47,089 nucleotides of DNA from positions 1 to 47,089 of IMG/VR virus record IMGVR_UViG_3300030329_005851; one strand, given 5' to 3'. This document shows, piece by piece, positions 1-47,089 of the stretch. The DNA is from a virus. Below the pieces are notes generated by a model. The model searched no databases. It saw only the letters and a list, made by a program, of their open reading frames with translations, and had not been told where the DNA came from. The position numbers were made by a program, and so were the translations under genes. Numbering within the stretch: position 1 is the first letter of the stretch; each line of letters starts with the position of its first letter.

Positions 1-3000
1 GAAACCCTTCCTCATCAGTTTGGCTTTTGACCGCTACATTTCTGAGCATCGGCAGGATTTCGCGCTCATCCACTGCACCCATTTGGTTTTCAATGAATTT
101 TTCCCTTTGTCTTTCTGCGGCGTCCAATAAACGAAGTAGTTCCTGGCCTCGATTATATTTTGCCGCCAACTCAGAGCGTCTTGCCCCCAAATCGGCAACA
201 AGCGGAGACTGGTCGGGATCGCTTTCTGCTTCACGAATTTGGCGGTCAAGCCCTTCAATCTCCTCCCCCATGCTAATTAAAAGAGGCTGCTCTTCAAATA
301 GAGCGTCAAACTCCGCAGTCCAAGCCGCAACATTTGCCGCAGACTCTAGATCTCCTTCTTTGGGAAATATAACCCTCTTCCCCTGTCGAAAAGCTTCCGC
401 TATACTTCCGCTCATTCCTGCTGCCACCAATCCTTGCCTGGGATCTTTGTGGACGGGTTTAATGGGAGGCAACGGAAAGCGCCATACAACCCCATCTTTA
501 TCCTTCTTCCACTCTCCAGACTTAACCTTCTCCTCCACTTCTTTAGTCTTGGGGCCATAGGTATTTAATTGCCACTCCGATAAAATTTTCTTGCGATCAT
601 AACCTATAGGTTTACGTCTATCGCGCCGCTCCGTTTGTTGGGCTTGAATTTGTGCCACCTGCTCAGTTAAGAAGTCAAACTCGGAGGGTCCCGTATCTCC
701 CTTCATTCTGCGCCCCGACTTGACTGCCGCCCTTTTGCGGCGCAGTTCTTGCATTTCTCCCGCGATTCTATCAGTTATTGTGCGCACTTTTTCGGCTTCG
801 TCAGGATCATAGGCGCCACCATGACGTACGGTTTGGCCTCTATTTTTCCACATTTCATCAAATGTTCTAGCAGATCTCCATTCGTCCAATTTCCCCAAGC
901 CAAGGCGTTTATTGGACTCCCTGGCGCTGGCGAGCCATTCTTCTTTGGCCTCTATATATTCTGGATTTTTTGGGTCTATTTCTCTCGGCATGGCTCTAAT
1001 AAATCTATCTGTATCAAAACCGACACCCTTTAACTGTTCAGGGGTATATCCTGCGTCCAAAAGAGTTTGATTGGCAAACATAATGGCCCGCTTATCTCCT
1101 TCCCTTATGCGGCCTTCCGCGGCCATCTTCCTTCTTTCTTCTGATTCGGCCAAGTCTTTCTTGGCCTTATCGTGCCTCTTCTTTTTTATGGAGTCGTGCA
1201 ATGGCCCGCTGTTCCTCCAGTGATGAGCTTGGTCGGCCATATAAGCACTAACGGCTGCGTATCCCGTAAGATTCTGCTTATTTGTTATATTAGGTAAATG
1301 TTTGGGGGTAAATGTCGAGGCCGTAGGCTTCCCCTCGGGGCCCACATATTTTGCTAGCGCCTCCCTATGCCATATTCCTTGTCGGCGAAAGAGCTCTCTA
1401 TCTCGCAACGCCTTAAGTTGGTGAGAAGCAACCGCCGCACCTATAGCACCCCCTACTTCGTTACCTTCGTCATCGAGCACTGATTTGCCCTCCATCATAC
1501 CTACCAGAAATCTTTCTCCCTCAACAGTGTAGCCCTTCCTTGTCGCCGCAAAGGCCTGCTCAAGTTCTCGATCAGCCAACACCTTTTTCACGTGCTGGAG
1601 CCATGCGAAACCTTCAGGCTTTTTCTGATCGGTGGGAAGTGCATTCCACTCCTTTTCCCATTGAGCGACTTTCTCTGGTGTAATTTGGAATGGCCCCGTT
1701 TTTGCTTGGGGTCCAAATAATTGCAGTTTTCCTCCTTTGGCAACGGGTGGAGGGGTAAGAGCTGCTGCACTAGTAGGACCACTAGAACCCCCTCGCACGG
1801 ATCCTCCTACGCCCAACGCCGCCCCGCGATCTCTTTGAGCGGTAATATAGTCTATTATCGTAGACAGGCTCTCTTCGGGGGGTTGATAAAACCCCCGTTT
1901 CCTCTGGTTATCAGTATACCATTTAGGGGGCTTTTTACCTTTTGACTCCCAATATTTCTTCATCGAGCCATGTGGGTCGATACCTTCTCCATCGCCCACG
2001 TCAACCCATCCCGCCTTATACTTCTTACTCTTTATTAGTTCGGTTTGTCTCGCGCTTAACTCCTTATAACTCCCCCTACTGGGGTTCCAACTCTGTCCCC
2101 CGAGGAACCCCCCCCTCTTTGCCCAATTTAGCTTATGGCCAAAAGAGGCCGCAACCTCTTCCATTATTTCTGGGAAAACACTTATAACTCGCTGGTCTCT
2201 GTCTTTACGCCCCCCCAGGGTCAGTAGCTCTCCACCCTTTTTACTAGCATAGAGACGCTCTCTTAGAACTAGGTCTTCCACCTGTATCATTAAGCTTTCT
2301 CCATCAATGGTGCCGTCGTTCCTTTTCCACCTACTCATCTCATTGGCATACCACTCACGAAAGAGCTCTACGGTTGCACTACGCATTCCCGAGGCGCCCT
2401 CTTTGCTAAAGCCAGGCAAATGCCTATCCTCTCGGAGGATATTGGCAGAAATGAAATGGGCTAGTTCGTTCTTTACATCTCCCTTGGGAAAGGACGATCC
2501 TCGTGAGCGGTTAAAGAATAGTGAATCCAGGCTATGAGCATAGGCTGCTTGAGGTCGCATATGCGTACTGGGAAGAGATACTCCTCTGATGGGCTTGGCC
2601 AAGCGGTCCTCCAATTTTTTTCTATATTTGTTTTGGGTTTCTGCATCCCAGCCGCTTCCCTTTAATATATCTTCAAGAACTTCTTGGGCCAACGTAGGTA
2701 ACTCAGGAATATTGTCACTCAAGTCCCAGTGCTTTTCGGCCTTCTCGTAAGCGCCAGACCTTCCTCCAGTCATGGAGCTCTTCGGGTTCCTGCTTCGCTC
2801 ATCCGCCCAGAGGTACTTTTTTAATTTTTCATCCCACTCCTTAGCGGCCTCGGTGTCTTCTGCGCCCGATACTACAGCAAAATTAGGAACAAAGCTTGAT
2901 TTTGCGGCTAAAAAATTAGGAATAAAACCAGCAGCAAAGCCGCGTCTAGAGCCTAAAGCTCTTTGTAGCCCAGGAGAGGTGGGATTAGCTCCAAAAAATT

Positions 3001-6000
3001 GCCCCCGAGTTAAGCGCTGTTGAGTAGCTGCATCAGGATTGGTATGGTGAATTCTCGTATAAAGGTCCTCTCCCCTGTTGGTTCCTGCAATAACGGGACG
3101 CAATAAAGCGTCCGATCCTCTGGCTTGATCGAAGTTAGCTAAAGTCAACGCTCTTGCTTGGTCGTCCGTAAGGCTAGCAGCCACGCGGCCATAAGCATCT
3201 CGATTTCCTGCGGTAGCCCTTACTCTAGTGCGGTAATCATTAGCCCACGCAGGGAGAGTTTGTCCGCGTGCCTCAAAGAGGTTTTCCATTCTATTAACTG
3301 CAGTAATGGCCGAGCCCCGTGTAAATTGAAACACCCCTGAGGCAGTAGTTGTCCCCGCCTGTGCATTTGGTCTATAATCCGACTCCACATGGCCCACTCG
3401 GGTTAAGAAGCGTTGCATATTACGATGCGCGGCGGGAGTATTATCTACCCCCAATCGACCCAACATAGCATTCATTACTGCCGTGGATTCCGTAAGCTGA
3501 AAGTTTGGCACAAAACCCCTATTAGCCACTCCTTGATAACGGGCGGAAGAAGCAATTGCTTGGCCAGGGCTTTCCCCTAAGCTACGATGTTGACTTAAGG
3601 CATCCCGAATGCTTGATTGATTGTTTTTGTCAATTACCGCAAAACCTATACGCTTATCATAGTCTAATTGAGGAGCGCCACCCATGGCGCGTTCAGTTTG
3701 CATTGCGCGCTTCACAGGATCGGGCGCTAAATTAGGAATGAAGCCTGTCGCTTTTGGCGCGCCTGGCGTCTTTGAGGGTTCAATCTCACCACTTAAAATT
3801 TTAGCTGCCTTCTCCAGGGCGGCGGCAATACTCAAGGCATCTTTAGGGAGATCATTTAATATGGCGCTGGTGGCTGCGAGAGATTCTCTCATTTTATCAC
3901 CCGACTTCCTAATCGCCTGAACATCGGCAACTAAGTCGAATCTAAGCTTATCCATCGTAACTTTACTTTTTGAGTATCCTGCACTTGCTTTAATAAGCTG
4001 GCTTATTTTTTCCCTAATCTCTCCACCCTTAGGGAAGTTAGTCATGGCGGTTACGTCTGTGAGATTTTGGGGAACTGTCAATCCTTTCTGTGCTGCGAGA
4101 TCAGTTATTTCCTGGCGCAAGGTCGTTACTTCATTCTGAAATTTTGTCATATTGGCCTGCTCTGCATCTATGGCAGGCATGCGCGCCTTTAGCAAGGTGT
4201 CTTCTTGGGCTTTTGTTTGTGCTTTAACTTCCGCTGGATCCTCTAGATTGATAGCCGTAGTCTTAACTTTCTCGAGGAGCATTATAAGCAAGGACGCAGT
4301 TTCCTGAAAAGCGGCTCCTGTTTTATTGTCGAGACTGGATAGTAGGTTATCTATATTAATAGGCTCTCCCAATGCCTGACCTTGGGGACCACCGCTCATC
4401 AGGGTTTGATTTACCTCTCCCGCAAATGTTCTAACTGCCTCCCTGCTCGCCTTGCGCCCAGGACCCGTCGTGGTTGTCCCAAGTTGGGGTGAAATATGCT
4501 GAGCTACTTCCAGGGTCTTAGACCATCTGGCGAAATCCTCGGCAATCGGCTGCGTTATATCCTCCCCTTCTAGGTCCTGCAAGAGTTGTATGAGTGGTGC
4601 AATCGCCGCCTCTACATCCCCACCCTTCGGAACAAAAGGATAGAGGGCGGTAGGTAGATCACTCTCTTGGCCATCCCCCCCTGCCATGTACTCACCAGCC
4701 CTCTGCCAGAACTTGGGAGTGTCAAGAGGTATATCCCCCAAGGCAAAAATACCAGCTTTGCGTTGGTCGGCCTTCGTTTTTTCGGTCTTTTCTTGCGTAA
4801 TATCTCCACCATAATGCCCGAACCTTCGAGTCTGATCAACCCCCTCCTCTAGAACGGCAGCCAAAGTCTCCTTAAGTAGCTTCGTTGTAAAATCTTTCAC
4901 CACATTTTTCTGCTCGTCGGGGTCAGTAGGAAAGCTTTTTCCTGTTTTTTGATATAAATTTTTTACAAAATCAGTGGCAACCACCGACATCCCTCCTCGT
5001 GTCTCCGTCTCCCGTGCCAGATTTTGGACTAGTGTGCGAGGGTCCCTTTTTTTCGCTTCCTCGGGGCTCTTTATTTCTCCCAACAAAAGGTCTACGGCTT
5101 GCTGGGCGTTGGGAATACGCTGTTCTTTTGCAACCTGCAGTATATGCTCCCTGGTAGCGCGCACGTTCTCGCCTTTGCTGAACTGCTTTTGGGTTTTTTC
5201 TCCATAAAAAACGCCCTCCTCGTCTTCGGATAACCTAAAAAAACTACCCCCATCCAAATCCTTTCTGGGCCTAAATAAAGGCCCCAATTGACCCTCTAAT
5301 AGGGCCGCAGTCATATAGTCGCCGCGACCAAATTCGCCCCCTTTCTGGAACCAGTCCTGGGGATCTTGCTTTCGATCAATCCATTCTCCGCTCCTCATCG
5401 ATTCTGCGCGAGGGCCTACACCACCTAGCGCCAATCCCCCCAGTGGATGCGATAGGGGTGCGGCACCGACCCCTTTTTCTAAAATTCGCCGCTCTCTTGG
5501 GGAAAGTATCCTCTCGCCCTCGTCAAAGCCAGAAGTATCTACTAGATAAACGCCCTTTGCATATTGCTCATGCTCGGGCGTCATTCCCTTCTCCTGCTGT
5601 CGCTTCGCCCTGACGACGCCATAAACGGCGTCGCCATAAAGTTCAGCTGGTTCATATCGGCTAACCCCTGCGCGCATCGTGCCTGTAGCCAAGGCTTGCA
5701 TTTTCCTAGCTTCTTCTTGCTGCACTAAGGCTTGATTGTTTTGAACTGTCGTACGAGCAGCTTGAGATTGTTTTTGAAGCTCTGCCACTGCTTTTTGCCT
5801 ATCAGCTATACCTAAAAAGGTTGACATTAAGCCTGCCATAGTAGAGGTGTGGCTGGAGATATCTCGCAATTCCTTGAGTTCGGGAGTGCTGACAGTGCTC
5901 ATGCCTGAAATAATGCCTTTTATCATTTTTAAGGTTGATTCGTCCGTGTCTATTATCTCTCCCGTACTTTTCACTTTACCCCCAAATAGGTCACTTATAG

Positions 6001-9000
6001 CTTTTACGTCAAGCTTCTTCTCGTCCTTTAGTTGACGAATAGCTCTTTCAAGAACGTTTCTCTCTCCTTCTATGATGCGTTTTTTTCTATCCTCGGGACT
6101 TAACTTAGAAATATATTGATTCTCCGCCATAGATAAAAATCGCCTGATCATTATTTCTAGATTAGCCTCGAATCCAGCCTCCCCTTCCCTCTCTCTCTTT
6201 ATCATTCCTGACTTAAGGAACACGCTTCTAATCTCCTCATAATTCGTCCTGCCTGAAAGCGGGTTCCGATGTCTTAGGTGTTCATCAATGCTTATGCCAG
6301 CTGGCGGCACGGCCTTCCCTTCCTTCAGAGCGTCAAATACCAGACCCCAGCCCATGCCTCCCTTGCTCGTAGGACCCAGAAGTTCATTTTGGGCGTACAC
6401 TCTTGCAGCTCCGCCCCCAAACAGCTCAGTAGGATCTATTTGCGCCTTTCTGTCATGCCTTTCATTAGCCGCGGCGGTCCACATATCCATCTCTTTTCCA
6501 AAATTAATTACATTAAACAAATCTTGAAATTGCCCACCCTTTTCCAGCGACTCTCGGAAGTAGGGGCTAATTAGATTTTGGGTCTCTACCCCCAGCTTTT
6601 CCTTAATGGTTTTGTCTGCCTTCTGGAGACGCGTAAAAAATTCAGCTTCGCTCTCGGGCCCAATTTTGGTGCCACTTGGCGTTTGCTCCTTAAATAAGTT
6701 TCTTATAACTGAGGTAATTTCTTCAACAGTGAAAGGCTGTCTTGCTGACGCGAATCTCTGTACTTCCTCACTCTTCTTTTGACTTAAGTTTTGAGCCCTT
6801 AACTCTATTAGCGACAATTGAGTGTTTAGATTTATTTTTTGTAGCTCAAATAAAGTGTCTTTTTCTGCATCTGTCTGATCTTCTAGCGTGGTACTCATTT
6901 GCTTGAGTTGCTCATCGCTGCGTACTAGGATTGCCTTAATCGCTTCTCCATGAAAACCCATTGGGTTTTCCGTCATTGCCGCAATTACACTATCATATCG
7001 CTCCCTCACATTGGAGCCCGCATTCATTTCCCTCGTTTCTACAAGTAGATCTCGTAAAACTTTTTCCGTATCCAACTGGCTCTGCTTATTGATTAATTGC
7101 TCTTGAAACCTCATCAATGAATCAGTGGCCTCGTTTTTCGTCATGCTCCCCTGAACTCTAGCGCTCCCCAGGCTAGCCTTCCGCATAGTTGTTAAGGTTT
7201 TACCCATTCTTTTGAAAGACTCCTGAACTAGTCCCATGTTTTTATTCATGGAATTTGCAGCACGCTCCAGTTCTCCCGCCAGATTCTGAACCACCGTAGT
7301 AATTCCTGAAATGGCCAGATTCATTTTGGCAGTACTTTGTAGTATACTACCTTCTGTGTTGAGAGCTGTTTTGACTACGGTCCTAAGTTCGTTGAAGTCC
7401 AAAGCTTCCGTTAGCCTTGAAACATCTTTAGAGGTAAGTTTAAATGTATTAAGCAGTACCTTGCGTACGTCGCTCATGGTTCCCCCTGCTAGTTGAGAAT
7501 ACGCCGCTCTTATTTGGTCCCTAGTGAGCTCTACCGACCTACTTAGTTCATTCCCCATGCCTTGTAGATCCTCTGAGCCAATGCGGTCTCCCCATCCATC
7601 ACCTCTCCCACCCATCCAGTTCTCATTTTCTTCATCTAGAGTAGCGGCAGTCTTTATTACGTGAGAAATAGCCTCTCGCTTTTCCGCGGTTTTACCCATA
7701 TTGGCAACTACCTTGCCCAATGCCTCCATGTCTCCTGCGGCACCTACTATTTGAGCGCGGACATCGGGATCTATAATATTATTGAAACTTTCGGCCAGTT
7801 CTTGTTGTAATTTCAGTTGATTTTTTAAATCTCCAGTTCTAAAGGCATCGTTTAATTTGGCCTGAGTTTGCACATAGGCGTCGGTGGAATTTATCAGTTG
7901 GCGCCGCTTATTGTTTTCATCGTCTAAATCTTTCGTAATCCCTTCCACTGACTCTTTAGCTCCCTCCAGTGCGCCTTTCCAGGCCATTACTCCAGTTACC
8001 ACGGCGGCAATTCCTATGGTTACAGGGTTAAGTCCCAGCATCATGGGAGCCAATGCTCCCATCCCTAATCCTTGCAGACCTCCTTTGACTGCCCCCGTTT
8101 CTTGATTGGAAACCTCAATTTGCTCCGCAATCATGGGGGCAAGAAAGCTGACTGCCATACCCCCCATTTGAGCACGAGCCGCCCGCTGTTCCTTCTTCAT
8201 CTCTTTTCGTTGCTCTCTCGCGTCTCTTTCCATAGCTCGCGGATCACCCGCGCCTACTGTTTCAGGTGCTGCTCCAGGCGTTGCAGACGGAACGGTTACG
8301 CTCGGAGTTGGCTGAGGTGTTGAACCACCCCTCCTACTCGGCTTCCTTTTCCTTTCTATAAGCTTCCTCATGTCCTTCTTCCCTGCGGCCAATTGTTTTT
8401 CCCAATGCGTCCTCCCTCCCTCAGAAAGGTCGGTCCTCTTCAACTGTGCGTTTGCTTCATTGATCCTATTTTGAATTTTCCGTTCCTGCTTCGACATAGC
8501 AAAATTAGGAATCATTCCTGAGGCGCTTAATCCCATGGTAGCGAACCCGCTCGTCATAGCCTCTTGGCTTAAGGCGCTATTGCTAATTGCCTCCCGCAGG
8601 CTTTCACCACCCCCCAAATGTTGGTTAATTGCATTAGAGAGGGTCCCCTGTTTCGCAGGATCATAAACCCCAAACCCATAAGATCCCGTGGCCTTGAGGC
8701 GCTCATCAAATCCTACTGCAGCCGCTCCCGATAAAGCCCTTTCGGTATCTATGGCCGTTTCTATTTCATCATATATGTTAGTGCTAAAATTGGGAACAAA
8801 ACCTCCCCCGAAAAATGGCATAACAATGTCGTCAATTTTATTTAAGTCTATTTTTTGTAAAGCTGGGTATTTTTGTAAAAGCTTCACAAGCTCTAACCCC
8901 GACAAATCCTTTAGGTTCTTTAATTTTTCTAGGACATTTTTAGGCAATTTCTTTAATGTATCCTTCCAGCCAGGCTTTGAGAAAGAGAATCCAGGGGGAA

Positions 9001-12000
9001 GCCTAAAAGGAGTCCCTCCTCCTGCCGCCGAAAAAGGATTAGGCGCCGCGATGGATGCGGCAAAATTAGGAATAAGCCCCTCGTTTAGTTTTCTTATTTT
9101 TACTCCATATTGTTTTCTCAATTTAGAAAGGAAAGCGAATTGATTAAGGGGTGCTCTTTTTACCCCCGCTAGCTGCTTGGTTGATCTCGGATCAAGACTG
9201 TGCGCTCCTCCCGACAGACGCATATTTCTGTTGGCTAATAGTTGCATGTTGGACTTGTATAAGTATTCTCTCGTTCCTCCCGTTCGCATAGAGGCCTCTA
9301 AAAGTTTTTTTGACATAGGCGACAAGCCCCCCGCCTTCGTCTCTCCCATGGCACTAAGGGCCATAATTCTATCGCCCGAACCCGCCTTTAGTGCCTGCAT
9401 TAGATCGGCGTCGCTTTTAATGAAACGATCCATTCCAAATTTATTGGCACCCCAATAGGTTTTTCCCGCACCCGATGGACCTATGGCTACGTCAATAGGC
9501 TTGCCGCTTTCAAGTAGTTTGTTTAAGGCGTTAGGGTAGGGTTTCTTTCCGCTACCGCTAAAAACATCACTATCCCAAACCCATGTCGCAAAATTAGGAA
9601 CAAACCCATCTGCAAGAGTGAAAGGTCTTCCAGCTCCGAAACGACCTCCTTTGCCTTTGGAGGGAATAGTAGGCATTTTTTTACCAGTCGTTACAAATTT
9701 ACCCCCCTTACCCTTCTTGAAATAACCTCCGCCCACAACAATAGAATTAAAAATCTTTTTAAACATATGAGGTTTGTCCGTGGGATTAATTGACGCATCT
9801 ATCCAGTCCCCCGTAAGGCCTGGGAAAAGCCCCCCTTTTTTAAGGTGCGACACTTGCCCAGTCCCCCTGGCATAATCAAAGCTTCCAGTTTCCTTTTTAA
9901 AAGCAGGAAGCCTTAGGGCCATTTGAACAGCCGTTTCAAAAATAGACCCCACTGCCCCCGATATGCCACCTTCGCTGGCGAACTTTTGAAAAAGATGCTT
10001 TCCAGGGGTCATAAGATTAGAGAGGGCCGTGGCTTTATTTTTTGACCAATTCCTTACTGAGCTTTCTATATTCCCCATTTGCTGGGCGGCGGGACCACTC
10101 TTGTCATAACCGAACATGCGGTATCCCATTTTTATCTTTCCAAAGCCAGGAACGTCGTGTTCTCCTTGTTGTATACCCCTTAAGCCAGGTGTTGGAGCAA
10201 TAACGCTTGCGGTTTGAGGGGAGGTGAGTCCAAAAATAATTCGCTGGGCCTCAAGCCTTTTTGTATTCTTGGCGGAGGCTATAGACCCCGCTATTTTCTC
10301 CGCCTTCTTTTGCCCAACAAGCTTCCGAGCGTAAGCAAAATCCGAAGAGGAGGGATTAAAACCTGCTGGCGACTGACTTAGCTTACCTCCCATATTACTT
10401 AATTGTCTAGCACTCAGCTCTTCAATTTGCGCATTCGTCATACGACGAGGGGTTAATATAGGTGGGGCCGCAAAGTTTGGAATAAAGCCCGTGGCCCGAC
10501 GCTTACTAACAGTATGTCCCTCGTGGTTCCTAATCTTGGCAGCAATCATATTTTTCATATAAGGGCGAGTAGTTAGGGCCTTCTGAAACATGGTGCTAAC
10601 AGTTTTATTCCCCTTGCTTTCCATGATGTTGTACTTTACGTCCACATCTTTTGTTTTTGCTGGAAGCCCTAATGTGTATTTTCCTTTTGCCGCTCGCCAA
10701 TTAGGAATATCCCACGTCCCTTCTTCGGGTAAATCTGACATTCTTAATCCTTGCAGTATAGCCGCTTCAAAGATTCGGCCTAGGCCCTGATTTCTCCCCA
10801 CTTTATCCATGGCGCTTTCGAGATTGGTATGAACCATTTTAGGTTTATTACCAGCCCCAAACCCCAGAGATGCAACGAACTCTTCAAATTGAAAATGCTT
10901 TTTTAGTTGGGCACGAAAGTCGGCTTGCCTCAATCCTCCAACAGGAAAAGAAAAGTCGGCGTAGTAATTACCTTTGTAATCTCCAATTCCTAGTAGGCTT
11001 TTTGTAACCTTGTTAGTGAGTCCCACTCTCCCCTTGGCGGTAAAGGCGTGTCCCATACCTTTTGGAGCCTGAGAAACTACCGCTCCCACATTAGGGGCAA
11101 AGGATCCGACCCTCTGCGCTCCTTTTTGTTTGCCCGAAACGATGCCCTTACCCTTAGTGAAAGTCATTTCCCGCGGAGGGGCCTTGCGGAAATTGGGGAT
11201 AAAGCCGCTGGCGCTCATAAATATCTCTTCGGCGACTGCAGAGGACATCCCCAGTTTGCCCCCTAGTTTTTTTAAGTTTTCCTGTTTAGCCGCCCCATAA
11301 GTAGGAAGTATCATATCTCTCCCTTTAGAGTTTAAGCCCATATGGGCGAGATCTTTGGCGCTATGCTTTACTTCTCCCGTGTTGTAAACATAGCGGCCGC
11401 CCGCATCTCTTCCATCCTTAGCTTGTATCCCTTTGGGCGCCCCTAAGGTTACTCCTTGGAGCACCTCCATACTCTTGGCTAGTTTGGAAAAGTTGGGAAC
11501 ATGTCCGTCTGCTCTAGGTTTTAGAGCACTAGCGGCCCTTTTAGTCTTCCCAACAACATGACCCTCCTTACTTACCGCGACTCCCTTTAGGCCAGGAAGC
11601 CCTGACAGACTGGCTAAAAAACTTGCCTGCCTCTGTCTTTCTGCGGTTTGTTGCCTAAGGAGGTCTAGGACTATTTTTTCCTTTTGAGCTTGAGTAACCC
11701 CAGCGGCCTGGAGTTTGTTCATGGCATTTTCTTCTTTTATTAAAAGTTGAAGAATCGCTTCCTCTAAAGCCCGCCTGCGTTGAGTTTCAGTATTGACCGC
11801 AAAAATAGACTTTACCGCATCGGCCCCCAATTTACCCATAATGGTAAAGAGCTTTAAAAATGCCCCACCTATAAGAATTAACCCTGGCCCCGCAATATAT
11901 GCTCCAATACCCTTCATGAAACCCTGTGCTAATTTATTGCCTTCTTGGGGGTCTAGAACTTTATTAAAGAAATCGGCAATACTTTGAATCATTCCTAAAA

Positions 12001-13174
12001 TTCTTTCCACTCCTGGGCCCGCAGTCAACTCTCCTATGGCTGCACTCATTTCCTTTACGCTCATGGCGGTCTGATGGGCCATGGCCGCAATTGTTTTATT
12101 GTATTCTTCATTTCTTCGAGTGGCTTGGTCTGTAGTGTTGTTGGCCGTTGATAATGCCCTGTTGTAAATTCCGTACTGTCCCGCCATATCCGTCACCAAG
12201 GCTTTTAAGTTATTTACCTGCCTTACCCCTGCAACCTGTTCTGCGGTATAGGCCCTCTGTTGGTCCGTAAGCGATTGATACGCTTTGGCATAATCCCTAA
12301 GAATTGCCGTAGCCGACCTCAAGCTTCCATTTGCATTTTCTGTGGCGACCCCAATGTCCTCTAGTGCACTTCTGACGCTGGAACGCTGGAGCCTGGTAAA
12401 GATGGTTTTAAAAGCATTGCCAATAACCGCCCCACCTCGTGCTGTTTGCTGCTGTACTGAAGTTACAATAGCCAGCAGCTCATTAAATTCAACCTTCGCG
12501 GCTTGAGCTGATGCCCCTGATCGACTAATAGCATCCGCAAGATCTCGTGAGCTCACCGCAAAAGCCGCGTCCACGTTAGCGAGGCGGTTTACAATGTCCG
12601 TACTCCCCAGGGCTTCTTTATTAAAACCATTAATTGCGGCAGTCAAATACTTAACCGAATCCGTGGCTGCCAATCCTGATAGACGAGTTAAAACCATGGC
12701 GTCATTTAAGCGCTTTAAGGTCTCGGCTGCCGTTAAGCCCTGTCGAGAGAATTCAGTAGCCGCATCACTAACTTCACTAAATGCTTGCCCTGTATTCCTA
12801 GCAACATCAAAAAGATCGCTCCCAAACTTTTGTAGATTACTACTCGTTAATTTAAAAATACTATTTAATTCAGTCAGGTTTTTGTTTAGTTCTATACTAT
12901 CTTTTACTAAAGCCTTAAATGCATTACCTACTGAATTGATTACTCCCACTGCAGCGCCAAACGCAAAAACACGAGCGGCAGATGCATCTAGGGATTTCTG
13001 GAACTCACTCATCTGACCCGTGATGCGTCCCAGAGGCATGGCAAAACCCTTGGGGTCGAGGGTTAGTTTCATAGGACGACGCGACAAAGTACGCTGGGCC
13101 GCATTCGCATCATTAATAATGCTCTGCGACAGCCCAACCTGCCTTACCCGCATTGTTATATCATCACGTGCCAT
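1..13174 (-). CDS. Giant mosaic tail tape measure protein (C-terminus outside window)
   Basis: One uninterrupted minus-strand frame of at least 4,391 codons from ATG at 13174 to the left edge, preceded by an AAGGA ribosome site. Residues about 50-270 resemble the TP901/PhageMin_Tail tape measure domain. Hydrophobic segments lie near residues 415-445 and 1690-1730, and long helical stretches fill about 1750-3100. Inserts include two related nuclease-like modules (FEAA near 800, FETA near 1080), a P-loop GPSGAGKT near 1232-1239, and a lytic transglycosylase-like segment with HVESDY (Glu about 3264) followed by GVFQFT. About eleven F-[IV]-P-N-F motifs separate these modules. Position just after two chaperone-like genes supports tape measure function: setting tail length and delivering wall-cleaving activity at infection. 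The tape measure call is firm. The kinase and nuclease labels are inferences from motifs. Confidence 0.9.
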   Translation of the reverse strand, partial: MARDDITMRVRQVGLSQSIINDANAAQRTLSRRPMKLTLDPKGFAMPLGRITGQMSEFQKSLDASAARVFAFGAAVGVINSVGNAFKALVKDSIELNKNLTELNSIFKLTSSNLQKFGSDLFDVARNTGQAFSEVSDAATEFSRQGLTAAETLKRLNDAMVLTRLSGLAATDSVKYLTAAINGFNKEALGSTDIVNRLANVDAAFAVSSRDLADAISRSGASAQAAKVEFNELLAIVTSVQQQTARGGAVIGNAFKTIFTRLQRSSVRSALEDIGVATENANGSLRSATAILRDYAKAYQSLTDQQRAYTAEQVAGVRQVNNLKALVTDMAGQYGIYNRALSTANNTTDQATRRNEEYNKTIAAMAHQTAMSVKEMSAAIGELTAGPGVERILGMIQSIADFFNKVLDPQEGNKLAQGFMKGIGAYIAGPGLILIGGAFLKLFTIMGKLGADAVKSIFAVNTETQRRRALEEAILQLLIKEENAMNKLQAAGVTQAQKEKIVLDLLRQQTAERQRQASFLASLSGLPGLKGVAVSKEGHVVGKTKRAASALKPRADGHVPNFSKLAKSMEVLQGVTLGAPKGIQAKDGRDAGGRYVYNTGEVKHSAKDLAHMGLNSKGRDMILPTYGAAKQENLKKLGGKLGMSSAVAEEIFMSASGFIPNFRKAPPREMTFTKGKGIVSGKQKGAQRVGSFAPNVGAVVSQAPKGMGHAFTAKGRVGLTNKVTKSLLGIGDYKGNYYADFSFPVGGLRQADFRAQLKKHFQFEEFVASLGFGAGNKPKMVHTNLESAMDKVGRNQGLGRIFEAAILQGLRMSDLPEEGTWDIPNWRAAKGKYTLGLPAKTKDVDVKYNIMESKGNKTVSTMFQKALTTRPYMKNMIAAKIRNHEGHTVSKRRATGFIPNFAAPPILTPRRMTNAQIEELSARQLSNMGGKLSQSPAGFNPSSSDFAYARKLVGQKKAEKIAGSIASAKNTKRLEAQRIIFGLTSPQTASVIAPTPGLRGIQQGEHDVPGFGKIKMGYRMFGYDKSGPAAQQMGNIESSVRNWSKNKATALSNLMTPGKHLFQKFASEGGISGAVGSIFETAVQMALRLPAFKKETGSFDYARGTGQVSHLKKGGLFPGLTGDWIDASINPTDKPHMFKKIFNSIVVGGGYFKKGKGGKFVTTGKKMPTIPSKGKGGRFGAGRPFTLADGFVPNFATWVWDSDVFSGSGKKPYPNALNKLLESGKPIDVAIGPSGAGKTYWGANKFGMDRFIKSDADLMQALKAGSGDRIMALSAMGETKAGGLSPMSKKLLEASMRTGGTREYLYKSNMQLLANRNMRLSGGAHSLDPRSTKQLAGVKRAPLNQFAFLSKLRKQYGVKIRKLNEGLIPNFAASIAAPNPFSAAGGGTPFRLPPGFSFSKPGWKDTLKKLPKNVLEKLKNLKDLSGLELVKLLQKYPALQKIDLNKIDDIVMPFFGGGFVPNFSTNIYDEIETAIDTERALSGAAAVGFDERLKATGSYGFGVYDPAKQGTLSNAINQHLGGGESLREAISNSALSQEAMTSGFATMGLSASGMIPNFAMSKQERKIQNRINEANAQLKRTDLSEGGRTHWEKQLAAGKKDMRKLIERKRKPSRRGGSTPQPTPSVTVPSATPGAAPETVGAGDPRAMERDAREQRKEMKKEQRAARAQMGGMAVSFLAPMIAEQIEVSNQETGAVKGGLQGLGMGALAPMMLGLNPVTIGIAAVVTGVMAWKGALEGAKESVEGITKDLDDENNKRRQLINSTDAYVQTQAKLNDAFRTGDLKNQLKLQQELAESFNNIIDPDVRAQIVGAAGDMEALGKVVANMGKTAEKREAISHVIKTAATLDEENENWMGGRGDGWGDRIGSEDLQGMGNELSRSVELTRDQIRAAYSQLAGGTMSDVRKVLLNTFKLTSKDVSRLTEALDFNELRTVVKTALNTEGSILQSTAKMNLAISGITTVVQNLAGELERAANSMNKNMGLVQESFKRMGKTLTTMRKASLGSARVQGSMTKNEATDSLMRFQEQLINKQSQLDTEKVLRDLLVETREMNAGSNVRERYDSVIAAMTENPMGFHGEAIKAILVRSDEQLKQMSTTLEDQTDAEKDTLFELQKINLNTQLSLIELRAQNLSQKKSEEVQRFASARQPFTVEEITSVIRNLFKEQTPSGTKIGPESEAEFFTRLQKADKTIKEKLGVETQNLISPYFRESLEKGGQFQDLFNVINFGKEMDMWTAAANERHDRKAQIDPTELFGGGAARVYAQNELLGPTSKGGMGWGLVFDALKEGKAVPPAGISIDEHLRHRNPLSGRTNYEEIRSVFLKSGMIKREREGEAGFEANLEIMIRRFLSMAENQYISKLSPEDRKKRIIEGERNVLERAIRQLKDEKKLDVKAISDLFGGKVKSTGEIIDTDESTLKMIKGIISGMSTVSTPELKELRDISSHTSTMAGLMSTFLGIADRQKAVAELQKQSQAARTTVQNNQALVQQEEARKMQALATGTMRAGVSRYEPAELYGDAVYGVVRAKRQQEKGMTPEHEQYAKGVYLVDTSGFDEGERILSPRERRILEKGVGAAPLSHPLGGLALGGVGPRAESMRSGEWIDRKQDPQDWFQKGGEFGRGDYMTAALLEGQLGPLFRPRKDLDGGSFFRLSEDEEGVFYGEKTQKQFSKGENVRATREHILQVAKEQRIPNAQQAVDLLLGEIKSPEEAKKRDPRTLVQNLARETETRGGMSVVATDFVKNLYQKTGKSFPTDPDEQKNVVKDFTTKLLKETLAAVLEEGVDQTRRFGHYGGDITQEKTEKTKADQRKAGIFALGDIPLDTPKFWQRAGEYMAGGDGQESDLPTALYPFVPKGGDVEAAIAPLIQLLQDLEGEDITQPIAEDFARWSKTLEVAQHISPQLGTTTTGPGRKASREAVRTFAGEVNQTLMSGGPQGQALGEPINIDNLLSSLDNKTGAAFQETASLLIMLLEKVKTTAINLEDPAEVKAQTKAQEDTLLKARMPAIDAEQANMTKFQNEVTTLRQEITDLAAQKGLTVPQNLTDVTAMTNFPKGGEIREKISQLIKASAGYSKSKVTMDKLRFDLVADVQAIRKSGDKMRESLAATSAILNDLPKDALSIAAALEKAAKILSGEIEPSKTPGAPKATGFIPNLAPDPVKRAMQTERAMGGAPQLDYDKRIGFAVIDKNNQSSIRDALSQHRSLGESPGQAIASSARYQGVANRGFVPNFQLTESTAVMNAMLGRLGVDNTPAAHRNMQRFLTRVGHVESDYRPNAQAGTTTASGVFQFTRGSAITAVNRMENLFEARGQTLPAWANDYRTRVRATAGNRDAYGRVAASLTDDQARALTLANFDQARGSDALLRPVIAGTNRGEDLYTRIHHTNPDAATQQRLTRGQFFGANPTSPGLQRALGSRRGFAAGFIPNFLAAKSSFVPNFAVVSGAEDTEAAKEWDEKLKKYLWADERSRNPKSSMTGGRSGAYEKAEKHWDLSDNIPELPTLAQEVLEDILKGSGWDAETQNKYRKKLEDRLAKPIRGVSLPSTHMRPQAAYAHSLDSLFFNRSRGSSFPKGDVKNELAHFISANILREDRHLPGFSKEGASGMRSATVELFREWYANEMSRWKRNDGTIDGESLMIQVEDLVLRERLYASKKGGELLTLGGRKDRDQRVISVFPEIMEEVAASFGHKLNWAKRGGFLGGQSWNPSRGSYKELSARQTELIKSKKYKAGWVDVGDGEGIDPHGSMKKYWESKGKKPPKWYTDNQRKRGFYQPPEESLSTIIDYITAQRDRGAALGVGGSVRGGSSGPTSAAALTPPPVAKGGKLQLFGPQAKTGPFQITPEKVAQWEKEWNALPTDQKKPEGFAWLQHVKKVLADRELEQAFAATRKGYTVEGERFLVGMMEGKSVLDDEGNEVGGAIGAAVASHQLKALRDRELFRRQGIWHREALAKYVGPEGKPTASTFTPKHLPNITNKQNLTGYAAVSAYMADQAHHWRNSGPLHDSIKKKRHDKAKKDLAESEERRKMAAEGRIREGDKRAIMFANQTLLDAGYTPEQLKGVGFDTDRFIRAMPREIDPKNPEYIEAKEEWLASARESNKRLGLGKLDEWRSARTFDEMWKNRGQTVRHGGAYDPDEAEKVRTITDRIAGEMQELRRKRAAVKSGRRMKGDTGPSEFDFLTEQVAQIQAQQTERRDRRKPIGYDRKKILSEWQLNTYGPKTKEVEEKVKSGEWKKDKDGVVWRFPLPPIKPVHKDPRQGLVAAGMSGSIAEAFRQGKRVIFPKEGDLESAANVAAWTAEFDALFEEQPLLISMGEEIEGLDRQIREAESDPDQSPLVADLGARRSELAAKYNRGQELLRLLDAAERQREKFIENQMGAVDEREILPMLRNVAVKSQTDEEGF
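2878..2940 (-). repeat. Double F-[IV]-P-N-F motif in tape measure
   Basis: Two motif copies, GFIPNF and SFVPNF, lie about 10 residues apart near residues 3413-3430. Other copies are at about 3500-3520, 3724-3745, 8500-8515, 8785-8800, 9061-9078, 9590-9605, 10472-10486, 11190-11204 and 11488-11502, with a degenerate FAPNV at about 11090-11104. They are usually preceded by a small residue plus Gly and followed by Ala. Confidence 0.8.
3180..3430 (-). other. Lytic transglycosylase-like domain inside the tape measure
   Basis: The minus-strand translation reads VGHVESDYRPNAQAG and then GVFQFTRGS. This is the catalytic-Glu plus G-[LV]-FQF pattern of SLT/lysozyme-like transglycosylases. A FVPNF motif lies just before it. 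Such domains in tape measures cut peptidoglycan locally during DNA entry. The Glu assignment comes from the motif only. Confidence 0.65.
9150..9600 (-). other. P-loop kinase-like domain inside the tape measure
   Basis: Between two F-[VL]-I/V-P-N-F motifs the translation contains a Walker A GPSGAGKT and, about 15 residues on, FIKSDADL. This resembles the layout of polynucleotide-kinase or zeta-toxin type P-loop kinases. A DSDVF stretch precedes it. No substrate can be inferred. Confidence 0.5.
9780..10900 (-). other. Two related nuclease-like modules inside the tape measure
   Basis: Two segments share the pattern G-x-IFE-[AT]-A followed by an acidic strand: GRIFEAAILQ then DVDVKY in one, GSIFETAVQM then GDWIDASI in the other. 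The E...D-x-D-x-K spacing suggests a restriction-endonuclease-like fold. The second copy lacks the obvious Lys. This is a weak inference from a few residues. Confidence 0.3.
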
Positions 13175-13190
13175 AATCCAATCCTTAGTT

Positions 13191-13200
13191 TTATATACAC
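13191..13200 (-). promoter_or_regulatory. GTGTATATAA motif, candidate late promoter
   Basis: Minus strand reads GTGTATATAA about 17 nt before the tape measure ATG. The same GTGTAT-type AT-rich box precedes five other gene starts at the late-module borders. No -35 box is seen. Confidence 0.35.
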
Positions 13201-13214
13201 CTAAGAGCGGGGTT

Positions 13215-14192
13215 TTACCCCAAATCCTTCATAGATAAATTACCACCCTTTTCTTTTGCTAGGTCAAATATACTTCGAGTGGTTCCATCCTTGATTCCCA
13301 TACTCTTGAGATCTTCCTCATTTGCGCCCACCATACTATAGCCGTCTGCCTCCTGAGCCTTCTGCCTACTATCCTGAGTTTTCTTTTGACTCTCTGCGAA
13401 ATCTAACAGCTTATCGGGGTCATCCGCTACATGATCAGGAATATCAGCAACGTTTTCAAAGATAGACTTAAACACCTTTCCGTAGTTCAGTAAGTTAACC
13501 TGATAATACGTGAGTTCTGAGATTGGATTTTTAAAAAAATGCGCAGGGTTGTCTCCAGCGAGATTATAGTAATTCACGAAAAAAGGAGCAATGGCTATTT
13601 TCTTAATATTCTCGGTGTCCAGCGGCCCCATGGCTTGGTTGTATATTCCCACTAGTTCATAAAGCTCCGATTTATCTAGTTCTTCAAACTCTTGTCGAGT
13701 AAAGAGGGGCTCGAGGCGCTCAGTGGAACAAAAGGCTAAAAATATACTATAATCATTAGAACGACCATCCGCAAATTTTTCACACGTATTTGTGAGCAAA
13801 CTCTCCCTGATCTTTATCTTTTCCGCCAACTCTTCCCGTGCCTCGTCAAGCTGTTTTGACAACTGTTCAACTTGACTGGGGATTATTAGATGCTTGCGGC
13901 TTTGCCTGAGTCCATCTACATACTGCTTCTGCTTCTCAATATCTTTTTCTTCTTTATCGGACCACGCCCCCTCTTCTATTAAGGTTTGTAAGGCTTCCTC
14001 TTCGCTTGGCAGTCCTTGCTTGGATGCCCGAGCGTAGATTTCGTCATATTTGTCCTGAATCTCAAACTGTTCTTCAATCCCAAAATGCTTTATATATATT
14101 TTGGTTTTTCCCCACTTGGCTATACTATAGCCTTTTACTATTTGCGCGTAGAGCTTATTTAATTGGCGCGCACTCTTTTCTTCAGCCGACAT
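13215..14192 (-). CDS. Probable tail assembly chaperone, downstream member
   Basis: 325 aa, ATG inside the end of the previous gene (11-bp overlap) and about 40 nt before the tape measure start. Predicted mainly helical and charged, with a coiled-coil-like stretch around residues 75-140. No family motif recognised. Two adjacent, translationally coupled genes directly before a tape measure are the usual place for gpG/gpGT-type chaperones that hold the tape measure before tube assembly. The overlap re-initiates at an ATG, so no frameshift is needed. Function rests on position. Confidence 0.5.
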   Translation of the reverse strand: MSAEEKSARQLNKLYAQIVKGYSIAKWGKTKIYIKHFGIEEQFEIQDKYDEIYARASKQGLPSEEEALQTLIEEGAWSDKEEKDIEKQKQYVDGLRQSRKHLIIPSQVEQLSKQLDEAREELAEKIKIRESLLTNTCEKFADGRSNDYSIFLAFCSTERLEPLFTRQEFEELDKSELYELVGIYNQAMGPLDTENIKKIAIAPFFVNYYNLAGDNPAHFFKNPISELTYYQVNLLNYGKVFKSIFENVADIPDHVADDPDKLLDFAESQKKTQDSRQKAQEADGYSMVGANEEDLKSMGIKDGTTRSIFDLAKEKGGNLSMKDLG

Positions 14193-15066
14193 CTTCGGCC
14201 GCCATCTCTTGATCCACTTCCTCTAAAAGGGAATCAAAATCTTCTTGAGTTTGCACGCCACTCATATACCAAATAGTTACCAACGAACTTAGCTTGTCAA
14301 TTGAGGCCCAATAAATTTCATCTTCGGCCTCCTCTAGTTCCTTGTATGATTCATATTTTTCCTCAAAGTTGTCCCCGCGAAATAAAGGCACCATATCAGC
14401 GTCCTCAGCTTCCCCCTTGCGGAAATGGGCAAGATGCATTAAATACCATGTAATAGTCTTGTTTCGGGCTTTAATGTCGGCAGTATGTTCGAACATGCTT
14501 GCCTGTACTGTTTCAAAGTCTGTAAGCTCTTTCCTGATTAACCCCAAATCTGCGACCGCTTGCTGCAACCTCTCCTTGTCTCCTTGGGTCATTTCTTCTT
14601 GAGTTTTTAGTCCATAGCGCTGGACCGATTGCTGTTTTTCATAAAGCTTTACATAGAGCTGTGCGTACCTTTCCTTTTCCTCTACATCTAGGGTTCCCCC
14701 TACGTCCACATGCTGCTTAGCCAGCATAGCTCTCGTAAGGAGTCCCATTTTGATAAACTTATTAAGCCAAATACTATAGAACATATCCCCATCTTCAAGC
14801 TGTGTGCGACTAGGTCTTTTGAGCACAATACGCACAGGAGTTTCTTCCTTACTGTCCCTCTGCTCGATAACTATCTTTTTTTCCTTAACGGTCTGCATTT
14901 CCTTAACGGCCACCTTTTCCATTTTGCCCGTTTCCTTATTCTTCCTGCGGCGTTCGACTTCTACTTCTTTTTCCACTTCCACTTCTTTTTCCACTTCCAC
15001 TTCTTTGGTGGTAGTCTCTTCGATAGAGATATTAAACGCGTATAGTTCCCTGTTCTTTTTTGCCAT
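14182..15066 (-). CDS. Probable tail assembly chaperone, upstream member
   Basis: 294 aa, preceded by a good GGGAAGG ribosome site. The N-terminal quarter is highly charged and carries an EVEVEK run repeated in tandem (residues about 15-40) followed by Lys/Glu-rich sequence. The rest looks helical and soluble, with a DxE-rich acidic C-terminus. It overlaps the next gene by 11 bp. Position between tail tube and tape measure suggests a chaperone for the tape measure. No homologous motif is visible. Confidence 0.5.
   Translation of the reverse strand: MAKKNRELYAFNISIEETTTKEVEVEKEVEVEKEVEVERRRKNKETGKMEKVAVKEMQTVKEKKIVIEQRDSKEETPVRIVLKRPSRTQLEDGDMFYSIWLNKFIKMGLLTRAMLAKQHVDVGGTLDVEEKERYAQLYVKLYEKQQSVQRYGLKTQEEMTQGDKERLQQAVADLGLIRKELTDFETVQASMFEHTADIKARNKTITWYLMHLAHFRKGEAEDADMVPLFRGDNFEEKYESYKELEEAEDEIYWASIDKLSSLVTIWYMSGVQTQEDFDSLLEEVDQEMAAEDVG
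14956..15011. repeat. 18-bp tandem repeat encoding EVEVEK units
   Basis: About three copies of an 18-bp unit (plus-strand CTTCTTTTTCCACTTCCA) inside the chaperone-like gene. They encode the reiterated EVEVEK segment, a likely slippage-expanded charged linker or coiled coil. Confidence 0.85.
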
Positions 15067-15091
15067 AGTAATTACCTTCCCTATAATACAA

Positions 15092-15388
15092 TTATAAATT
15101 TAAATTTATACTATAATTTTCCATATCCCCCAGAGTCTGTCGCACGCAATCATTTCCTGCATCCAGTATCTTTTTTCGGAGATACTCCATTTTGGCATCA
15201 TCAAGACAATTAGCCTGATCAACTACCTCTCCCTCGTCGGGAAATACCCTTTTGAGTTTAGCGAAAGAAGTTTGGTTCTCGTAGTATAAATCTTCAGTAA
15301 CCACTAAGAAAGCCTTATATAGGTTTACTATATTCCGATTGACCTGAAATTCCAGCAGATCCCTTGCGTCATCTATTCCGTGAGCCAT
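15092..15388 (-). CDS. Small tail-module protein of unknown function
   Basis: 98 aa, ATG preceded by AGGAC. No recognised domain; predicted helical, acidic in the middle, with two Cys. It lies between a tail-tube-like gene and the chaperone pair, in the same direction, so a tail assembly role is likely but unproven. Confidence 0.6.
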   Translation of the reverse strand: MAHGIDDARDLLEFQVNRNIVNLYKAFLVVTEDLYYENQTSFAKLKRVFPDEGEVVDQANCLDDAKMEYLRKKILDAGNDCVRQTLGDMENYSINLNL

Positions 15389-15433
15389 ATACCGTGTCCT
15401 ACTTATAGTAAGGACTGTTTTAAAAAAATTCCA

Positions 15434-16273
15434 TTAAGTCGCAATAGTTCTAGCGCTATACCAGTCAACCAAGGTAATATTGCCCCTCAATACATCCCCC
15501 TCGCTAACCTCGACATTGCGGTCTTGCACAAAGCCGTCGCAGGTTAACGCTTCATTTTCGAATTCTCCGCACAAGCCCCCTACGTTAAAGGTGAGATCAG
15601 CCTGCTTTGGGCAGATGCTTGTATAGTCTACATCTACGCCATCACAGGCGCTGGAGATGCATGACTGTAGGTTGTTCCCTTGAGCTGTAGCAGTCACTGT
15701 TTCATCCGAAAAATCAAGATGAATAGGAAAGGCACTATTGAGTTTGTAAATGCTAATAAGTGATCTACTCGCCTCCCAATTAAAATTAAAATATTCACTA
15801 CTGAGTCCTGCGGCAGAAGAGACTGCTGTTTTAGAGCCGTGACCAAGCTCCTTGTAGTTGTCGGGGGTTAAGGGGCCTTTTTCGGCTGCAGCCGCAATCC
15901 CATCGTTAGGACCTAAACAGCTATAAAAATTTCCGCCCGCACTACACTGCACAATTGAATTTGCTTCAGCACTAAAGTTTAGGGTGGTCATTACCGCCTT
16001 CGTATAGGAGTTTCCTCCAAATACTATTGTAATTTTACTGTCCCAATTTTTTCTAAAAGTATTCAGAAGGAGATTCATACCCTGGGTATAAGTAAAGTCT
16101 ACGTTCCACGTCCCCTCTATCGGCCCATTGGCGGCAACCGCTATCGCTCCATTATAGCCTAAGGAATTTACCCTTTGAAGAGGAATGGATTCCGACATGG
16201 TTGCGCTTGTTGCAAATATCTCCGTATCATCAATATCAATCGGAAGCTTCGTAAACCTTATAAAATCTGCCAT
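15434..16273 (-). CDS. Tail-tube-like structural protein (fourth, most diverged member)
   Basis: 279 aa, beta-rich composition, strong AAGGAG ribosome site 8 nt before ATG. The N-terminus (FTKLPIDIDDTEIFATSATM) and the pattern of short strands with Gly/Asn turns resemble phage tail tube proteins. It contains several Cys in the C-terminal half, as do its neighbours. Last of four consecutive tube-like genes; similarity to the other three is weak, so it may be a tube-capping or baseplate-proximal variant. A GTGTATATAT box lies upstream. Confidence 0.55.
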   Translation of the reverse strand: MADFIRFTKLPIDIDDTEIFATSATMSESIPLQRVNSLGYNGAIAVAANGPIEGTWNVDFTYTQGMNLLLNTFRKNWDSKITIVFGGNSYTKAVMTTLNFSAEANSIVQCSAGGNFYSCLGPNDGIAAAAEKGPLTPDNYKELGHGSKTAVSSAAGLSSEYFNFNWEASRSLISIYKLNSAFPIHLDFSDETVTATAQGNNLQSCISSACDGVDVDYTSICPKQADLTFNVGGLCGEFENEALTCDGFVQDRNVEVSEGDVLRGNITLVDWYSARTIAT

Positions 16274-16289
16274 AATAATCTCCTTATCA

Positions 16290-16299
16290 ATATATACAC
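16290..16299 (-). promoter_or_regulatory. GTGTATATAT motif, candidate late promoter
   Basis: Minus strand GTGTATATAT about 17 nt before the start of the 279-aa tail protein, followed by AAGGAG. Same motif family as upstream of the tape measure gene. Confidence 0.35.
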
Positions 16300-16318
16300 A
16301 AGTTTAATATAAAATTCG

Positions 16319-17200
16319 TCAGTTAATTAAATCTTTTATTCCCGTTACGCTTGTTGCGTATGCTCGATATTCAATGGTGGCTGTGAGGGCTTGGTCAATA
16401 CTCCCCACCTGATTATAGGAAATTAATCTAGCTTGGGGAGCCTTAAAGGTTCTTATACCACTCCCTAAGCCACAGGTGTTATTACAGTCATTTAATTTAA
16501 TCTCTAGATCCTGCCTCTGAGGTTGACAAATAAATTCCAAAAACTTTTTCCCCTTGTAATCATCTACCTCTAGATCAAACGTTATATCAATAGGAATAGG
16601 ATAATTAACAATGAAGTCCTGGGGACTCCACTCGTCTCCCATTTTATGCAAAGGAGTGCGCTCAATAATAATACTATAGCTATAAGCTTGCACTCTATTA
16701 CTTTCGTAACCGCTTACGTTAAGCGAAATATCGCCAGGCCGAGCAACGTAAACAGGATTGTCTTTGGCGACAGACCTTCCCGTGGGAACTCCTGCGGCCC
16801 CAATGTTTCCACCAAAAACGGTCATGCCGAAATCTAAAGTGGGCACTTGATTAATTGAACAAGCGGAGCTATAGCTATCGATAAAACCCCTATCAAAAGC
16901 AAAAGCTTTATTTTCATCATATATCAAATGACCACTCAGCCCAATTTTATCTTCCTTGAAAAAGCCCGTCAGGGGATCCTCGTTTGTCACAACAATTCGA
17001 TCCACATTAAAATTTGCCTCAAGGGTTCTCACCCCAGGATCTTCGTTTATTATGGCGCCCCCCTGCCCCAGAGCCCTCACGGGCTCTATTGGTAAATTAT
17101 ATGTACCTTCAGCGGACTGAACGCCCGCAAGCTCCATGCCAGAAATAAATACCCTTTGATCTGCGTAAATATTTCGGCCGTATTTACAATACCTTTCCAT
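16319..17200 (-). CDS. Tail-tube-like structural protein (third paralogue)
   Basis: 293 aa, beta-rich. Shares with the two genes upstream a block RPGDISLN, then RTPLHKMG, then PIPIDITFDLEV, FICQPQRQDLEIKLNDC. These align with RPGDVHMDFG, RTPIQRLG and DLICGNNKRDITINMKTC in the neighbour. This indicates tandem duplication and divergence of a tail-tube type fold. It lacks the N-terminal MARxR segment of the other two. Separated from the upstream gene by a strong terminator and a GTGTATTATA box, so it may be transcribed independently. Confidence 0.65.
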   Translation of the reverse strand: MERYCKYGRNIYADQRVFISGMELAGVQSAEGTYNLPIEPVRALGQGGAIINEDPGVRTLEANFNVDRIVVTNEDPLTGFFKEDKIGLSGHLIYDENKAFAFDRGFIDSYSSACSINQVPTLDFGMTVFGGNIGAAGVPTGRSVAKDNPVYVARPGDISLNVSGYESNRVQAYSYSIIIERTPLHKMGDEWSPQDFIVNYPIPIDITFDLEVDDYKGKKFLEFICQPQRQDLEIKLNDCNNTCGLGSGIRTFKAPQARLISYNQVGSIDQALTATIEYRAYATSVTGIKDLIN

Positions 17201-17210
17201 ACCTATTATA

Positions 17211-17223
17211 TTATATAATACAC
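17211..17223 (-). promoter_or_regulatory. GTGTATTATATAA motif, candidate late promoter
   Basis: Minus strand GTGTATTATATAA lies just downstream of the terminator and 11 nt before the ATG at 17200. It would restart transcription for the downstream tail genes. Confidence 0.4.
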
Positions 17224-17233
17224 TTTACACAAC

Positions 17234-17260
17234 AAAAAACCCGCGACAAGCGCGGGTTTC
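17234..17260 (-). terminator. Rho-independent terminator after major tail tube gene
   Basis: Stem CCCGCG / CGCGGG with a 5-nt loop, followed on the minus strand by TTTTTTG. It sits about 25 nt after the stop of the 442-aa tail gene. Confidence 0.85.
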
Positions 17261-17283
17261 TTGAAAGAAGCTTTAAGCTGCTC

Positions 17284-18612
17284 TTAGCACTGTTCTCCGT
17301 CCTGTTGCCAGGTTGGTACGACATCCGAAGATCCGCAAGGAGTATTACAGCTCCCGTCACCAGTTCCGCATAAAGCGACACCTGGATGGGCTCGACTGAT
17401 TCCTACAGAAACCAAATCGGTAGGAGCACCATAAGTAACGGTTTGAGTACCCTTTACGGCAGTTGTGCCGTTAATGAATACTCCGTTAGTGGTATCTTGA
17501 GGGCCTCCGACTTGACCAACAAAGGTTAAGTCTACGGTCTTGTTTGCACCAATGCTAGAAGTAAAGTTCTGTGACTCTAATTCTGCATTCTTAAGAACAA
17601 ACTGAAGATTATGATTACCTTCGGTGCAGGAGTCTCCTACTGCACAGGTTTTCATGTTAATAGTAATGTCGCGTTTATTATTGCCGCAAATTAGATCCGT
17701 GAGGTTTCCTTCCTCAATGTCGGTCAGTTGGGCCGAAACGCTCATCGTGGCATTCACGGGAAAATCAATTTCTCGTGCGAATGCATAACTGTCTCCCAAA
17801 CGTTGGATCGGAGTCCGACCAATGGGCATGTCGAGAGTAAAGTTCTGGACATTCATAGCGGAACGAGCGTCTGTATCTGAAGGGGTGCCAGGTAAAACGG
17901 CGCCGCCCATTTGAAGATCAGTACTACCAAAGTCCATGTGAACGTCTCCAGGGCGTAGGGCTGCAACGTCCATTTCGCCAGTAGTACTCTTAGGAACAAC
18001 AACTGTTCCGCCTGCCTTACAACCGCTAGAATTTACTGCGGGATTCGCAAAGCCGCTAGAGCCTATATTAAAGGAAATGTTATTCGCGTCAACTGTGACG
18101 CTGGCACTAGGAATATCTCCCACTGCCGCTGTAACACTATAAGCACTAATAAAGCCATTGCCAATGCCAATAACTCCATTACAGCCTTTTTGGGAAGTAC
18201 TATAGGGATCGCTTTGGGTTGCATCCGCCCCTTCTGCTACGGTAAGAACGTAGTAGTTCTGTTCGTCGCGCCTGTTTGCCATGATGCCAGATACCGTATT
18301 AACGGTGCCATCTACAATAAAGCCGAGGGTGCGTTCGTTTTTACCATCAGCTAGTAAGTATGTAAAGTCTAAGCTAACAGTGGGGGAATCGATAATTTCC
18401 CTTTCAAGTGCAGCAAGTCTGCCAAATTCATTAATATCCGTGCGGGCGATGTCAATGCTATGGGAAACGTCCTGAACCCTATACAGTTGTTGAGGAGTAA
18501 GGCCCGAAATCGTTTCTGCGTTCCACGACTTTGGCCCACCTACTTTACAACCCGTTTTAATGGGCCCAACGTATAAAGCTTCCGATTGATAAATTACTCT
18601 ATTTCTTGCCAT
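17284..18612 (-). CDS. Probable major tail tube protein
   Basis: 442 aa, beta-rich, Gly/Thr/Ser-rich with few charged runs. N-terminus MARNRVIYQSEALYVGP matches that of the upstream gene (MARSRITFQSQALYVGS), and both share NEFGRLAAL, LGFxVDGT, GSSGxxNPAVN, RPxD and RDITIN blocks. The extra C-terminal tail contains CGTGDGSC and NTPCG, an unusual Cys pairing. The strong terminator directly after the gene suggests high separate expression, so of the four paralogues this is the best candidate for the abundant tube subunit. No tail sheath gene is seen in the window, which favours a siphovirus but does not prove it. Confidence 0.65.
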   Translation of the reverse strand: MARNRVIYQSEALYVGPIKTGCKVGGPKSWNAETISGLTPQQLYRVQDVSHSIDIARTDINEFGRLAALEREIIDSPTVSLDFTYLLADGKNERTLGFIVDGTVNTVSGIMANRRDEQNYYVLTVAEGADATQSDPYSTSQKGCNGVIGIGNGFISAYSVTAAVGDIPSASVTVDANNISFNIGSSGFANPAVNSSGCKAGGTVVVPKSTTGEMDVAALRPGDVHMDFGSTDLQMGGAVLPGTPSDTDARSAMNVQNFTLDMPIGRTPIQRLGDSYAFAREIDFPVNATMSVSAQLTDIEEGNLTDLICGNNKRDITINMKTCAVGDSCTEGNHNLQFVLKNAELESQNFTSSIGANKTVDLTFVGQVGGPQDTTNGVFINGTTAVKGTQTVTYGAPTDLVSVGISRAHPGVALCGTGDGSCNTPCGSSDVVPTWQQDGEQC

Positions 18613-18677
18613 AATTAAATAAGTGTTTAGTGCCTGTATTGATAATTACATCTTTTTGCCGTAAATGAGAAGTTTTT

Positions 18678-19790
18678 TTATGGAATATAGGACCCTGAAA
18701 TAATTAAGCCCTTGTCGGTCTGCGTTTGAGCCCCTAGCTGTGTGGTAAATCTTAAGTCTATCATTGCCTCCTCATCCAAGGTAGAGACTATGGATTGCCC
18801 CTCGAATACGGCCCCTTTGATTATAAATTTCATGGAAGGATCATTGGTATTTGCGCCCGAACATCCCAAGCAGGGAGGCTTAAGGTTAATAGTGATATCT
18901 CTAGGCGTAGGGCTACAAACTTCATTAATAAGGTTTCCCGAATGAACATCGGTAAGAAGGGCGCGACAATTAAACTGAATGTCTACGGGAACTTCAAATT
19001 CTTTTTTGGGTCCCCCTCCGAGGGACTCTTCCTCCTCAAGGTCGAGGCTAGCATTTATATTAAATTCACTAATATAAACCTCCTGGAGAGATGGGGCGGT
19101 ATTACCAGGAAGAACAGGGCCTCCTTCAGCTAGCAAGCTGGGACCAAAATCCAGCGTAATATCCTCAGGTCTTAATACGGGAGTATTTGCGGTGCCCGTG
19201 CTTGCGGCAGGAATGGTAACAACGCCCGACCTTAAACACATGGTGCTAGTATTTACGGCAGGATTAGGAATCCCTGAAGATCCCGTAACAAATAGAATAT
19301 TAGCCCCCTCATAATCCAAAGTCGTAGAGGGAATCGCCCCTACCTCAGCCTCTACCTGATAATTAGTAAGCATTCCATTGCCCAATGCCACCACCGAATG
19401 TTTTTCTCTTTCGGCCTCGGTATAGTTGGCTGCCTGAACGGCATCTTTTTTTTCGCTTACAGTTAATAGGTAAAAGTTTTTCTTTATACCAGAGATGTTC
19501 AAAAAATTCTTGGTTCCATCCACACTAAATCCCAGCGCATGCTCGTTTTCACCCTTCCCCAAGAAATATCTGGTCCTCAAAAGCCCTATGGGTGAGTGGG
19601 GAGAGGTGTACCCTAACGCAGCAAGTCTACCAAATTCGTTTACAGGTTCACGATTAACATCCGAATCGATGTTTACCAGTTGAGTTTTTTGTATTTCTGT
19701 GGGAACTAAATCTGCATCACCATTGGCCCCACTTTGGCCCGACCCTACATAAAGAGCTTGGGACTGAAACGTTATTCTGCTTCTAGCCAT
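18678..19790 (-). CDS. Tail-tube-like structural protein (first paralogue)
   Basis: 370 aa, clearly paralogous along its length to the 442-aa protein downstream (shared MARxR start, NEFGRLAALG, GLGFSVDGT-type, SSGIPNPAVN, RPEDITLDFG, CSPTPRDITINLK). It has an acidic insert DLEEEESLGGG not found in the neighbour. Its start shares a base with the stop of the upstream gene, so it is translationally coupled to a neck or terminator protein. It may be a minor tube or tube-to-neck subunit. Confidence 0.6.
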   Translation of the reverse strand: MARSRITFQSQALYVGSGQSGANGDADLVPTEIQKTQLVNIDSDVNREPVNEFGRLAALGYTSPHSPIGLLRTRYFLGKGENEHALGFSVDGTKNFLNISGIKKNFYLLTVSEKKDAVQAANYTEAEREKHSVVALGNGMLTNYQVEAEVGAIPSTTLDYEGANILFVTGSSGIPNPAVNTSTMCLRSGVVTIPAASTGTANTPVLRPEDITLDFGPSLLAEGGPVLPGNTAPSLQEVYISEFNINASLDLEEEESLGGGPKKEFEVPVDIQFNCRALLTDVHSGNLINEVCSPTPRDITINLKPPCLGCSGANTNDPSMKFIIKGAVFEGQSIVSTLDEEAMIDLRFTTQLGAQTQTDKGLIISGSYIP

Positions 19791-20668
19791 TATGGCCTCG
19801 GATATCTAAAGTTGGAAAGGTCAAAATCAAGAAAGCCAATACGTACCCCGAGAGGGATGGATTTATTGGTTCTATCAAAAAGCTTTGAAGCTGTTACGCT
19901 CTCTATATATAGCTGGGGACTGGATTCGTTGGCGTTGACAATACCTGTATATGTATAAGGCGGCTCTTTTATGTGAAAAAATTCCCCATAAGGGAAATCG
20001 GAATAGCTAATAATGGGAAAGGTCTCTCTCGCTGCATCTCTAAACATAGAAACCATTCCATCTAGCGTATAATTATCCTCTACTATAGCCACCACCCTCA
20101 CAAAAGCCTTGGTGTCCTCTAAACCCCCCAATGCCCTCGGATCATTTTGGGATCCGTTGTAGCTAATAAATGCCGCAGGCAATGTATATTTTCTTCCGTT
20201 TAAGTTATTTTTATCCTGAAGGTAAGTATTGCCGTAGTCGTCTACATAAAAATCATTGTTCATTATCAAATCTTCTTCAGAATCATTAGTTATATAAACA
20301 TTAACCTCTTTAGTATTAAATGCGCCAGTTATAGGAGTACCCGACGCAACCGAAGCTCCGCTTTCTATTAAGACTCGGGCTTCATTTACATCTATGAGCA
20401 GGCCGCTGGTTCCTTGATTAATCTCTACACCATCTATATAAACCCCCGAAGGAACTCCTGTTCCCTCTCCCACTAATTGCCTAAACGGGGCATAGAAAGC
20501 ATCGAGGTTAGGTGGAATATCATCGGCATCTTCTGCGGTCCCCGCCACCTTTTGAACAAAACTTATTCCCGTGGCTTGCGTAATGTAAGACTCATTGCGG
20601 CGAACAAGCACATCATCAAACCATAGATAAAAGCTGGACAAAAGTTCGTGATCAAATTGGCTTTTCAT
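19790..20668 (-). CDS. Neck/tail-terminator region structural protein
   Basis: 292 aa, mixed alpha/beta, no recognised motif. Starts MKSQFDHELLSSFYLWFDDVL. Order in the late module (after the tail-completion-like gene, before the tube genes) is that of head-to-tail joining or tail terminator proteins. It overlaps the next gene by one base and starts 2 nt after the upstream stop, so it belongs to the same translational block. Function is by position only. Confidence 0.5.
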   Translation of the reverse strand: MKSQFDHELLSSFYLWFDDVLVRRNESYITQATGISFVQKVAGTAEDADDIPPNLDAFYAPFRQLVGEGTGVPSGVYIDGVEINQGTSGLLIDVNEARVLIESGASVASGTPITGAFNTKEVNVYITNDSEEDLIMNNDFYVDDYGNTYLQDKNNLNGRKYTLPAAFISYNGSQNDPRALGGLEDTKAFVRVVAIVEDNYTLDGMVSMFRDAARETFPIISYSDFPYGEFFHIKEPPYTYTGIVNANESSPQLYIESVTASKLFDRTNKSIPLGVRIGFLDFDLSNFRYPRP

Positions 20669-20670
20669 AA

Positions 20671-21267
20671 TTAAAGGGCTCCCATAACGTCATTAACGAA
20701 GTCGGTTAATATTTTACTTAAATATTTTACACTCCTAAATGACCCTGAGTTTACCTCCACTTTCGCTTGAATACCTCCGCCTGATCGCCCCTTAGGCGCG
20801 CTCCCTACTAGATATTGGCCTAGTCCAGGAATACCTCGTTCGATTCCCTCGGCCCAACTCAAGCCAGGCGCCCACGGCATAGGGCTTATTTCGTAGAGTT
20901 TATCTAAACTGGGTATCTTTACCTCGAAGTCTATAATAACATCTTTATTACTCTTCCGAACTTGCCTTATCTCTAATTGTTGGGCCAGATATATGCGTAT
21001 CGCCTGTGTAGGACTTTCCGTGCGATCAAAGCCTATGAACCCAAAAAGGTTTGCCTTGTTGTTTGCGCCCACTAGAGTATTGCTTAAATTTCTGGCAGTG
21101 GGCCCTCCTTCTATCTCCCTTGTGACGGGATGGGCCGAGAAGTTGGCCAGCATTATTTTTTGCGCCTCTTTTACTATTTCTCTAATTTTATTCTCAAACT
21201 GCCGCGACAGCTTAGGGCTGGCCTGTCTGGCTAGAGTTCTCGAGAGTTGGGCTCTGTTGATTATCAT
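20671..21267 (-). CDS. Tail-completion-like protein
   Basis: 198 aa. N-terminal basic helix (RTLARQASPKLSRQFENKI) and a central segment PWAPGLSWAEGIERGIPGLG of a kind seen in marine phage neck genes. Lies 5 nt from the upstream gene. HK97-gp10-like or neck function is suggested by size and position; sequence evidence is weak. Confidence 0.45.
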   Translation of the reverse strand: MIINRAQLSRTLARQASPKLSRQFENKIREIVKEAQKIMLANFSAHPVTREIEGGPTARNLSNTLVGANNKANLFGFIGFDRTESPTQAIRIYLAQQLEIRQVRKSNKDVIIDFEVKIPSLDKLYEISPMPWAPGLSWAEGIERGIPGLGQYLVGSAPKGRSGGGIQAKVEVNSGSFRSVKYLSKILTDFVNDVMGAL

Positions 21268-21272
21268 GACAA

Positions 21273-21725
21273 TTATTGGTCATTGCGCTGTAAATACAAT
21301 ACATAAAACAATACCCCAAAGGGCCCCGCTTTAGCAGGGTCACTAACTATCTTAAAGAGCTCTCCATCTATCTCTATGCGGGGAGCGGTTTTTATAAGAT
21401 CGTATCCCGTTTGATCCAGCTTGAGCCTGACGGTTCCTTCAGGAAATCTAACGTTTACCTGGGCGCCGAAGTCATTGACCAACTCTTCAGGCTGGGTCCC
21501 GACATATTTAATGCGAGCGGTGGTGCTGTATTTTTCGACTTCCTTGATTTCTCTGCTGGAATTTTTGAGCCTGCTATACAGGGCATTGTAAGCGCTGTTT
21601 GTGGCCACAAATACCCCCTGCTTGGTCTTATATATATAGATATCCCGAGCAAAGGTTTTATGCATGTTTTTGAAAACGTCCTGATAGGCCGTTTTTTCAG
21701 CATCCGTTAGATAGCTAGTTGCCAT
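21273..21725 (-). CDS. Head-tail connector protein, probable
   Basis: 150 aa, mixed alpha/beta, no motif recognised. Contains a KYVGTQPEELVNDFG segment followed by NVRFPEGTVRLK. Its start abuts the upstream adaptor-like gene (shared base). Size and place between capsid and tail genes match head-completion or stopper proteins. Confidence 0.45.
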   Translation of the reverse strand: MATSYLTDAEKTAYQDVFKNMHKTFARDIYIYKTKQGVFVATNSAYNALYSRLKNSSREIKEVEKYSTTARIKYVGTQPEELVNDFGAQVNVRFPEGTVRLKLDQTGYDLIKTAPRIEIDGELFKIVSDPAKAGPFGVLFYVLYLQRNDQ

Positions 21726-22273
21726 TAAGCTGGCTCTCCATCATTACCCGCCACTTGACGAGGTACCGCTTGGTACATGTTATAGTTATGAATTAATCGC
21801 TTAAGTTCGTCGGTTGCATCCTGTGCAAAACCTCTTACAATCCTAGATGCCTCATTCTTTTGACTGGCAGAGAGAATGATGGCCTGTCTCTGAATTTGAG
21901 TATCTCCTTCCCGCAAAGAGGTCCATTCCGTCAGGGTATAGTCGCTGCTAGTTGTTCCCGAGGTTTGAGTAGTACTAACGGTGTTCCGAAGTATTTTTCT
22001 CGCTTCTTTATTATAATACTCTTGAAGAAAAACTTGCTTATATATGGCCTCTTCCTCAGGTTGCCATATCCACCCTGATGCCTTTGCCCCAGTCTCGGGC
22101 AGTGCGCATATATTGCCGCTATTGAAGCTGGTATTAATTAAAACATTGAGCATTCCTACGTTCGCGCCCAACCAGCCTGATGTAGAACTAAGTAAGGAGG
22201 CCTTCTCCGTACCCGTAATATAATCAAACTCGGTTTCGACGACAGAGGTAGCAAGTTGCCCAATGGGGTTCAT
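21725..22273 (-). CDS. Head-tail adaptor-like protein
   Basis: 182 aa, predicted mostly helical, with SSSTSGWLGANVGMLNVLIN-like neutral N-terminal part and a helix ending FAQDATDELKRLIHNYNMY. Third gene after the major capsid gene, where gp6/gp15-type adaptors usually lie. Starts 3 nt after the SAP-like gene. No catalytic or binding motif visible. Confidence 0.45.
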   Translation of the reverse strand: MNPIGQLATSVVETEFDYITGTEKASLLSSTSGWLGANVGMLNVLINTSFNSGNICALPETGAKASGWIWQPEEEAIYKQVFLQEYYNKEARKILRNTVSTTQTSGTTSSDYTLTEWTSLREGDTQIQRQAIILSASQKNEASRIVRGFAQDATDELKRLIHNYNMYQAVPRQVAGNDGEPA

Positions 22274-22276
22274 TAA

Positions 22277-22735
22277 TTAGAGGCCTTTTTTTGTGAGATC
22301 CAAAACTTTTTCAAGCTTGTCCTTGGAAAGATGGCTTCCCACCGATTTAGCGCCAGGTAGAACCACGTGACGCCCTTTTCCTTGGTTATAGGCTTGAAAT
22401 TCTTTTGCCATTTTTGTTTTAAGCGCCGTACGAGTACCACTGGGGAAAACTCCAACTTTTACCGCAAATTCCTGAAGCTCCCACATATTCATTTCCGACA
22501 TGCGAGCCTCAAGCACCTCAAGGCTAGTAGTGCCATAAGGGTTGGTTTCTTTTATTCCTACGAGTTGTTCCAGGTCTTTAATTTGCTCCACCGTATGCTT
22601 TCCGTCAATGTAATTGAGAGATTCTAGCTTGCGGGGAGAAGCACCTTGAGAAGGGCTTTTCGATTCCTTTTTCCCTTTTGGGGTAGCAGCCTTAGAGGCG
22701 CGTTTTTTGGTAGATTTTCTGTTTTCTTTAGACAT
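22277..22735 (-). CDS. Basic N-terminus plus SAP-like helical domain protein
   Basis: 152 aa from ATG at 22735; the frame extends further upstream, but this ATG has an AAGGAAAGG site. Residues 1-45 are strongly basic (KSTKKRASKAATPKGKKES). Residues about 70-125 (LEVLEARMSEMNMWELQEFA then TALKTKMAKEFQAY) look like a SAP/LEM-type DNA-binding helix pair. It sits right after the capsid gene and its terminator. A DNA-contacting head or connector role is an inference. Confidence 0.55.
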   Translation of the reverse strand: MSKENRKSTKKRASKAATPKGKKESKSPSQGASPRKLESLNYIDGKHTVEQIKDLEQLVGIKETNPYGTTSLEVLEARMSEMNMWELQEFAVKVGVFPSGTRTALKTKMAKEFQAYNQGKGRHVVLPGAKSVGSHLSKDKLEKVLDLTKKGL

Positions 22736-22793
22736 AATAATACCTTTCCTTATCCTAAAAGGGATTACACAAAAGTCCACTCCACGTGAACAA

Positions 22794-22822
22794 CAAAAAG
22801 CCCGCCACTAGGGCGGGCTTCT
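22794..22822 (-). terminator. Rho-independent terminator after major capsid gene
   Basis: Stem GCCCGCC / GGCGGGC with a 5-nt loop, followed on the minus strand by TTTTTG. About 30 nt after the capsid stop codon. Confidence 0.85.
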
Positions 22823-22848
22823 TGAGCTAAATACGCCTTTTTCTGGAA

Positions 22849-23940
22849 TTAAACTTCCACGCCGAGGATAGCACGGTTATCAAGAACCATGCGGCCTTCC
22901 TCGAGCGAACCGTAGTAACCGATCTTCTTTTGGCGAACGCTATATTGGTCGTCAGCCAAGAGATTGAACTCGGAACCGCTTTCGCTGCTAACGCTAACTG
23001 CGCGATAGAGAGAAGAACGATTAAGGTTCAGTGCGAGAACTAGGTCGTCCCTGGCGTTGCCTGCGAGGTTATCATAAATTGCCTCAAATTGCTCTCCAGG
23101 TCCGAGTTGGTAAACCTCCATAATGTTGACTCCGAAGAAGTTAGCCATTTCACCCGAATCATTGAAGAGTCCAGCCCTGATAGAATCAGGAGCTGCAACA
23201 CCCCAGCCAGTTTGGTTTGTGCTTACGCCACTGCTGGCACCATAGGTATTGATTGGGTTATAGGCCATTCCGCGAATGTCCTCGATTACTTCGGGACTAA
23301 CCAGAAGGTCAGTAATTCCCTTGCGGTCTACATCAGGAGTGCCACCACTCCACGATTCGTTAATGCGCTTAGAGCGAGTCATAAGAGCATTAAGGTCAGC
23401 CAAAAGGAAGCGGCCAGGTTGCTTGGAGACCAAGACGTGGGAGGTTCCTTGACTTTCGGTATCAGCCAACGTGCCCAAAATGAGATTGGCGCTGGTCTTC
23501 TCTTGCTTAAGAAGAATTTCCTGCGCTACTCGGGTAAACGTCTTACCAACAACATCGAGGCGGCTCTTGGCAGCATACCGACGATCAAAGCTTACGGCAC
23601 TATCAAGATTGTAGGTCGTGAACTTAAGTTCGGTAGCGGTAGGAGCCACTTGGTTGGTAGGAAGCCCACCAGGCATAGATTGGCTATAAACCGTAATGTA
23701 GTCATCATCCGTGATGTCGTAATAGAGATCAAGGGGGATACTGGGGTTATCATCCTCATTAAAAGTGAGGGTTTCAAATAAATTACTTAACACGGGGGCA
23801 TTATTAATAACCTCCGCAAGTACGGGTCCGATAAATTCGGCCAGTGCAGCTTGAGCTTCGTAGGCTGTGTCGCGATTGTTCGACGCCATAGCCTTAATCA
23901 ACTCGAGTTGTTCATCAGTTCTTTTTAGAGTAATCTTCAT
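22849..23940 (-). CDS. Major capsid protein, HK97-fold type
   Basis: 363 aa from ATG at 23940. The open frame continues to a TTG at 23976, but MKITLKRTDEQ is the better start. Shows the long N-terminal helix (AYEAQAALAEFIGPVLAEVI), then a beta-rich core and a segment FDRRYAAKSRLDVVGKTFTRVAQEILLKQE typical of phage capsids' spine helix. It follows the protease/scaffold and decoration genes and is followed by a strong terminator, as expected for the most abundant head protein. The fold is assigned from order, size and pattern rather than a diagnostic motif. Confidence 0.85.
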   Translation of the reverse strand: MKITLKRTDEQLELIKAMASNNRDTAYEAQAALAEFIGPVLAEVINNAPVLSNLFETLTFNEDDNPSIPLDLYYDITDDDYITVYSQSMPGGLPTNQVAPTATELKFTTYNLDSAVSFDRRYAAKSRLDVVGKTFTRVAQEILLKQEKTSANLILGTLADTESQGTSHVLVSKQPGRFLLADLNALMTRSKRINESWSGGTPDVDRKGITDLLVSPEVIEDIRGMAYNPINTYGASSGVSTNQTGWGVAAPDSIRAGLFNDSGEMANFFGVNIMEVYQLGPGEQFEAIYDNLAGNARDDLVLALNLNRSSLYRAVSVSSESGSEFNLLADDQYSVRQKKIGYYGSLEEGRMVLDNRAILGVEV

Positions 23941-23968
23941 GTTATTTTTTTCTCTCTTGTTGAAGGGT

Positions 23969-24640
23969 TTATCCAAGCCTTACAATGGCATAGTAGCCTG
24001 TTGATCCTGCCGAACCAGCAAACTGATCAGGTTGATTGATGGCCGTACGGTGTCCCGTAGCCATAACCATGCCCAAACTATTGCTGTCGCTTGCGGCACA
24101 AGCGTCAACTTTGCCTGCGGTGCTCGCAGCCTTGAACCCGCTACCAGGTACCCAGTTATCTTTGCTTGTGGTGGCAGAAGCGCCATTGGTGTTATTCCCG
24201 TCAAGCGCGAGAGTAATAACTCCCCTAGTGAGAACGGGTACTGATTCACCCGAAAGTACGGATTGGGTTTCAAGCTTCTTCTGCGGATAGTAGAGAAGCT
24301 TCTCCCCATTCTCGTCCTTGAGGGCGGTTTGATACAAAGTCACGCCGAGGACAGTGCCCTTTTCTGCATCTGCTGCAGCTGCGTCAACTTTGAGCGGTAC
24401 AATCGGATAACCATCTTTGCCCAAATGCGGTATGTTCGACGTATTCCAGCTAATGCTAGAAGGCGTGTCATGCTGATACTGAATGGGGCCTAGGTTAAGA
24501 TTGCCCGAAGTCACCGACACAAAAACTCCTGCGTCTCCACCACCCGAACTGTCCGTGCTATCATTGCACGTTGCGTTCGAGTACATGTTAACGACGTCTT
24601 GCTCGGCGTACTGTCTGAATGGTAGTAGTCTTAGTGCCAT
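23969..24640 (-). CDS. Capsid decoration / head-associated protein
   Basis: 223 aa, rich in Gly, Ser, Thr, Asn and Ala, beta-type composition. N-terminus MALRLLPFRQYAEQDVVNMY resembles that of decoration-type proteins encoded just before the capsid gene in many marine phages. It lies 4 nt after the protease/scaffold gene and 28 nt before the capsid ATG. Probable role is coating or stabilising the expanded shell. Confidence 0.6.
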   Translation of the reverse strand: MALRLLPFRQYAEQDVVNMYSNATCNDSTDSSGGGDAGVFVSVTSGNLNLGPIQYQHDTPSSISWNTSNIPHLGKDGYPIVPLKVDAAAADAEKGTVLGVTLYQTALKDENGEKLLYYPQKKLETQSVLSGESVPVLTRGVITLALDGNNTNGASATTSKDNWVPGSGFKAASTAGKVDACAASDSNSLGMVMATGHRTAINQPDQFAGSAGSTGYYAIVRLG

Positions 24641-24644
24641 AGTG

Positions 24645-26261
24645 TTAGTACTTTATAGTTAAATTGTCTTGGTTAAATGCTGATTTGAAACGTTGCCGAA
24701 GAGTATCTTCCTCTTGGCTAATTTCTTCGTTAGTGTTTGGAATTGTAGCTGTAGCTTGATCGGCATTATCCAGGGCTTGGTCAACAACCTCTTCCTCGCT
24801 TTGAGGTTCGGCGGTAACACTAGCGCTTGATTCCTGAAGTCTCTTTTGGACTTCTTCGTCAATTTGCGCCTGAATCTGTTCTTGGGCGGCTGCAACAGCC
24901 TCCTTACTCTTATGTTGCCATACTACAGCAAACTTTTGCTTGTATGCCTCAAATTCGTCATCGTCTTCACCGAGAGCGTTAACTTCGGTGGCAATAACGG
25001 TTAGATCTTCGTCTGCCAGCTCATAAGCTGCATCGATAATAGCCATACGCTCGTTAAAGCGTTCCTTGGCTTGACGCTCCAGCTTTTCTTGTTGTAGTTC
25101 AGCTAATTGGTTTTCCGTGGCAGAAAGCTTTTCTTCAAGCTCACCCATGGAAGCCTTTAGTTCTTCTTCGGCTCTGAGGAGTTCATTCTTCTCTGCCAAG
25201 GCTTTTTCCTTTTCCTGAACGTATTCATCGCTTTTTTGACGAATGGCCTCAAAAACGAATTGTGAAACGCTGGCTACGGCCTCTTCAGTGTTTACAGGAG
25301 TATTACCCTCTTTGGGTTCGGCCTGACGTTGAAGAAGTTCTTCCAGTTTATTAATGATATCTTGATTTTCCATAGCTTGCCTGTTATGTTGAATTACATC
25401 GGTTTCAAACGAATGTGAAATTTTTTCTTCTAAATTGATAAGTCCTCTAACAAAGCATTTATCGTTAATGCAAATTATCCCCCCTTCTTTATGCGCGTCA
25501 TCTTCTTGTATGGTGACTGGTTTTCGACTCTCCTTTTCTACATACACGCCCTCAACGTCGGCGGCGGGACTGGCGGTAAATGCTATACCGAGAGGGTAAA
25601 TTTCCCCACTCACTAATCGTTTTACTGCAATGCCATCTTGAGTCTTTCCTTCTCCTCCATACGCCCTAAGGTATTGTTTGAATTCTTCGATCTGTTCGGG
25701 TTTAGTAATTATTTCAAGATTGTTGAGATCATCCGACTCGCCCATTGCAATAGAGTATTTATTAAAGCCCAGCTCCCAACTGGCGGAGATTACCTTATCC
25801 CAACCCTCTTCCTCTGCCTGGTCTAAGGCATGGGCAAACTGAGGGTTAACGGTCTTGTATACTACAGCCCCAAGGGCAATATTGAAGGGCCCATCTAGTG
25901 CAGCCGCCTCCACGTCAGTTATAATTTTATTTTCACCAAACTCACTAAAAGCTGCGGAAACAATATGCCCCACTACTTTTTGTTTTTGATGCTCAATGTT
26001 GGTAGGTTTGTTGACAAAGTAGTCTTTAATGGCTATCGCGGTTTTAGTATCTATTGCGTCATCATTTTTATTAAACCTATTAACTACGGCCGCATTAAAC
26101 GCAACACCAATGAGATCTATATTCTTCTTTAAGTCAACACTCTCAGGAATCAAACCCTTTAACTTGTCCAGGGATGCATCGCTAATGTTCCATTCTTCAT
26201 TGTATAAATTAGTAGAAGCTAGAACTTCATTCTCAAATTTAGCGGTATACTTATAAGACAT
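24645..26261 (-). CDS. Prohead protease fused to scaffold-like coiled coil
   Basis: 538 aa. Residues about 45-235 resemble a prohead (herpes-assemblin/S78-type) serine protease: HQKQKVVGHIV supplies a candidate His (about 91) and VISASWELG a candidate Ser (about 159-161). From about residue 290 on the chain is a long Glu/Gln/Lys-rich coiled coil, as in scaffolding proteins. Fusion of protease and scaffold in one chain is known in phages. Starts by TAATG overlap with the upstream gene and lies before decoration and capsid genes. Confidence 0.75.
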   Translation of the reverse strand: MSYKYTAKFENEVLASTNLYNEEWNISDASLDKLKGLIPESVDLKKNIDLIGVAFNAAVVNRFNKNDDAIDTKTAIAIKDYFVNKPTNIEHQKQKVVGHIVSAAFSEFGENKIITDVEAAALDGPFNIALGAVVYKTVNPQFAHALDQAEEEGWDKVISASWELGFNKYSIAMGESDDLNNLEIITKPEQIEEFKQYLRAYGGEGKTQDGIAVKRLVSGEIYPLGIAFTASPAADVEGVYVEKESRKPVTIQEDDAHKEGGIICINDKCFVRGLINLEEKISHSFETDVIQHNRQAMENQDIINKLEELLQRQAEPKEGNTPVNTEEAVASVSQFVFEAIRQKSDEYVQEKEKALAEKNELLRAEEELKASMGELEEKLSATENQLAELQQEKLERQAKERFNERMAIIDAAYELADEDLTVIATEVNALGEDDDEFEAYKQKFAVVWQHKSKEAVAAAQEQIQAQIDEEVQKRLQESSASVTAEPQSEEEVVDQALDNADQATATIPNTNEEISQEEDTLRQRFKSAFNQDNLTIKY

Positions 26262-26518
26262 TATTCATCCCATTTTTTTGGCAACGACCCTTCGCATCCC
26301 AACTTTTTTGCACGAGAGGTTAGTTTTCTTTTGAATGTCTCAAAGCTCATGGGGCCTTTATACATTCCCCAAGTACTCACGGCATCCTTTACATCCTTGC
26401 AGGACATCACAGGAAATGAACGACGCTTCGGATCAATAAAATCGCTATCCTTTAAGGCGCTCCTTTTTTTACCACCAAACCTTTCGGCTCCTTCCGTTAG
26501 ATATTTTGAGTAGTCCAT
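26261..26518 (-). CDS. Small conserved phage protein of the head module
   Basis: 85 aa from ATG at 26518 (a GTG lies one codon upstream). Contains RSFPVMSCKDVKDAVSTWG followed by MSFETFKRKLTSRAKKLGC. This pattern is common in small phage head-module proteins and in C-termini of some phage proteases. Coupled on both sides (TGATG and TAATG). Molecular role unknown. Confidence 0.65.
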   Translation of the reverse strand: MDYSKYLTEGAERFGGKKRSALKDSDFIDPKRRSFPVMSCKDVKDAVSTWGMYKGPMSFETFKRKLTSRAKKLGCEGSLPKKWDE

Positions 26519-27525
26519 CACTTATCCTTTTTTTCGGCTTTCTTGTCTTCCTTAATGTCTTTCTTTAGGTCCTTGATTTGTTTCTTGTCATCCTTAACGG
26601 CGTCCTTCTCATGCTCTTTCTTTTCTTTTTTATCATCTTTCTTGAGTTCGTCCTCGTCGGTCTTCTCCCAGGGTTTTCCTGCCTTACTGTATTTAATTTT
26701 ATCCTCTTTATCGAACTCCTGATCCTTCTTGAGGTCATGCACTTCAACCGACTTCTTGACCGAAGGCTTTCCCTTCTTGAGTTTGTTAATCTTAGATTGA
26801 TCATCCTTAACTGCATCCTTTTCGTGTTCTACCTTTTCTTTTTTAGAATCGCGGTCCAGCTCCTTCTTGTCGATTTTTTCCCACTGCTTTTTGGTTTTTG
26901 CCGCCAGTTGGCCAATATCCGCCTTTAGGTAAGAGGAGTAATCTTTTTCGGCAGCCTCCGTGTCATAGTAGGGCTTGCCATCTACTTTTGGGTCCAACCA
27001 ATATCTTTTGCCAAGATGAGAGTGTTTTAAGTTTTCTTCTATTTGTTTTTGTTCCTCGGGGGTATACTTAAGAAAATCCGTCCCACGTTGAAAGGGAACC
27101 AAGTCAGCTTTTTGCTTCTTTTCTTCGGCTATGGCCGCATTTGCTTCTTCCTCGCAGGGACAGTCTGAAGATGAAAGAGTGGTCTGGGGGGTCGTGATTA
27201 CAGTACCTGGTTGACCTCCTGGTTGACTATTAGCCATTGGGGGAATGCCGAGGGCAGGATAACCTTTCTTTAGATTACCTTCTTGATGCTCCAGTTCGTC
27301 TTCTTTCATCTTTTCTAAAAACGCAGCGCAGGCGCCCGCAGCTTTGACAGAGGACATTCCTGCCGTATCAGTTAAATACTCCGCATGAGACATGCACTGA
27401 GCATAGGTACTAGGGTAGCCTAGATATTTATTGGCGTCTGCCTTTTTTAACTCGACTTCGGCACCACGGCCATCAGCACGAAACTCTATTTTTAAGGGTT
27501 TATCAGTAGGATTTTCTTTTTTCAT
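26518..27525 (-). CDS. Highly charged Lys/Asp/Glu-rich protein with internal repeat
   Basis: 335 aa from ATG at 27525; a GTG three codons upstream is possible. After an ordinary N-terminal 120 residues (with QCMSHAEYLTDTAGMSSVKA, a small conserved-looking segment), a middle part has YTPEEQKQIEENLKHSH. The C-terminal 130 residues are almost all Lys, Asp and Glu, with a unit around EHEKDAVKDD occurring twice. This suggests a disordered or coiled scaffold- or DNA-associated tail. Lies between portal and protease genes. Confidence 0.6.
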   Translation of the reverse strand: MKKENPTDKPLKIEFRADGRGAEVELKKADANKYLGYPSTYAQCMSHAEYLTDTAGMSSVKAAGACAAFLEKMKEDELEHQEGNLKKGYPALGIPPMANSQPGGQPGTVITTPQTTLSSSDCPCEEEANAAIAEEKKQKADLVPFQRGTDFLKYTPEEQKQIEENLKHSHLGKRYWLDPKVDGKPYYDTEAAEKDYSSYLKADIGQLAAKTKKQWEKIDKKELDRDSKKEKVEHEKDAVKDDQSKINKLKKGKPSVKKSVEVHDLKKDQEFDKEDKIKYSKAGKPWEKTDEDELKKDDKKEKKEHEKDAVKDDKKQIKDLKKDIKEDKKAEKKDK

Positions 27526-27563
27526 AGTTGACACTTAAAGGTTCAACTAATTGTTACACCTAC

Positions 27564-29747
27564 CTATTCCGCTTGAGAATCTTTTTTGCTATGATACAGA
27601 AGTGCGGCGGGATATAAATCCAACTCATGCTCTGAAGCAATTTCCATTACATCATCCAGCGTAGTAAGCTTTTCAATTTTATCTATATTCTTAACGCAGG
27701 CTCTCACCTCATCCTCCCAGTTGTCCCTGTTTACTGAAACGACTACGGATTTGCATAAGTCCTGAGCAAGTTCTTTTTTCTGTGCGGACATTCTTTTTAT
27801 CTTGTAATGTTTCTTCAACTCGGCGACTGCTAAGTTATTTAATTCCTCCGTAGCATAAACCACATCTTGAATTCCTTTGCGGGAATATAATTCCGCAACA
27901 CTCCCGTAGGCCCCCTTATCCCCTGTACTATCAGCGCCTGCAGGGCGCCCAACTTCTTTTTTCGGGGGTCGTTGAGAATTAGGCCGCACGGTCTTCACAG
28001 TATCTTTAGGGCCTTTTTTGGTAGGTGTAGGAGTAGTTTTTTCTTTAGGGGTGGGGGTAGTGATTTGTCCTCCTGCAGCATCCTTTTGGCTATCGGATCC
28101 TTCTCCATCCACATCCATAACAGGAACGCCTCCCACTAAGGGATTATAATAACCCTTTTCCCTTTCTTTGGTAAACCTATCTTGAGCGCCAGTAAGTTCA
28201 GTAGGTGGCGGATAGATTCCAGTCTTAATAGCATTAATACCTTGCTCGGGAGTAAGTATCCCTAATTCCATTAACCTGACAACAACCCTGTTTAATTGTA
28301 CTTCGTCCTTTAGGTCAATAGTTTCAAATTCAGCAATAGGATACTTGCGGAAACCCATGGCCTGGCAGACTAATTTAATTTGGGGATTTAAAAAGTTATT
28401 CAGAAAGGCTCGTCGCGACTCCTGCAGCCTATCTAAAAAGATTTGAGCCTTAACCTGGGTATTGTTATATTTTTCTGAACCGACCACTACATTTTGCAGG
28501 GCCTCCTTGATGTCCTCATTAACTACTTTATATTTTTCGGGACCCAATACCTTGTCGAGCTCAGGAATAACAAATTCCGCCTTTGTGGTATAGTCACTGA
28601 CCAATACGCGCCCTATGCTTTCGTTTTTAAATAGGTTTTGCATTGCATTAAGGTTGAGAGGATTAACTCCCCCCTTATCTGGAGCAGCGCCCATCGTGAT
28701 CAGGAGTATAACATTTTCGACTGTTCTGCAAATGGCTTGATCCATCTTCTTCAGCTCCATCTTCCAATTTAAGTCATCTAGAATAGGAAAACCAAAAGGA
28801 ATGGCAAAAGGCTCATAATCCTGTTTTTTATAAAAGGTATAAATTAATCTATTGGGATCTAGATCCACTAATACCCCATCTTGCGTCCACTCCCTGTTTT
28901 TAATCTTATCCTTTGTCTCAGGAGCTAACGATTCATAAATTGCTTCGTCTTCTGGCGTCTTGGGATCTCTTAGGGACTCTAACTCATATTCAGAAAGTAT
29001 TTTTTGATAATTGACGAAATTAAAACTTAAAGCCCTCCTTACCGCAATTTGATATGGATTTATCATAATATACTTTAAGGGAATCTTGCCCTTATCGATC
29101 TGGTAATGAGTTCGGCGCTTTAATGGATTTCCTTGGGGTATAGGCCCCACTCCTGTCCAGTCTGCACCAAACAAGGTGCTCATCTTGTGAAAGTCTTTCT
29201 TTTTAAATTTTCCGTCCAGTCTATAAATAAAGCAGTTTCCACTCCTATAATATTCCCGAAAGAATTGATCCTTTAAGTCCCATAAATTAATTTTCTGAAA
29301 CCACTTATCCAAAAAGACCCTAGCTTTTTCGGTGCCACCGTGGAGATATAAATCCGTATTTGAGAATTCAGCCATAATGTCTATGGCATTTCTAAAGATA
29401 GCTATATTGGCATAAGCCTTTTGGCAGAGGCGAATTGTGGCCCTGATGTCTATGCCGCTGTTGCCAGTATAATTAAAGGGCAGTATCCCCTCTTCAATAT
29501 TAGCAAACCTATCCATCCTCCGCCCCGTAGCGGCCGCGTTTTGCCTATAACCTGTACTGGAGCCACCCCCTACTTCTTTTCGACTATATGACTTCATGGC
29601 CTCTGAGGTATAATACGGAGCACCTGCAAAATCAGGCTCCCACGTTTCATTACCCTGACTAAAAACTTCATTCAAGGGTTTCTCGTGAGCCTTTGATTCA
29701 AACTTTTTCCAGTAATCCGATCTTTTAGTATACTTGCGCTTTGCCAT
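27564..29747 (-). CDS. Portal protein
   Basis: 727 aa from ATG at 29747 (MAKRKYTKRSDYW); the frame extends nine codons further up. Contains the expected portal architecture: an early helical part (IRLCQKAYANIAIFRNAIDIMAEF region), a wing of mixed structure, and the later pair of long helices around TVENVILLITMG and ALQNVVVGSEKYNNTQVKAQ. The C-terminus has a Pro/Thr/Lys-rich linker (TPTPKEKTTPTPTKK) and an extra helical domain. Forms the dodecameric DNA channel at the capsid vertex. Location after terminase agrees. Confidence 0.8.
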   Translation of the reverse strand: MAKRKYTKRSDYWKKFESKAHEKPLNEVFSQGNETWEPDFAGAPYYTSEAMKSYSRKEVGGGSSTGYRQNAAATGRRMDRFANIEEGILPFNYTGNSGIDIRATIRLCQKAYANIAIFRNAIDIMAEFSNTDLYLHGGTEKARVFLDKWFQKINLWDLKDQFFREYYRSGNCFIYRLDGKFKKKDFHKMSTLFGADWTGVGPIPQGNPLKRRTHYQIDKGKIPLKYIMINPYQIAVRRALSFNFVNYQKILSEYELESLRDPKTPEDEAIYESLAPETKDKIKNREWTQDGVLVDLDPNRLIYTFYKKQDYEPFAIPFGFPILDDLNWKMELKKMDQAICRTVENVILLITMGAAPDKGGVNPLNLNAMQNLFKNESIGRVLVSDYTTKAEFVIPELDKVLGPEKYKVVNEDIKEALQNVVVGSEKYNNTQVKAQIFLDRLQESRRAFLNNFLNPQIKLVCQAMGFRKYPIAEFETIDLKDEVQLNRVVVRLMELGILTPEQGINAIKTGIYPPPTELTGAQDRFTKEREKGYYNPLVGGVPVMDVDGEGSDSQKDAAGGQITTPTPKEKTTPTPTKKGPKDTVKTVRPNSQRPPKKEVGRPAGADSTGDKGAYGSVAELYSRKGIQDVVYATEELNNLAVAELKKHYKIKRMSAQKKELAQDLCKSVVVSVNRDNWEDEVRACVKNIDKIEKLTTLDDVMEIASEHELDLYPAALLYHSKKDSQAE

Positions 29748-29814
29748 GTCAGATATTACACGCAACATCTGCAAAAGTCCATCAAAAGTTAAAAGTTAAC
29801 TTTAAAGACTTTTA

Positions 29815-30441
29815 TTAATAGGGAATTACATCCTGCTCCCAAGGTCGCGGAGATCCGTGAAAGATAATAATCTTATGCTTATCCTCATCGTATAGCTTTC
29901 CCGAGCTTATACCTTCCCTAAAGGAAACAATGGCTGAAGAGAAATCCTGCCACATGCCGTATTCCCTTATTACCTCCATTATATAGTCTTGATCGCTGCG
30001 CAGTCTATGCATGGGTCTGAGGAAAGCGGGGATCGCCCTGCAATCCTCCTTAAACGAGTTATAAATATATGAGGCATCACCGCTCCAGTACAAAAGAGAA
30101 GACTGTAGCCATCCCTCTTTTCTGCTCCTCTCATAGTCGATAAGATCCCCCAGGATAACGAAGTCCTCTTTTTTAATTTTCTTAATAATCTGATTAATGT
30201 TCCCCGTTATTATAGTATCCAGGTCCAGAAACAATAAAGGCCCCCTAATCTTAAACAACTCCATCTTGGACCACCAACCAGGCCAATCATCGACTAAAGG
30301 GATATCATAACTTTCCTCGACTGTATCAGTGAAGCAAATAAAGTTCTCATGGGGAACATAATTCTCTACCATGGTTTTTATTTTCTCTACGTGAGAGCGA
30401 TTATAGTCGCCCCCCGATTTTAATACTACAGCCACCTTCAT
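29815..30441 (-). CDS. GT-A type glycosyltransferase
   Basis: 208 aa. Begins MKVAVVLKSGGDY and carries LLFLDLDTIITG, the DxD motif (residues 73-75) that binds nucleotide-sugar and metal in GT-A enzymes such as family 8. WSKMELF before it and IIFHGSPRPWE near the end fit that fold. The start overlaps the stop of the upstream gene (TAATG). Its place between terminase and portal, next to another sugar-enzyme-like gene, suggests glycosylation of a virion component or modification of host glycans. Target unknown. Confidence 0.7.
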   Translation of the reverse strand: MKVAVVLKSGGDYNRSHVEKIKTMVENYVPHENFICFTDTVEESYDIPLVDDWPGWWSKMELFKIRGPLLFLDLDTIITGNINQIIKKIKKEDFVILGDLIDYERSRKEGWLQSSLLYWSGDASYIYNSFKEDCRAIPAFLRPMHRLRSDQDYIMEVIREYGMWQDFSSAIVSFREGISSGKLYDEDKHKIIIFHGSPRPWEQDVIPY

Positions 30442-31145
30442 TACAAATTTGCGGCGGGTAAATATTCCATAAATTCATTAATGGGAGAATTTGGGGTGCA
30501 GGAAACTAATTCAAACCCATTATACTTAACTATATCTTTAAGGAGAGACAGTGCATTAGCTATAGCATTTTCTTGCGCCTCTATGTCGTATTCCTCTTTA
30601 TTGTATTTTGGACCCGCTGCAGAGAGCTTATTACTTCCCCCCATATCACACCCAACCAAATATATCTTTCCAATGCCCATCCACTTCAATATGCTCATTG
30701 CCACAGAGAAGGTACATCCTTCATATAAAAAATCCATATAAGGCCGATTTGAGGCCAACCCTTGTAGTTCTGAGGGGCTTAACTTTATTAGGTCTGTAGC
30801 GCGCATTACATTAAAAAAATGCATACCCGCCACTTCCTTGATCGGTTGCCCCTCATACCCCTCCCTCTCCCATGCAGAGTTATAGAATTTATCAAAAGAA
30901 GTGTGCCACAAACTATCGGCAAACGCCTCGGGCTCATCGAATCCAATCCATATGTCAGGTTTTATTTTTAAAAAAGCATTATTAAGTCCCACGATTAATT
31001 TTTTAGATTGCTGGATTTTATCTAATGGCGACTTTTCCAGGGAGGGGCCCGTACAGCATAATATAGCCTCTTGTCCTCGTCGTGAGTTGTAAAAGGTAAC
31101 ATCCCCAAAAGACTGGGTGGGAGAATGCCACTTTCGTAACCCCAT
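30441..31145 (-). CDS. DUF115/sialyltransferase-like Rossmann enzyme
   Basis: 234 aa from ATG at 31145, one base after the terminase stop; the frame extends 15 codons into terminase. N-terminal AILCCTGPSLEKSP matches the G-x-GPSL nucleotide-binding loop of the DUF115 and CST-type sialyltransferase families, and IYLVGCDMGG near residue 180 matches their second conserved strand. Probably acts with the adjoining GT-A enzyme on a carbohydrate. The exact reaction cannot be assigned. Confidence 0.6.
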   Translation of the reverse strand: MGLRKWHSPTQSFGDVTFYNSRRGQEAILCCTGPSLEKSPLDKIQQSKKLIVGLNNAFLKIKPDIWIGFDEPEAFADSLWHTSFDKFYNSAWEREGYEGQPIKEVAGMHFFNVMRATDLIKLSPSELQGLASNRPYMDFLYEGCTFSVAMSILKWMGIGKIYLVGCDMGGSNKLSAAGPKYNKEEYDIEAQENAIANALSLLKDIVKYNGFELVSCTPNSPINEFMEYLPAANL

Positions 31146-31146
31146 A

Positions 31147-33024
31147 CTACTTAATAAACATGGGGGTAAAGGTTGACTGAACCTCTTCAATGTTTGCGTT
31201 CATCATGTCATAATAAACCTTTATCATCCAATTTCCAAGCACGAGTGCGGAATAAGAGTCCTTGCGTGTCTTATCGGGGCCAGTCTGCCTTTTAAGCATT
31301 TGAGGTAGGTCAAATGTTTGATGCCCCTGGGGGGACGTTGTAATCTGGACAAGAGCGCATTCTGTTTTAGTAAGATTAATCATGTCATACTGATGCTCCA
31401 CAAAATCAATCATCATGGCCTGATTCGAGGACTTTCCCAGTGCCTCCGCCCCATTATCAAACTTTAAGGATTTTATGGGAATTTTTTTATTAATTTGTTG
31501 GTGGTAGGTATCACCCAATGCTCTCCCTCCGAACCATATTCTTCGGTGGTCAAAATTAGCCTGGAGCAACTCATTCGCCAACCTTATCCAGCCACTAGTG
31601 GGTTTTTGGAGGAGGCAGATTTTTTTGGTATCTAGATTGTATTCTAATTTCCCCGTCTTAATGGAGTCGTTGTAATTTACGGGATTAGAGAAATCTGTCT
31701 CCAGTTGGCCGAATTGAATCTTTTCTTTTTTAAATACGTCGCTTTCATTTACTGCGTTCAAAAATTGCACCCCACCCATATAATCTCCAATAATGGCAAC
31801 GATATTAAAGCTATGCCATAAATAATGAAAGTAAGCAATATGATCTTTTAGCTTGGCCCCAGAAAGAGCGTAACTATGGACTACGGTTCCCCACTTGTTA
31901 CCATCGTCTAATTTTAACACCTGAATAGCAAAATCGTCAGAGCTTTCACTTTCGGCCCAGCTAGGGTCAAAAGCTAAAATATATTTTGCACCAGGAGCAC
32001 CCTTTACTTCTATCGAGGGATTTTCCCCGTCATCCACGGTGCATCGCGCCATAGTAGACACCTTGAAGTAGCCGCTACTATCGTCGGTAAACATAGCCCC
32101 AAACTCCCGATCATATTGGCTTTGGCTCATGGAGGCCCTAGCTTGATCGATAAGGTTTTGATCATACAACATTTTTGGAGCCATATCGTAACTAAAATGC
32201 ATTATGACCCTGTGCGCATCACTTGCCTTTCGGTCCTCCTGTCCATGGAGAATTAAATTCTCAAAGTTCTGATAAACCTTATATAAATACTCAAACTTAT
32301 AGCTGGCAGACGACAAGGCAATCAATTTATTATTAGGCCATACATATTTATCCTCTGGCCTCATCTTCCCTTGTGCGATTAGCTTATTCTCTGCTTGATC
32401 TAGATCCTCCCTTTGGGTGGGGTTTTCTACAACAGACAGGAAGGGAATTATAACCTCATTATAAATTCTTTCGGGCATTAGCAAAAACTCGTCAATAATA
32501 ATTCTTTGAAACCTAAATCCCCGCAACTTTTCACCATCACCCAGCGGGAGCGCATGAATTTTAGATCTTCCAATTTCCATAGTCCACTGATCGTTAGTCT
32601 TCGATGTTTTGTTAATGCATTGCGCCAAAAATCTTGCGCCAGGCTTATTGGCAATATCTTCGATTTTTTTAAAGATTAATTTAGACTGCCTAAAAGATTT
32701 ACTCAGAATTCCCGTTTCTACCCCTTGATTTAAAATAGCGTCCAAAAATGCGTATATACCCGTGGTGAAACTTTTACTCATTCCTCGAGACCAAATCCCT
32801 AAAAAATAATCCGTCTCAAACATAGCTTTTACAGCCATATGTTGAAATGGAAATAATTTCACCCCACTCAAGAGGTCTGTGGAAAAAGTGATATTCTCCC
32901 TAAGAAATTCATACAGCAAAAGCTTAGCTTCTTCTTCCTTTATGAAACCCTTCTGGTTTAATAGGAATTGATTGAAATCCTCAGGCCTGGCCCGTGAATT
33001 CTGTATGCCTGTATCCCAGCTCAT
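31147..33024 (-). CDS. terL: Terminase large subunit
   Basis: 625 aa. ATPase: Walker A variant WSRGMSKSFT (residues 79-87) and Walker B RIIIDEF (about 174-180). C-terminal RNase H-like nuclease: ILAFDPSW (Asp 353) and AIIGDYMGG (Asp 413), plus a later Asp. Motor that cuts and packages phage DNA through the portal. ATGA overlap with the ERCC4-like nuclease gene upstream, and immediately followed by the sugar-enzyme pair. Confidence 0.95.
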   Translation of the reverse strand: MSWDTGIQNSRARPEDFNQFLLNQKGFIKEEEAKLLLYEFLRENITFSTDLLSGVKLFPFQHMAVKAMFETDYFLGIWSRGMSKSFTTGIYAFLDAILNQGVETGILSKSFRQSKLIFKKIEDIANKPGARFLAQCINKTSKTNDQWTMEIGRSKIHALPLGDGEKLRGFRFQRIIIDEFLLMPERIYNEVIIPFLSVVENPTQREDLDQAENKLIAQGKMRPEDKYVWPNNKLIALSSASYKFEYLYKVYQNFENLILHGQEDRKASDAHRVIMHFSYDMAPKMLYDQNLIDQARASMSQSQYDREFGAMFTDDSSGYFKVSTMARCTVDDGENPSIEVKGAPGAKYILAFDPSWAESESSDDFAIQVLKLDDGNKWGTVVHSYALSGAKLKDHIAYFHYLWHSFNIVAIIGDYMGGVQFLNAVNESDVFKKEKIQFGQLETDFSNPVNYNDSIKTGKLEYNLDTKKICLLQKPTSGWIRLANELLQANFDHRRIWFGGRALGDTYHQQINKKIPIKSLKFDNGAEALGKSSNQAMMIDFVEHQYDMINLTKTECALVQITTSPQGHQTFDLPQMLKRQTGPDKTRKDSYSALVLGNWMIKVYYDMMNANIEEVQSTFTPMFIK

Positions 33025-33938
33025 TTTTTATCTAAATAATACTGAATGTCTACATTCCAGAGGGGTTCCCCTATGGCCAGGAGCCTTGGAATGATTTTCT
33101 CAGAATTTCTTCTGTTGCCACTAAATACAAATTGACATGATCTGGCAAAGTCATGTGAAAGCACACGCATATTATGCCATATATATCTTAAATTAGAACG
33201 ATGGGGACAAAAGTTATTATTCTTCTTTATCTTAGGGATAGAAGACTCTACAACAATATACAAATAACTATTAAAATCCTTGGCTCTTTGTAATTCTCTG
33301 CGAAAGCGATCAAAGCCCGTGGAGAGGGTAGACTTAAAGTCGGTCTCGCTTTTGCGGTCAACATAGGTATGGGTATAGTCATCCCCTATGGATGTGTAAT
33401 CCCCGAAGTCTAATTTCATTTCTTGTGAGTTATTAAACTTTAACGGCTGTTGTTCTCGGGTATCTATGAATATTCCTATGTTTTCAAATTCTTCGACGGG
33501 AGCATAAAACTTCTTTATTACTCCTTTATTATATAATGGTTCCACTCCCACTTCTTCACAAGCGGCGCTATAAGACCCGTAGTGCTCCCTAAAAAGCTCT
33601 AACGGCGGCAACTTGTTCAAGAGTACCTCTAGGTGATTCGGGGCATATTTTAGCTCTTTTGTTTTTACTCTATGTTTTAGTTCTTTTAAGATATAAGCTT
33701 TAACCTCTTCTTTTGATGCTTGGTTGCACCACTTTAACATCTGCTGGTAGGTTGCAAAATCCTTTGCAAAATAATCCGCTTTATTTTTAAATGGTAACGG
33801 CTCTTTAGTTAAAAGATTATAACGCGGAAAATGTTTAGTATAATACTCGCCTAATGTCAGGGAATGCTTTTTTAAGTGAGCATGTAGTGAACGCTCCGAT
33901 TTAAATTCCTGACCGCACTCTTTGCACTTATAAGACAT
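33021..33938 (-). CDS. C2H2 zinc finger plus ERCC4-type nuclease
   Basis: 305 aa. Residues 5-25 form a C2H2 finger (Cys5, Cys8, His21, His25). Residues about 152-240 match the ERCC4/XPF nuclease core: FIDTREQQPL, KLDFGDYTS and YVDRKSETDF, the last being a variant of the V-ERK-xxx-D active site with Asp for Glu. A FDRFRRELQRA helix and IVVESS strand follow. Overlaps upstream and downstream genes. Lying directly before terL suggests a role in DNA branch resolution or end processing linked to packaging. Confidence 0.8.
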   Translation of the reverse strand: MSYKCKECGQEFKSERSLHAHLKKHSLTLGEYYTKHFPRYNLLTKEPLPFKNKADYFAKDFATYQQMLKWCNQASKEEVKAYILKELKHRVKTKELKYAPNHLEVLLNKLPPLELFREHYGSYSAACEEVGVEPLYNKGVIKKFYAPVEEFENIGIFIDTREQQPLKFNNSQEMKLDFGDYTSIGDDYTHTYVDRKSETDFKSTLSTGFDRFRRELQRAKDFNSYLYIVVESSIPKIKKNNNFCPHRSNLRYIWHNMRVLSHDFARSCQFVFSGNRRNSEKIIPRLLAIGEPLWNVDIQYYLDKK

Positions 33939-34977
33939 CGTCCTGGCCTATTCCTAACACTCTAGCTTTCCAATCAGGCATATCTTCTATTTTCCTTGCT
34001 TCTTTCCTTACCGCCTTCTTTTGGAGCTCCGCAATCTTAATCATAAGACCCCTCTCCTTCTCGTCTTGAAATAACTCTACCAAACTCAAGATGCTGGCAG
34101 TCTGCTGATGCCTATTGGCTATCCTTTTAGCCCTGTCCCCATTAAGCCTGTTAATTAAGGATTCTTGACGTTTTTCACACTGATTATATTCCTCACTCTT
34201 AGTCTTGAGTAGTTCCGCTAGTCGCACAGTCATTTCCTGTTGTCCTTCGGCATCATTAAAGAGTCGGTTTAGTTTTTCCATGTGATTGGAAATGTTTTTA
34301 AGATTAATGTAGTCTACGCATACATTAATGTAGAGATTGATTTCGTCGGGGGTTAAGTCAGGCTTGTCCCAAGTTGCCCGAACAAACTCTGCCTCAAATA
34401 GGTCTCTGTCCTGTTGGTTGGTATAGTTGTTTATTACAAAACTTAACCGAGGGGATTGTATATACGCCATTAACCGTTCTATGTTCTTTTTTTGTTGAAC
34501 GTTTAATTCGTCAGGGTGAATCTTCTTCCCTAACCATGTGTTTATTCTTTTAACCATCACTGGCAATGACCCACAGGGCTCCCATTGCTTGTTTAAGGCA
34601 CTATCCTCTGGTGCCACATTATCAGGCATCGCTTCTTTGATATAATCTGCAATGACTAAGGTTTCCTTGCTTAAAGGGCTGAGGTTTTTGTCTGGAAATA
34701 TAATTTGAGCAATTTGGAAGGCGTTCATTTGGTCATGAGCATATTCTTCCACAAACTCTTTTTGCTCAGGAGTTAATTCTACTTCTTTTACTTTTTCCAC
34801 CTTAGTGGTCTTGTAGTCTAGCTCTTGGCGAGTTAGATACTCCCTTACCGCCCTACCCTCTTTAGTTCTCCCATCTAGAGAGTTATCCATAAAGGTTGCC
34901 CTGGTGAGCTCTATCAAGTCAGGCATTTGAGAGAAATTCTCATCAATAAACTTTTGCTGGTCAGTAGTGAGGTCCAT
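33928..34977 (-). CDS. Protein with duplicated HTH-like repeats, candidate small terminase
   Basis: 349 aa. Residues 3-48 (LTTDQQKFIDENF ... LTRATFMDNSLDGRTKEG) and 67-112 (LTPEQKEFVEEYA ... IAQIIFPDKNLSPLSKET) are two copies of the same HTH-like unit. The C-terminal half is a long helical region. DNA-binding repeats plus helices two genes upstream of terL are compatible with a TerS-type recognition subunit, but it is larger than usual. It overlaps the sigma-like gene by 17 bp and the nuclease gene by 11 bp. Confidence 0.5.
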   Translation of the reverse strand: MDLTTDQQKFIDENFSQMPDLIELTRATFMDNSLDGRTKEGRAVREYLTRQELDYKTTKVEKVKEVELTPEQKEFVEEYAHDQMNAFQIAQIIFPDKNLSPLSKETLVIADYIKEAMPDNVAPEDSALNKQWEPCGSLPVMVKRINTWLGKKIHPDELNVQQKKNIERLMAYIQSPRLSFVINNYTNQQDRDLFEAEFVRATWDKPDLTPDEINLYINVCVDYINLKNISNHMEKLNRLFNDAEGQQEMTVRLAELLKTKSEEYNQCEKRQESLINRLNGDRAKRIANRHQQTASILSLVELFQDEKERGLMIKIAELQKKAVRKEARKIEDMPDWKARVLGIGQDDVL

Positions 34978-35704
34978 CAGTATGAAGGAAGATGTCTTTT
35001 GTATTTAAAATCTTTTCAGCTTTTTCCTTGAACATCTTTTTTAAATTTTTAATTTGCTTATAACCCGCCTTTCTCCCCTTTTCCGTAGTCTTGTAACCCA
35101 TTTGTCTTGCTACGTCCTCCTCTTCTAAATGTTCCACAAATAAAAGGTGGTATATAGTATACTGTCGCTCATTAAGCACCTTTTTCATCTCAATGTGTAA
35201 TTTACGCTCTGCTTCCTCAATGGGAACATCATCAGTAGGCTGCCTGAAAACCTCTTGAGAGTGATGCTCTAGGGTTAGCGCCATTTTAATATCGTACGCT
35301 GATTTTTTAGTTTTCTCCCATTTTTTATATAAGGGACAGCTACTATCCTGCGCCCCTGATTTGGTAAAACCACAAAGACCTGAAGATCCATCCTCTCCCC
35401 CACTTTGATTGAATGGGCAATTAACACATGGCTTTACAAAATTAGAATAGTTGTTCCTGAGGATGTTTTTAATTTGATTAGTAATAATTTTATTAATCCA
35501 TGGAGCCAGGGCGCGCTTTTGGTCCCAGAGGTCCCATTTTTTATGTATGTGTGCCCGAATAATTTGACATACGTCATCGTAATCCATCCACGTCAGGGAA
35601 TGCAAAAACCAAGTGCCTCGCCGCTTGACTAATTCCTCGTCTATTTGTCGCGAGCAGTCTTCGTAGGTAAGGGGGGTGGATTTACTTTCGTCTTTTTTCT
35701 CCAC
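34961..35704 (-). CDS. Sigma-70-family-like factor with Cys-cluster insertion
   Basis: 247 aa from GTG at 35704; the next Met is inside the domain. Residues about 38-85 (LTWMDYDDVCQIIRAHIHKK, then ALAPWINKIITNQIKNILRN) fit sigma region 2. A four-Cys cluster (93, 96, 111, 123) follows, and residues about 170-225 (LNERQYTIYHLLFVEHL, EEDVARQMGY) look like region 4 with an HTH. Likely directs host RNA polymerase to late promoters. Candidate targets are the GTGTATATA boxes. Confidence 0.7.
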   Translation of the reverse strand: MEKKDESKSTPLTYEDCSRQIDEELVKRRGTWFLHSLTWMDYDDVCQIIRAHIHKKWDLWDQKRALAPWINKIITNQIKNILRNNYSNFVKPCVNCPFNQSGGEDGSSGLCGFTKSGAQDSSCPLYKKWEKTKKSAYDIKMALTLEHHSQEVFRQPTDDVPIEEAERKLHIEMKKVLNERQYTIYHLLFVEHLEEEDVARQMGYKTTEKGRKAGYKQIKNLKKMFKEKAEKILNTKDIFLHTDGPHY

Positions 35705-36101
35705 CTATTTCGTGACTAGAGTTTCCTATGCTTTTGCACTCCTGCACGCTTTTCACTAAAAATTCTTCTCTAGTTAATTGCGGAGCTTTCTTTTTGGTGC
35801 CTCGTCTCCCTTTGCGGTTCTTAATGCTAGCCTCATCCGTATCCACCTTCTGCATGGCGAGCTCTTCAAATTTTAGAGTTCTCGATGAGGCTCCCTCATA
35901 ATTAACGTCATATTCAAGCTTAGAGAGCTGAGGAACCCTGTCTTCTGCGACGGGAGCTTCCGTTACTTGCGCTTGCGCTTGCGCTACTTCTTGGCGGGGA
36001 GCTCCACCACCCATGGGGGTTCCACACTTGGAGCAAAAGTTTGGAGGAGCAAAATTATACTCCACTTTATTTCCACAGGATGTACAAAATTCACTTTTCA
36101 T
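35682..36101 (-). CDS. Zinc-ribbon protein
   Basis: 139 aa. N-terminal zinc ribbon with Cys6, Cys9, Cys23 and Cys26 (CTSCGN ... CSKCGTP). Then a Gln/Ala/Val low-complexity linker (EVAQAQAQVTEAPVAE) and a basic stretch RKGRRGTKKKAPQ. Overlaps the sigma-like gene by 23 bp, so the two are probably co-translated. A nucleic-acid or RNA-polymerase-associated role is possible; no family identified. Confidence 0.65.
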   Translation of the reverse strand: MKSEFCTSCGNKVEYNFAPPNFCSKCGTPMGGGAPRQEVAQAQAQVTEAPVAEDRVPQLSKLEYDVNYEGASSRTLKFEELAMQKVDTDEASIKNRKGRRGTKKKAPQLTREEFLVKSVQECKSIGNSSHEIGGEKRRK

Positions 36102-36132
36102 TATATTATGATAAATTTTTCTCTTTAATAAT

Positions 36133-36741
36133 CTACACTAGATAACCCGCTATAATACGAGCTTGTTCTTTTAACAGGGCAATGGCACCCTTAGGTTTTT
36201 GGGTGAAACCAATTTTTCCTGCCGTGCTGGGAGTCCGAACGTAGTCTAGCCCTAAAATGCCAATTATTTTCCCATTGAGAGTTTTTAAGGAAACGTTATA
36301 TATGCTTTGTACGCCCTTCTGCTCTAGCAGCTTGGAAAAGCCATAGTCTTCGATGGTCTCTAGCTCACTATGGGCAAAAACCCCATCCTGTACTAGAGTA
36401 TTGATATAGTTATGAAAGTTTGATACTCTGTAATTCTGTGACTTGCCCGCTTCTGCGCTAATACCCTCCCTGACTACCTCATAAGTACAACTGAATTTCT
36501 GTTGCCCCCTCCCTGAGAAATAATGCTCGCCATTATGAAACTCTAGAACATAAGCTCTGTCCGCTCCACTCTCCTCTAATGTAAACTGAAGGGCTGTATA
36601 GACGTTCGCGTTTTGCTTCATCTCCTTTTCGAGAACCTCGCAATGGTCCTCGCAGGTTAGTCTATGACGCAGCCAAACCGCCGCCAGTGTTGCGGCAGAG
36701 GTAAATAGGGCGGTTAAGAGATATACGAATTCTTGGCTCAT
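36133..36741 (-). CDS. Membrane-anchored GAF-like protein
   Basis: 202 aa. One N-terminal transmembrane helix (residues about 6-24, VYLLTALFTSAATLAAVWL), then a soluble domain with YVLEFHNGEHYFSG, YNVSLKTLNGKIIGILGLDY and a final helix. This resembles GAF/PAS-type sensors, and proteins of this type recur in phages. Start overlaps the stop of the upstream 67-aa gene. Ligand and role unknown. Confidence 0.6.
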   Translation of the reverse strand: MSQEFVYLLTALFTSAATLAAVWLRHRLTCEDHCEVLEKEMKQNANVYTALQFTLEESGADRAYVLEFHNGEHYFSGRGQQKFSCTYEVVREGISAEAGKSQNYRVSNFHNYINTLVQDGVFAHSELETIEDYGFSKLLEQKGVQSIYNVSLKTLNGKIIGILGLDYVRTPSTAGKIGFTQKPKGAIALLKEQARIIAGYLV

Positions 36742-36941
36742 TTCTGCTGCAAAGCATCGTAGTCAGCCTTGCTGCAGAACTTGGTCAATTTGGTTCCATC
36801 ATCATCCACGGCGCTAAATGCATATCGAACGGATAGATTACCGTTCTTGGTTTTTCTCTCATAAACTTTTTTCTCTACCTTAGAGGAAGATACTTGTACC
36901 TTCGTTTTCTTCTTGACGTTATAAAATTCTACGTGATTCAT
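36738..36941 (-). CDS. Small basic protein, unknown
   Basis: 67 aa, Lys-rich first half (VKKKTKVQVSSSKVEKKVYE), then LSVRYAFSAVDDDGTKLTKF. No known domain. ATGA overlap with the protease gene upstream and with the GAF-like gene downstream, so part of the same operon. Confidence 0.6.
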   Translation of the reverse strand: MNHVEFYNVKKKTKVQVSSSKVEKKVYERKTKNGNLSVRYAFSAVDDDGTKLTKFCSKADYDALQQK

Positions 36942-37846
36942 AATTCTTTTTGTGTTACTTTGATTAAAAATGGATATTCCCCTTCAAACTCTAAAGACTT
37001 GCCTTTTTTACTTTTCTTTTCCAACTCTTTCTTTCCCTCGACTGGCAGATCTTCTATCTCCTCCATGTTGGGAGCTTTTACAGTTTTGTCTATAGCCCAT
37101 AAGATAGAATTGTCTGCGGCCCATTTCTTCATTCGCCTTACGGGCACCATTAGATTGAAATTTTCTCCAGCCCCCCTAACAAGCATTCCTACATACCGAC
37201 CGTCCTGTAGATATACTCCTCCGCCACTTGATCCTGGAAAAGCTGTAACCGTAGTTTGATCAAACTCTACTTTACCATGAATTCGTCCAACTTGGGAAAT
37301 TATTCCGCTCGTCATACTGTTTGCACCCATTTGACCCAAAAGAGAACCCACATGGAACAGTTGGGTTCCAATGGGGATAATTGGCTCTTTTGAGTCTAAA
37401 TAAAAATCAGTACCTTCCTTTCCGTAATCTTTGGCCCTCACCATTAATAAGGCCAAATCATGACCATGATCCGCATCGCTGTACTTAATTACTTTCGCAT
37501 CCATTTTAATTTCCCCAACTCTTCTACCGTCCTCAACGAGCTCTTTAACAATTTTAGGATCTTTAAATTCCACTAGCTTGCGAGTGGCACCCTTTTCATC
37601 TACAACCTCCCTTACTGACCGCAAGTTATCTACAACGTGGGCCGCAGTCCAGACAAAGGTTACTTCCTTTCCTCCAATCTTTCTTACTAGGAGTACTCCT
37701 GACCCTTCGGACTTACTATACCGCCCCTCGGCCTTTATAGTTACCGAAATGTTTTGAAGATGATTGGCGACCTCGCGCCTAGTGGGTTCTTTGGCGCTTG
37801 CAACGGAAACGCACAAAAGGATCGTTAATAGTAGGAGTTTTTTCAT
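36938..37846 (-). CDS. Secreted trypsin-like serine protease
   Basis: 302 aa from ATG at 37846; the frame extends 31 codons up, but this start gives a clean signal peptide (MKKLLLLTILLCVSVASA). Catalytic triad visible: His70 in WTAAHVV, Asp130 in HGHDLALL, Ser207 in PGSSGGG. Chymotrypsin/HtrA-like fold without an obvious PDZ domain. An exported protease at the head of the late block is unusual for a phage; it may act in the periplasm or mature virion proteins. Divergent from the plus-strand cluster. Confidence 0.8.
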   Translation of the reverse strand: MKKLLLLTILLCVSVASAKEPTRREVANHLQNISVTIKAEGRYSKSEGSGVLLVRKIGGKEVTFVWTAAHVVDNLRSVREVVDEKGATRKLVEFKDPKIVKELVEDGRRVGEIKMDAKVIKYSDADHGHDLALLMVRAKDYGKEGTDFYLDSKEPIIPIGTQLFHVGSLLGQMGANSMTSGIISQVGRIHGKVEFDQTTVTAFPGSSGGGVYLQDGRYVGMLVRGAGENFNLMVPVRRMKKWAADNSILWAIDKTVKAPNMEEIEDLPVEGKKELEKKSKKGKSLEFEGEYPFLIKVTQKEL

Positions 37847-37873
37847 AGTTATGATATAATAACGGCTCGTACA

Positions 37874-37884
37874 GTAATATACAC
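37874..37884 (-). promoter_or_regulatory. GTGTATATTAC motif, candidate late promoter
   Basis: Minus strand GTGTATATTAC about 27 nt before the protease ATG, in the divergent intergenic region. Same motif family as at the tail genes. Confidence 0.35.
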
Positions 37885-37923
37885 TAATAAAATTTTTTTT
37901 GTACAGGAATTGGCATTTTTGAC

Positions 37924-37953
37924 TTGACATGCGCCCCATGAAGTGTATTTATA
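37924..37953 (+). promoter_or_regulatory. Promoter of plus-strand cluster
   Basis: TTGACA at 37924-37929, 17-nt spacer, ATTTAT at 37947-37952. The -10 region overlaps a GTGTATTTATA box (37943-37953), so it may be both a sigma-70 and a late promoter. ATG follows 10 nt later. Confidence 0.6.
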
Positions 37954-37962
37954 AGTAGTCAA

Positions 37963-38328
37963 ATGCATGACTCATTAATAGCTTTATGTCAAGAATATAC
38001 TACAGAAATCCTTATTGGCGACGACCCCTCTGCTTGGGGTGTTGCTATACGGATTGAACGTCAGTATTATCAAGACCTCTCTAAACGCCTCAAGCGTATG
38101 GGCTATAAGATAAATAATATGGCCAAGGAGCGTAATGAATTTTACTTTCTTCACATAAAACCTGACCCCGACCCGCGCAAGGAAGTTGTAATTAAGCATA
38201 GAATTACTAGTGATCTGGTTTTAGATCTCTATGAGAAGGCAACTCTCCTTGAAGGAAAAGAAAAAAAACAACTTATGACAAAAGTGAAGCTCCTCAGCCA
38301 ATACGTTGGGGGCTACCTTGCCCAATAA
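37963..38328 (+). CDS. Hypothetical protein, plus-strand cluster
   Basis: 121 aa. N-terminal acidic half (EILIGDDPSAWGVAIRIERQ), a central KERNEFYFLHIKPDPDPRK and a Lys-rich helical C-terminus. No family recognised. First gene of a plus-strand operon that diverges from the late block. Its stop overlaps the next start (TAATG). Confidence 0.65.
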   Translation: MHDSLIALCQEYTTEILIGDDPSAWGVAIRIERQYYQDLSKRLKRMGYKINNMAKERNEFYFLHIKPDPDPRKEVVIKHRITSDLVLDLYEKATLLEGKEKKQLMTKVKLLSQYVGGYLAQ

Positions 38329-38474
38329 TGTCCAAAGAACTCGCAGTCATATTAGAACTCACCAAAAAACTCCGAAACGCCGAAAAAGAAATTGAGCGAC
38401 TAAACAAAATGATGAAAATGATTTGCGAAGGCTATACTTTTATAAAAGACCAACTACCTTATAAAAAACAATAA
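38328..38474 (+). CDS. Small coiled-coil protein
   Basis: 48 aa, starts MSKELAVILELTKKLRNAEK and continues as a single amphipathic Lys/Glu/Leu helix. TAATG coupling to the gene before is the main support. Function unknown. Confidence 0.6.
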   Translation: MSKELAVILELTKKLRNAEKEIERLNKMMKMICEGYTFIKDQLPYKKQ

Positions 38475-38493
38475 ACCCTTAACCCACTTGCTT

Positions 38494-38655
38494 ATGACCA
38501 GGTCTAAATTAATTGCTTTATGGTATCGGCGTTTTTGTATGGAAAAAGTCACCCCTGTTCCTTCCTTTAAGACCTTCTGTCTTTTGATGGAAAAGTTTGA
38601 GGATGATTATGCGGAGGCCATGAAGTACTATAAAAAAACATTTCGCCCAGAATAA
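38494..38655 (+). CDS. Small hypothetical protein
   Basis: 53 aa, starts MTRSKLIALWYRRFCMEKVT; aromatic and basic N-terminus, acidic middle, basic end (MKYYKKTFRPE). Third gene of the plus-strand cluster, 19 nt after the previous stop and followed by a terminator-like hairpin. No family recognised. Confidence 0.5.
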   Translation: MTRSKLIALWYRRFCMEKVTPVPSFKTFCLLMEKFEDDYAEAMKYYKKTFRPE

Positions 38656-38677
38656 GATCCTTTGATGCGTCGGCGAT

Positions 38678-38706
38678 GGAGTCCCTGTGGAAGCAGGGGC
38701 TCCTTT
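38678..38706 (+). terminator. Hairpin terminator in plus-strand cluster
   Basis: GGAGTCCCTG / CAGGGGCTCC stem (one G-T pair), 6-nt loop, then TTTGTGT. The T run is short, so strength is uncertain. Confidence 0.55.
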
Positions 38707-38718
38707 GTGTAATATAAG
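38707..38718 (+). promoter_or_regulatory. GTGTAATATAAG motif, candidate late promoter
   Basis: Directly after the hairpin and 2 nt before the ATG at 38721. Such closeness would give a very short or leaderless transcript. Confidence 0.35.
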
Positions 38719-38720
38719 AT

Positions 38721-38960
38721 ATGAAAGATCGGTTCCCTATCTACTTACTTGTTTTCGCGGTATTTTACATTGCTTTATATACATGGAACCTCGACAAAGA
38801 AAATGACGCACTCTACGAGCATATAGAGCAACAACATGAGAAAATAATCGAATGCCGCGATTTAATCAAGGCCCAACGGGAATACATAAACATACTAGAG
38901 GCAGACTACAATAGTCCCTTATATCGCCCCGCCTACCCTTTAAACAGAGACCCTATATAA
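38721..38960 (+). CDS. Small membrane protein with coiled coil (spanin-like candidate)
   Basis: 79 aa. One N-terminal transmembrane helix (residues about 6-23, PIYLLVFAVFYIALYTW) followed by a coiled coil (ENDALYEHIEQQHEKIIECR) and a short Pro-rich end. The i-spanin-like layout is suggestive, but no holin, endolysin or outer partner was identified nearby. Last plus-strand gene before the accessory array. Confidence 0.55.
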   Translation: MKDRFPIYLLVFAVFYIALYTWNLDKENDALYEHIEQQHEKIIECRDLIKAQREYINILEADYNSPLYRPAYPLNRDPI

Positions 38961-39115
38961 TATAGGGCCCGATTATTTTTTTTGTTTCCCATAATTCATA
39001 TAAAATGAAAATGTGTCGGAGATTGAAAAAAGGTACCCCCCGCCGCTCGGAAACCTTTTGTAAAACGTCGATTTGAAAAAAACGGGGGGGGTTAGTTGTT
39101 TTTTTTTCTATGGGG
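38961..39115. other. Gene-free spacer between late and accessory modules
   Basis: No gene seen. Contains a GGGCCC site after TATATAATATA, a run of Cs followed by GCCGC, and a run of eight Gs before a T-rich stretch. The G and T runs could end transcription in from either side. Confidence 0.5.
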
Positions 39116-39180
39116 TGCATCAACGACATAGGGAAGAGGTAGGGCCCGCGCTCCCTAAGAGATTGATGAGCAACAACTTA
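39116..39180. repeat. Triple-hairpin repeat R1
   Basis: Degenerate copy: AGGG/CCCT GC-rich core flanked by CTAAGAGATTGA and CAACAACTTA. The terminal TTA is the stop codon (TAA) of the minus-strand gene that follows. Confidence 0.65.
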
Positions 39181-39399
39181 GGCGTCTAAAGCGAACGCTC
39201 CCCACTCAGTTGGAAAATGCAAGTCGTCCGTGACTTCAGTCAGTCGTGGCTCGTTAGCGAGAACGCAGTCCTCGGAGACTATGCGGTCATTCTGTTTAGG
39301 TTTGTAATGGGGGGAATCCTTACGCATGAACACGGCAACCCCATTGACCGCAGTCAAGACCCATACATTCGCATCCTCTAATTCTTCAATCGTTTTCAT
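39178..39399 (-). CDS. Small acidic hypothetical protein
   Basis: 73 aa, MKTIEELEDANVWVLTAVNG; acidic, no family recognised. The ATG lies 6 nt after a consensus -10 and its TAA belongs to repeat R1, the typical cassette layout of this region. Confidence 0.7.
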   Translation of the reverse strand: MKTIEELEDANVWVLTAVNGVAVFMRKDSPHYKPKQNDRIVSEDCVLANEPRLTEVTDDLHFPTEWGAFALDA

Positions 39400-39405
39400 A
39401 CGAGC

Positions 39406-39434
39406 ATTCTAGCAAGTTAAGCGTGAGAAGTCAA
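39406..39434 (-). promoter_or_regulatory. Leaderless-type promoter for 73-aa gene
   Basis: TTGACT, 17-nt spacer, TAGAAT, then 6 nt to ATG at 39399. Confidence 0.75.
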
Positions 39435-39436
39435 GA

Positions 39437-39727
39437 CTATTCTCCGAAAATCTCACGGAGCGAACCGCTTACGCAATCCATGTCAACGAGGTTCTCGTCG
39501 TTGTCGAAATCGTCGTCGTCCTTGTCGGACTCGACTGCATCGAGGGAAACAAATTCCTCTTTGACTTCTTCATCGGAAGCCTCAAGGAGTCCATGTTCCA
39601 CGACTAAATCCTCCGCAAGTTTTTCTTGCTTCAGTTCGTCAAGCAACCCTTGAAATTCGGGGGCAACCTTTGCGTTAGCATTGGCAACAGCGTTTTTAAT
39701 GAATTCTAATCTTTGTGATTCTGTCAT
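39437..39727 (-). CDS. Acidic protein, paralogue A
   Basis: 96 aa. Shares with the plus-strand protein at 41286-41585 the segments NAVANA, KVxPEF/KF, EEKLAED, VxEHG, EEFVSLDAVESDKDD and VDMDCVSGS. Acidic, single conserved Cys in the last motif. Not a recognised family. Preceded by a consensus promoter 7 nt from ATG. Two copies on opposite strands about 1.6 kb apart point to duplication with inversion, or separate acquisition. Confidence 0.75.
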   Translation of the reverse strand: MTESQRLEFIKNAVANANAKVAPEFQGLLDELKQEKLAEDLVVEHGLLEASDEEVKEEFVSLDAVESDKDDDDFDNDENLVDMDCVSGSLREIFGE

Positions 39728-39734
39728 GATAATG

Positions 39735-39763
39735 ATTCTAGGCTAAAAAGTGGATTCTGTCAA
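39735..39763 (-). promoter_or_regulatory. Leaderless-type promoter for paralogue A
   Basis: TTGACA, 17-nt spacer, TAGAAT, then 7 nt to ATG at 39727. Confidence 0.75.
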
Positions 39764-39784
39764 GCTTTTTTTATGGTTTTCTCC

Positions 39785-39907
39785 TTAGGAGGCTAACGCC
39801 TCCAGTTGGGCAATCTGTGCCCAAATGTGTTGCCTTTCGGCAGGAGTGAGGATGGAGTCCTCAAGGATTTCCTTGAGGATAGAGATTTCTTTTCTGATGT
39901 CGGACAT
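39785..39907 (-). CDS. Very small helical protein
   Basis: 40 aa, MSDIRKEISILKEILEDSIL then TPAERQHIWAQIAQLEALAS; a two-helix or coiled-coil peptide. Unlike its neighbours it has a leader of about 35 nt with an AAAGG ribosome site and a consensus promoter. Function unknown. Confidence 0.6.
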   Translation of the reverse strand: MSDIRKEISILKEILEDSILTPAERQHIWAQIAQLEALAS

Positions 39908-39942
39908 AATTTTAACCTTTCTTAACTTAACTTTCTATATAT

Positions 39943-39971
39943 AATATAGCATAGGTTTGCCCGTTTGTCAA
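39943..39971 (-). promoter_or_regulatory. Promoter with leader for 40-aa gene
   Basis: TTGACA, 17-nt spacer, TATATT, then about 35 nt to ATG at 39907. Same core promoter as the others but with a conventional leader. Confidence 0.7.
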
Positions 39972-40074
39972 ATTAAATCGCAACTTTTTTTCTTCTGGAA
40001 GTAACTGTTCATCAGGGGTTTAGGGAAACAGGCAAAAAAAACTTCAAAAAAAATTCATGAAATTAACTCAAGAT

Positions 40075-40152
40075 GCGTAAGCTGTTGACACTCAACGACT
40101 TACGCCGAGGGGGCGGCCCTCGGCCCCTAACCCGTTGCCTATCAGCAACTTA
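40075..40152. repeat. Triple-hairpin repeat R2
   Basis: CGTAAGCTGTTGA / TCAACGACTTACG stem, then a perfect CCGAGGG/CCCTCGG hairpin, then CTAACCCGTTGC / GCAACTTA. The final TTA is the stop codon of the minus-strand gene beginning at 40404. Confidence 0.85.
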
Positions 40153-40404
40153 CAGAGTCTCTAAGGCGTAGGGGTTGACTTCACCCCATGACCCATGCGG
40201 AGGATTCTTTGACTCATCATGCCAAGTGGCGAAAACCTTTTCGCCTTTAGCCTTTAGGTCTTCAAGAATATACTTGAGACCATCGAGGTCTAGAAACTTG
40301 TGGGCGTAACCCTTTGAACCCCAATCATATCCACACATGGTGATGATGAGGTAAGGCTTTACAGGTTGGCGAGTCTCGCCTACTTTTTGAATGTGGTAAT
40401 ACAT
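40150..40404 (-). CDS. Small hypothetical protein
   Basis: 84 aa, MYYHIQKVGETRQPVKPYLI then TMCGYDWGSKGYAHKFLDLD; ends NPPHGSWGEVNPYALETL. Unrecognised, probably folded alpha/beta. TAATG coupling to the 61-aa gene before it; stop supplied by repeat R2. Confidence 0.7.
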   Translation of the reverse strand: MYYHIQKVGETRQPVKPYLIITMCGYDWGSKGYAHKFLDLDGLKYILEDLKAKGEKVFATWHDESKNPPHGSWGEVNPYALETL

Positions 40405-40589
40405 TACTTTCTAATGGCGTGTTCTACTTGTGCAAGGCAAGTCAACTCTTGAATCTTGCCATCGATATCCTCTTGAACCGAGCGAATTTGTTCGGCTTCT
40501 GAAAGCTTACCCTCACGGATAGCATTCATGCGTTGCAATGTCATTGCCTGTAAAACGGCAACGAGTCTTTCGATTTCTTGTTTAATCAT
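40404..40589 (-). CDS. Small coiled-coil protein
   Basis: 61 aa, MIKQEIERLVAVLQAMTLQR; two amphipathic helices with an EGKLSEAEQIRSVQEDIDG segment resembling a UvrB/UvrC-like helix pair, though too short to assign. First gene of a two-gene unit with its own promoter 6 nt from ATG. Confidence 0.7.
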   Translation of the reverse strand: MIKQEIERLVAVLQAMTLQRMNAIREGKLSEAEQIRSVQEDIDGKIQELTCLAQVEHAIRK

Positions 40590-40595
40590 AAGAAT

Positions 40596-40624
40596 AATAT
40601 AATCTAGTTTTGGTTAAAAGTCAA
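40596..40624 (-). promoter_or_regulatory. Leaderless-type promoter for 61-aa gene
   Basis: TTGACT, 17-nt spacer, TATATT, then 6 nt to ATG at 40589. Confidence 0.75.
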
Positions 40625-40742
40625 GTTAAAATTGCAATAAAAAAATCAACCAACTTGACAAAGTTACGCACCGACAAAAAAATCCAAGCCGTAGAAGCAA
40701 GAGCGACCACAAAGCAAAGGGTTAAAATAATTTTCCCAATCA

Positions 40743-40919
40743 TTACTGAACGATTTTTCTCAACCCACGAGAGTCGCCCCAATCACCGAGAACGAGATGG
40801 AGGACTTGAGAACTTCCCCAACGGCGAACTTCTGCAAGCTCTGCACACTCGAGAACTTTGAGAACGAGAAACATTCCGTCGAAACGGTCGAGAACTATGT
40901 CACCTTTTTTAATTGTCAT
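40743..40919 (-). CDS. Small SH3/KOW-like protein
   Basis: 58 aa from ATG at 40919, chosen over an upstream Met because it lies 6 nt after a -10 box. MTIKKGDIVLDRFDGMFLVLKVLECAELAEV has the KKGDxV-x-D pattern of small SH3/KOW-like barrels. Function unknown. Confidence 0.6.
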   Translation of the reverse strand: MTIKKGDIVLDRFDGMFLVLKVLECAELAEVRRWGSSQVLHLVLGDWGDSRGLRKIVQ

Positions 40920-40925
40920 ACCTAT

Positions 40926-40954
40926 ACAATACTCTAAAAACCCGAGAAAGTCAA
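40926..40954 (-). promoter_or_regulatory. Leaderless-type promoter for 58-aa gene
   Basis: TTGACT, 17-nt spacer, TATTGT, then 6 nt to ATG at 40919. Confidence 0.65.
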
Positions 40955-40993
40955 GCACTTTTTTACTTTTTTTTTCATAAAATTAACTTTAGT

Positions 40994-41070
40994 CATAAGT
41001 CCTTCACTATCAACCATTTGCGCGCCGCGGGCCTGCCGCGCGCCCTAAGTCGTTGACCTTCAATAGGTTA
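40994..41070. repeat. Triple-hairpin repeat R3
   Basis: CATAAGTCCTTCA / ATCAACCATTTG, a long GC core GCGCGCCGCGG / CCGCGCGC, then CTAAGTCGTTGACC / TTCAATAGGTTA. No gene ends on it directly. It sits in a gene-free stretch (40955-41285) together with R3b. Confidence 0.8.
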
Positions 41071-41095
41071 CAAAAATGAAACGAAAATTTTTGTC

Positions 41096-41222
41096 ATAAG
41101 TCTCTGGCTATCAATGGCTTGTGGCACAAAAAAAGTCGAGAATGAGTTTTTGCCCGATTTTTCTCCGCAGACACCTAAAAATAAATTCTTTTTCTATTCA
41201 TTGACTATCAATGCTTTACGCA
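41096..41222. repeat. Inverted long repeat copy R3b
   Basis: Reverse complement matches the long repeats near 43.7, 44.8 and 46.5 kb: TGCGGAGAAAAA, then CAAAAACTCATTCTCG, flanked by CATTGATAG-type hairpins. It is the only long copy in this orientation and precedes the plus-strand operon, so orientation tracks transcription. Confidence 0.65.
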
Positions 41223-41272
41223 AGTGAAAATGCCTCAAATACGAATAAGCTCGTCTTTTGCTGAAATTCTGT

Positions 41273-41278
41273 CATAAT
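41273..41278 (+). promoter_or_regulatory. -10 box of plus-strand operon
   Basis: CATAAT followed by 7 nt to ATG at 41286. No convincing -35 at 17 nt (CTCGTC), so the promoter may be weak or activated. Confidence 0.4.
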
Positions 41279-41285
41279 ACAAGGT

Positions 41286-41585
41286 ATGACAATTGAGAAA
41301 GATAGACTCTCCATCATCGCTAACGCTGTGGCTAACGCCACCACTAAGGTAGACCCAAAGTTTGCCGACCTCCTTGCCGAGTTGCAAGAGGAAAAACTTG
41401 CCGAGGACTTTGTCCTTGAGCATGGTGCTCAACACGCCTCGAAAGAGGACATTGAGCAAGAGTTCGTTTCTCTCGATGCAGTCGAGTCCGACAAGGACGA
41501 CATTGACGAAAACGACGAGGAACAAGTCGATATGGATTGCGTAAGCGGTTCATTCGCTGACCTTTTCGACACTATCGAAAGCTAA
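41286..41585 (+). CDS. Acidic protein, paralogue B
   Basis: 99 aa. Paralogue of the minus-strand 96-aa protein at 39437-39727: shared IxNAVANA, EEKLAEDxVxEHG, EFVSLDAVESDKDD and VDMDCVSGS. Differences lie mainly in the N-terminus and the acidic linker. Starts a four-gene plus-strand operon. Function unknown. Confidence 0.75.
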   Translation: MTIEKDRLSIIANAVANATTKVDPKFADLLAELQEEKLAEDFVLEHGAQHASKEDIEQEFVSLDAVESDKDDIDENDEEQVDMDCVSGSFADLFDTIES

Positions 41586-41617
41586 CACTTTAACCTAAAA
41601 CTATAACCAAAAAAATT

Positions 41618-41770
41618 ATGTTCATACTGCAATCAATTCCTTTTGCCTCAAAATCCGAATGGGTCACCGAATCCATTCCCTTGCTCCGTAAGCAAGCCGA
41701 AGCCTTGCTAAAGGCTCGCATTGCTAACGCTACGGGCAAGCGTCGGTTTCGCCTTGTGAAGTCAAACTAA
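41618..41770 (+). CDS. Small basic protein
   Basis: 50 aa, MFILQSIPFASKSEWVTESI then a basic end KARIANATGKRRFRLVKSN. Stop overlaps the next start (TAATG). The tight operon structure supports translation. Confidence 0.6.
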   Translation: MFILQSIPFASKSEWVTESIPLLRKQAEALLKARIANATGKRRFRLVKSN

Positions 41771-41919
41771 TGGGCAACATTAGCGTCACCATTAAGCGAA
41801 AGGGTCTTGAAGACTCAATTCGTAAAGCTGTCCTTTTCACTAAGTCACGCCCGCATAAGGTAAAGCGTGACACCTTGCCACGCAAGGCAAAGCATAAGAA
41901 ATCCTTAATCCCCTCATAA
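41770..41919 (+). CDS. Very basic small protein
   Basis: 49 aa, MGNISVTIKRKGLEDSIRKA then a Lys/Arg/His-rich end (SRPHKVKRDTLPRKAKHKK). Could bind nucleic acid. Coupled to the gene before by TAATG. Confidence 0.6.
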   Translation: MGNISVTIKRKGLEDSIRKAVLFTKSRPHKVKRDTLPRKAKHKKSLIPS

Positions 41920-41922
41920 GCT

Positions 41923-42000
41923 ATGGAAATACTGCAACTAATTGGTGCCTTTTGGCCTTTACTAATGCCTTTGCTTTTCGTATGGTTCTGGCCTACGTAA
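41923..42000 (+). CDS. Tiny hydrophobic membrane peptide
   Basis: 25 aa, MEILQLIGAFWPLLMPLLFV and WFWPT; one membrane helix. Starts 3 nt after the previous stop. Its stop leads into repeat R4. Toxin- or holin-like roles are possible, but size alone cannot decide. Confidence 0.45.
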   Translation: MEILQLIGAFWPLLMPLLFVWFWPT

Positions 42001-42070
42001 GCCCTTAATACTCAACGAGTTACGCCTCGGGCGGGGGAGCTATGCCCTAAGTCGTTGACTACCAAGGAGC
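42000..42070. repeat. Triple-hairpin repeat R4 (convergent site)
   Basis: ACTCAACGAGTTACG, a G-rich core, then CCCTAAGTCGTTGACTACCAAGG. It lies between converging plus and minus genes and touches both stop codons. Confidence 0.75.
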
Positions 42071-42400
42071 TCTGTCTTGAGCTTGCCCAACTAACAAATC
42101 GCCCGCTTGAGTGGACTTGTCACAAGCACAAGAGTATACTGCAACCACCTTAGTGCATTGCCAAACCCAATTACCCTTGTTATCAAGACCCTTGTAATAG
42201 CGTCGCACAGCTTGCCAAGGATTCTTGCCGTGACCCATTACCCTAAAGGCGTGCTTGCTAGTTCTGTTCTGTACATACAGCACATAAGTGTTGCCAGTAG
42301 TATGAGCTTGCCATCTTGCCCACATACGCTTGGCTGCGCAAGCTTGATCACGAGTCAACTTAGTTGGCTTGAAAACGAAATCTCCAGTTACATTCATCAT
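42059..42400 (-). CDS. Hypothetical protein with Trp/Arg-rich core
   Basis: 113 aa, MMNVTGDFVFKPTKLTRDQA; contains YVLYVQNRTSKHAFRVMGHG and KNPWQAVRRYYKGLD, suggesting a small alpha/beta nucleic-acid-binding fold. Not a family I recognise. Stop lies inside repeat R4. Confidence 0.65.
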   Translation of the reverse strand: MMNVTGDFVFKPTKLTRDQACAAKRMWARWQAHTTGNTYVLYVQNRTSKHAFRVMGHGKNPWQAVRRYYKGLDNKGNWVWQCTKVVAVYSCACDKSTQAGDLLVGQAQDRAPW

Positions 42401-42413
42401 TTTAATATAGTAT

Positions 42414-42442
42414 AATATAGCATGAAACTAGCCTCCTGTCAA
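42414..42442 (-). promoter_or_regulatory. Promoter for 113-aa gene
   Basis: TTGACA, 17-nt spacer, TATATT, then 13 nt to ATG at 42400. A second TATACT-like box overlaps, so the leader is at most a few nt. Confidence 0.7.
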
Positions 42443-42477
42443 GTAATTTAACAAAAAAAATGAAAATAGTCTTAACC

Positions 42478-42547
42478 GCCTCTCTATCAACAAGTTATGC
42501 AACCAGAAGGGCCCGCAACCCCTAAGTGGTTGACTCAGAAGAACTTA
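42478..42547. repeat. Triple-hairpin repeat R5
   Basis: CTATCAACAAGTTATGC, GGGCCC-centred core, then CCTAAGTGGTTGACTCAG...CTTA. Final TTA is the stop codon of the 31-aa minus-strand gene. Confidence 0.65.
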
Positions 42548-42640
42548 GAGAACTTCGTAAAGGAAACTCGCCCAATCTAATAAGACAAAAAGCAAAACCG
42601 AAAAGGCAAGCAACGAAAGAGGTCTTTCTAGATGAATCAT
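42545..42640 (-). CDS. Tiny membrane protein
   Basis: 31 aa, MIHLERPLSLLAFSVLLFVL and LDWASFLYEVL; one transmembrane helix. ATG lies 1 nt after the stop of the preceding 58-aa gene, and the stop belongs to repeat R5. Good operon support, function unknown. Confidence 0.5.
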   Translation of the reverse strand: MIHLERPLSLLAFSVLLFVLLDWASFLYEVL

Positions 42641-42641
42641 T

Positions 42642-42818
42642 CTAAGCAAGGGCAACCGCCAAAAATTTGGAGCGGTTAAAATGCGGGTTGAAGTTCTCAA
42701 ACTCATCTGCAAGATTGGTTGCAAGAGTCGTGATAATGTTCTCGACTTGCTCGCTTGGAGCATTCCGAAAAGAGAGGTTGAGGCTTTCCGCTACTGCGGT
42801 GAAGTGTTGTCTTGTCAT
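42642..42818 (-). CDS. Small conserved phage protein (MTRQHF type)
   Basis: 58 aa, MTRQHFTAVAESLNLSFRNA, then NIITTLATNLADEF and NPHFNRSKFLAVA. This matches a widespread small phage protein pattern of MTRKDF...ADxLxxxNPRFDRxRFLxA, whose function I do not know. Third gene of a four-gene minus-strand operon. Confidence 0.75.
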   Translation of the reverse strand: MTRQHFTAVAESLNLSFRNAPSEQVENIITTLATNLADEFENFNPHFNRSKFLAVALA

Positions 42819-42825
42819 AGTGTTT

Positions 42826-42888
42826 TTAGTTTAGGTTTGTGCAAATAGCAACGAAAGAGCAAGCAATTAAAAATAAAATTGTTTCCAT
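42826..42888 (-). CDS. Tiny membrane peptide
   Basis: 20 aa, METILFLIACSFVAICTNLN; single hydrophobic helix. Coupled to the gene before by TAATG. Short, so confidence is limited. Confidence 0.4.
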   Translation of the reverse strand: METILFLIACSFVAICTNLN

Positions 42889-43064
42889 TAATCTACCTTA
42901 ATGACTTCCCCATCTATGAAGATGCAATTTTGCTTCTTCTTGAGTGCGAGGTCTTTAGCCATGCGAATCGCCTTTGCTCGACCTTGTACTTGTTCAACGA
43001 GATTCCCGAAGGCAAAAATGTTTAGCCAATTCGAGAAATTTTGGTTTGTTTCAATCTTAATCAT
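42888..43064 (-). CDS. Small hypothetical protein
   Basis: 58 aa from ATG at 43064 (MIKIETNQNFSNWLNIFAFG); a longer in-frame start exists, but this ATG sits 6 nt after a perfect TATATT. Contains RAKAIRMAKDLALKKKQNCI and ends FIDGEVIKVD. First gene of a four-gene operon. Confidence 0.7.
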   Translation of the reverse strand: MIKIETNQNFSNWLNIFAFGNLVEQVQGRAKAIRMAKDLALKKKQNCIFIDGEVIKVD

Positions 43065-43070
43065 GCCTAT

Positions 43071-43099
43071 AATATAGTCTAGTTTGTGCGTTTTGTCAA
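43071..43099 (-). promoter_or_regulatory. Leaderless-type promoter for four-gene operon
   Basis: TTGACA, 17-nt spacer, TATATT, then 6 nt to ATG at 43064. Best consensus copy in the window. Confidence 0.8.
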
Positions 43100-43107
43100 G
43101 GAAAAAA

Positions 43108-43575
43108 TCACGAAATTTCTGCCAATTCGGGATGGCTCGGAAAGTGAAAGATAAAACCGATTTCTCTTTCGATTTCGGAAGGCTCAACGCCCCATGTAAG
43201 GCGAAAAACTGCCTCCTTGCGAGAGTCTACGCTTTCGAGGTTTTCATCGCCTAACTCACGGCGAATCTTGTTAATGTCCGAAAAACGGAAATTGCGGTTT
43301 GGCTTTACGCCTTCACGCAAACGCCATTTTGGTTCGGGCTTTTTAGGCTCGAAACTTTCAGTTGAACGCTCGAAACCCATTGGGCAAAGAGCATTCCAAA
43401 GGTGGGAAACTCTCTCGGCATCGTGTTCGCCTAAAGTGAGAGCGAGCGAACGCAAGCGAGAGCGTTCTTCATTTCCACGAGTCCAAACGCTATGGTCATC
43501 GCTGAAATCGAAAGTCCAATCGTGGGACTTCAAGAGGTTTTCAAAAGTGGTGAATAGCTTTTCAATTTTAATCAT
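43108..43575 (-). CDS. Hypothetical protein
   Basis: 155 aa, MIKIEKLFTTFENLLKSHDW; charged, mixed alpha/beta, Arg/Glu-rich in the middle (GNEERSRLRSLALTLGEHDA). Not recognised. The MIKIE/MIKKE start is shared with several neighbours, a sign that the start context is conserved along with the promoter. Confidence 0.7.
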   Translation of the reverse strand: MIKIEKLFTTFENLLKSHDWTFDFSDDHSVWTRGNEERSRLRSLALTLGEHDAERVSHLWNALCPMGFERSTESFEPKKPEPKWRLREGVKPNRNFRFSDINKIRRELGDENLESVDSRKEAVFRLTWGVEPSEIEREIGFIFHFPSHPELAEIS

Positions 43576-43581
43576 ACTAGT

Positions 43582-43610
43582 ATTCTATCAAATGAAACCC
43601 AAAACCGCAA
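43582..43610 (-). promoter_or_regulatory. Leaderless-type promoter for 155-aa gene
   Basis: TTGCGG, 17-nt spacer, TAGAAT, then 6 nt to ATG at 43575. Confidence 0.65.
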
Positions 43611-43629
43611 GCAAAAAATGATTCGGCTA

Positions 43630-43812
43630 AGTTTTTGGTTCGCAACCCATTGAGGGACAATAACATAGGAGAAAAGTTTTTTTCACTCTCTGCGGAGAAA
43701 ATTCTTCGGTTTTTGCATTCTCGTGCATTCTGCGTCCTAAGTTGTTGAATACCAACGAGTTCGGGGGCGCGGAGGGCCCGCAGGCCCTAAGTCGTTGATA
43801 CTGAGGAGGTTA
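43630..43812. repeat. Long repeat R6
   Basis: Long form: CAACCCATTGAGG, GTTTTTTTCA, TGCGGAGAAAA, GGTTTTTGCATTCTCG, then TAAGTTGTTGAA / ACCAACGAGTT, GC core with GGGCCC, CTAAGTCGTTGATAC. Ends in the TTA stop of the 95-aa gene. Confidence 0.75.
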
Positions 43813-44097
43813 GCTCGTCAGACTATCTCGTCCGTCAGCTAGCTTCACAAAAATTTTGTCCAACTCCTTGCGAGTTTGGTTCACTTCTTGCTCAAGCTCA
43901 AAGCCAACCTTTTGGGCGTGTCCTTCAAGGAAGGGCTTCCCCTCAAAGTTTTGCCCATTAAGAAAGTGCATTCTCCCCTCGATGCGAGAGAGGGCGAGAG
44001 CAACATGGTCGAACAAGTCCGAGCGGACTTCTCCAATCGTTTTGGAAGCCGAAGCGATGGCGTCCCATTTTTGGTCAATTAGTTCTTGTTTAGTCAT
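43810..44097 (-). CDS. Helical hypothetical protein
   Basis: 95 aa, MTKQELIDQKWDAIASASKT; predicted long helices with LALSRIEGRMHFLNGQNFEG. No family recognised. Own promoter 7 nt upstream; stop in repeat R6. Confidence 0.7.
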   Translation of the reverse strand: MTKQELIDQKWDAIASASKTIGEVRSDLFDHVALALSRIEGRMHFLNGQNFEGKPFLEGHAQKVGFELEQEVNQTRKELDKIFVKLADGRDSLTS

Positions 44098-44104
44098 AAG
44101 TATA

Positions 44105-44133
44105 ATACTAGTTTAAAAAAGGATTTTTGTCAA
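44105..44133 (-). promoter_or_regulatory. Leaderless-type promoter for 95-aa gene
   Basis: TTGACA, 17-nt spacer, TAGTAT, then 7 nt to ATG at 44097. The -35 overlaps the end of the upstream gene. Confidence 0.7.
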
Positions 44134-44402
44134 GCGTTTTTTCCAACTAAATTCCAAGCGGGATGACCCTTTGGAGCTTCTGCGGATTGAACTCCGAAAT
44201 CACGAAAAGTAATATCCGTAACATCCCACACATCAGCGACTTGTGCAAGCCATTGTTCTTTTGTGGGTGCATCCTCTTGAAACGGAAGCGTTTGAATTGT
44301 TCCCAACTTTTTGCCGTTGGAAAGCGTCATCTCTATGCGAGCTTGACGGAAGCAAATGAAAGGCACATCTTGCCCTTGCCAGTTTTTTCTAATCTTAATC
44401 AT
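44130..44402 (-). CDS. Small hypothetical protein
   Basis: 90 aa from ATG at 44402 (MIKIRKNWQGQDVPFICFRQ); the frame extends 14 codons upstream through the promoter, so the inner start is chosen. Mixed alpha/beta, with TKEQWLAQVADVWDVTDITF in the C-terminal half. Its last codons overlap the -35 box of the next cassette. Confidence 0.65.
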   Translation of the reverse strand: MIKIRKNWQGQDVPFICFRQARIEMTLSNGKKLGTIQTLPFQEDAPTKEQWLAQVADVWDVTDITFRDFGVQSAEAPKGHPAWNLVGKNA

Positions 44403-44409
44403 GTCTATA

Positions 44410-44438
44410 ATTCTATAAAATTTTTCGTTAAATGTCAA
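44410..44438 (-). promoter_or_regulatory. Leaderless-type promoter for 90-aa gene
   Basis: TTGACA, 17-nt spacer, TAGAAT, then 7 nt to ATG at 44402. Confidence 0.75.
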
Positions 44439-44620
44439 GCCCAAATTACATGAACTTGCTTGCCATGTCCTGCATGGTCGGGGTCGCTCATCCTGTCGGT
44501 ATACTGACGGATTCTACGCTTGAGATACTTGCGTTGTCCGAAGTGAGTTGCGATTGCGAAACCGCAGTTGAAAACTTGAAGGCGTAAGCCGTGGTTGGTT
44601 TTTGCTATAATGAATTGCAT
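44435..44620 (-). CDS. Small basic protein
   Basis: 61 aa, MQFIIAKTNHGLRLQVFNCG; basic centre RKYLKRRIRQYTDRMSDPDH, possibly nucleic-acid binding. Has a leader of 26 nt, and its promoter is a near copy of that before the structured RNA at 46.4 kb. Confidence 0.6.
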   Translation of the reverse strand: MQFIIAKTNHGLRLQVFNCGFAIATHFGQRKYLKRRIRQYTDRMSDPDHAGHGKQVHVIWA

Positions 44621-44646
44621 ATCTTTTTTAACTTTCTATACCTATA

Positions 44647-44674
44647 AGTATGACAGAAAATAGGCAAAACGCAA
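44647..44674 (-). promoter_or_regulatory. Promoter for 61-aa basic gene (duplicated block)
   Basis: TTGCGT, 16-nt spacer, CATACT, then TATAGGTATAG in place of the usual ATG. This promoter and the adjoining repeat R7 are duplicated at 46409-46642. Confidence 0.65.
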
Positions 44675-44699
44675 GAAAAAAATTCTTCAGCTAACCTTT

Positions 44700-44870
44700 T
44701 TGTTTGTAAGGTGCTGGCAGTCAACCATTAAGGGGACAAAGTTTTTTTCATGGTGTGCGGAGAAAAAACGGAGGTTTTTGCATTCTCGTTTTTCGTAAGT
44801 CGTTCTACCCCAACGAGTTACGCCAAAAGGGGCGGCCGCGAGTCCTAAGTCGTTGATAGTCAACGCTTGG
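44700..44870. repeat. Long repeat R7
   Basis: Shares with R9 the stretches GTCAACCATTAAGG, GTTTTTTTCATGGTGTGCGG, GGTTTTTGCATTCTCG and TTTTTCGTAAGT, then CCCCAACGAGTTACG, a GCGGCCGC core and CCTAAGTCGTTGATAGTCAA. No gene stop lies in it; the nearest minus-strand stop is about 60 nt away. Confidence 0.85.
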
Positions 44871-44928
44871 TGGAAATCGCGGGAAATGTCCCCTTGAGGT
44901 CGTTATTTGTGTCTATTTGAGTTGGATG

Positions 44929-45246
44929 CTATTCGTCCCCAAAATATCCATAGTCCTCGTCTGTGCCGAATCCTGCAGAGGTCATGGCTGAGTCAAAATC
45001 TCCGTCCATGCTTTCGTTTATGTCATTCGCCACAGAGTCATCCTCAAATTCCTGAATTTGCTCACACGACACAATTTGACCCATTGCGTCATATTCTGTG
45101 CAAACAATCTCCAAGAGGTCAAAGTCGTCACTCCAATCAAGAGCAAGTTGTTCCACCAATTCAAGGGCATCATTCATGCCTTCACGGCACTTGTCGAAAG
45201 ACTGCTCAAGTGAGCCATCTCTTAATACTTCATACTTTTTTATCAT
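44929..45246 (-). CDS. Acidic hypothetical protein
   Basis: 105 aa, MIKKYEVLRDGSLEQSFDKC; strongly acidic throughout, with a C-terminal stretch of Asp/Gly/Tyr (GTDEDYGYFGDE). No family recognised. Upstream promoter is weaker than its neighbours'. Confidence 0.65.
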   Translation of the reverse strand: MIKKYEVLRDGSLEQSFDKCREGMNDALELVEQLALDWSDDFDLLEIVCTEYDAMGQIVSCEQIQEFEDDSVANDINESMDGDFDSAMTSAGFGTDEDYGYFGDE

Positions 45247-45255
45247 AACTAATAT

Positions 45256-45284
45256 ACTTTAACAGATTAAGGGTTACTTGTCAA
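45256..45284 (-). promoter_or_regulatory. Weak promoter for 105-aa gene
   Basis: TTGACA, 17-nt spacer, TAAAGT, then 9 nt to ATG at 45246. The -35 lies in the last codons of the upstream gene. Confidence 0.4.
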
Positions 45285-45462
45285 GCAAATCTTTGTTGCT
45301 CCGAATCACAATCCACTCGGGCTGAGCGTCTGAAACAAAATCATCAGCATCTTCTTGGGATGGGGCGACGATAGTTGCAAACTGCGGTTGGCCTGTTTTA
45401 CGATGAACTGCCACAACTTGAAAGTTGGCGAGTTCGGGAAGGTCGTTCTCAATCTTAATCAT
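45274..45462 (-). CDS. Small hypothetical protein
   Basis: 62 aa, MIKIENDLPELANFQVVAVH, then KTGQPQFATIVAPSQEDADD and a WIVIRSNKD end; small alpha/beta. Perfect cassette promoter 6 nt from ATG; its final codons hold the next -35. Confidence 0.65.
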   Translation of the reverse strand: MIKIENDLPELANFQVVAVHRKTGQPQFATIVAPSQEDADDFVSDAQPEWIVIRSNKDLLDK

Positions 45463-45468
45463 ACCTAT

Positions 45469-45497
45469 AGTATGGCAGAAAAGGAGGGGTTTGTCAA
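45469..45497 (-). promoter_or_regulatory. Leaderless-type promoter for 62-aa gene
   Basis: TTGACA, 17-nt spacer, CATACT, then 6 nt to ATG at 45462. Confidence 0.75.
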
Positions 45498-45526
45498 GGG
45501 TTTTTTTTCATGCGATTAAAGATAGT

Positions 45527-45603
45527 TATAAGTCCTTGTTAGTCAACGACTTACGGGGCGGGGCAGGCCCGCCAGCCCTAACTGGTTGGTAGGCAACGAC
45601 TTA
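45527..45603. repeat. Triple-hairpin repeat R8
   Basis: TTATAAGTCCTTG / GTCAACGACTTACG, perfect GGCGGG/CCCGCC hairpin, then CTAACTGGTTGGTAGGCAACGACTTA. The last TTA is the stop of the zinc-binding protein gene. Confidence 0.85.
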
Positions 45604-45825
45604 GCCAAACACCTTGTCTTGGCAAGGTTGGCACATCGCACTGATGTGAAACTCCTTTAAGGAAATTTCATCCTTAAATGAGTCAAGCTCAACGCTGTCA
45701 CCGCACATTGCACAAGTGCAATCCTTTACGGACTTCTTTCGGTCAATTCCGAAAATAGCAGTGATGACCTCATCTAACTGAGGGGCTTTCTCGGAGGGAA
45801 GTGGATTCCATTCTTTTTTAATCAT
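45601..45825 (-). CDS. Small zinc-binding protein
   Basis: 74 aa, MIKKEWNPLPSEKAPQLDEV; Cys38/Cys41 (CAMCGD) and Cys65/Cys68 (CQPCQD) form a treble-clef/zinc-ribbon-like pair of CxxC knuckles. Such small proteins are common in phage accessory regions. Consensus promoter 6 nt upstream of ATG, stop in repeat R8. Confidence 0.75.
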   Translation of the reverse strand: MIKKEWNPLPSEKAPQLDEVITAIFGIDRKKSVKDCTCAMCGDSVELDSFKDEISLKEFHISAMCQPCQDKVFG

Positions 45826-45831
45826 ATATAT

Positions 45832-45860
45832 AGTATGGCAGAAGTTGTGTTAATTGTCAA
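45832..45860 (-). promoter_or_regulatory. Leaderless-type promoter for zinc-binding protein gene
   Basis: TTGACA, 17-nt spacer, CATACT, then 6 nt to ATG at 45825. Confidence 0.75.
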
Positions 45861-46412
45861 GGTTTTTCTTTAAAATAAATTGGTGTCGGTTTTTGTCAAA
45901 TGAGAACCAACGGGAAACTCTGAATTAGGCTTTCACTACCTTTTTCGCCTTACGACTACTTTTCGTGCTTGCGGGTCTTCCCTCTCGTCTACCGCCTAAA
46001 GTGAATTGAGAGTCGAGTCGCCACACTCGATAAAGCTTTCAAGGGTTGACCTACTAGGCGTTGTACTGCCTCTCAAAATTGTGTCTCGTGCTGTGCCACA
46101 TGACTGCACTCAGCTTTGTGAGGGTTGCGATCCCTCTCTCTTGGGGTTACCAAGTCTGACACGAGACTGAAATTGTGTTATGTCCCTATTCCTCTCTCCC
46201 TTTCGGGTTGTAGGCGTGGATTCAGACGCCTCGTTGTTCAATGCTTTCGCATCTACAGGAAATTGCTGGCCTCTAGGAGATTCGAACTCCTTTCTCCATT
46301 CCTAAACGATGATCAGTCGCTTGTGGGCTATCTAGAATACCACTCGTGGAATGTCGCATTAACCTAGCATATGCTAAGAGGCCATAACGATCTAAACTAT
46401 CAAAAGAACTAT
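45861..46412 (-). ncRNA. Candidate large structured RNA, about 550 nt
   Basis: Gene-free stretch with its own upstream promoter (46419-46446) and dense predicted pairing. Features: tRNA-like cloverleaf at the 5' end (46267-46383), GNRA hairpins ATGC-GAAA-GCAT (46241-46252) and CCC-GAAA-GGG (46198-46207), AGGCGT/ACGCCT (46212-46231), GAGGG/CCCTC (46120-46136), and long closures GTCTCGTG/CACGAGAC (46083-46167), TTGAGAG/CTCTCAA (46006-46076) and TTAGGC/GCCTAA (45925-45999). No convincing protein on either strand. Layout recalls ornate phage RNAs such as GOLLD or ROOL, but no specific consensus was matched. The 3' end is not defined. Confidence 0.45.
46267..46383 (-). tRNA. tRNA-like element with altered anticodon arm
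   Basis: Acceptor GGCCTCT/AGAGGCC with discriminator A, positions 8-9 TA, D arm GCAT/ATGC with AGG and A in the loop, T arm AGGAG-TTCGAAT-CTCCT and a short variable region. Between anticodon-stem halves CATT/AATG lies a 49-nt segment instead of a 7-nt loop, itself able to fold (for example AGCGA/TCGTT around CTGATCA). No CCA encoded (GCA follows). Either a tRNA with an inserted element, a decayed tRNA, or a tRNA-mimic domain of a larger RNA. Confidence 0.55.
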
Positions 46413-46418
46413 ACCTAT

Positions 46419-46446
46419 AGTATGACAGAAAATGACCAAAACGCAA
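46419..46446 (-). promoter_or_regulatory. Promoter of the structured RNA
   Basis: TTGCGT, 16-nt spacer, CATACT, then TATAGGTATAG, nearly identical to the promoter at 44647-44674. No start codon follows; the tRNA-like fold begins about 30 nt downstream. Confidence 0.6.
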
Positions 46447-46470
46447 GAAAATAATTATCCAATCAGCTTC

Positions 46471-46642
46471 TCGTTGCCTAAGTGACTGGGCGTCAACCAT
46501 TAAGGAAGTAAAGTTTTTTTCATGGTGTGCGGAGAAAAAACAGGTGTTTTTGCATTCTCGTTTTTCGTAAGTGATTGACCCTCAACGAGTTGCACAGCGC
46601 GGCGGGGCGCTGAGCCCTAAGTCGTTGACAGTGAGAGGTTTA
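46471..46642. repeat. Long repeat R9
   Basis: Long form nearly matching R7, with GTAAGTGATTGACCC / TCAACGAGTTGC, perfect CAGCGC/GCGCTG core, then CCCTAAGTCGTTGACAG. Ends in the TTA stop of the 74-aa minus gene. Confidence 0.85.
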
Positions 46643-46864
46643 CTCTTGTAGCTCTTCGATTAACTCGTCAAGTCGCTCGATGTCAAGGCTACTGTCATTC
46701 CATGCTACCCTATCGGGAGTTTCAATTGACTCAAGCTCTCTCAGTAAGCTCCGAAAATCTGCATAGTTGTCACAAGTTTGTGCAAGATTATACAATCCTT
46801 CGTCGTTACCAATCCAAAGTGCCACATTCCATGTGGCGTGGTTTTTCCATCCGTTATAGCTCAT
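46640..46864 (-). CDS. Small conserved phage protein (NGWKNHATWNVALW type)
   Basis: 74 aa, MSYNGWKNHATWNVALWIGN then DEGLYNLA; the NGWxNxxTWNVALWIGNDEG signature is a recognisable small phage family of unknown function. The acidic helical C-terminus ends RLDELIEELQE. Start overlaps the preceding gene by 11 bp; stop in repeat R9. Confidence 0.8.
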   Translation of the reverse strand: MSYNGWKNHATWNVALWIGNDEGLYNLAQTCDNYADFRSLLRELESIETPDRVAWNDSSLDIERLDELIEELQE

Positions 46865-47012
46865 TTTCTACTTTTCCAATCGTATAGGGTGAATGTTCTG
46901 TTGCTCGGTCAATCATTGCCTCAAGATGACGGATGACATGAACGACAAGCTCAATGTTTCCAATGACGCCTGTGGATTCTCCGTTTTTTAGTACTTCAAA
47001 TTGTTTGCTCAT
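46854..47012 (-). CDS. Small helical hypothetical protein
   Basis: 52 aa, MSKQFEVLKNGESTGVIGNI, then a helix ELVVHVIRHLEAMIDRATEH. Overlaps the 74-aa gene by 11 bp and the preceding gene by ATGA. No family recognised. Confidence 0.65.
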   Translation of the reverse strand: MSKQFEVLKNGESTGVIGNIELVVHVIRHLEAMIDRATEHSPYTIGKVENEL

Positions 47013-47089
47013 GCTAAGCCTAACTCCTCCATGCTAGCTTGCTTGTCATCGTGCAACTTCTGAACGAACTTGTCAACATCTTTCGACTG
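47009..47089 (-). CDS. C-terminal end of an upstream gene (partial)
   Basis: Last 26 codons of a minus-strand gene entering from the right edge: SKDVDKFVQKLHDDKQASME then ELGLA and TGA within ATGA. First gene of the operon with the two that follow. Too short to identify. Confidence 0.55.
   Translation of the reverse strand, partial: QSKDVDKFVQKLHDDKQASMEELGLA

What the first reader, a model, noticed from the sequence alone, without database searches (positions are those of the whole stretch)
1..13174. Tape measure protein built as a mosaic of enzyme modules joined by F-[IV]-P-N-F motifs
One frame longer than 4,391 codons carries about eleven copies of G-F-[IV]-P-N-F-A. Between them lie unrelated modules: two nuclease-like segments, a P-loop kinase-like segment, a lytic transglycosylase and a repeated module of about 60 residues. 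The motif could be a protease site or a docking unit that lets the protein release or thread cargo enzymes into the host during infection. That would make the tape measure a toxin or effector carrier.
Basis: partly seen in the sequence, partly recalled or inferred. Interest (0 to 1): 0.85.

Follow-up and report, generated by a model that had tools for sequence, protein, structure and literature searches.

The report
Phage tape measure carrying swappable enzymes
A giant phage tail protein, and hundreds of relatives, carries a row of interchangeable enzyme-like domains separated by a short conserved motif, so the part that sets tail length probably also carries a mixed cargo of enzymes into the bacterium.

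Summary
ORF 2-13174(-) (>=4,391 codons, open at the window edge) is a tape measure protein (PF10145, E=2.6e-27) with eleven G-[FHLM]-[IV]-P-N-[FL] copies; shuffles give 0.01. The motif is not peculiar to this phage. Scans found 844 distinct copies in about 290 long ORFs, nearly all with several copies. The motif marks cassette boundaries. TMPs 88-99% identical before the first motif carry unrelated segments right after it. Whole cassettes are present or absent between near-identical arrays. Homology breakpoints fall at motifs ten times more often than chance. Cassettes include a P-loop kinase (in the window), PD-(D/E)XK-like nucleases, HAD phosphatases, SNase, GHKL, GNAT and, in the window's nearest relative, a complete CCA-adding enzyme. 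Motif conservation acts on the protein, not the DNA. The motif between two modelled domains is disordered. The array is a hydrophilic loop bracketed by hydrophobic segments. Best reading: a polyvalent tape measure, an injected TMP with exchangeable effector cassettes. Architecture and exchange are shown; delivery and the motif's molecular role are inferred. No held paper describes it.

The parts
2..13174 (-). Tape measure protein ORF, >=4,391 codons, open at window start
12227..12802 (-). PhageMin_Tail (PF10145) core, residues 125-316
   Evidence: E=2.6e-27
11824..11911 (-). Hydrophobic, membrane-spanning candidate segment before array 1, residues ~422-451
   Evidence: same place in all 80 relatives at threshold 1.4
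8501..11506 (-). Cassette array 1, residues 557-1558, seven motif copies
11489..11506 (-). motif 1 GHVPNF
11207..11488 (-). Entry unit (cluster 7), 94 aa
11189..11206 (-). motif 2 GFIPNF
10490..11188 (-). Nuclease-like cassette 1, PD-(D/E)XK-type signature GRIFE...WD...DVK
   Evidence: counterpart in L231/L232
10472..10489 (-). motif 3 GFIPNF
9608..10471 (-). Nuclease-like cassette 2, same family, but the DxK lysine is replaced (DAS)
9590..9607 (-). motif 4 GFVPNF
9080..9589 (-). P-loop kinase-like cassette (GPSGAGKT)
9062..9079 (-). motif 5 GLIPNF
8804..9061 (-). 86-aa segment of unknown function, no relative found
8786..8803 (-). motif 6 GFVPNF
8519..8785 (-). Exit unit (S module), closes array 1
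8501..8518 (-). motif 7 GMIPNF
7967..8062 (-). Hydrophobic segment after array 1, residues ~1705-1736
2879..3745 (-). Cassette array 2, residues 3144-3432
3728..3745 (-). motif 8 GFIPNL
3518..3727 (-). S module, second copy
3500..3517 (-). motif 9 GFVPNF
2930..3499 (-). Lytic-transglycosylase-like cassette (sub-threshold)
   Evidence: SLT E=0.045; tblastn E=2e-6 to an internal virion protein
2912..2929 (-). motif 10 GFIPNF
2879..2896 (-). motif 11 SFVPNF, five residues after motif 10: possibly an empty cassette slot (inference)

Best explanation
The gene encodes a polyvalent tape measure protein. SHOWN: a conserved TMP N-terminal part is followed, at a fixed place (first motif usually near residue 540-630), by a tandem array of exchangeable domains. 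A motif (A-A-x-G-F-I-P-N-F-A consensus) sits at the junctions. A special small unit often opens the array and another usually closes it. Whole cassettes are gained, lost and swapped at the motifs. Several cassette families are recognisable enzymes with catalytic signatures conserved. The array is a hydrophilic loop with membrane-spanning candidate segments before it and, mostly, after it. INFERRED: as other TMPs do, the protein lies in the tail lumen and is ejected into the host envelope. Its hydrophobic segments insert, and the loop between them presents the cassettes on one face of the membrane, most usefully the cytoplasm, where they refold and act. The action would be host takeover or counter-defence (nucleic-acid cleavage, nucleic-acid or tRNA end repair, protein modification), plus wall cutting where a transglycosylase is carried. 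INFERRED, weaker: the motif is a short linear motif in a flexible linker, bound by the tail-tube wall or a TMP chaperone so that each cassette can be threaded as a separate bead; a processing site is the main alternative.
For: TMP identity. Motif real and widespread. Sharp homology loss at the motif in pairs with near-identical N-termini. L166 against L180: five cassettes 89-99% identical, two further cassettes only in L166. HSP ends within 12 aa of a motif in 47-50% of cases, against 5% for random positions; within the array zone 56-68% against 14-15%. Opening units (clusters 2, 5, 7) lie mostly first; the closing unit (cluster 0) is last in 122 of 178 arrays. P-loop kinase fold. CCA-adding enzyme in the nearest relative L232. 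HAD motifs I-IV invariant. PD-(D/E)XK signatures. GHKL, SNase and cytidyltransferase-like cassettes, GNAT. Modelled motif linker disordered, pLDDT under 50. Synonymous codons at the motif vary about as in the rest of the ORF. Hydrophobic segments: 80 of 80 before the array, 64 of 80 after, 5 of 80 inside. TMP ejection and membrane insertion in other systems: PMC13277306, PMC13190303.
Against: No virion proteomics or delivery data. The dominant nuclease-like family has no PDB fold match, so that call rests on a residue signature, and the window's second copy lacks the lysine. Most cassettes match no Pfam family. Folded domains would be hard to fit in a tail lumen unless they are unfolded or strung out. 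About a third to a half of homology breakpoints in the array zone do not fall at a motif. A few arrays do have an internal hydrophobic stretch. Hydrophobicity was scored by a simple Kyte-Doolittle window, not a topology predictor.
Confidence: 0.62

Rival explanations
1. Polyprotein: the motif is a cleavage site. A phage or host protease cuts the protein at the motifs, either in the producing cell (making separate enzymes) or on entry (freeing the cargo).
For: The motif sits in a disordered linker between folded domains in the model, is near-invariant at P-N and marks domain junctions. The window also encodes a trypsin-like protease, PF13365 E=2e-12, though its start carries a signal-peptide-like stretch.
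Against: No direct evidence. No matching protease family was traced across the relatives (not tested). Conservation of residues on both sides (A-A-x-G and A) fits a binding motif equally well.
Confidence: 0.3
2. The cassettes are only tape: extra length in the ruler, with enzyme folds as passive filler.
For: TMP length rises with motif number among 56 complete long ORFs, r=0.72.
Against: Catalytic signatures are kept in several unrelated families. The modelled domains are mixed alpha/beta folds, not long helices. A longer array must lengthen the protein under any reading.
Confidence: 0.1
3. The cassettes are selfish inserts (homing-nuclease or intein-like) that use the motif as a DNA target.
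For: Nuclease-like domains are the most common cassettes, and nuclease genes are known at phage recombination boundaries (PMC10448857, listed).
Against: Synonymous codons in the motif vary about as in the background, so the DNA is not a conserved target. Many cassettes are not nucleases. Inserts stay in frame. Intein splicing residues were not searched for systematically.
Confidence: 0.06

Closest known systems
Polyvalent proteins of phages and conjugative elements (Iyer et al. 2017, PMC5512222)
   Same: Several unrelated enzyme domains in one very long polypeptide thought to be injected. The repertoire overlaps: the paper lists ARTs, kinases, GNATs, Pol-beta nucleotidyltransferases, zincin peptidases, ParB-like DNases and lysozyme/transglycosylase.
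   Different: The phage members there are described as probably packaged in the capsid; the paper does not mention tape measure proteins. Here the carrier is the TMP, and cassettes are bounded by one conserved motif.
TMP-related effectors of contractile injection systems: Sle1, Tme (PMC13277306)
   Same: TMP-derived carrier packaged in a tail-like particle with variable functional domains.
   Different: Bacterial devices, not phage virions; the functional domain is C-terminal; no motif-bounded internal array is reported.
TMPs with a built-in wall-cutting domain (mycobacteriophage TM4, reference in PMC13277306; SPbeta YomI annotation)
   Same: An enzyme domain inside a TMP.
   Different: Wall-acting domains only, not exchangeable multi-enzyme arrays.
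Polymorphic toxins (PMC3482391, abstract)
   Same: Diversity generated by recombining toxin-domain cassettes onto a conserved carrier.
   Different: There the variable domain is C-terminal; here the array is internal and holds several cassettes at once.
Phage protein mosaicism survey (PMC10684548)
   Same: Found sequence-level mosaic signal in tape measure proteins.
   Different: It states that no genuine case of recently emerged TMP mosaicism could be confirmed; clear candidate cases are given here.

Membership tests
Tape measure protein | PhageMin_Tail/TMP homology | tested here: met
   PF10145 E=2.6e-27, 12 PHROG TMP families
Tape measure protein | Located in the tail lumen, sets tail length, ejected on infection | not testable with these tools
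   needs virions
Polyvalent proteins | Several unrelated catalytic domains in one polypeptide | tested here: met
   By sequence and model: window P-loop kinase plus nuclease-like plus SLT-like; L232 CCA-adding enzyme plus HAD plus nuclease-like
Polyvalent proteins | Injected into the host with the DNA | not testable with these tools
   inferred from TMP biology only
Polymorphic toxins | Conserved carrier with exchangeable cassettes | tested here: met
Polymorphic toxins | Variable toxin domain at the C-terminus | tested here: not met
   the array is internal; relatives continue at least 400 aa beyond it in 178 arrays
Polymorphic toxins | Adjacent immunity gene | not tested
   -
P-loop kinase (window cassette 1196-1365) | Walker A and P-loop kinase fold | tested here: met
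   GPSGAGKT; pLDDT 82.7, pTM 0.79; Foldseek adenylate kinase E=3e-4, PNKP prob 0.99; VIA-align zeta toxin Z 6.6, rmsd 3.9, 140 aligned. All Z under 8, so the subfamily is open
PD-(D/E)XK nuclease (cassettes 663-895 and 902-1189) | E...D...(D/E)xK signature | tested here: met
   met for 663-895 and for the family; 902-1189 lacks the lysine
PD-(D/E)XK nuclease | Fold match to a solved PD-(D/E)XK structure | tested here: inconclusive
   no significant match
Lytic transglycosylase (3226-3415) | SLT domain above the curated cut-off | tested here: not met
   13.8 bits against a cut-off of 21.3; remains a plausible but unproved relative
CCA-adding enzyme (relative L232) | PolyA_pol head with catalytic motifs | tested here: met
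   PF01743 E=6e-19; PDB 3wfo E=2e-22; GGAPRD...DWD and RRDLTIN in the sequence

The most novel reading that the evidence does not exclude
A widespread, previously undescribed class of tailed phages uses the tape measure protein as a reprogrammable delivery chain. A single short linear motif defines a plug-in format for enzyme cassettes, and the array is presented across the host membrane as a loop between two membrane-inserting segments.
Probability: 0.5. Interest if true: 0.88.

Novelty: new variant of a known kind. Interest (0 to 1): 0.8.

Why it matters
If delivery is confirmed, one motif would give a handle for finding injected phage effectors that annotation now misses: most cassettes match no Pfam family, and 89 of 144 cassette clusters are singletons. 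It would extend injected multi-enzyme proteins from the capsid to the tail, and it offers candidate cases of the recent tape-measure mosaicism that a large survey could not confirm (PMC10684548). It would also make testable whether and how folded enzyme domains pass through a phage tail.

Tried and rejected
Full-length P0001 as one scan query found no relative; smaller pieces were needed. The closing S module and an A + P-loop + S array gave no match in cultured phages; the TMP core matches cultured phages only over roughly the first 400 residues. Of 27 exact matches to the motif in bacterial and archaeal contigs, only L206 and L218 (MAG contigs) lie in multi-motif ORFs; the Alicyclobacillus hits are single-copy ~660-aa proteins, judged unrelated. 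PDB sequence and fold searches for the nuclease-like family gave nothing significant; the lectin hits are chance-level. ART-like, protein-kinase-like, ParB-like and zincin-like signatures seen by eye in some cassettes got no significant Pfam or PDB support and are leads only. A PADLOC scan of cassettes gave only weak scattered hits. The idea that the motif is a DNA recombination site was tested by synonymous codon usage and not supported.

Full report
1. Observation. The window is a 47,089-base virus record, probably a fragment. The protein is a tape measure protein (PF10145 at 125-316, E=2.6e-27; 12 PHROG tape-measure families). Eleven copies of G-x-[IV]-P-N-[FL] and one-letter variants lie at residues 557-3432; shuffled versions of the protein average 0.013 copies, at most 1. 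They form two arrays, 557-1558 and 3144-3432, with a 1,585-residue stretch between that has no motif.

2. The motif is widespread. Most motif-bearing long ORFs had two to eight copies, while the reversed motif was almost absent. With two variant scans the set grew to 293 motif-bearing ORFs of at least 200 aa, 254 of them with two or more copies, and 844 distinct motif copies. The consensus is A-A-x-G-F-I-P-N-F-A; within the search pattern P and N are fixed by construction, but the flanking A-A and the trailing A are not required by the later regular expression and are enriched (though the first scan itself required one upstream and one downstream Ala codon). Synonymous codons at the motif vary about as elsewhere in the same ORFs, so selection is on the protein.

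3. The motif is a cassette boundary. Pairs of TMPs that are 88-99% identical up to the first motif drop from about 9-10 identical residues per ten to 0-3 per ten immediately after it. L166 and L180 share five cassettes at 89-99% identity, but L166 has two further cassettes (161 and 151 aa) inserted between motifs; L096 shares one of these at 88%. Over all ORFs, ends of local alignments (>=60% identity) fall within 12 residues of a motif in 50% and 47% of cases, against 5% for random positions; inside the array zone 68% and 56% against 14% and 15%. So the motif is the commonest but not the only breakpoint. Related ORFs are not independent; the figures are enrichments, not P values.

4. The array has an ordered layout. 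Small units of clusters 2, 5 and 7 mostly open it. In 80 non-redundant ORFs a hydrophobic, membrane-spanning candidate lies within 300 residues before the array in all 80 (Kyte-Doolittle threshold 1.4) and within 400 residues after it in 64, but inside the array in only 5. At threshold 1.6 the counts are 69, 45 and 1. In the window these segments are at about 422-451 and 1705-1736.

5. What the cassettes are. Window: the 1196-1365 cassette has Walker A GPSGAGKT, and 22 homologues share invariant positions. Its model (pLDDT 82.7, pTM 0.79) matches P-loop kinases: adenylate kinase E=3e-4, polynucleotide kinase/phosphatase probability 0.99; second-look Z values up to 6.6 for zeta toxin and 6.3 for a bacterial polynucleotide kinase, all under 8. 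The subfamily is therefore open. The two nuclease-like cassettes belong to the commonest cassette family; 63 aligned members keep G-x-x-F-E, a D and a D-x-K, a PD-(D/E)XK-type signature. Profile comparison joins three clusters of this kind (probabilities 92-97%). The window's second copy has DAS in place of DxK. A model of a homologous A + S pair is confident (pLDDT 82) but has no PDB match, so 'nuclease' rests on the signature. The 3226-3415 cassette resembles a lytic transglycosylase below threshold.

6. Relatives. The nearest relative by TMP N-terminus, L232 (55% identity), carries in its array a PD-(D/E)XK-like cassette, a HAD cassette with motifs I-IV and a complete CCA-adding enzyme (PF01743 E=6e-19, PDB 3wfo E=2e-22, catalytic motifs present). 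Other arrays hold GHKL ATPase (3.8e-5), cytidyltransferase-like (3.4e-8), SNase-like (0.014, below cut-off) and GNAT (9e-4) cassettes and a second PD-(D/E)XK-like family with VD...E-x-K. Signatures suggestive of ADP-ribosyltransferases, protein kinases, zincins and ParB were seen by eye only and were not supported by database searches.

7. Mechanism. Shown: a conserved carrier with exchangeable internal enzyme-like cassettes, a linear motif at the junctions that is disordered in the one model that contains it between two folded domains, and flanking hydrophobic segments. Known from other systems: TMPs are ejected and contact the inner membrane (PMC13190303; PMC13277306). Inferred: the cassettes ride in the tail and act in the host. 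Kinase-, phosphatase- and CCA-adding cassettes would fit repair of host-damaged tRNA ends, a counter-defence role known for T4 enzymes (own knowledge), but no array was shown to hold all three. The role of the motif is open between docking (to tube or chaperone) and processing.

8. Comparison. Polyvalent proteins (PMC5512222) match in principle and in repertoire but not in carrier: the paper describes phage members as probably capsid-packaged and never mentions tape measures. Sle1-type effectors (PMC13277306) show that a TMP-like protein can carry reconfigurable functional domains in a bacterial contractile system. A survey of phage protein shuffling (PMC10684548) saw mosaic signal in TMPs but could not confirm a recent case. 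The string FIPNF or its extensions occurs in no relevant paper of the held library, which lacks most subscription journals.

9. Limits. The claim that cassettes are delivered is inference.

Noticed in passing
window 36938-37939 (-): Trypsin-like serine protease (PF13365, E=2e-12) with a signal-peptide-like N-terminal stretch, an unusual gene for a phage; a possible processing or periplasmic protease.
   Followed up: partly
window 30441-31190 (-): MptE-like domain (PF01973, E=7e-7, below cut-off) next to a 208-aa protein of unknown family, both between portal-like and terminase genes.
   Followed up: no
window 33021-33938 (-): Protein starting with a C2H2 zinc-finger-like motif (PF00096 E=4e-5, just below cut-off) immediately upstream of the terminase.
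   Followed up: no
window 2879-2929: Two motif copies only five residues apart (GFIPNF-LAAKS-SFVPNF); similar close pairs occur in relatives (spacings of 4-10 residues). Possibly empty cassette slots.
   Followed up: partly
L232:14666-16174: Complete CCA-adding enzyme inside a tape measure protein.
   Followed up: yes
C-terminal side of the array in relatives: TMPs that are over 90% identical before the array are often only 25-50% identical in the 600 residues after it, suggesting a second exchange point.
   Followed up: partly
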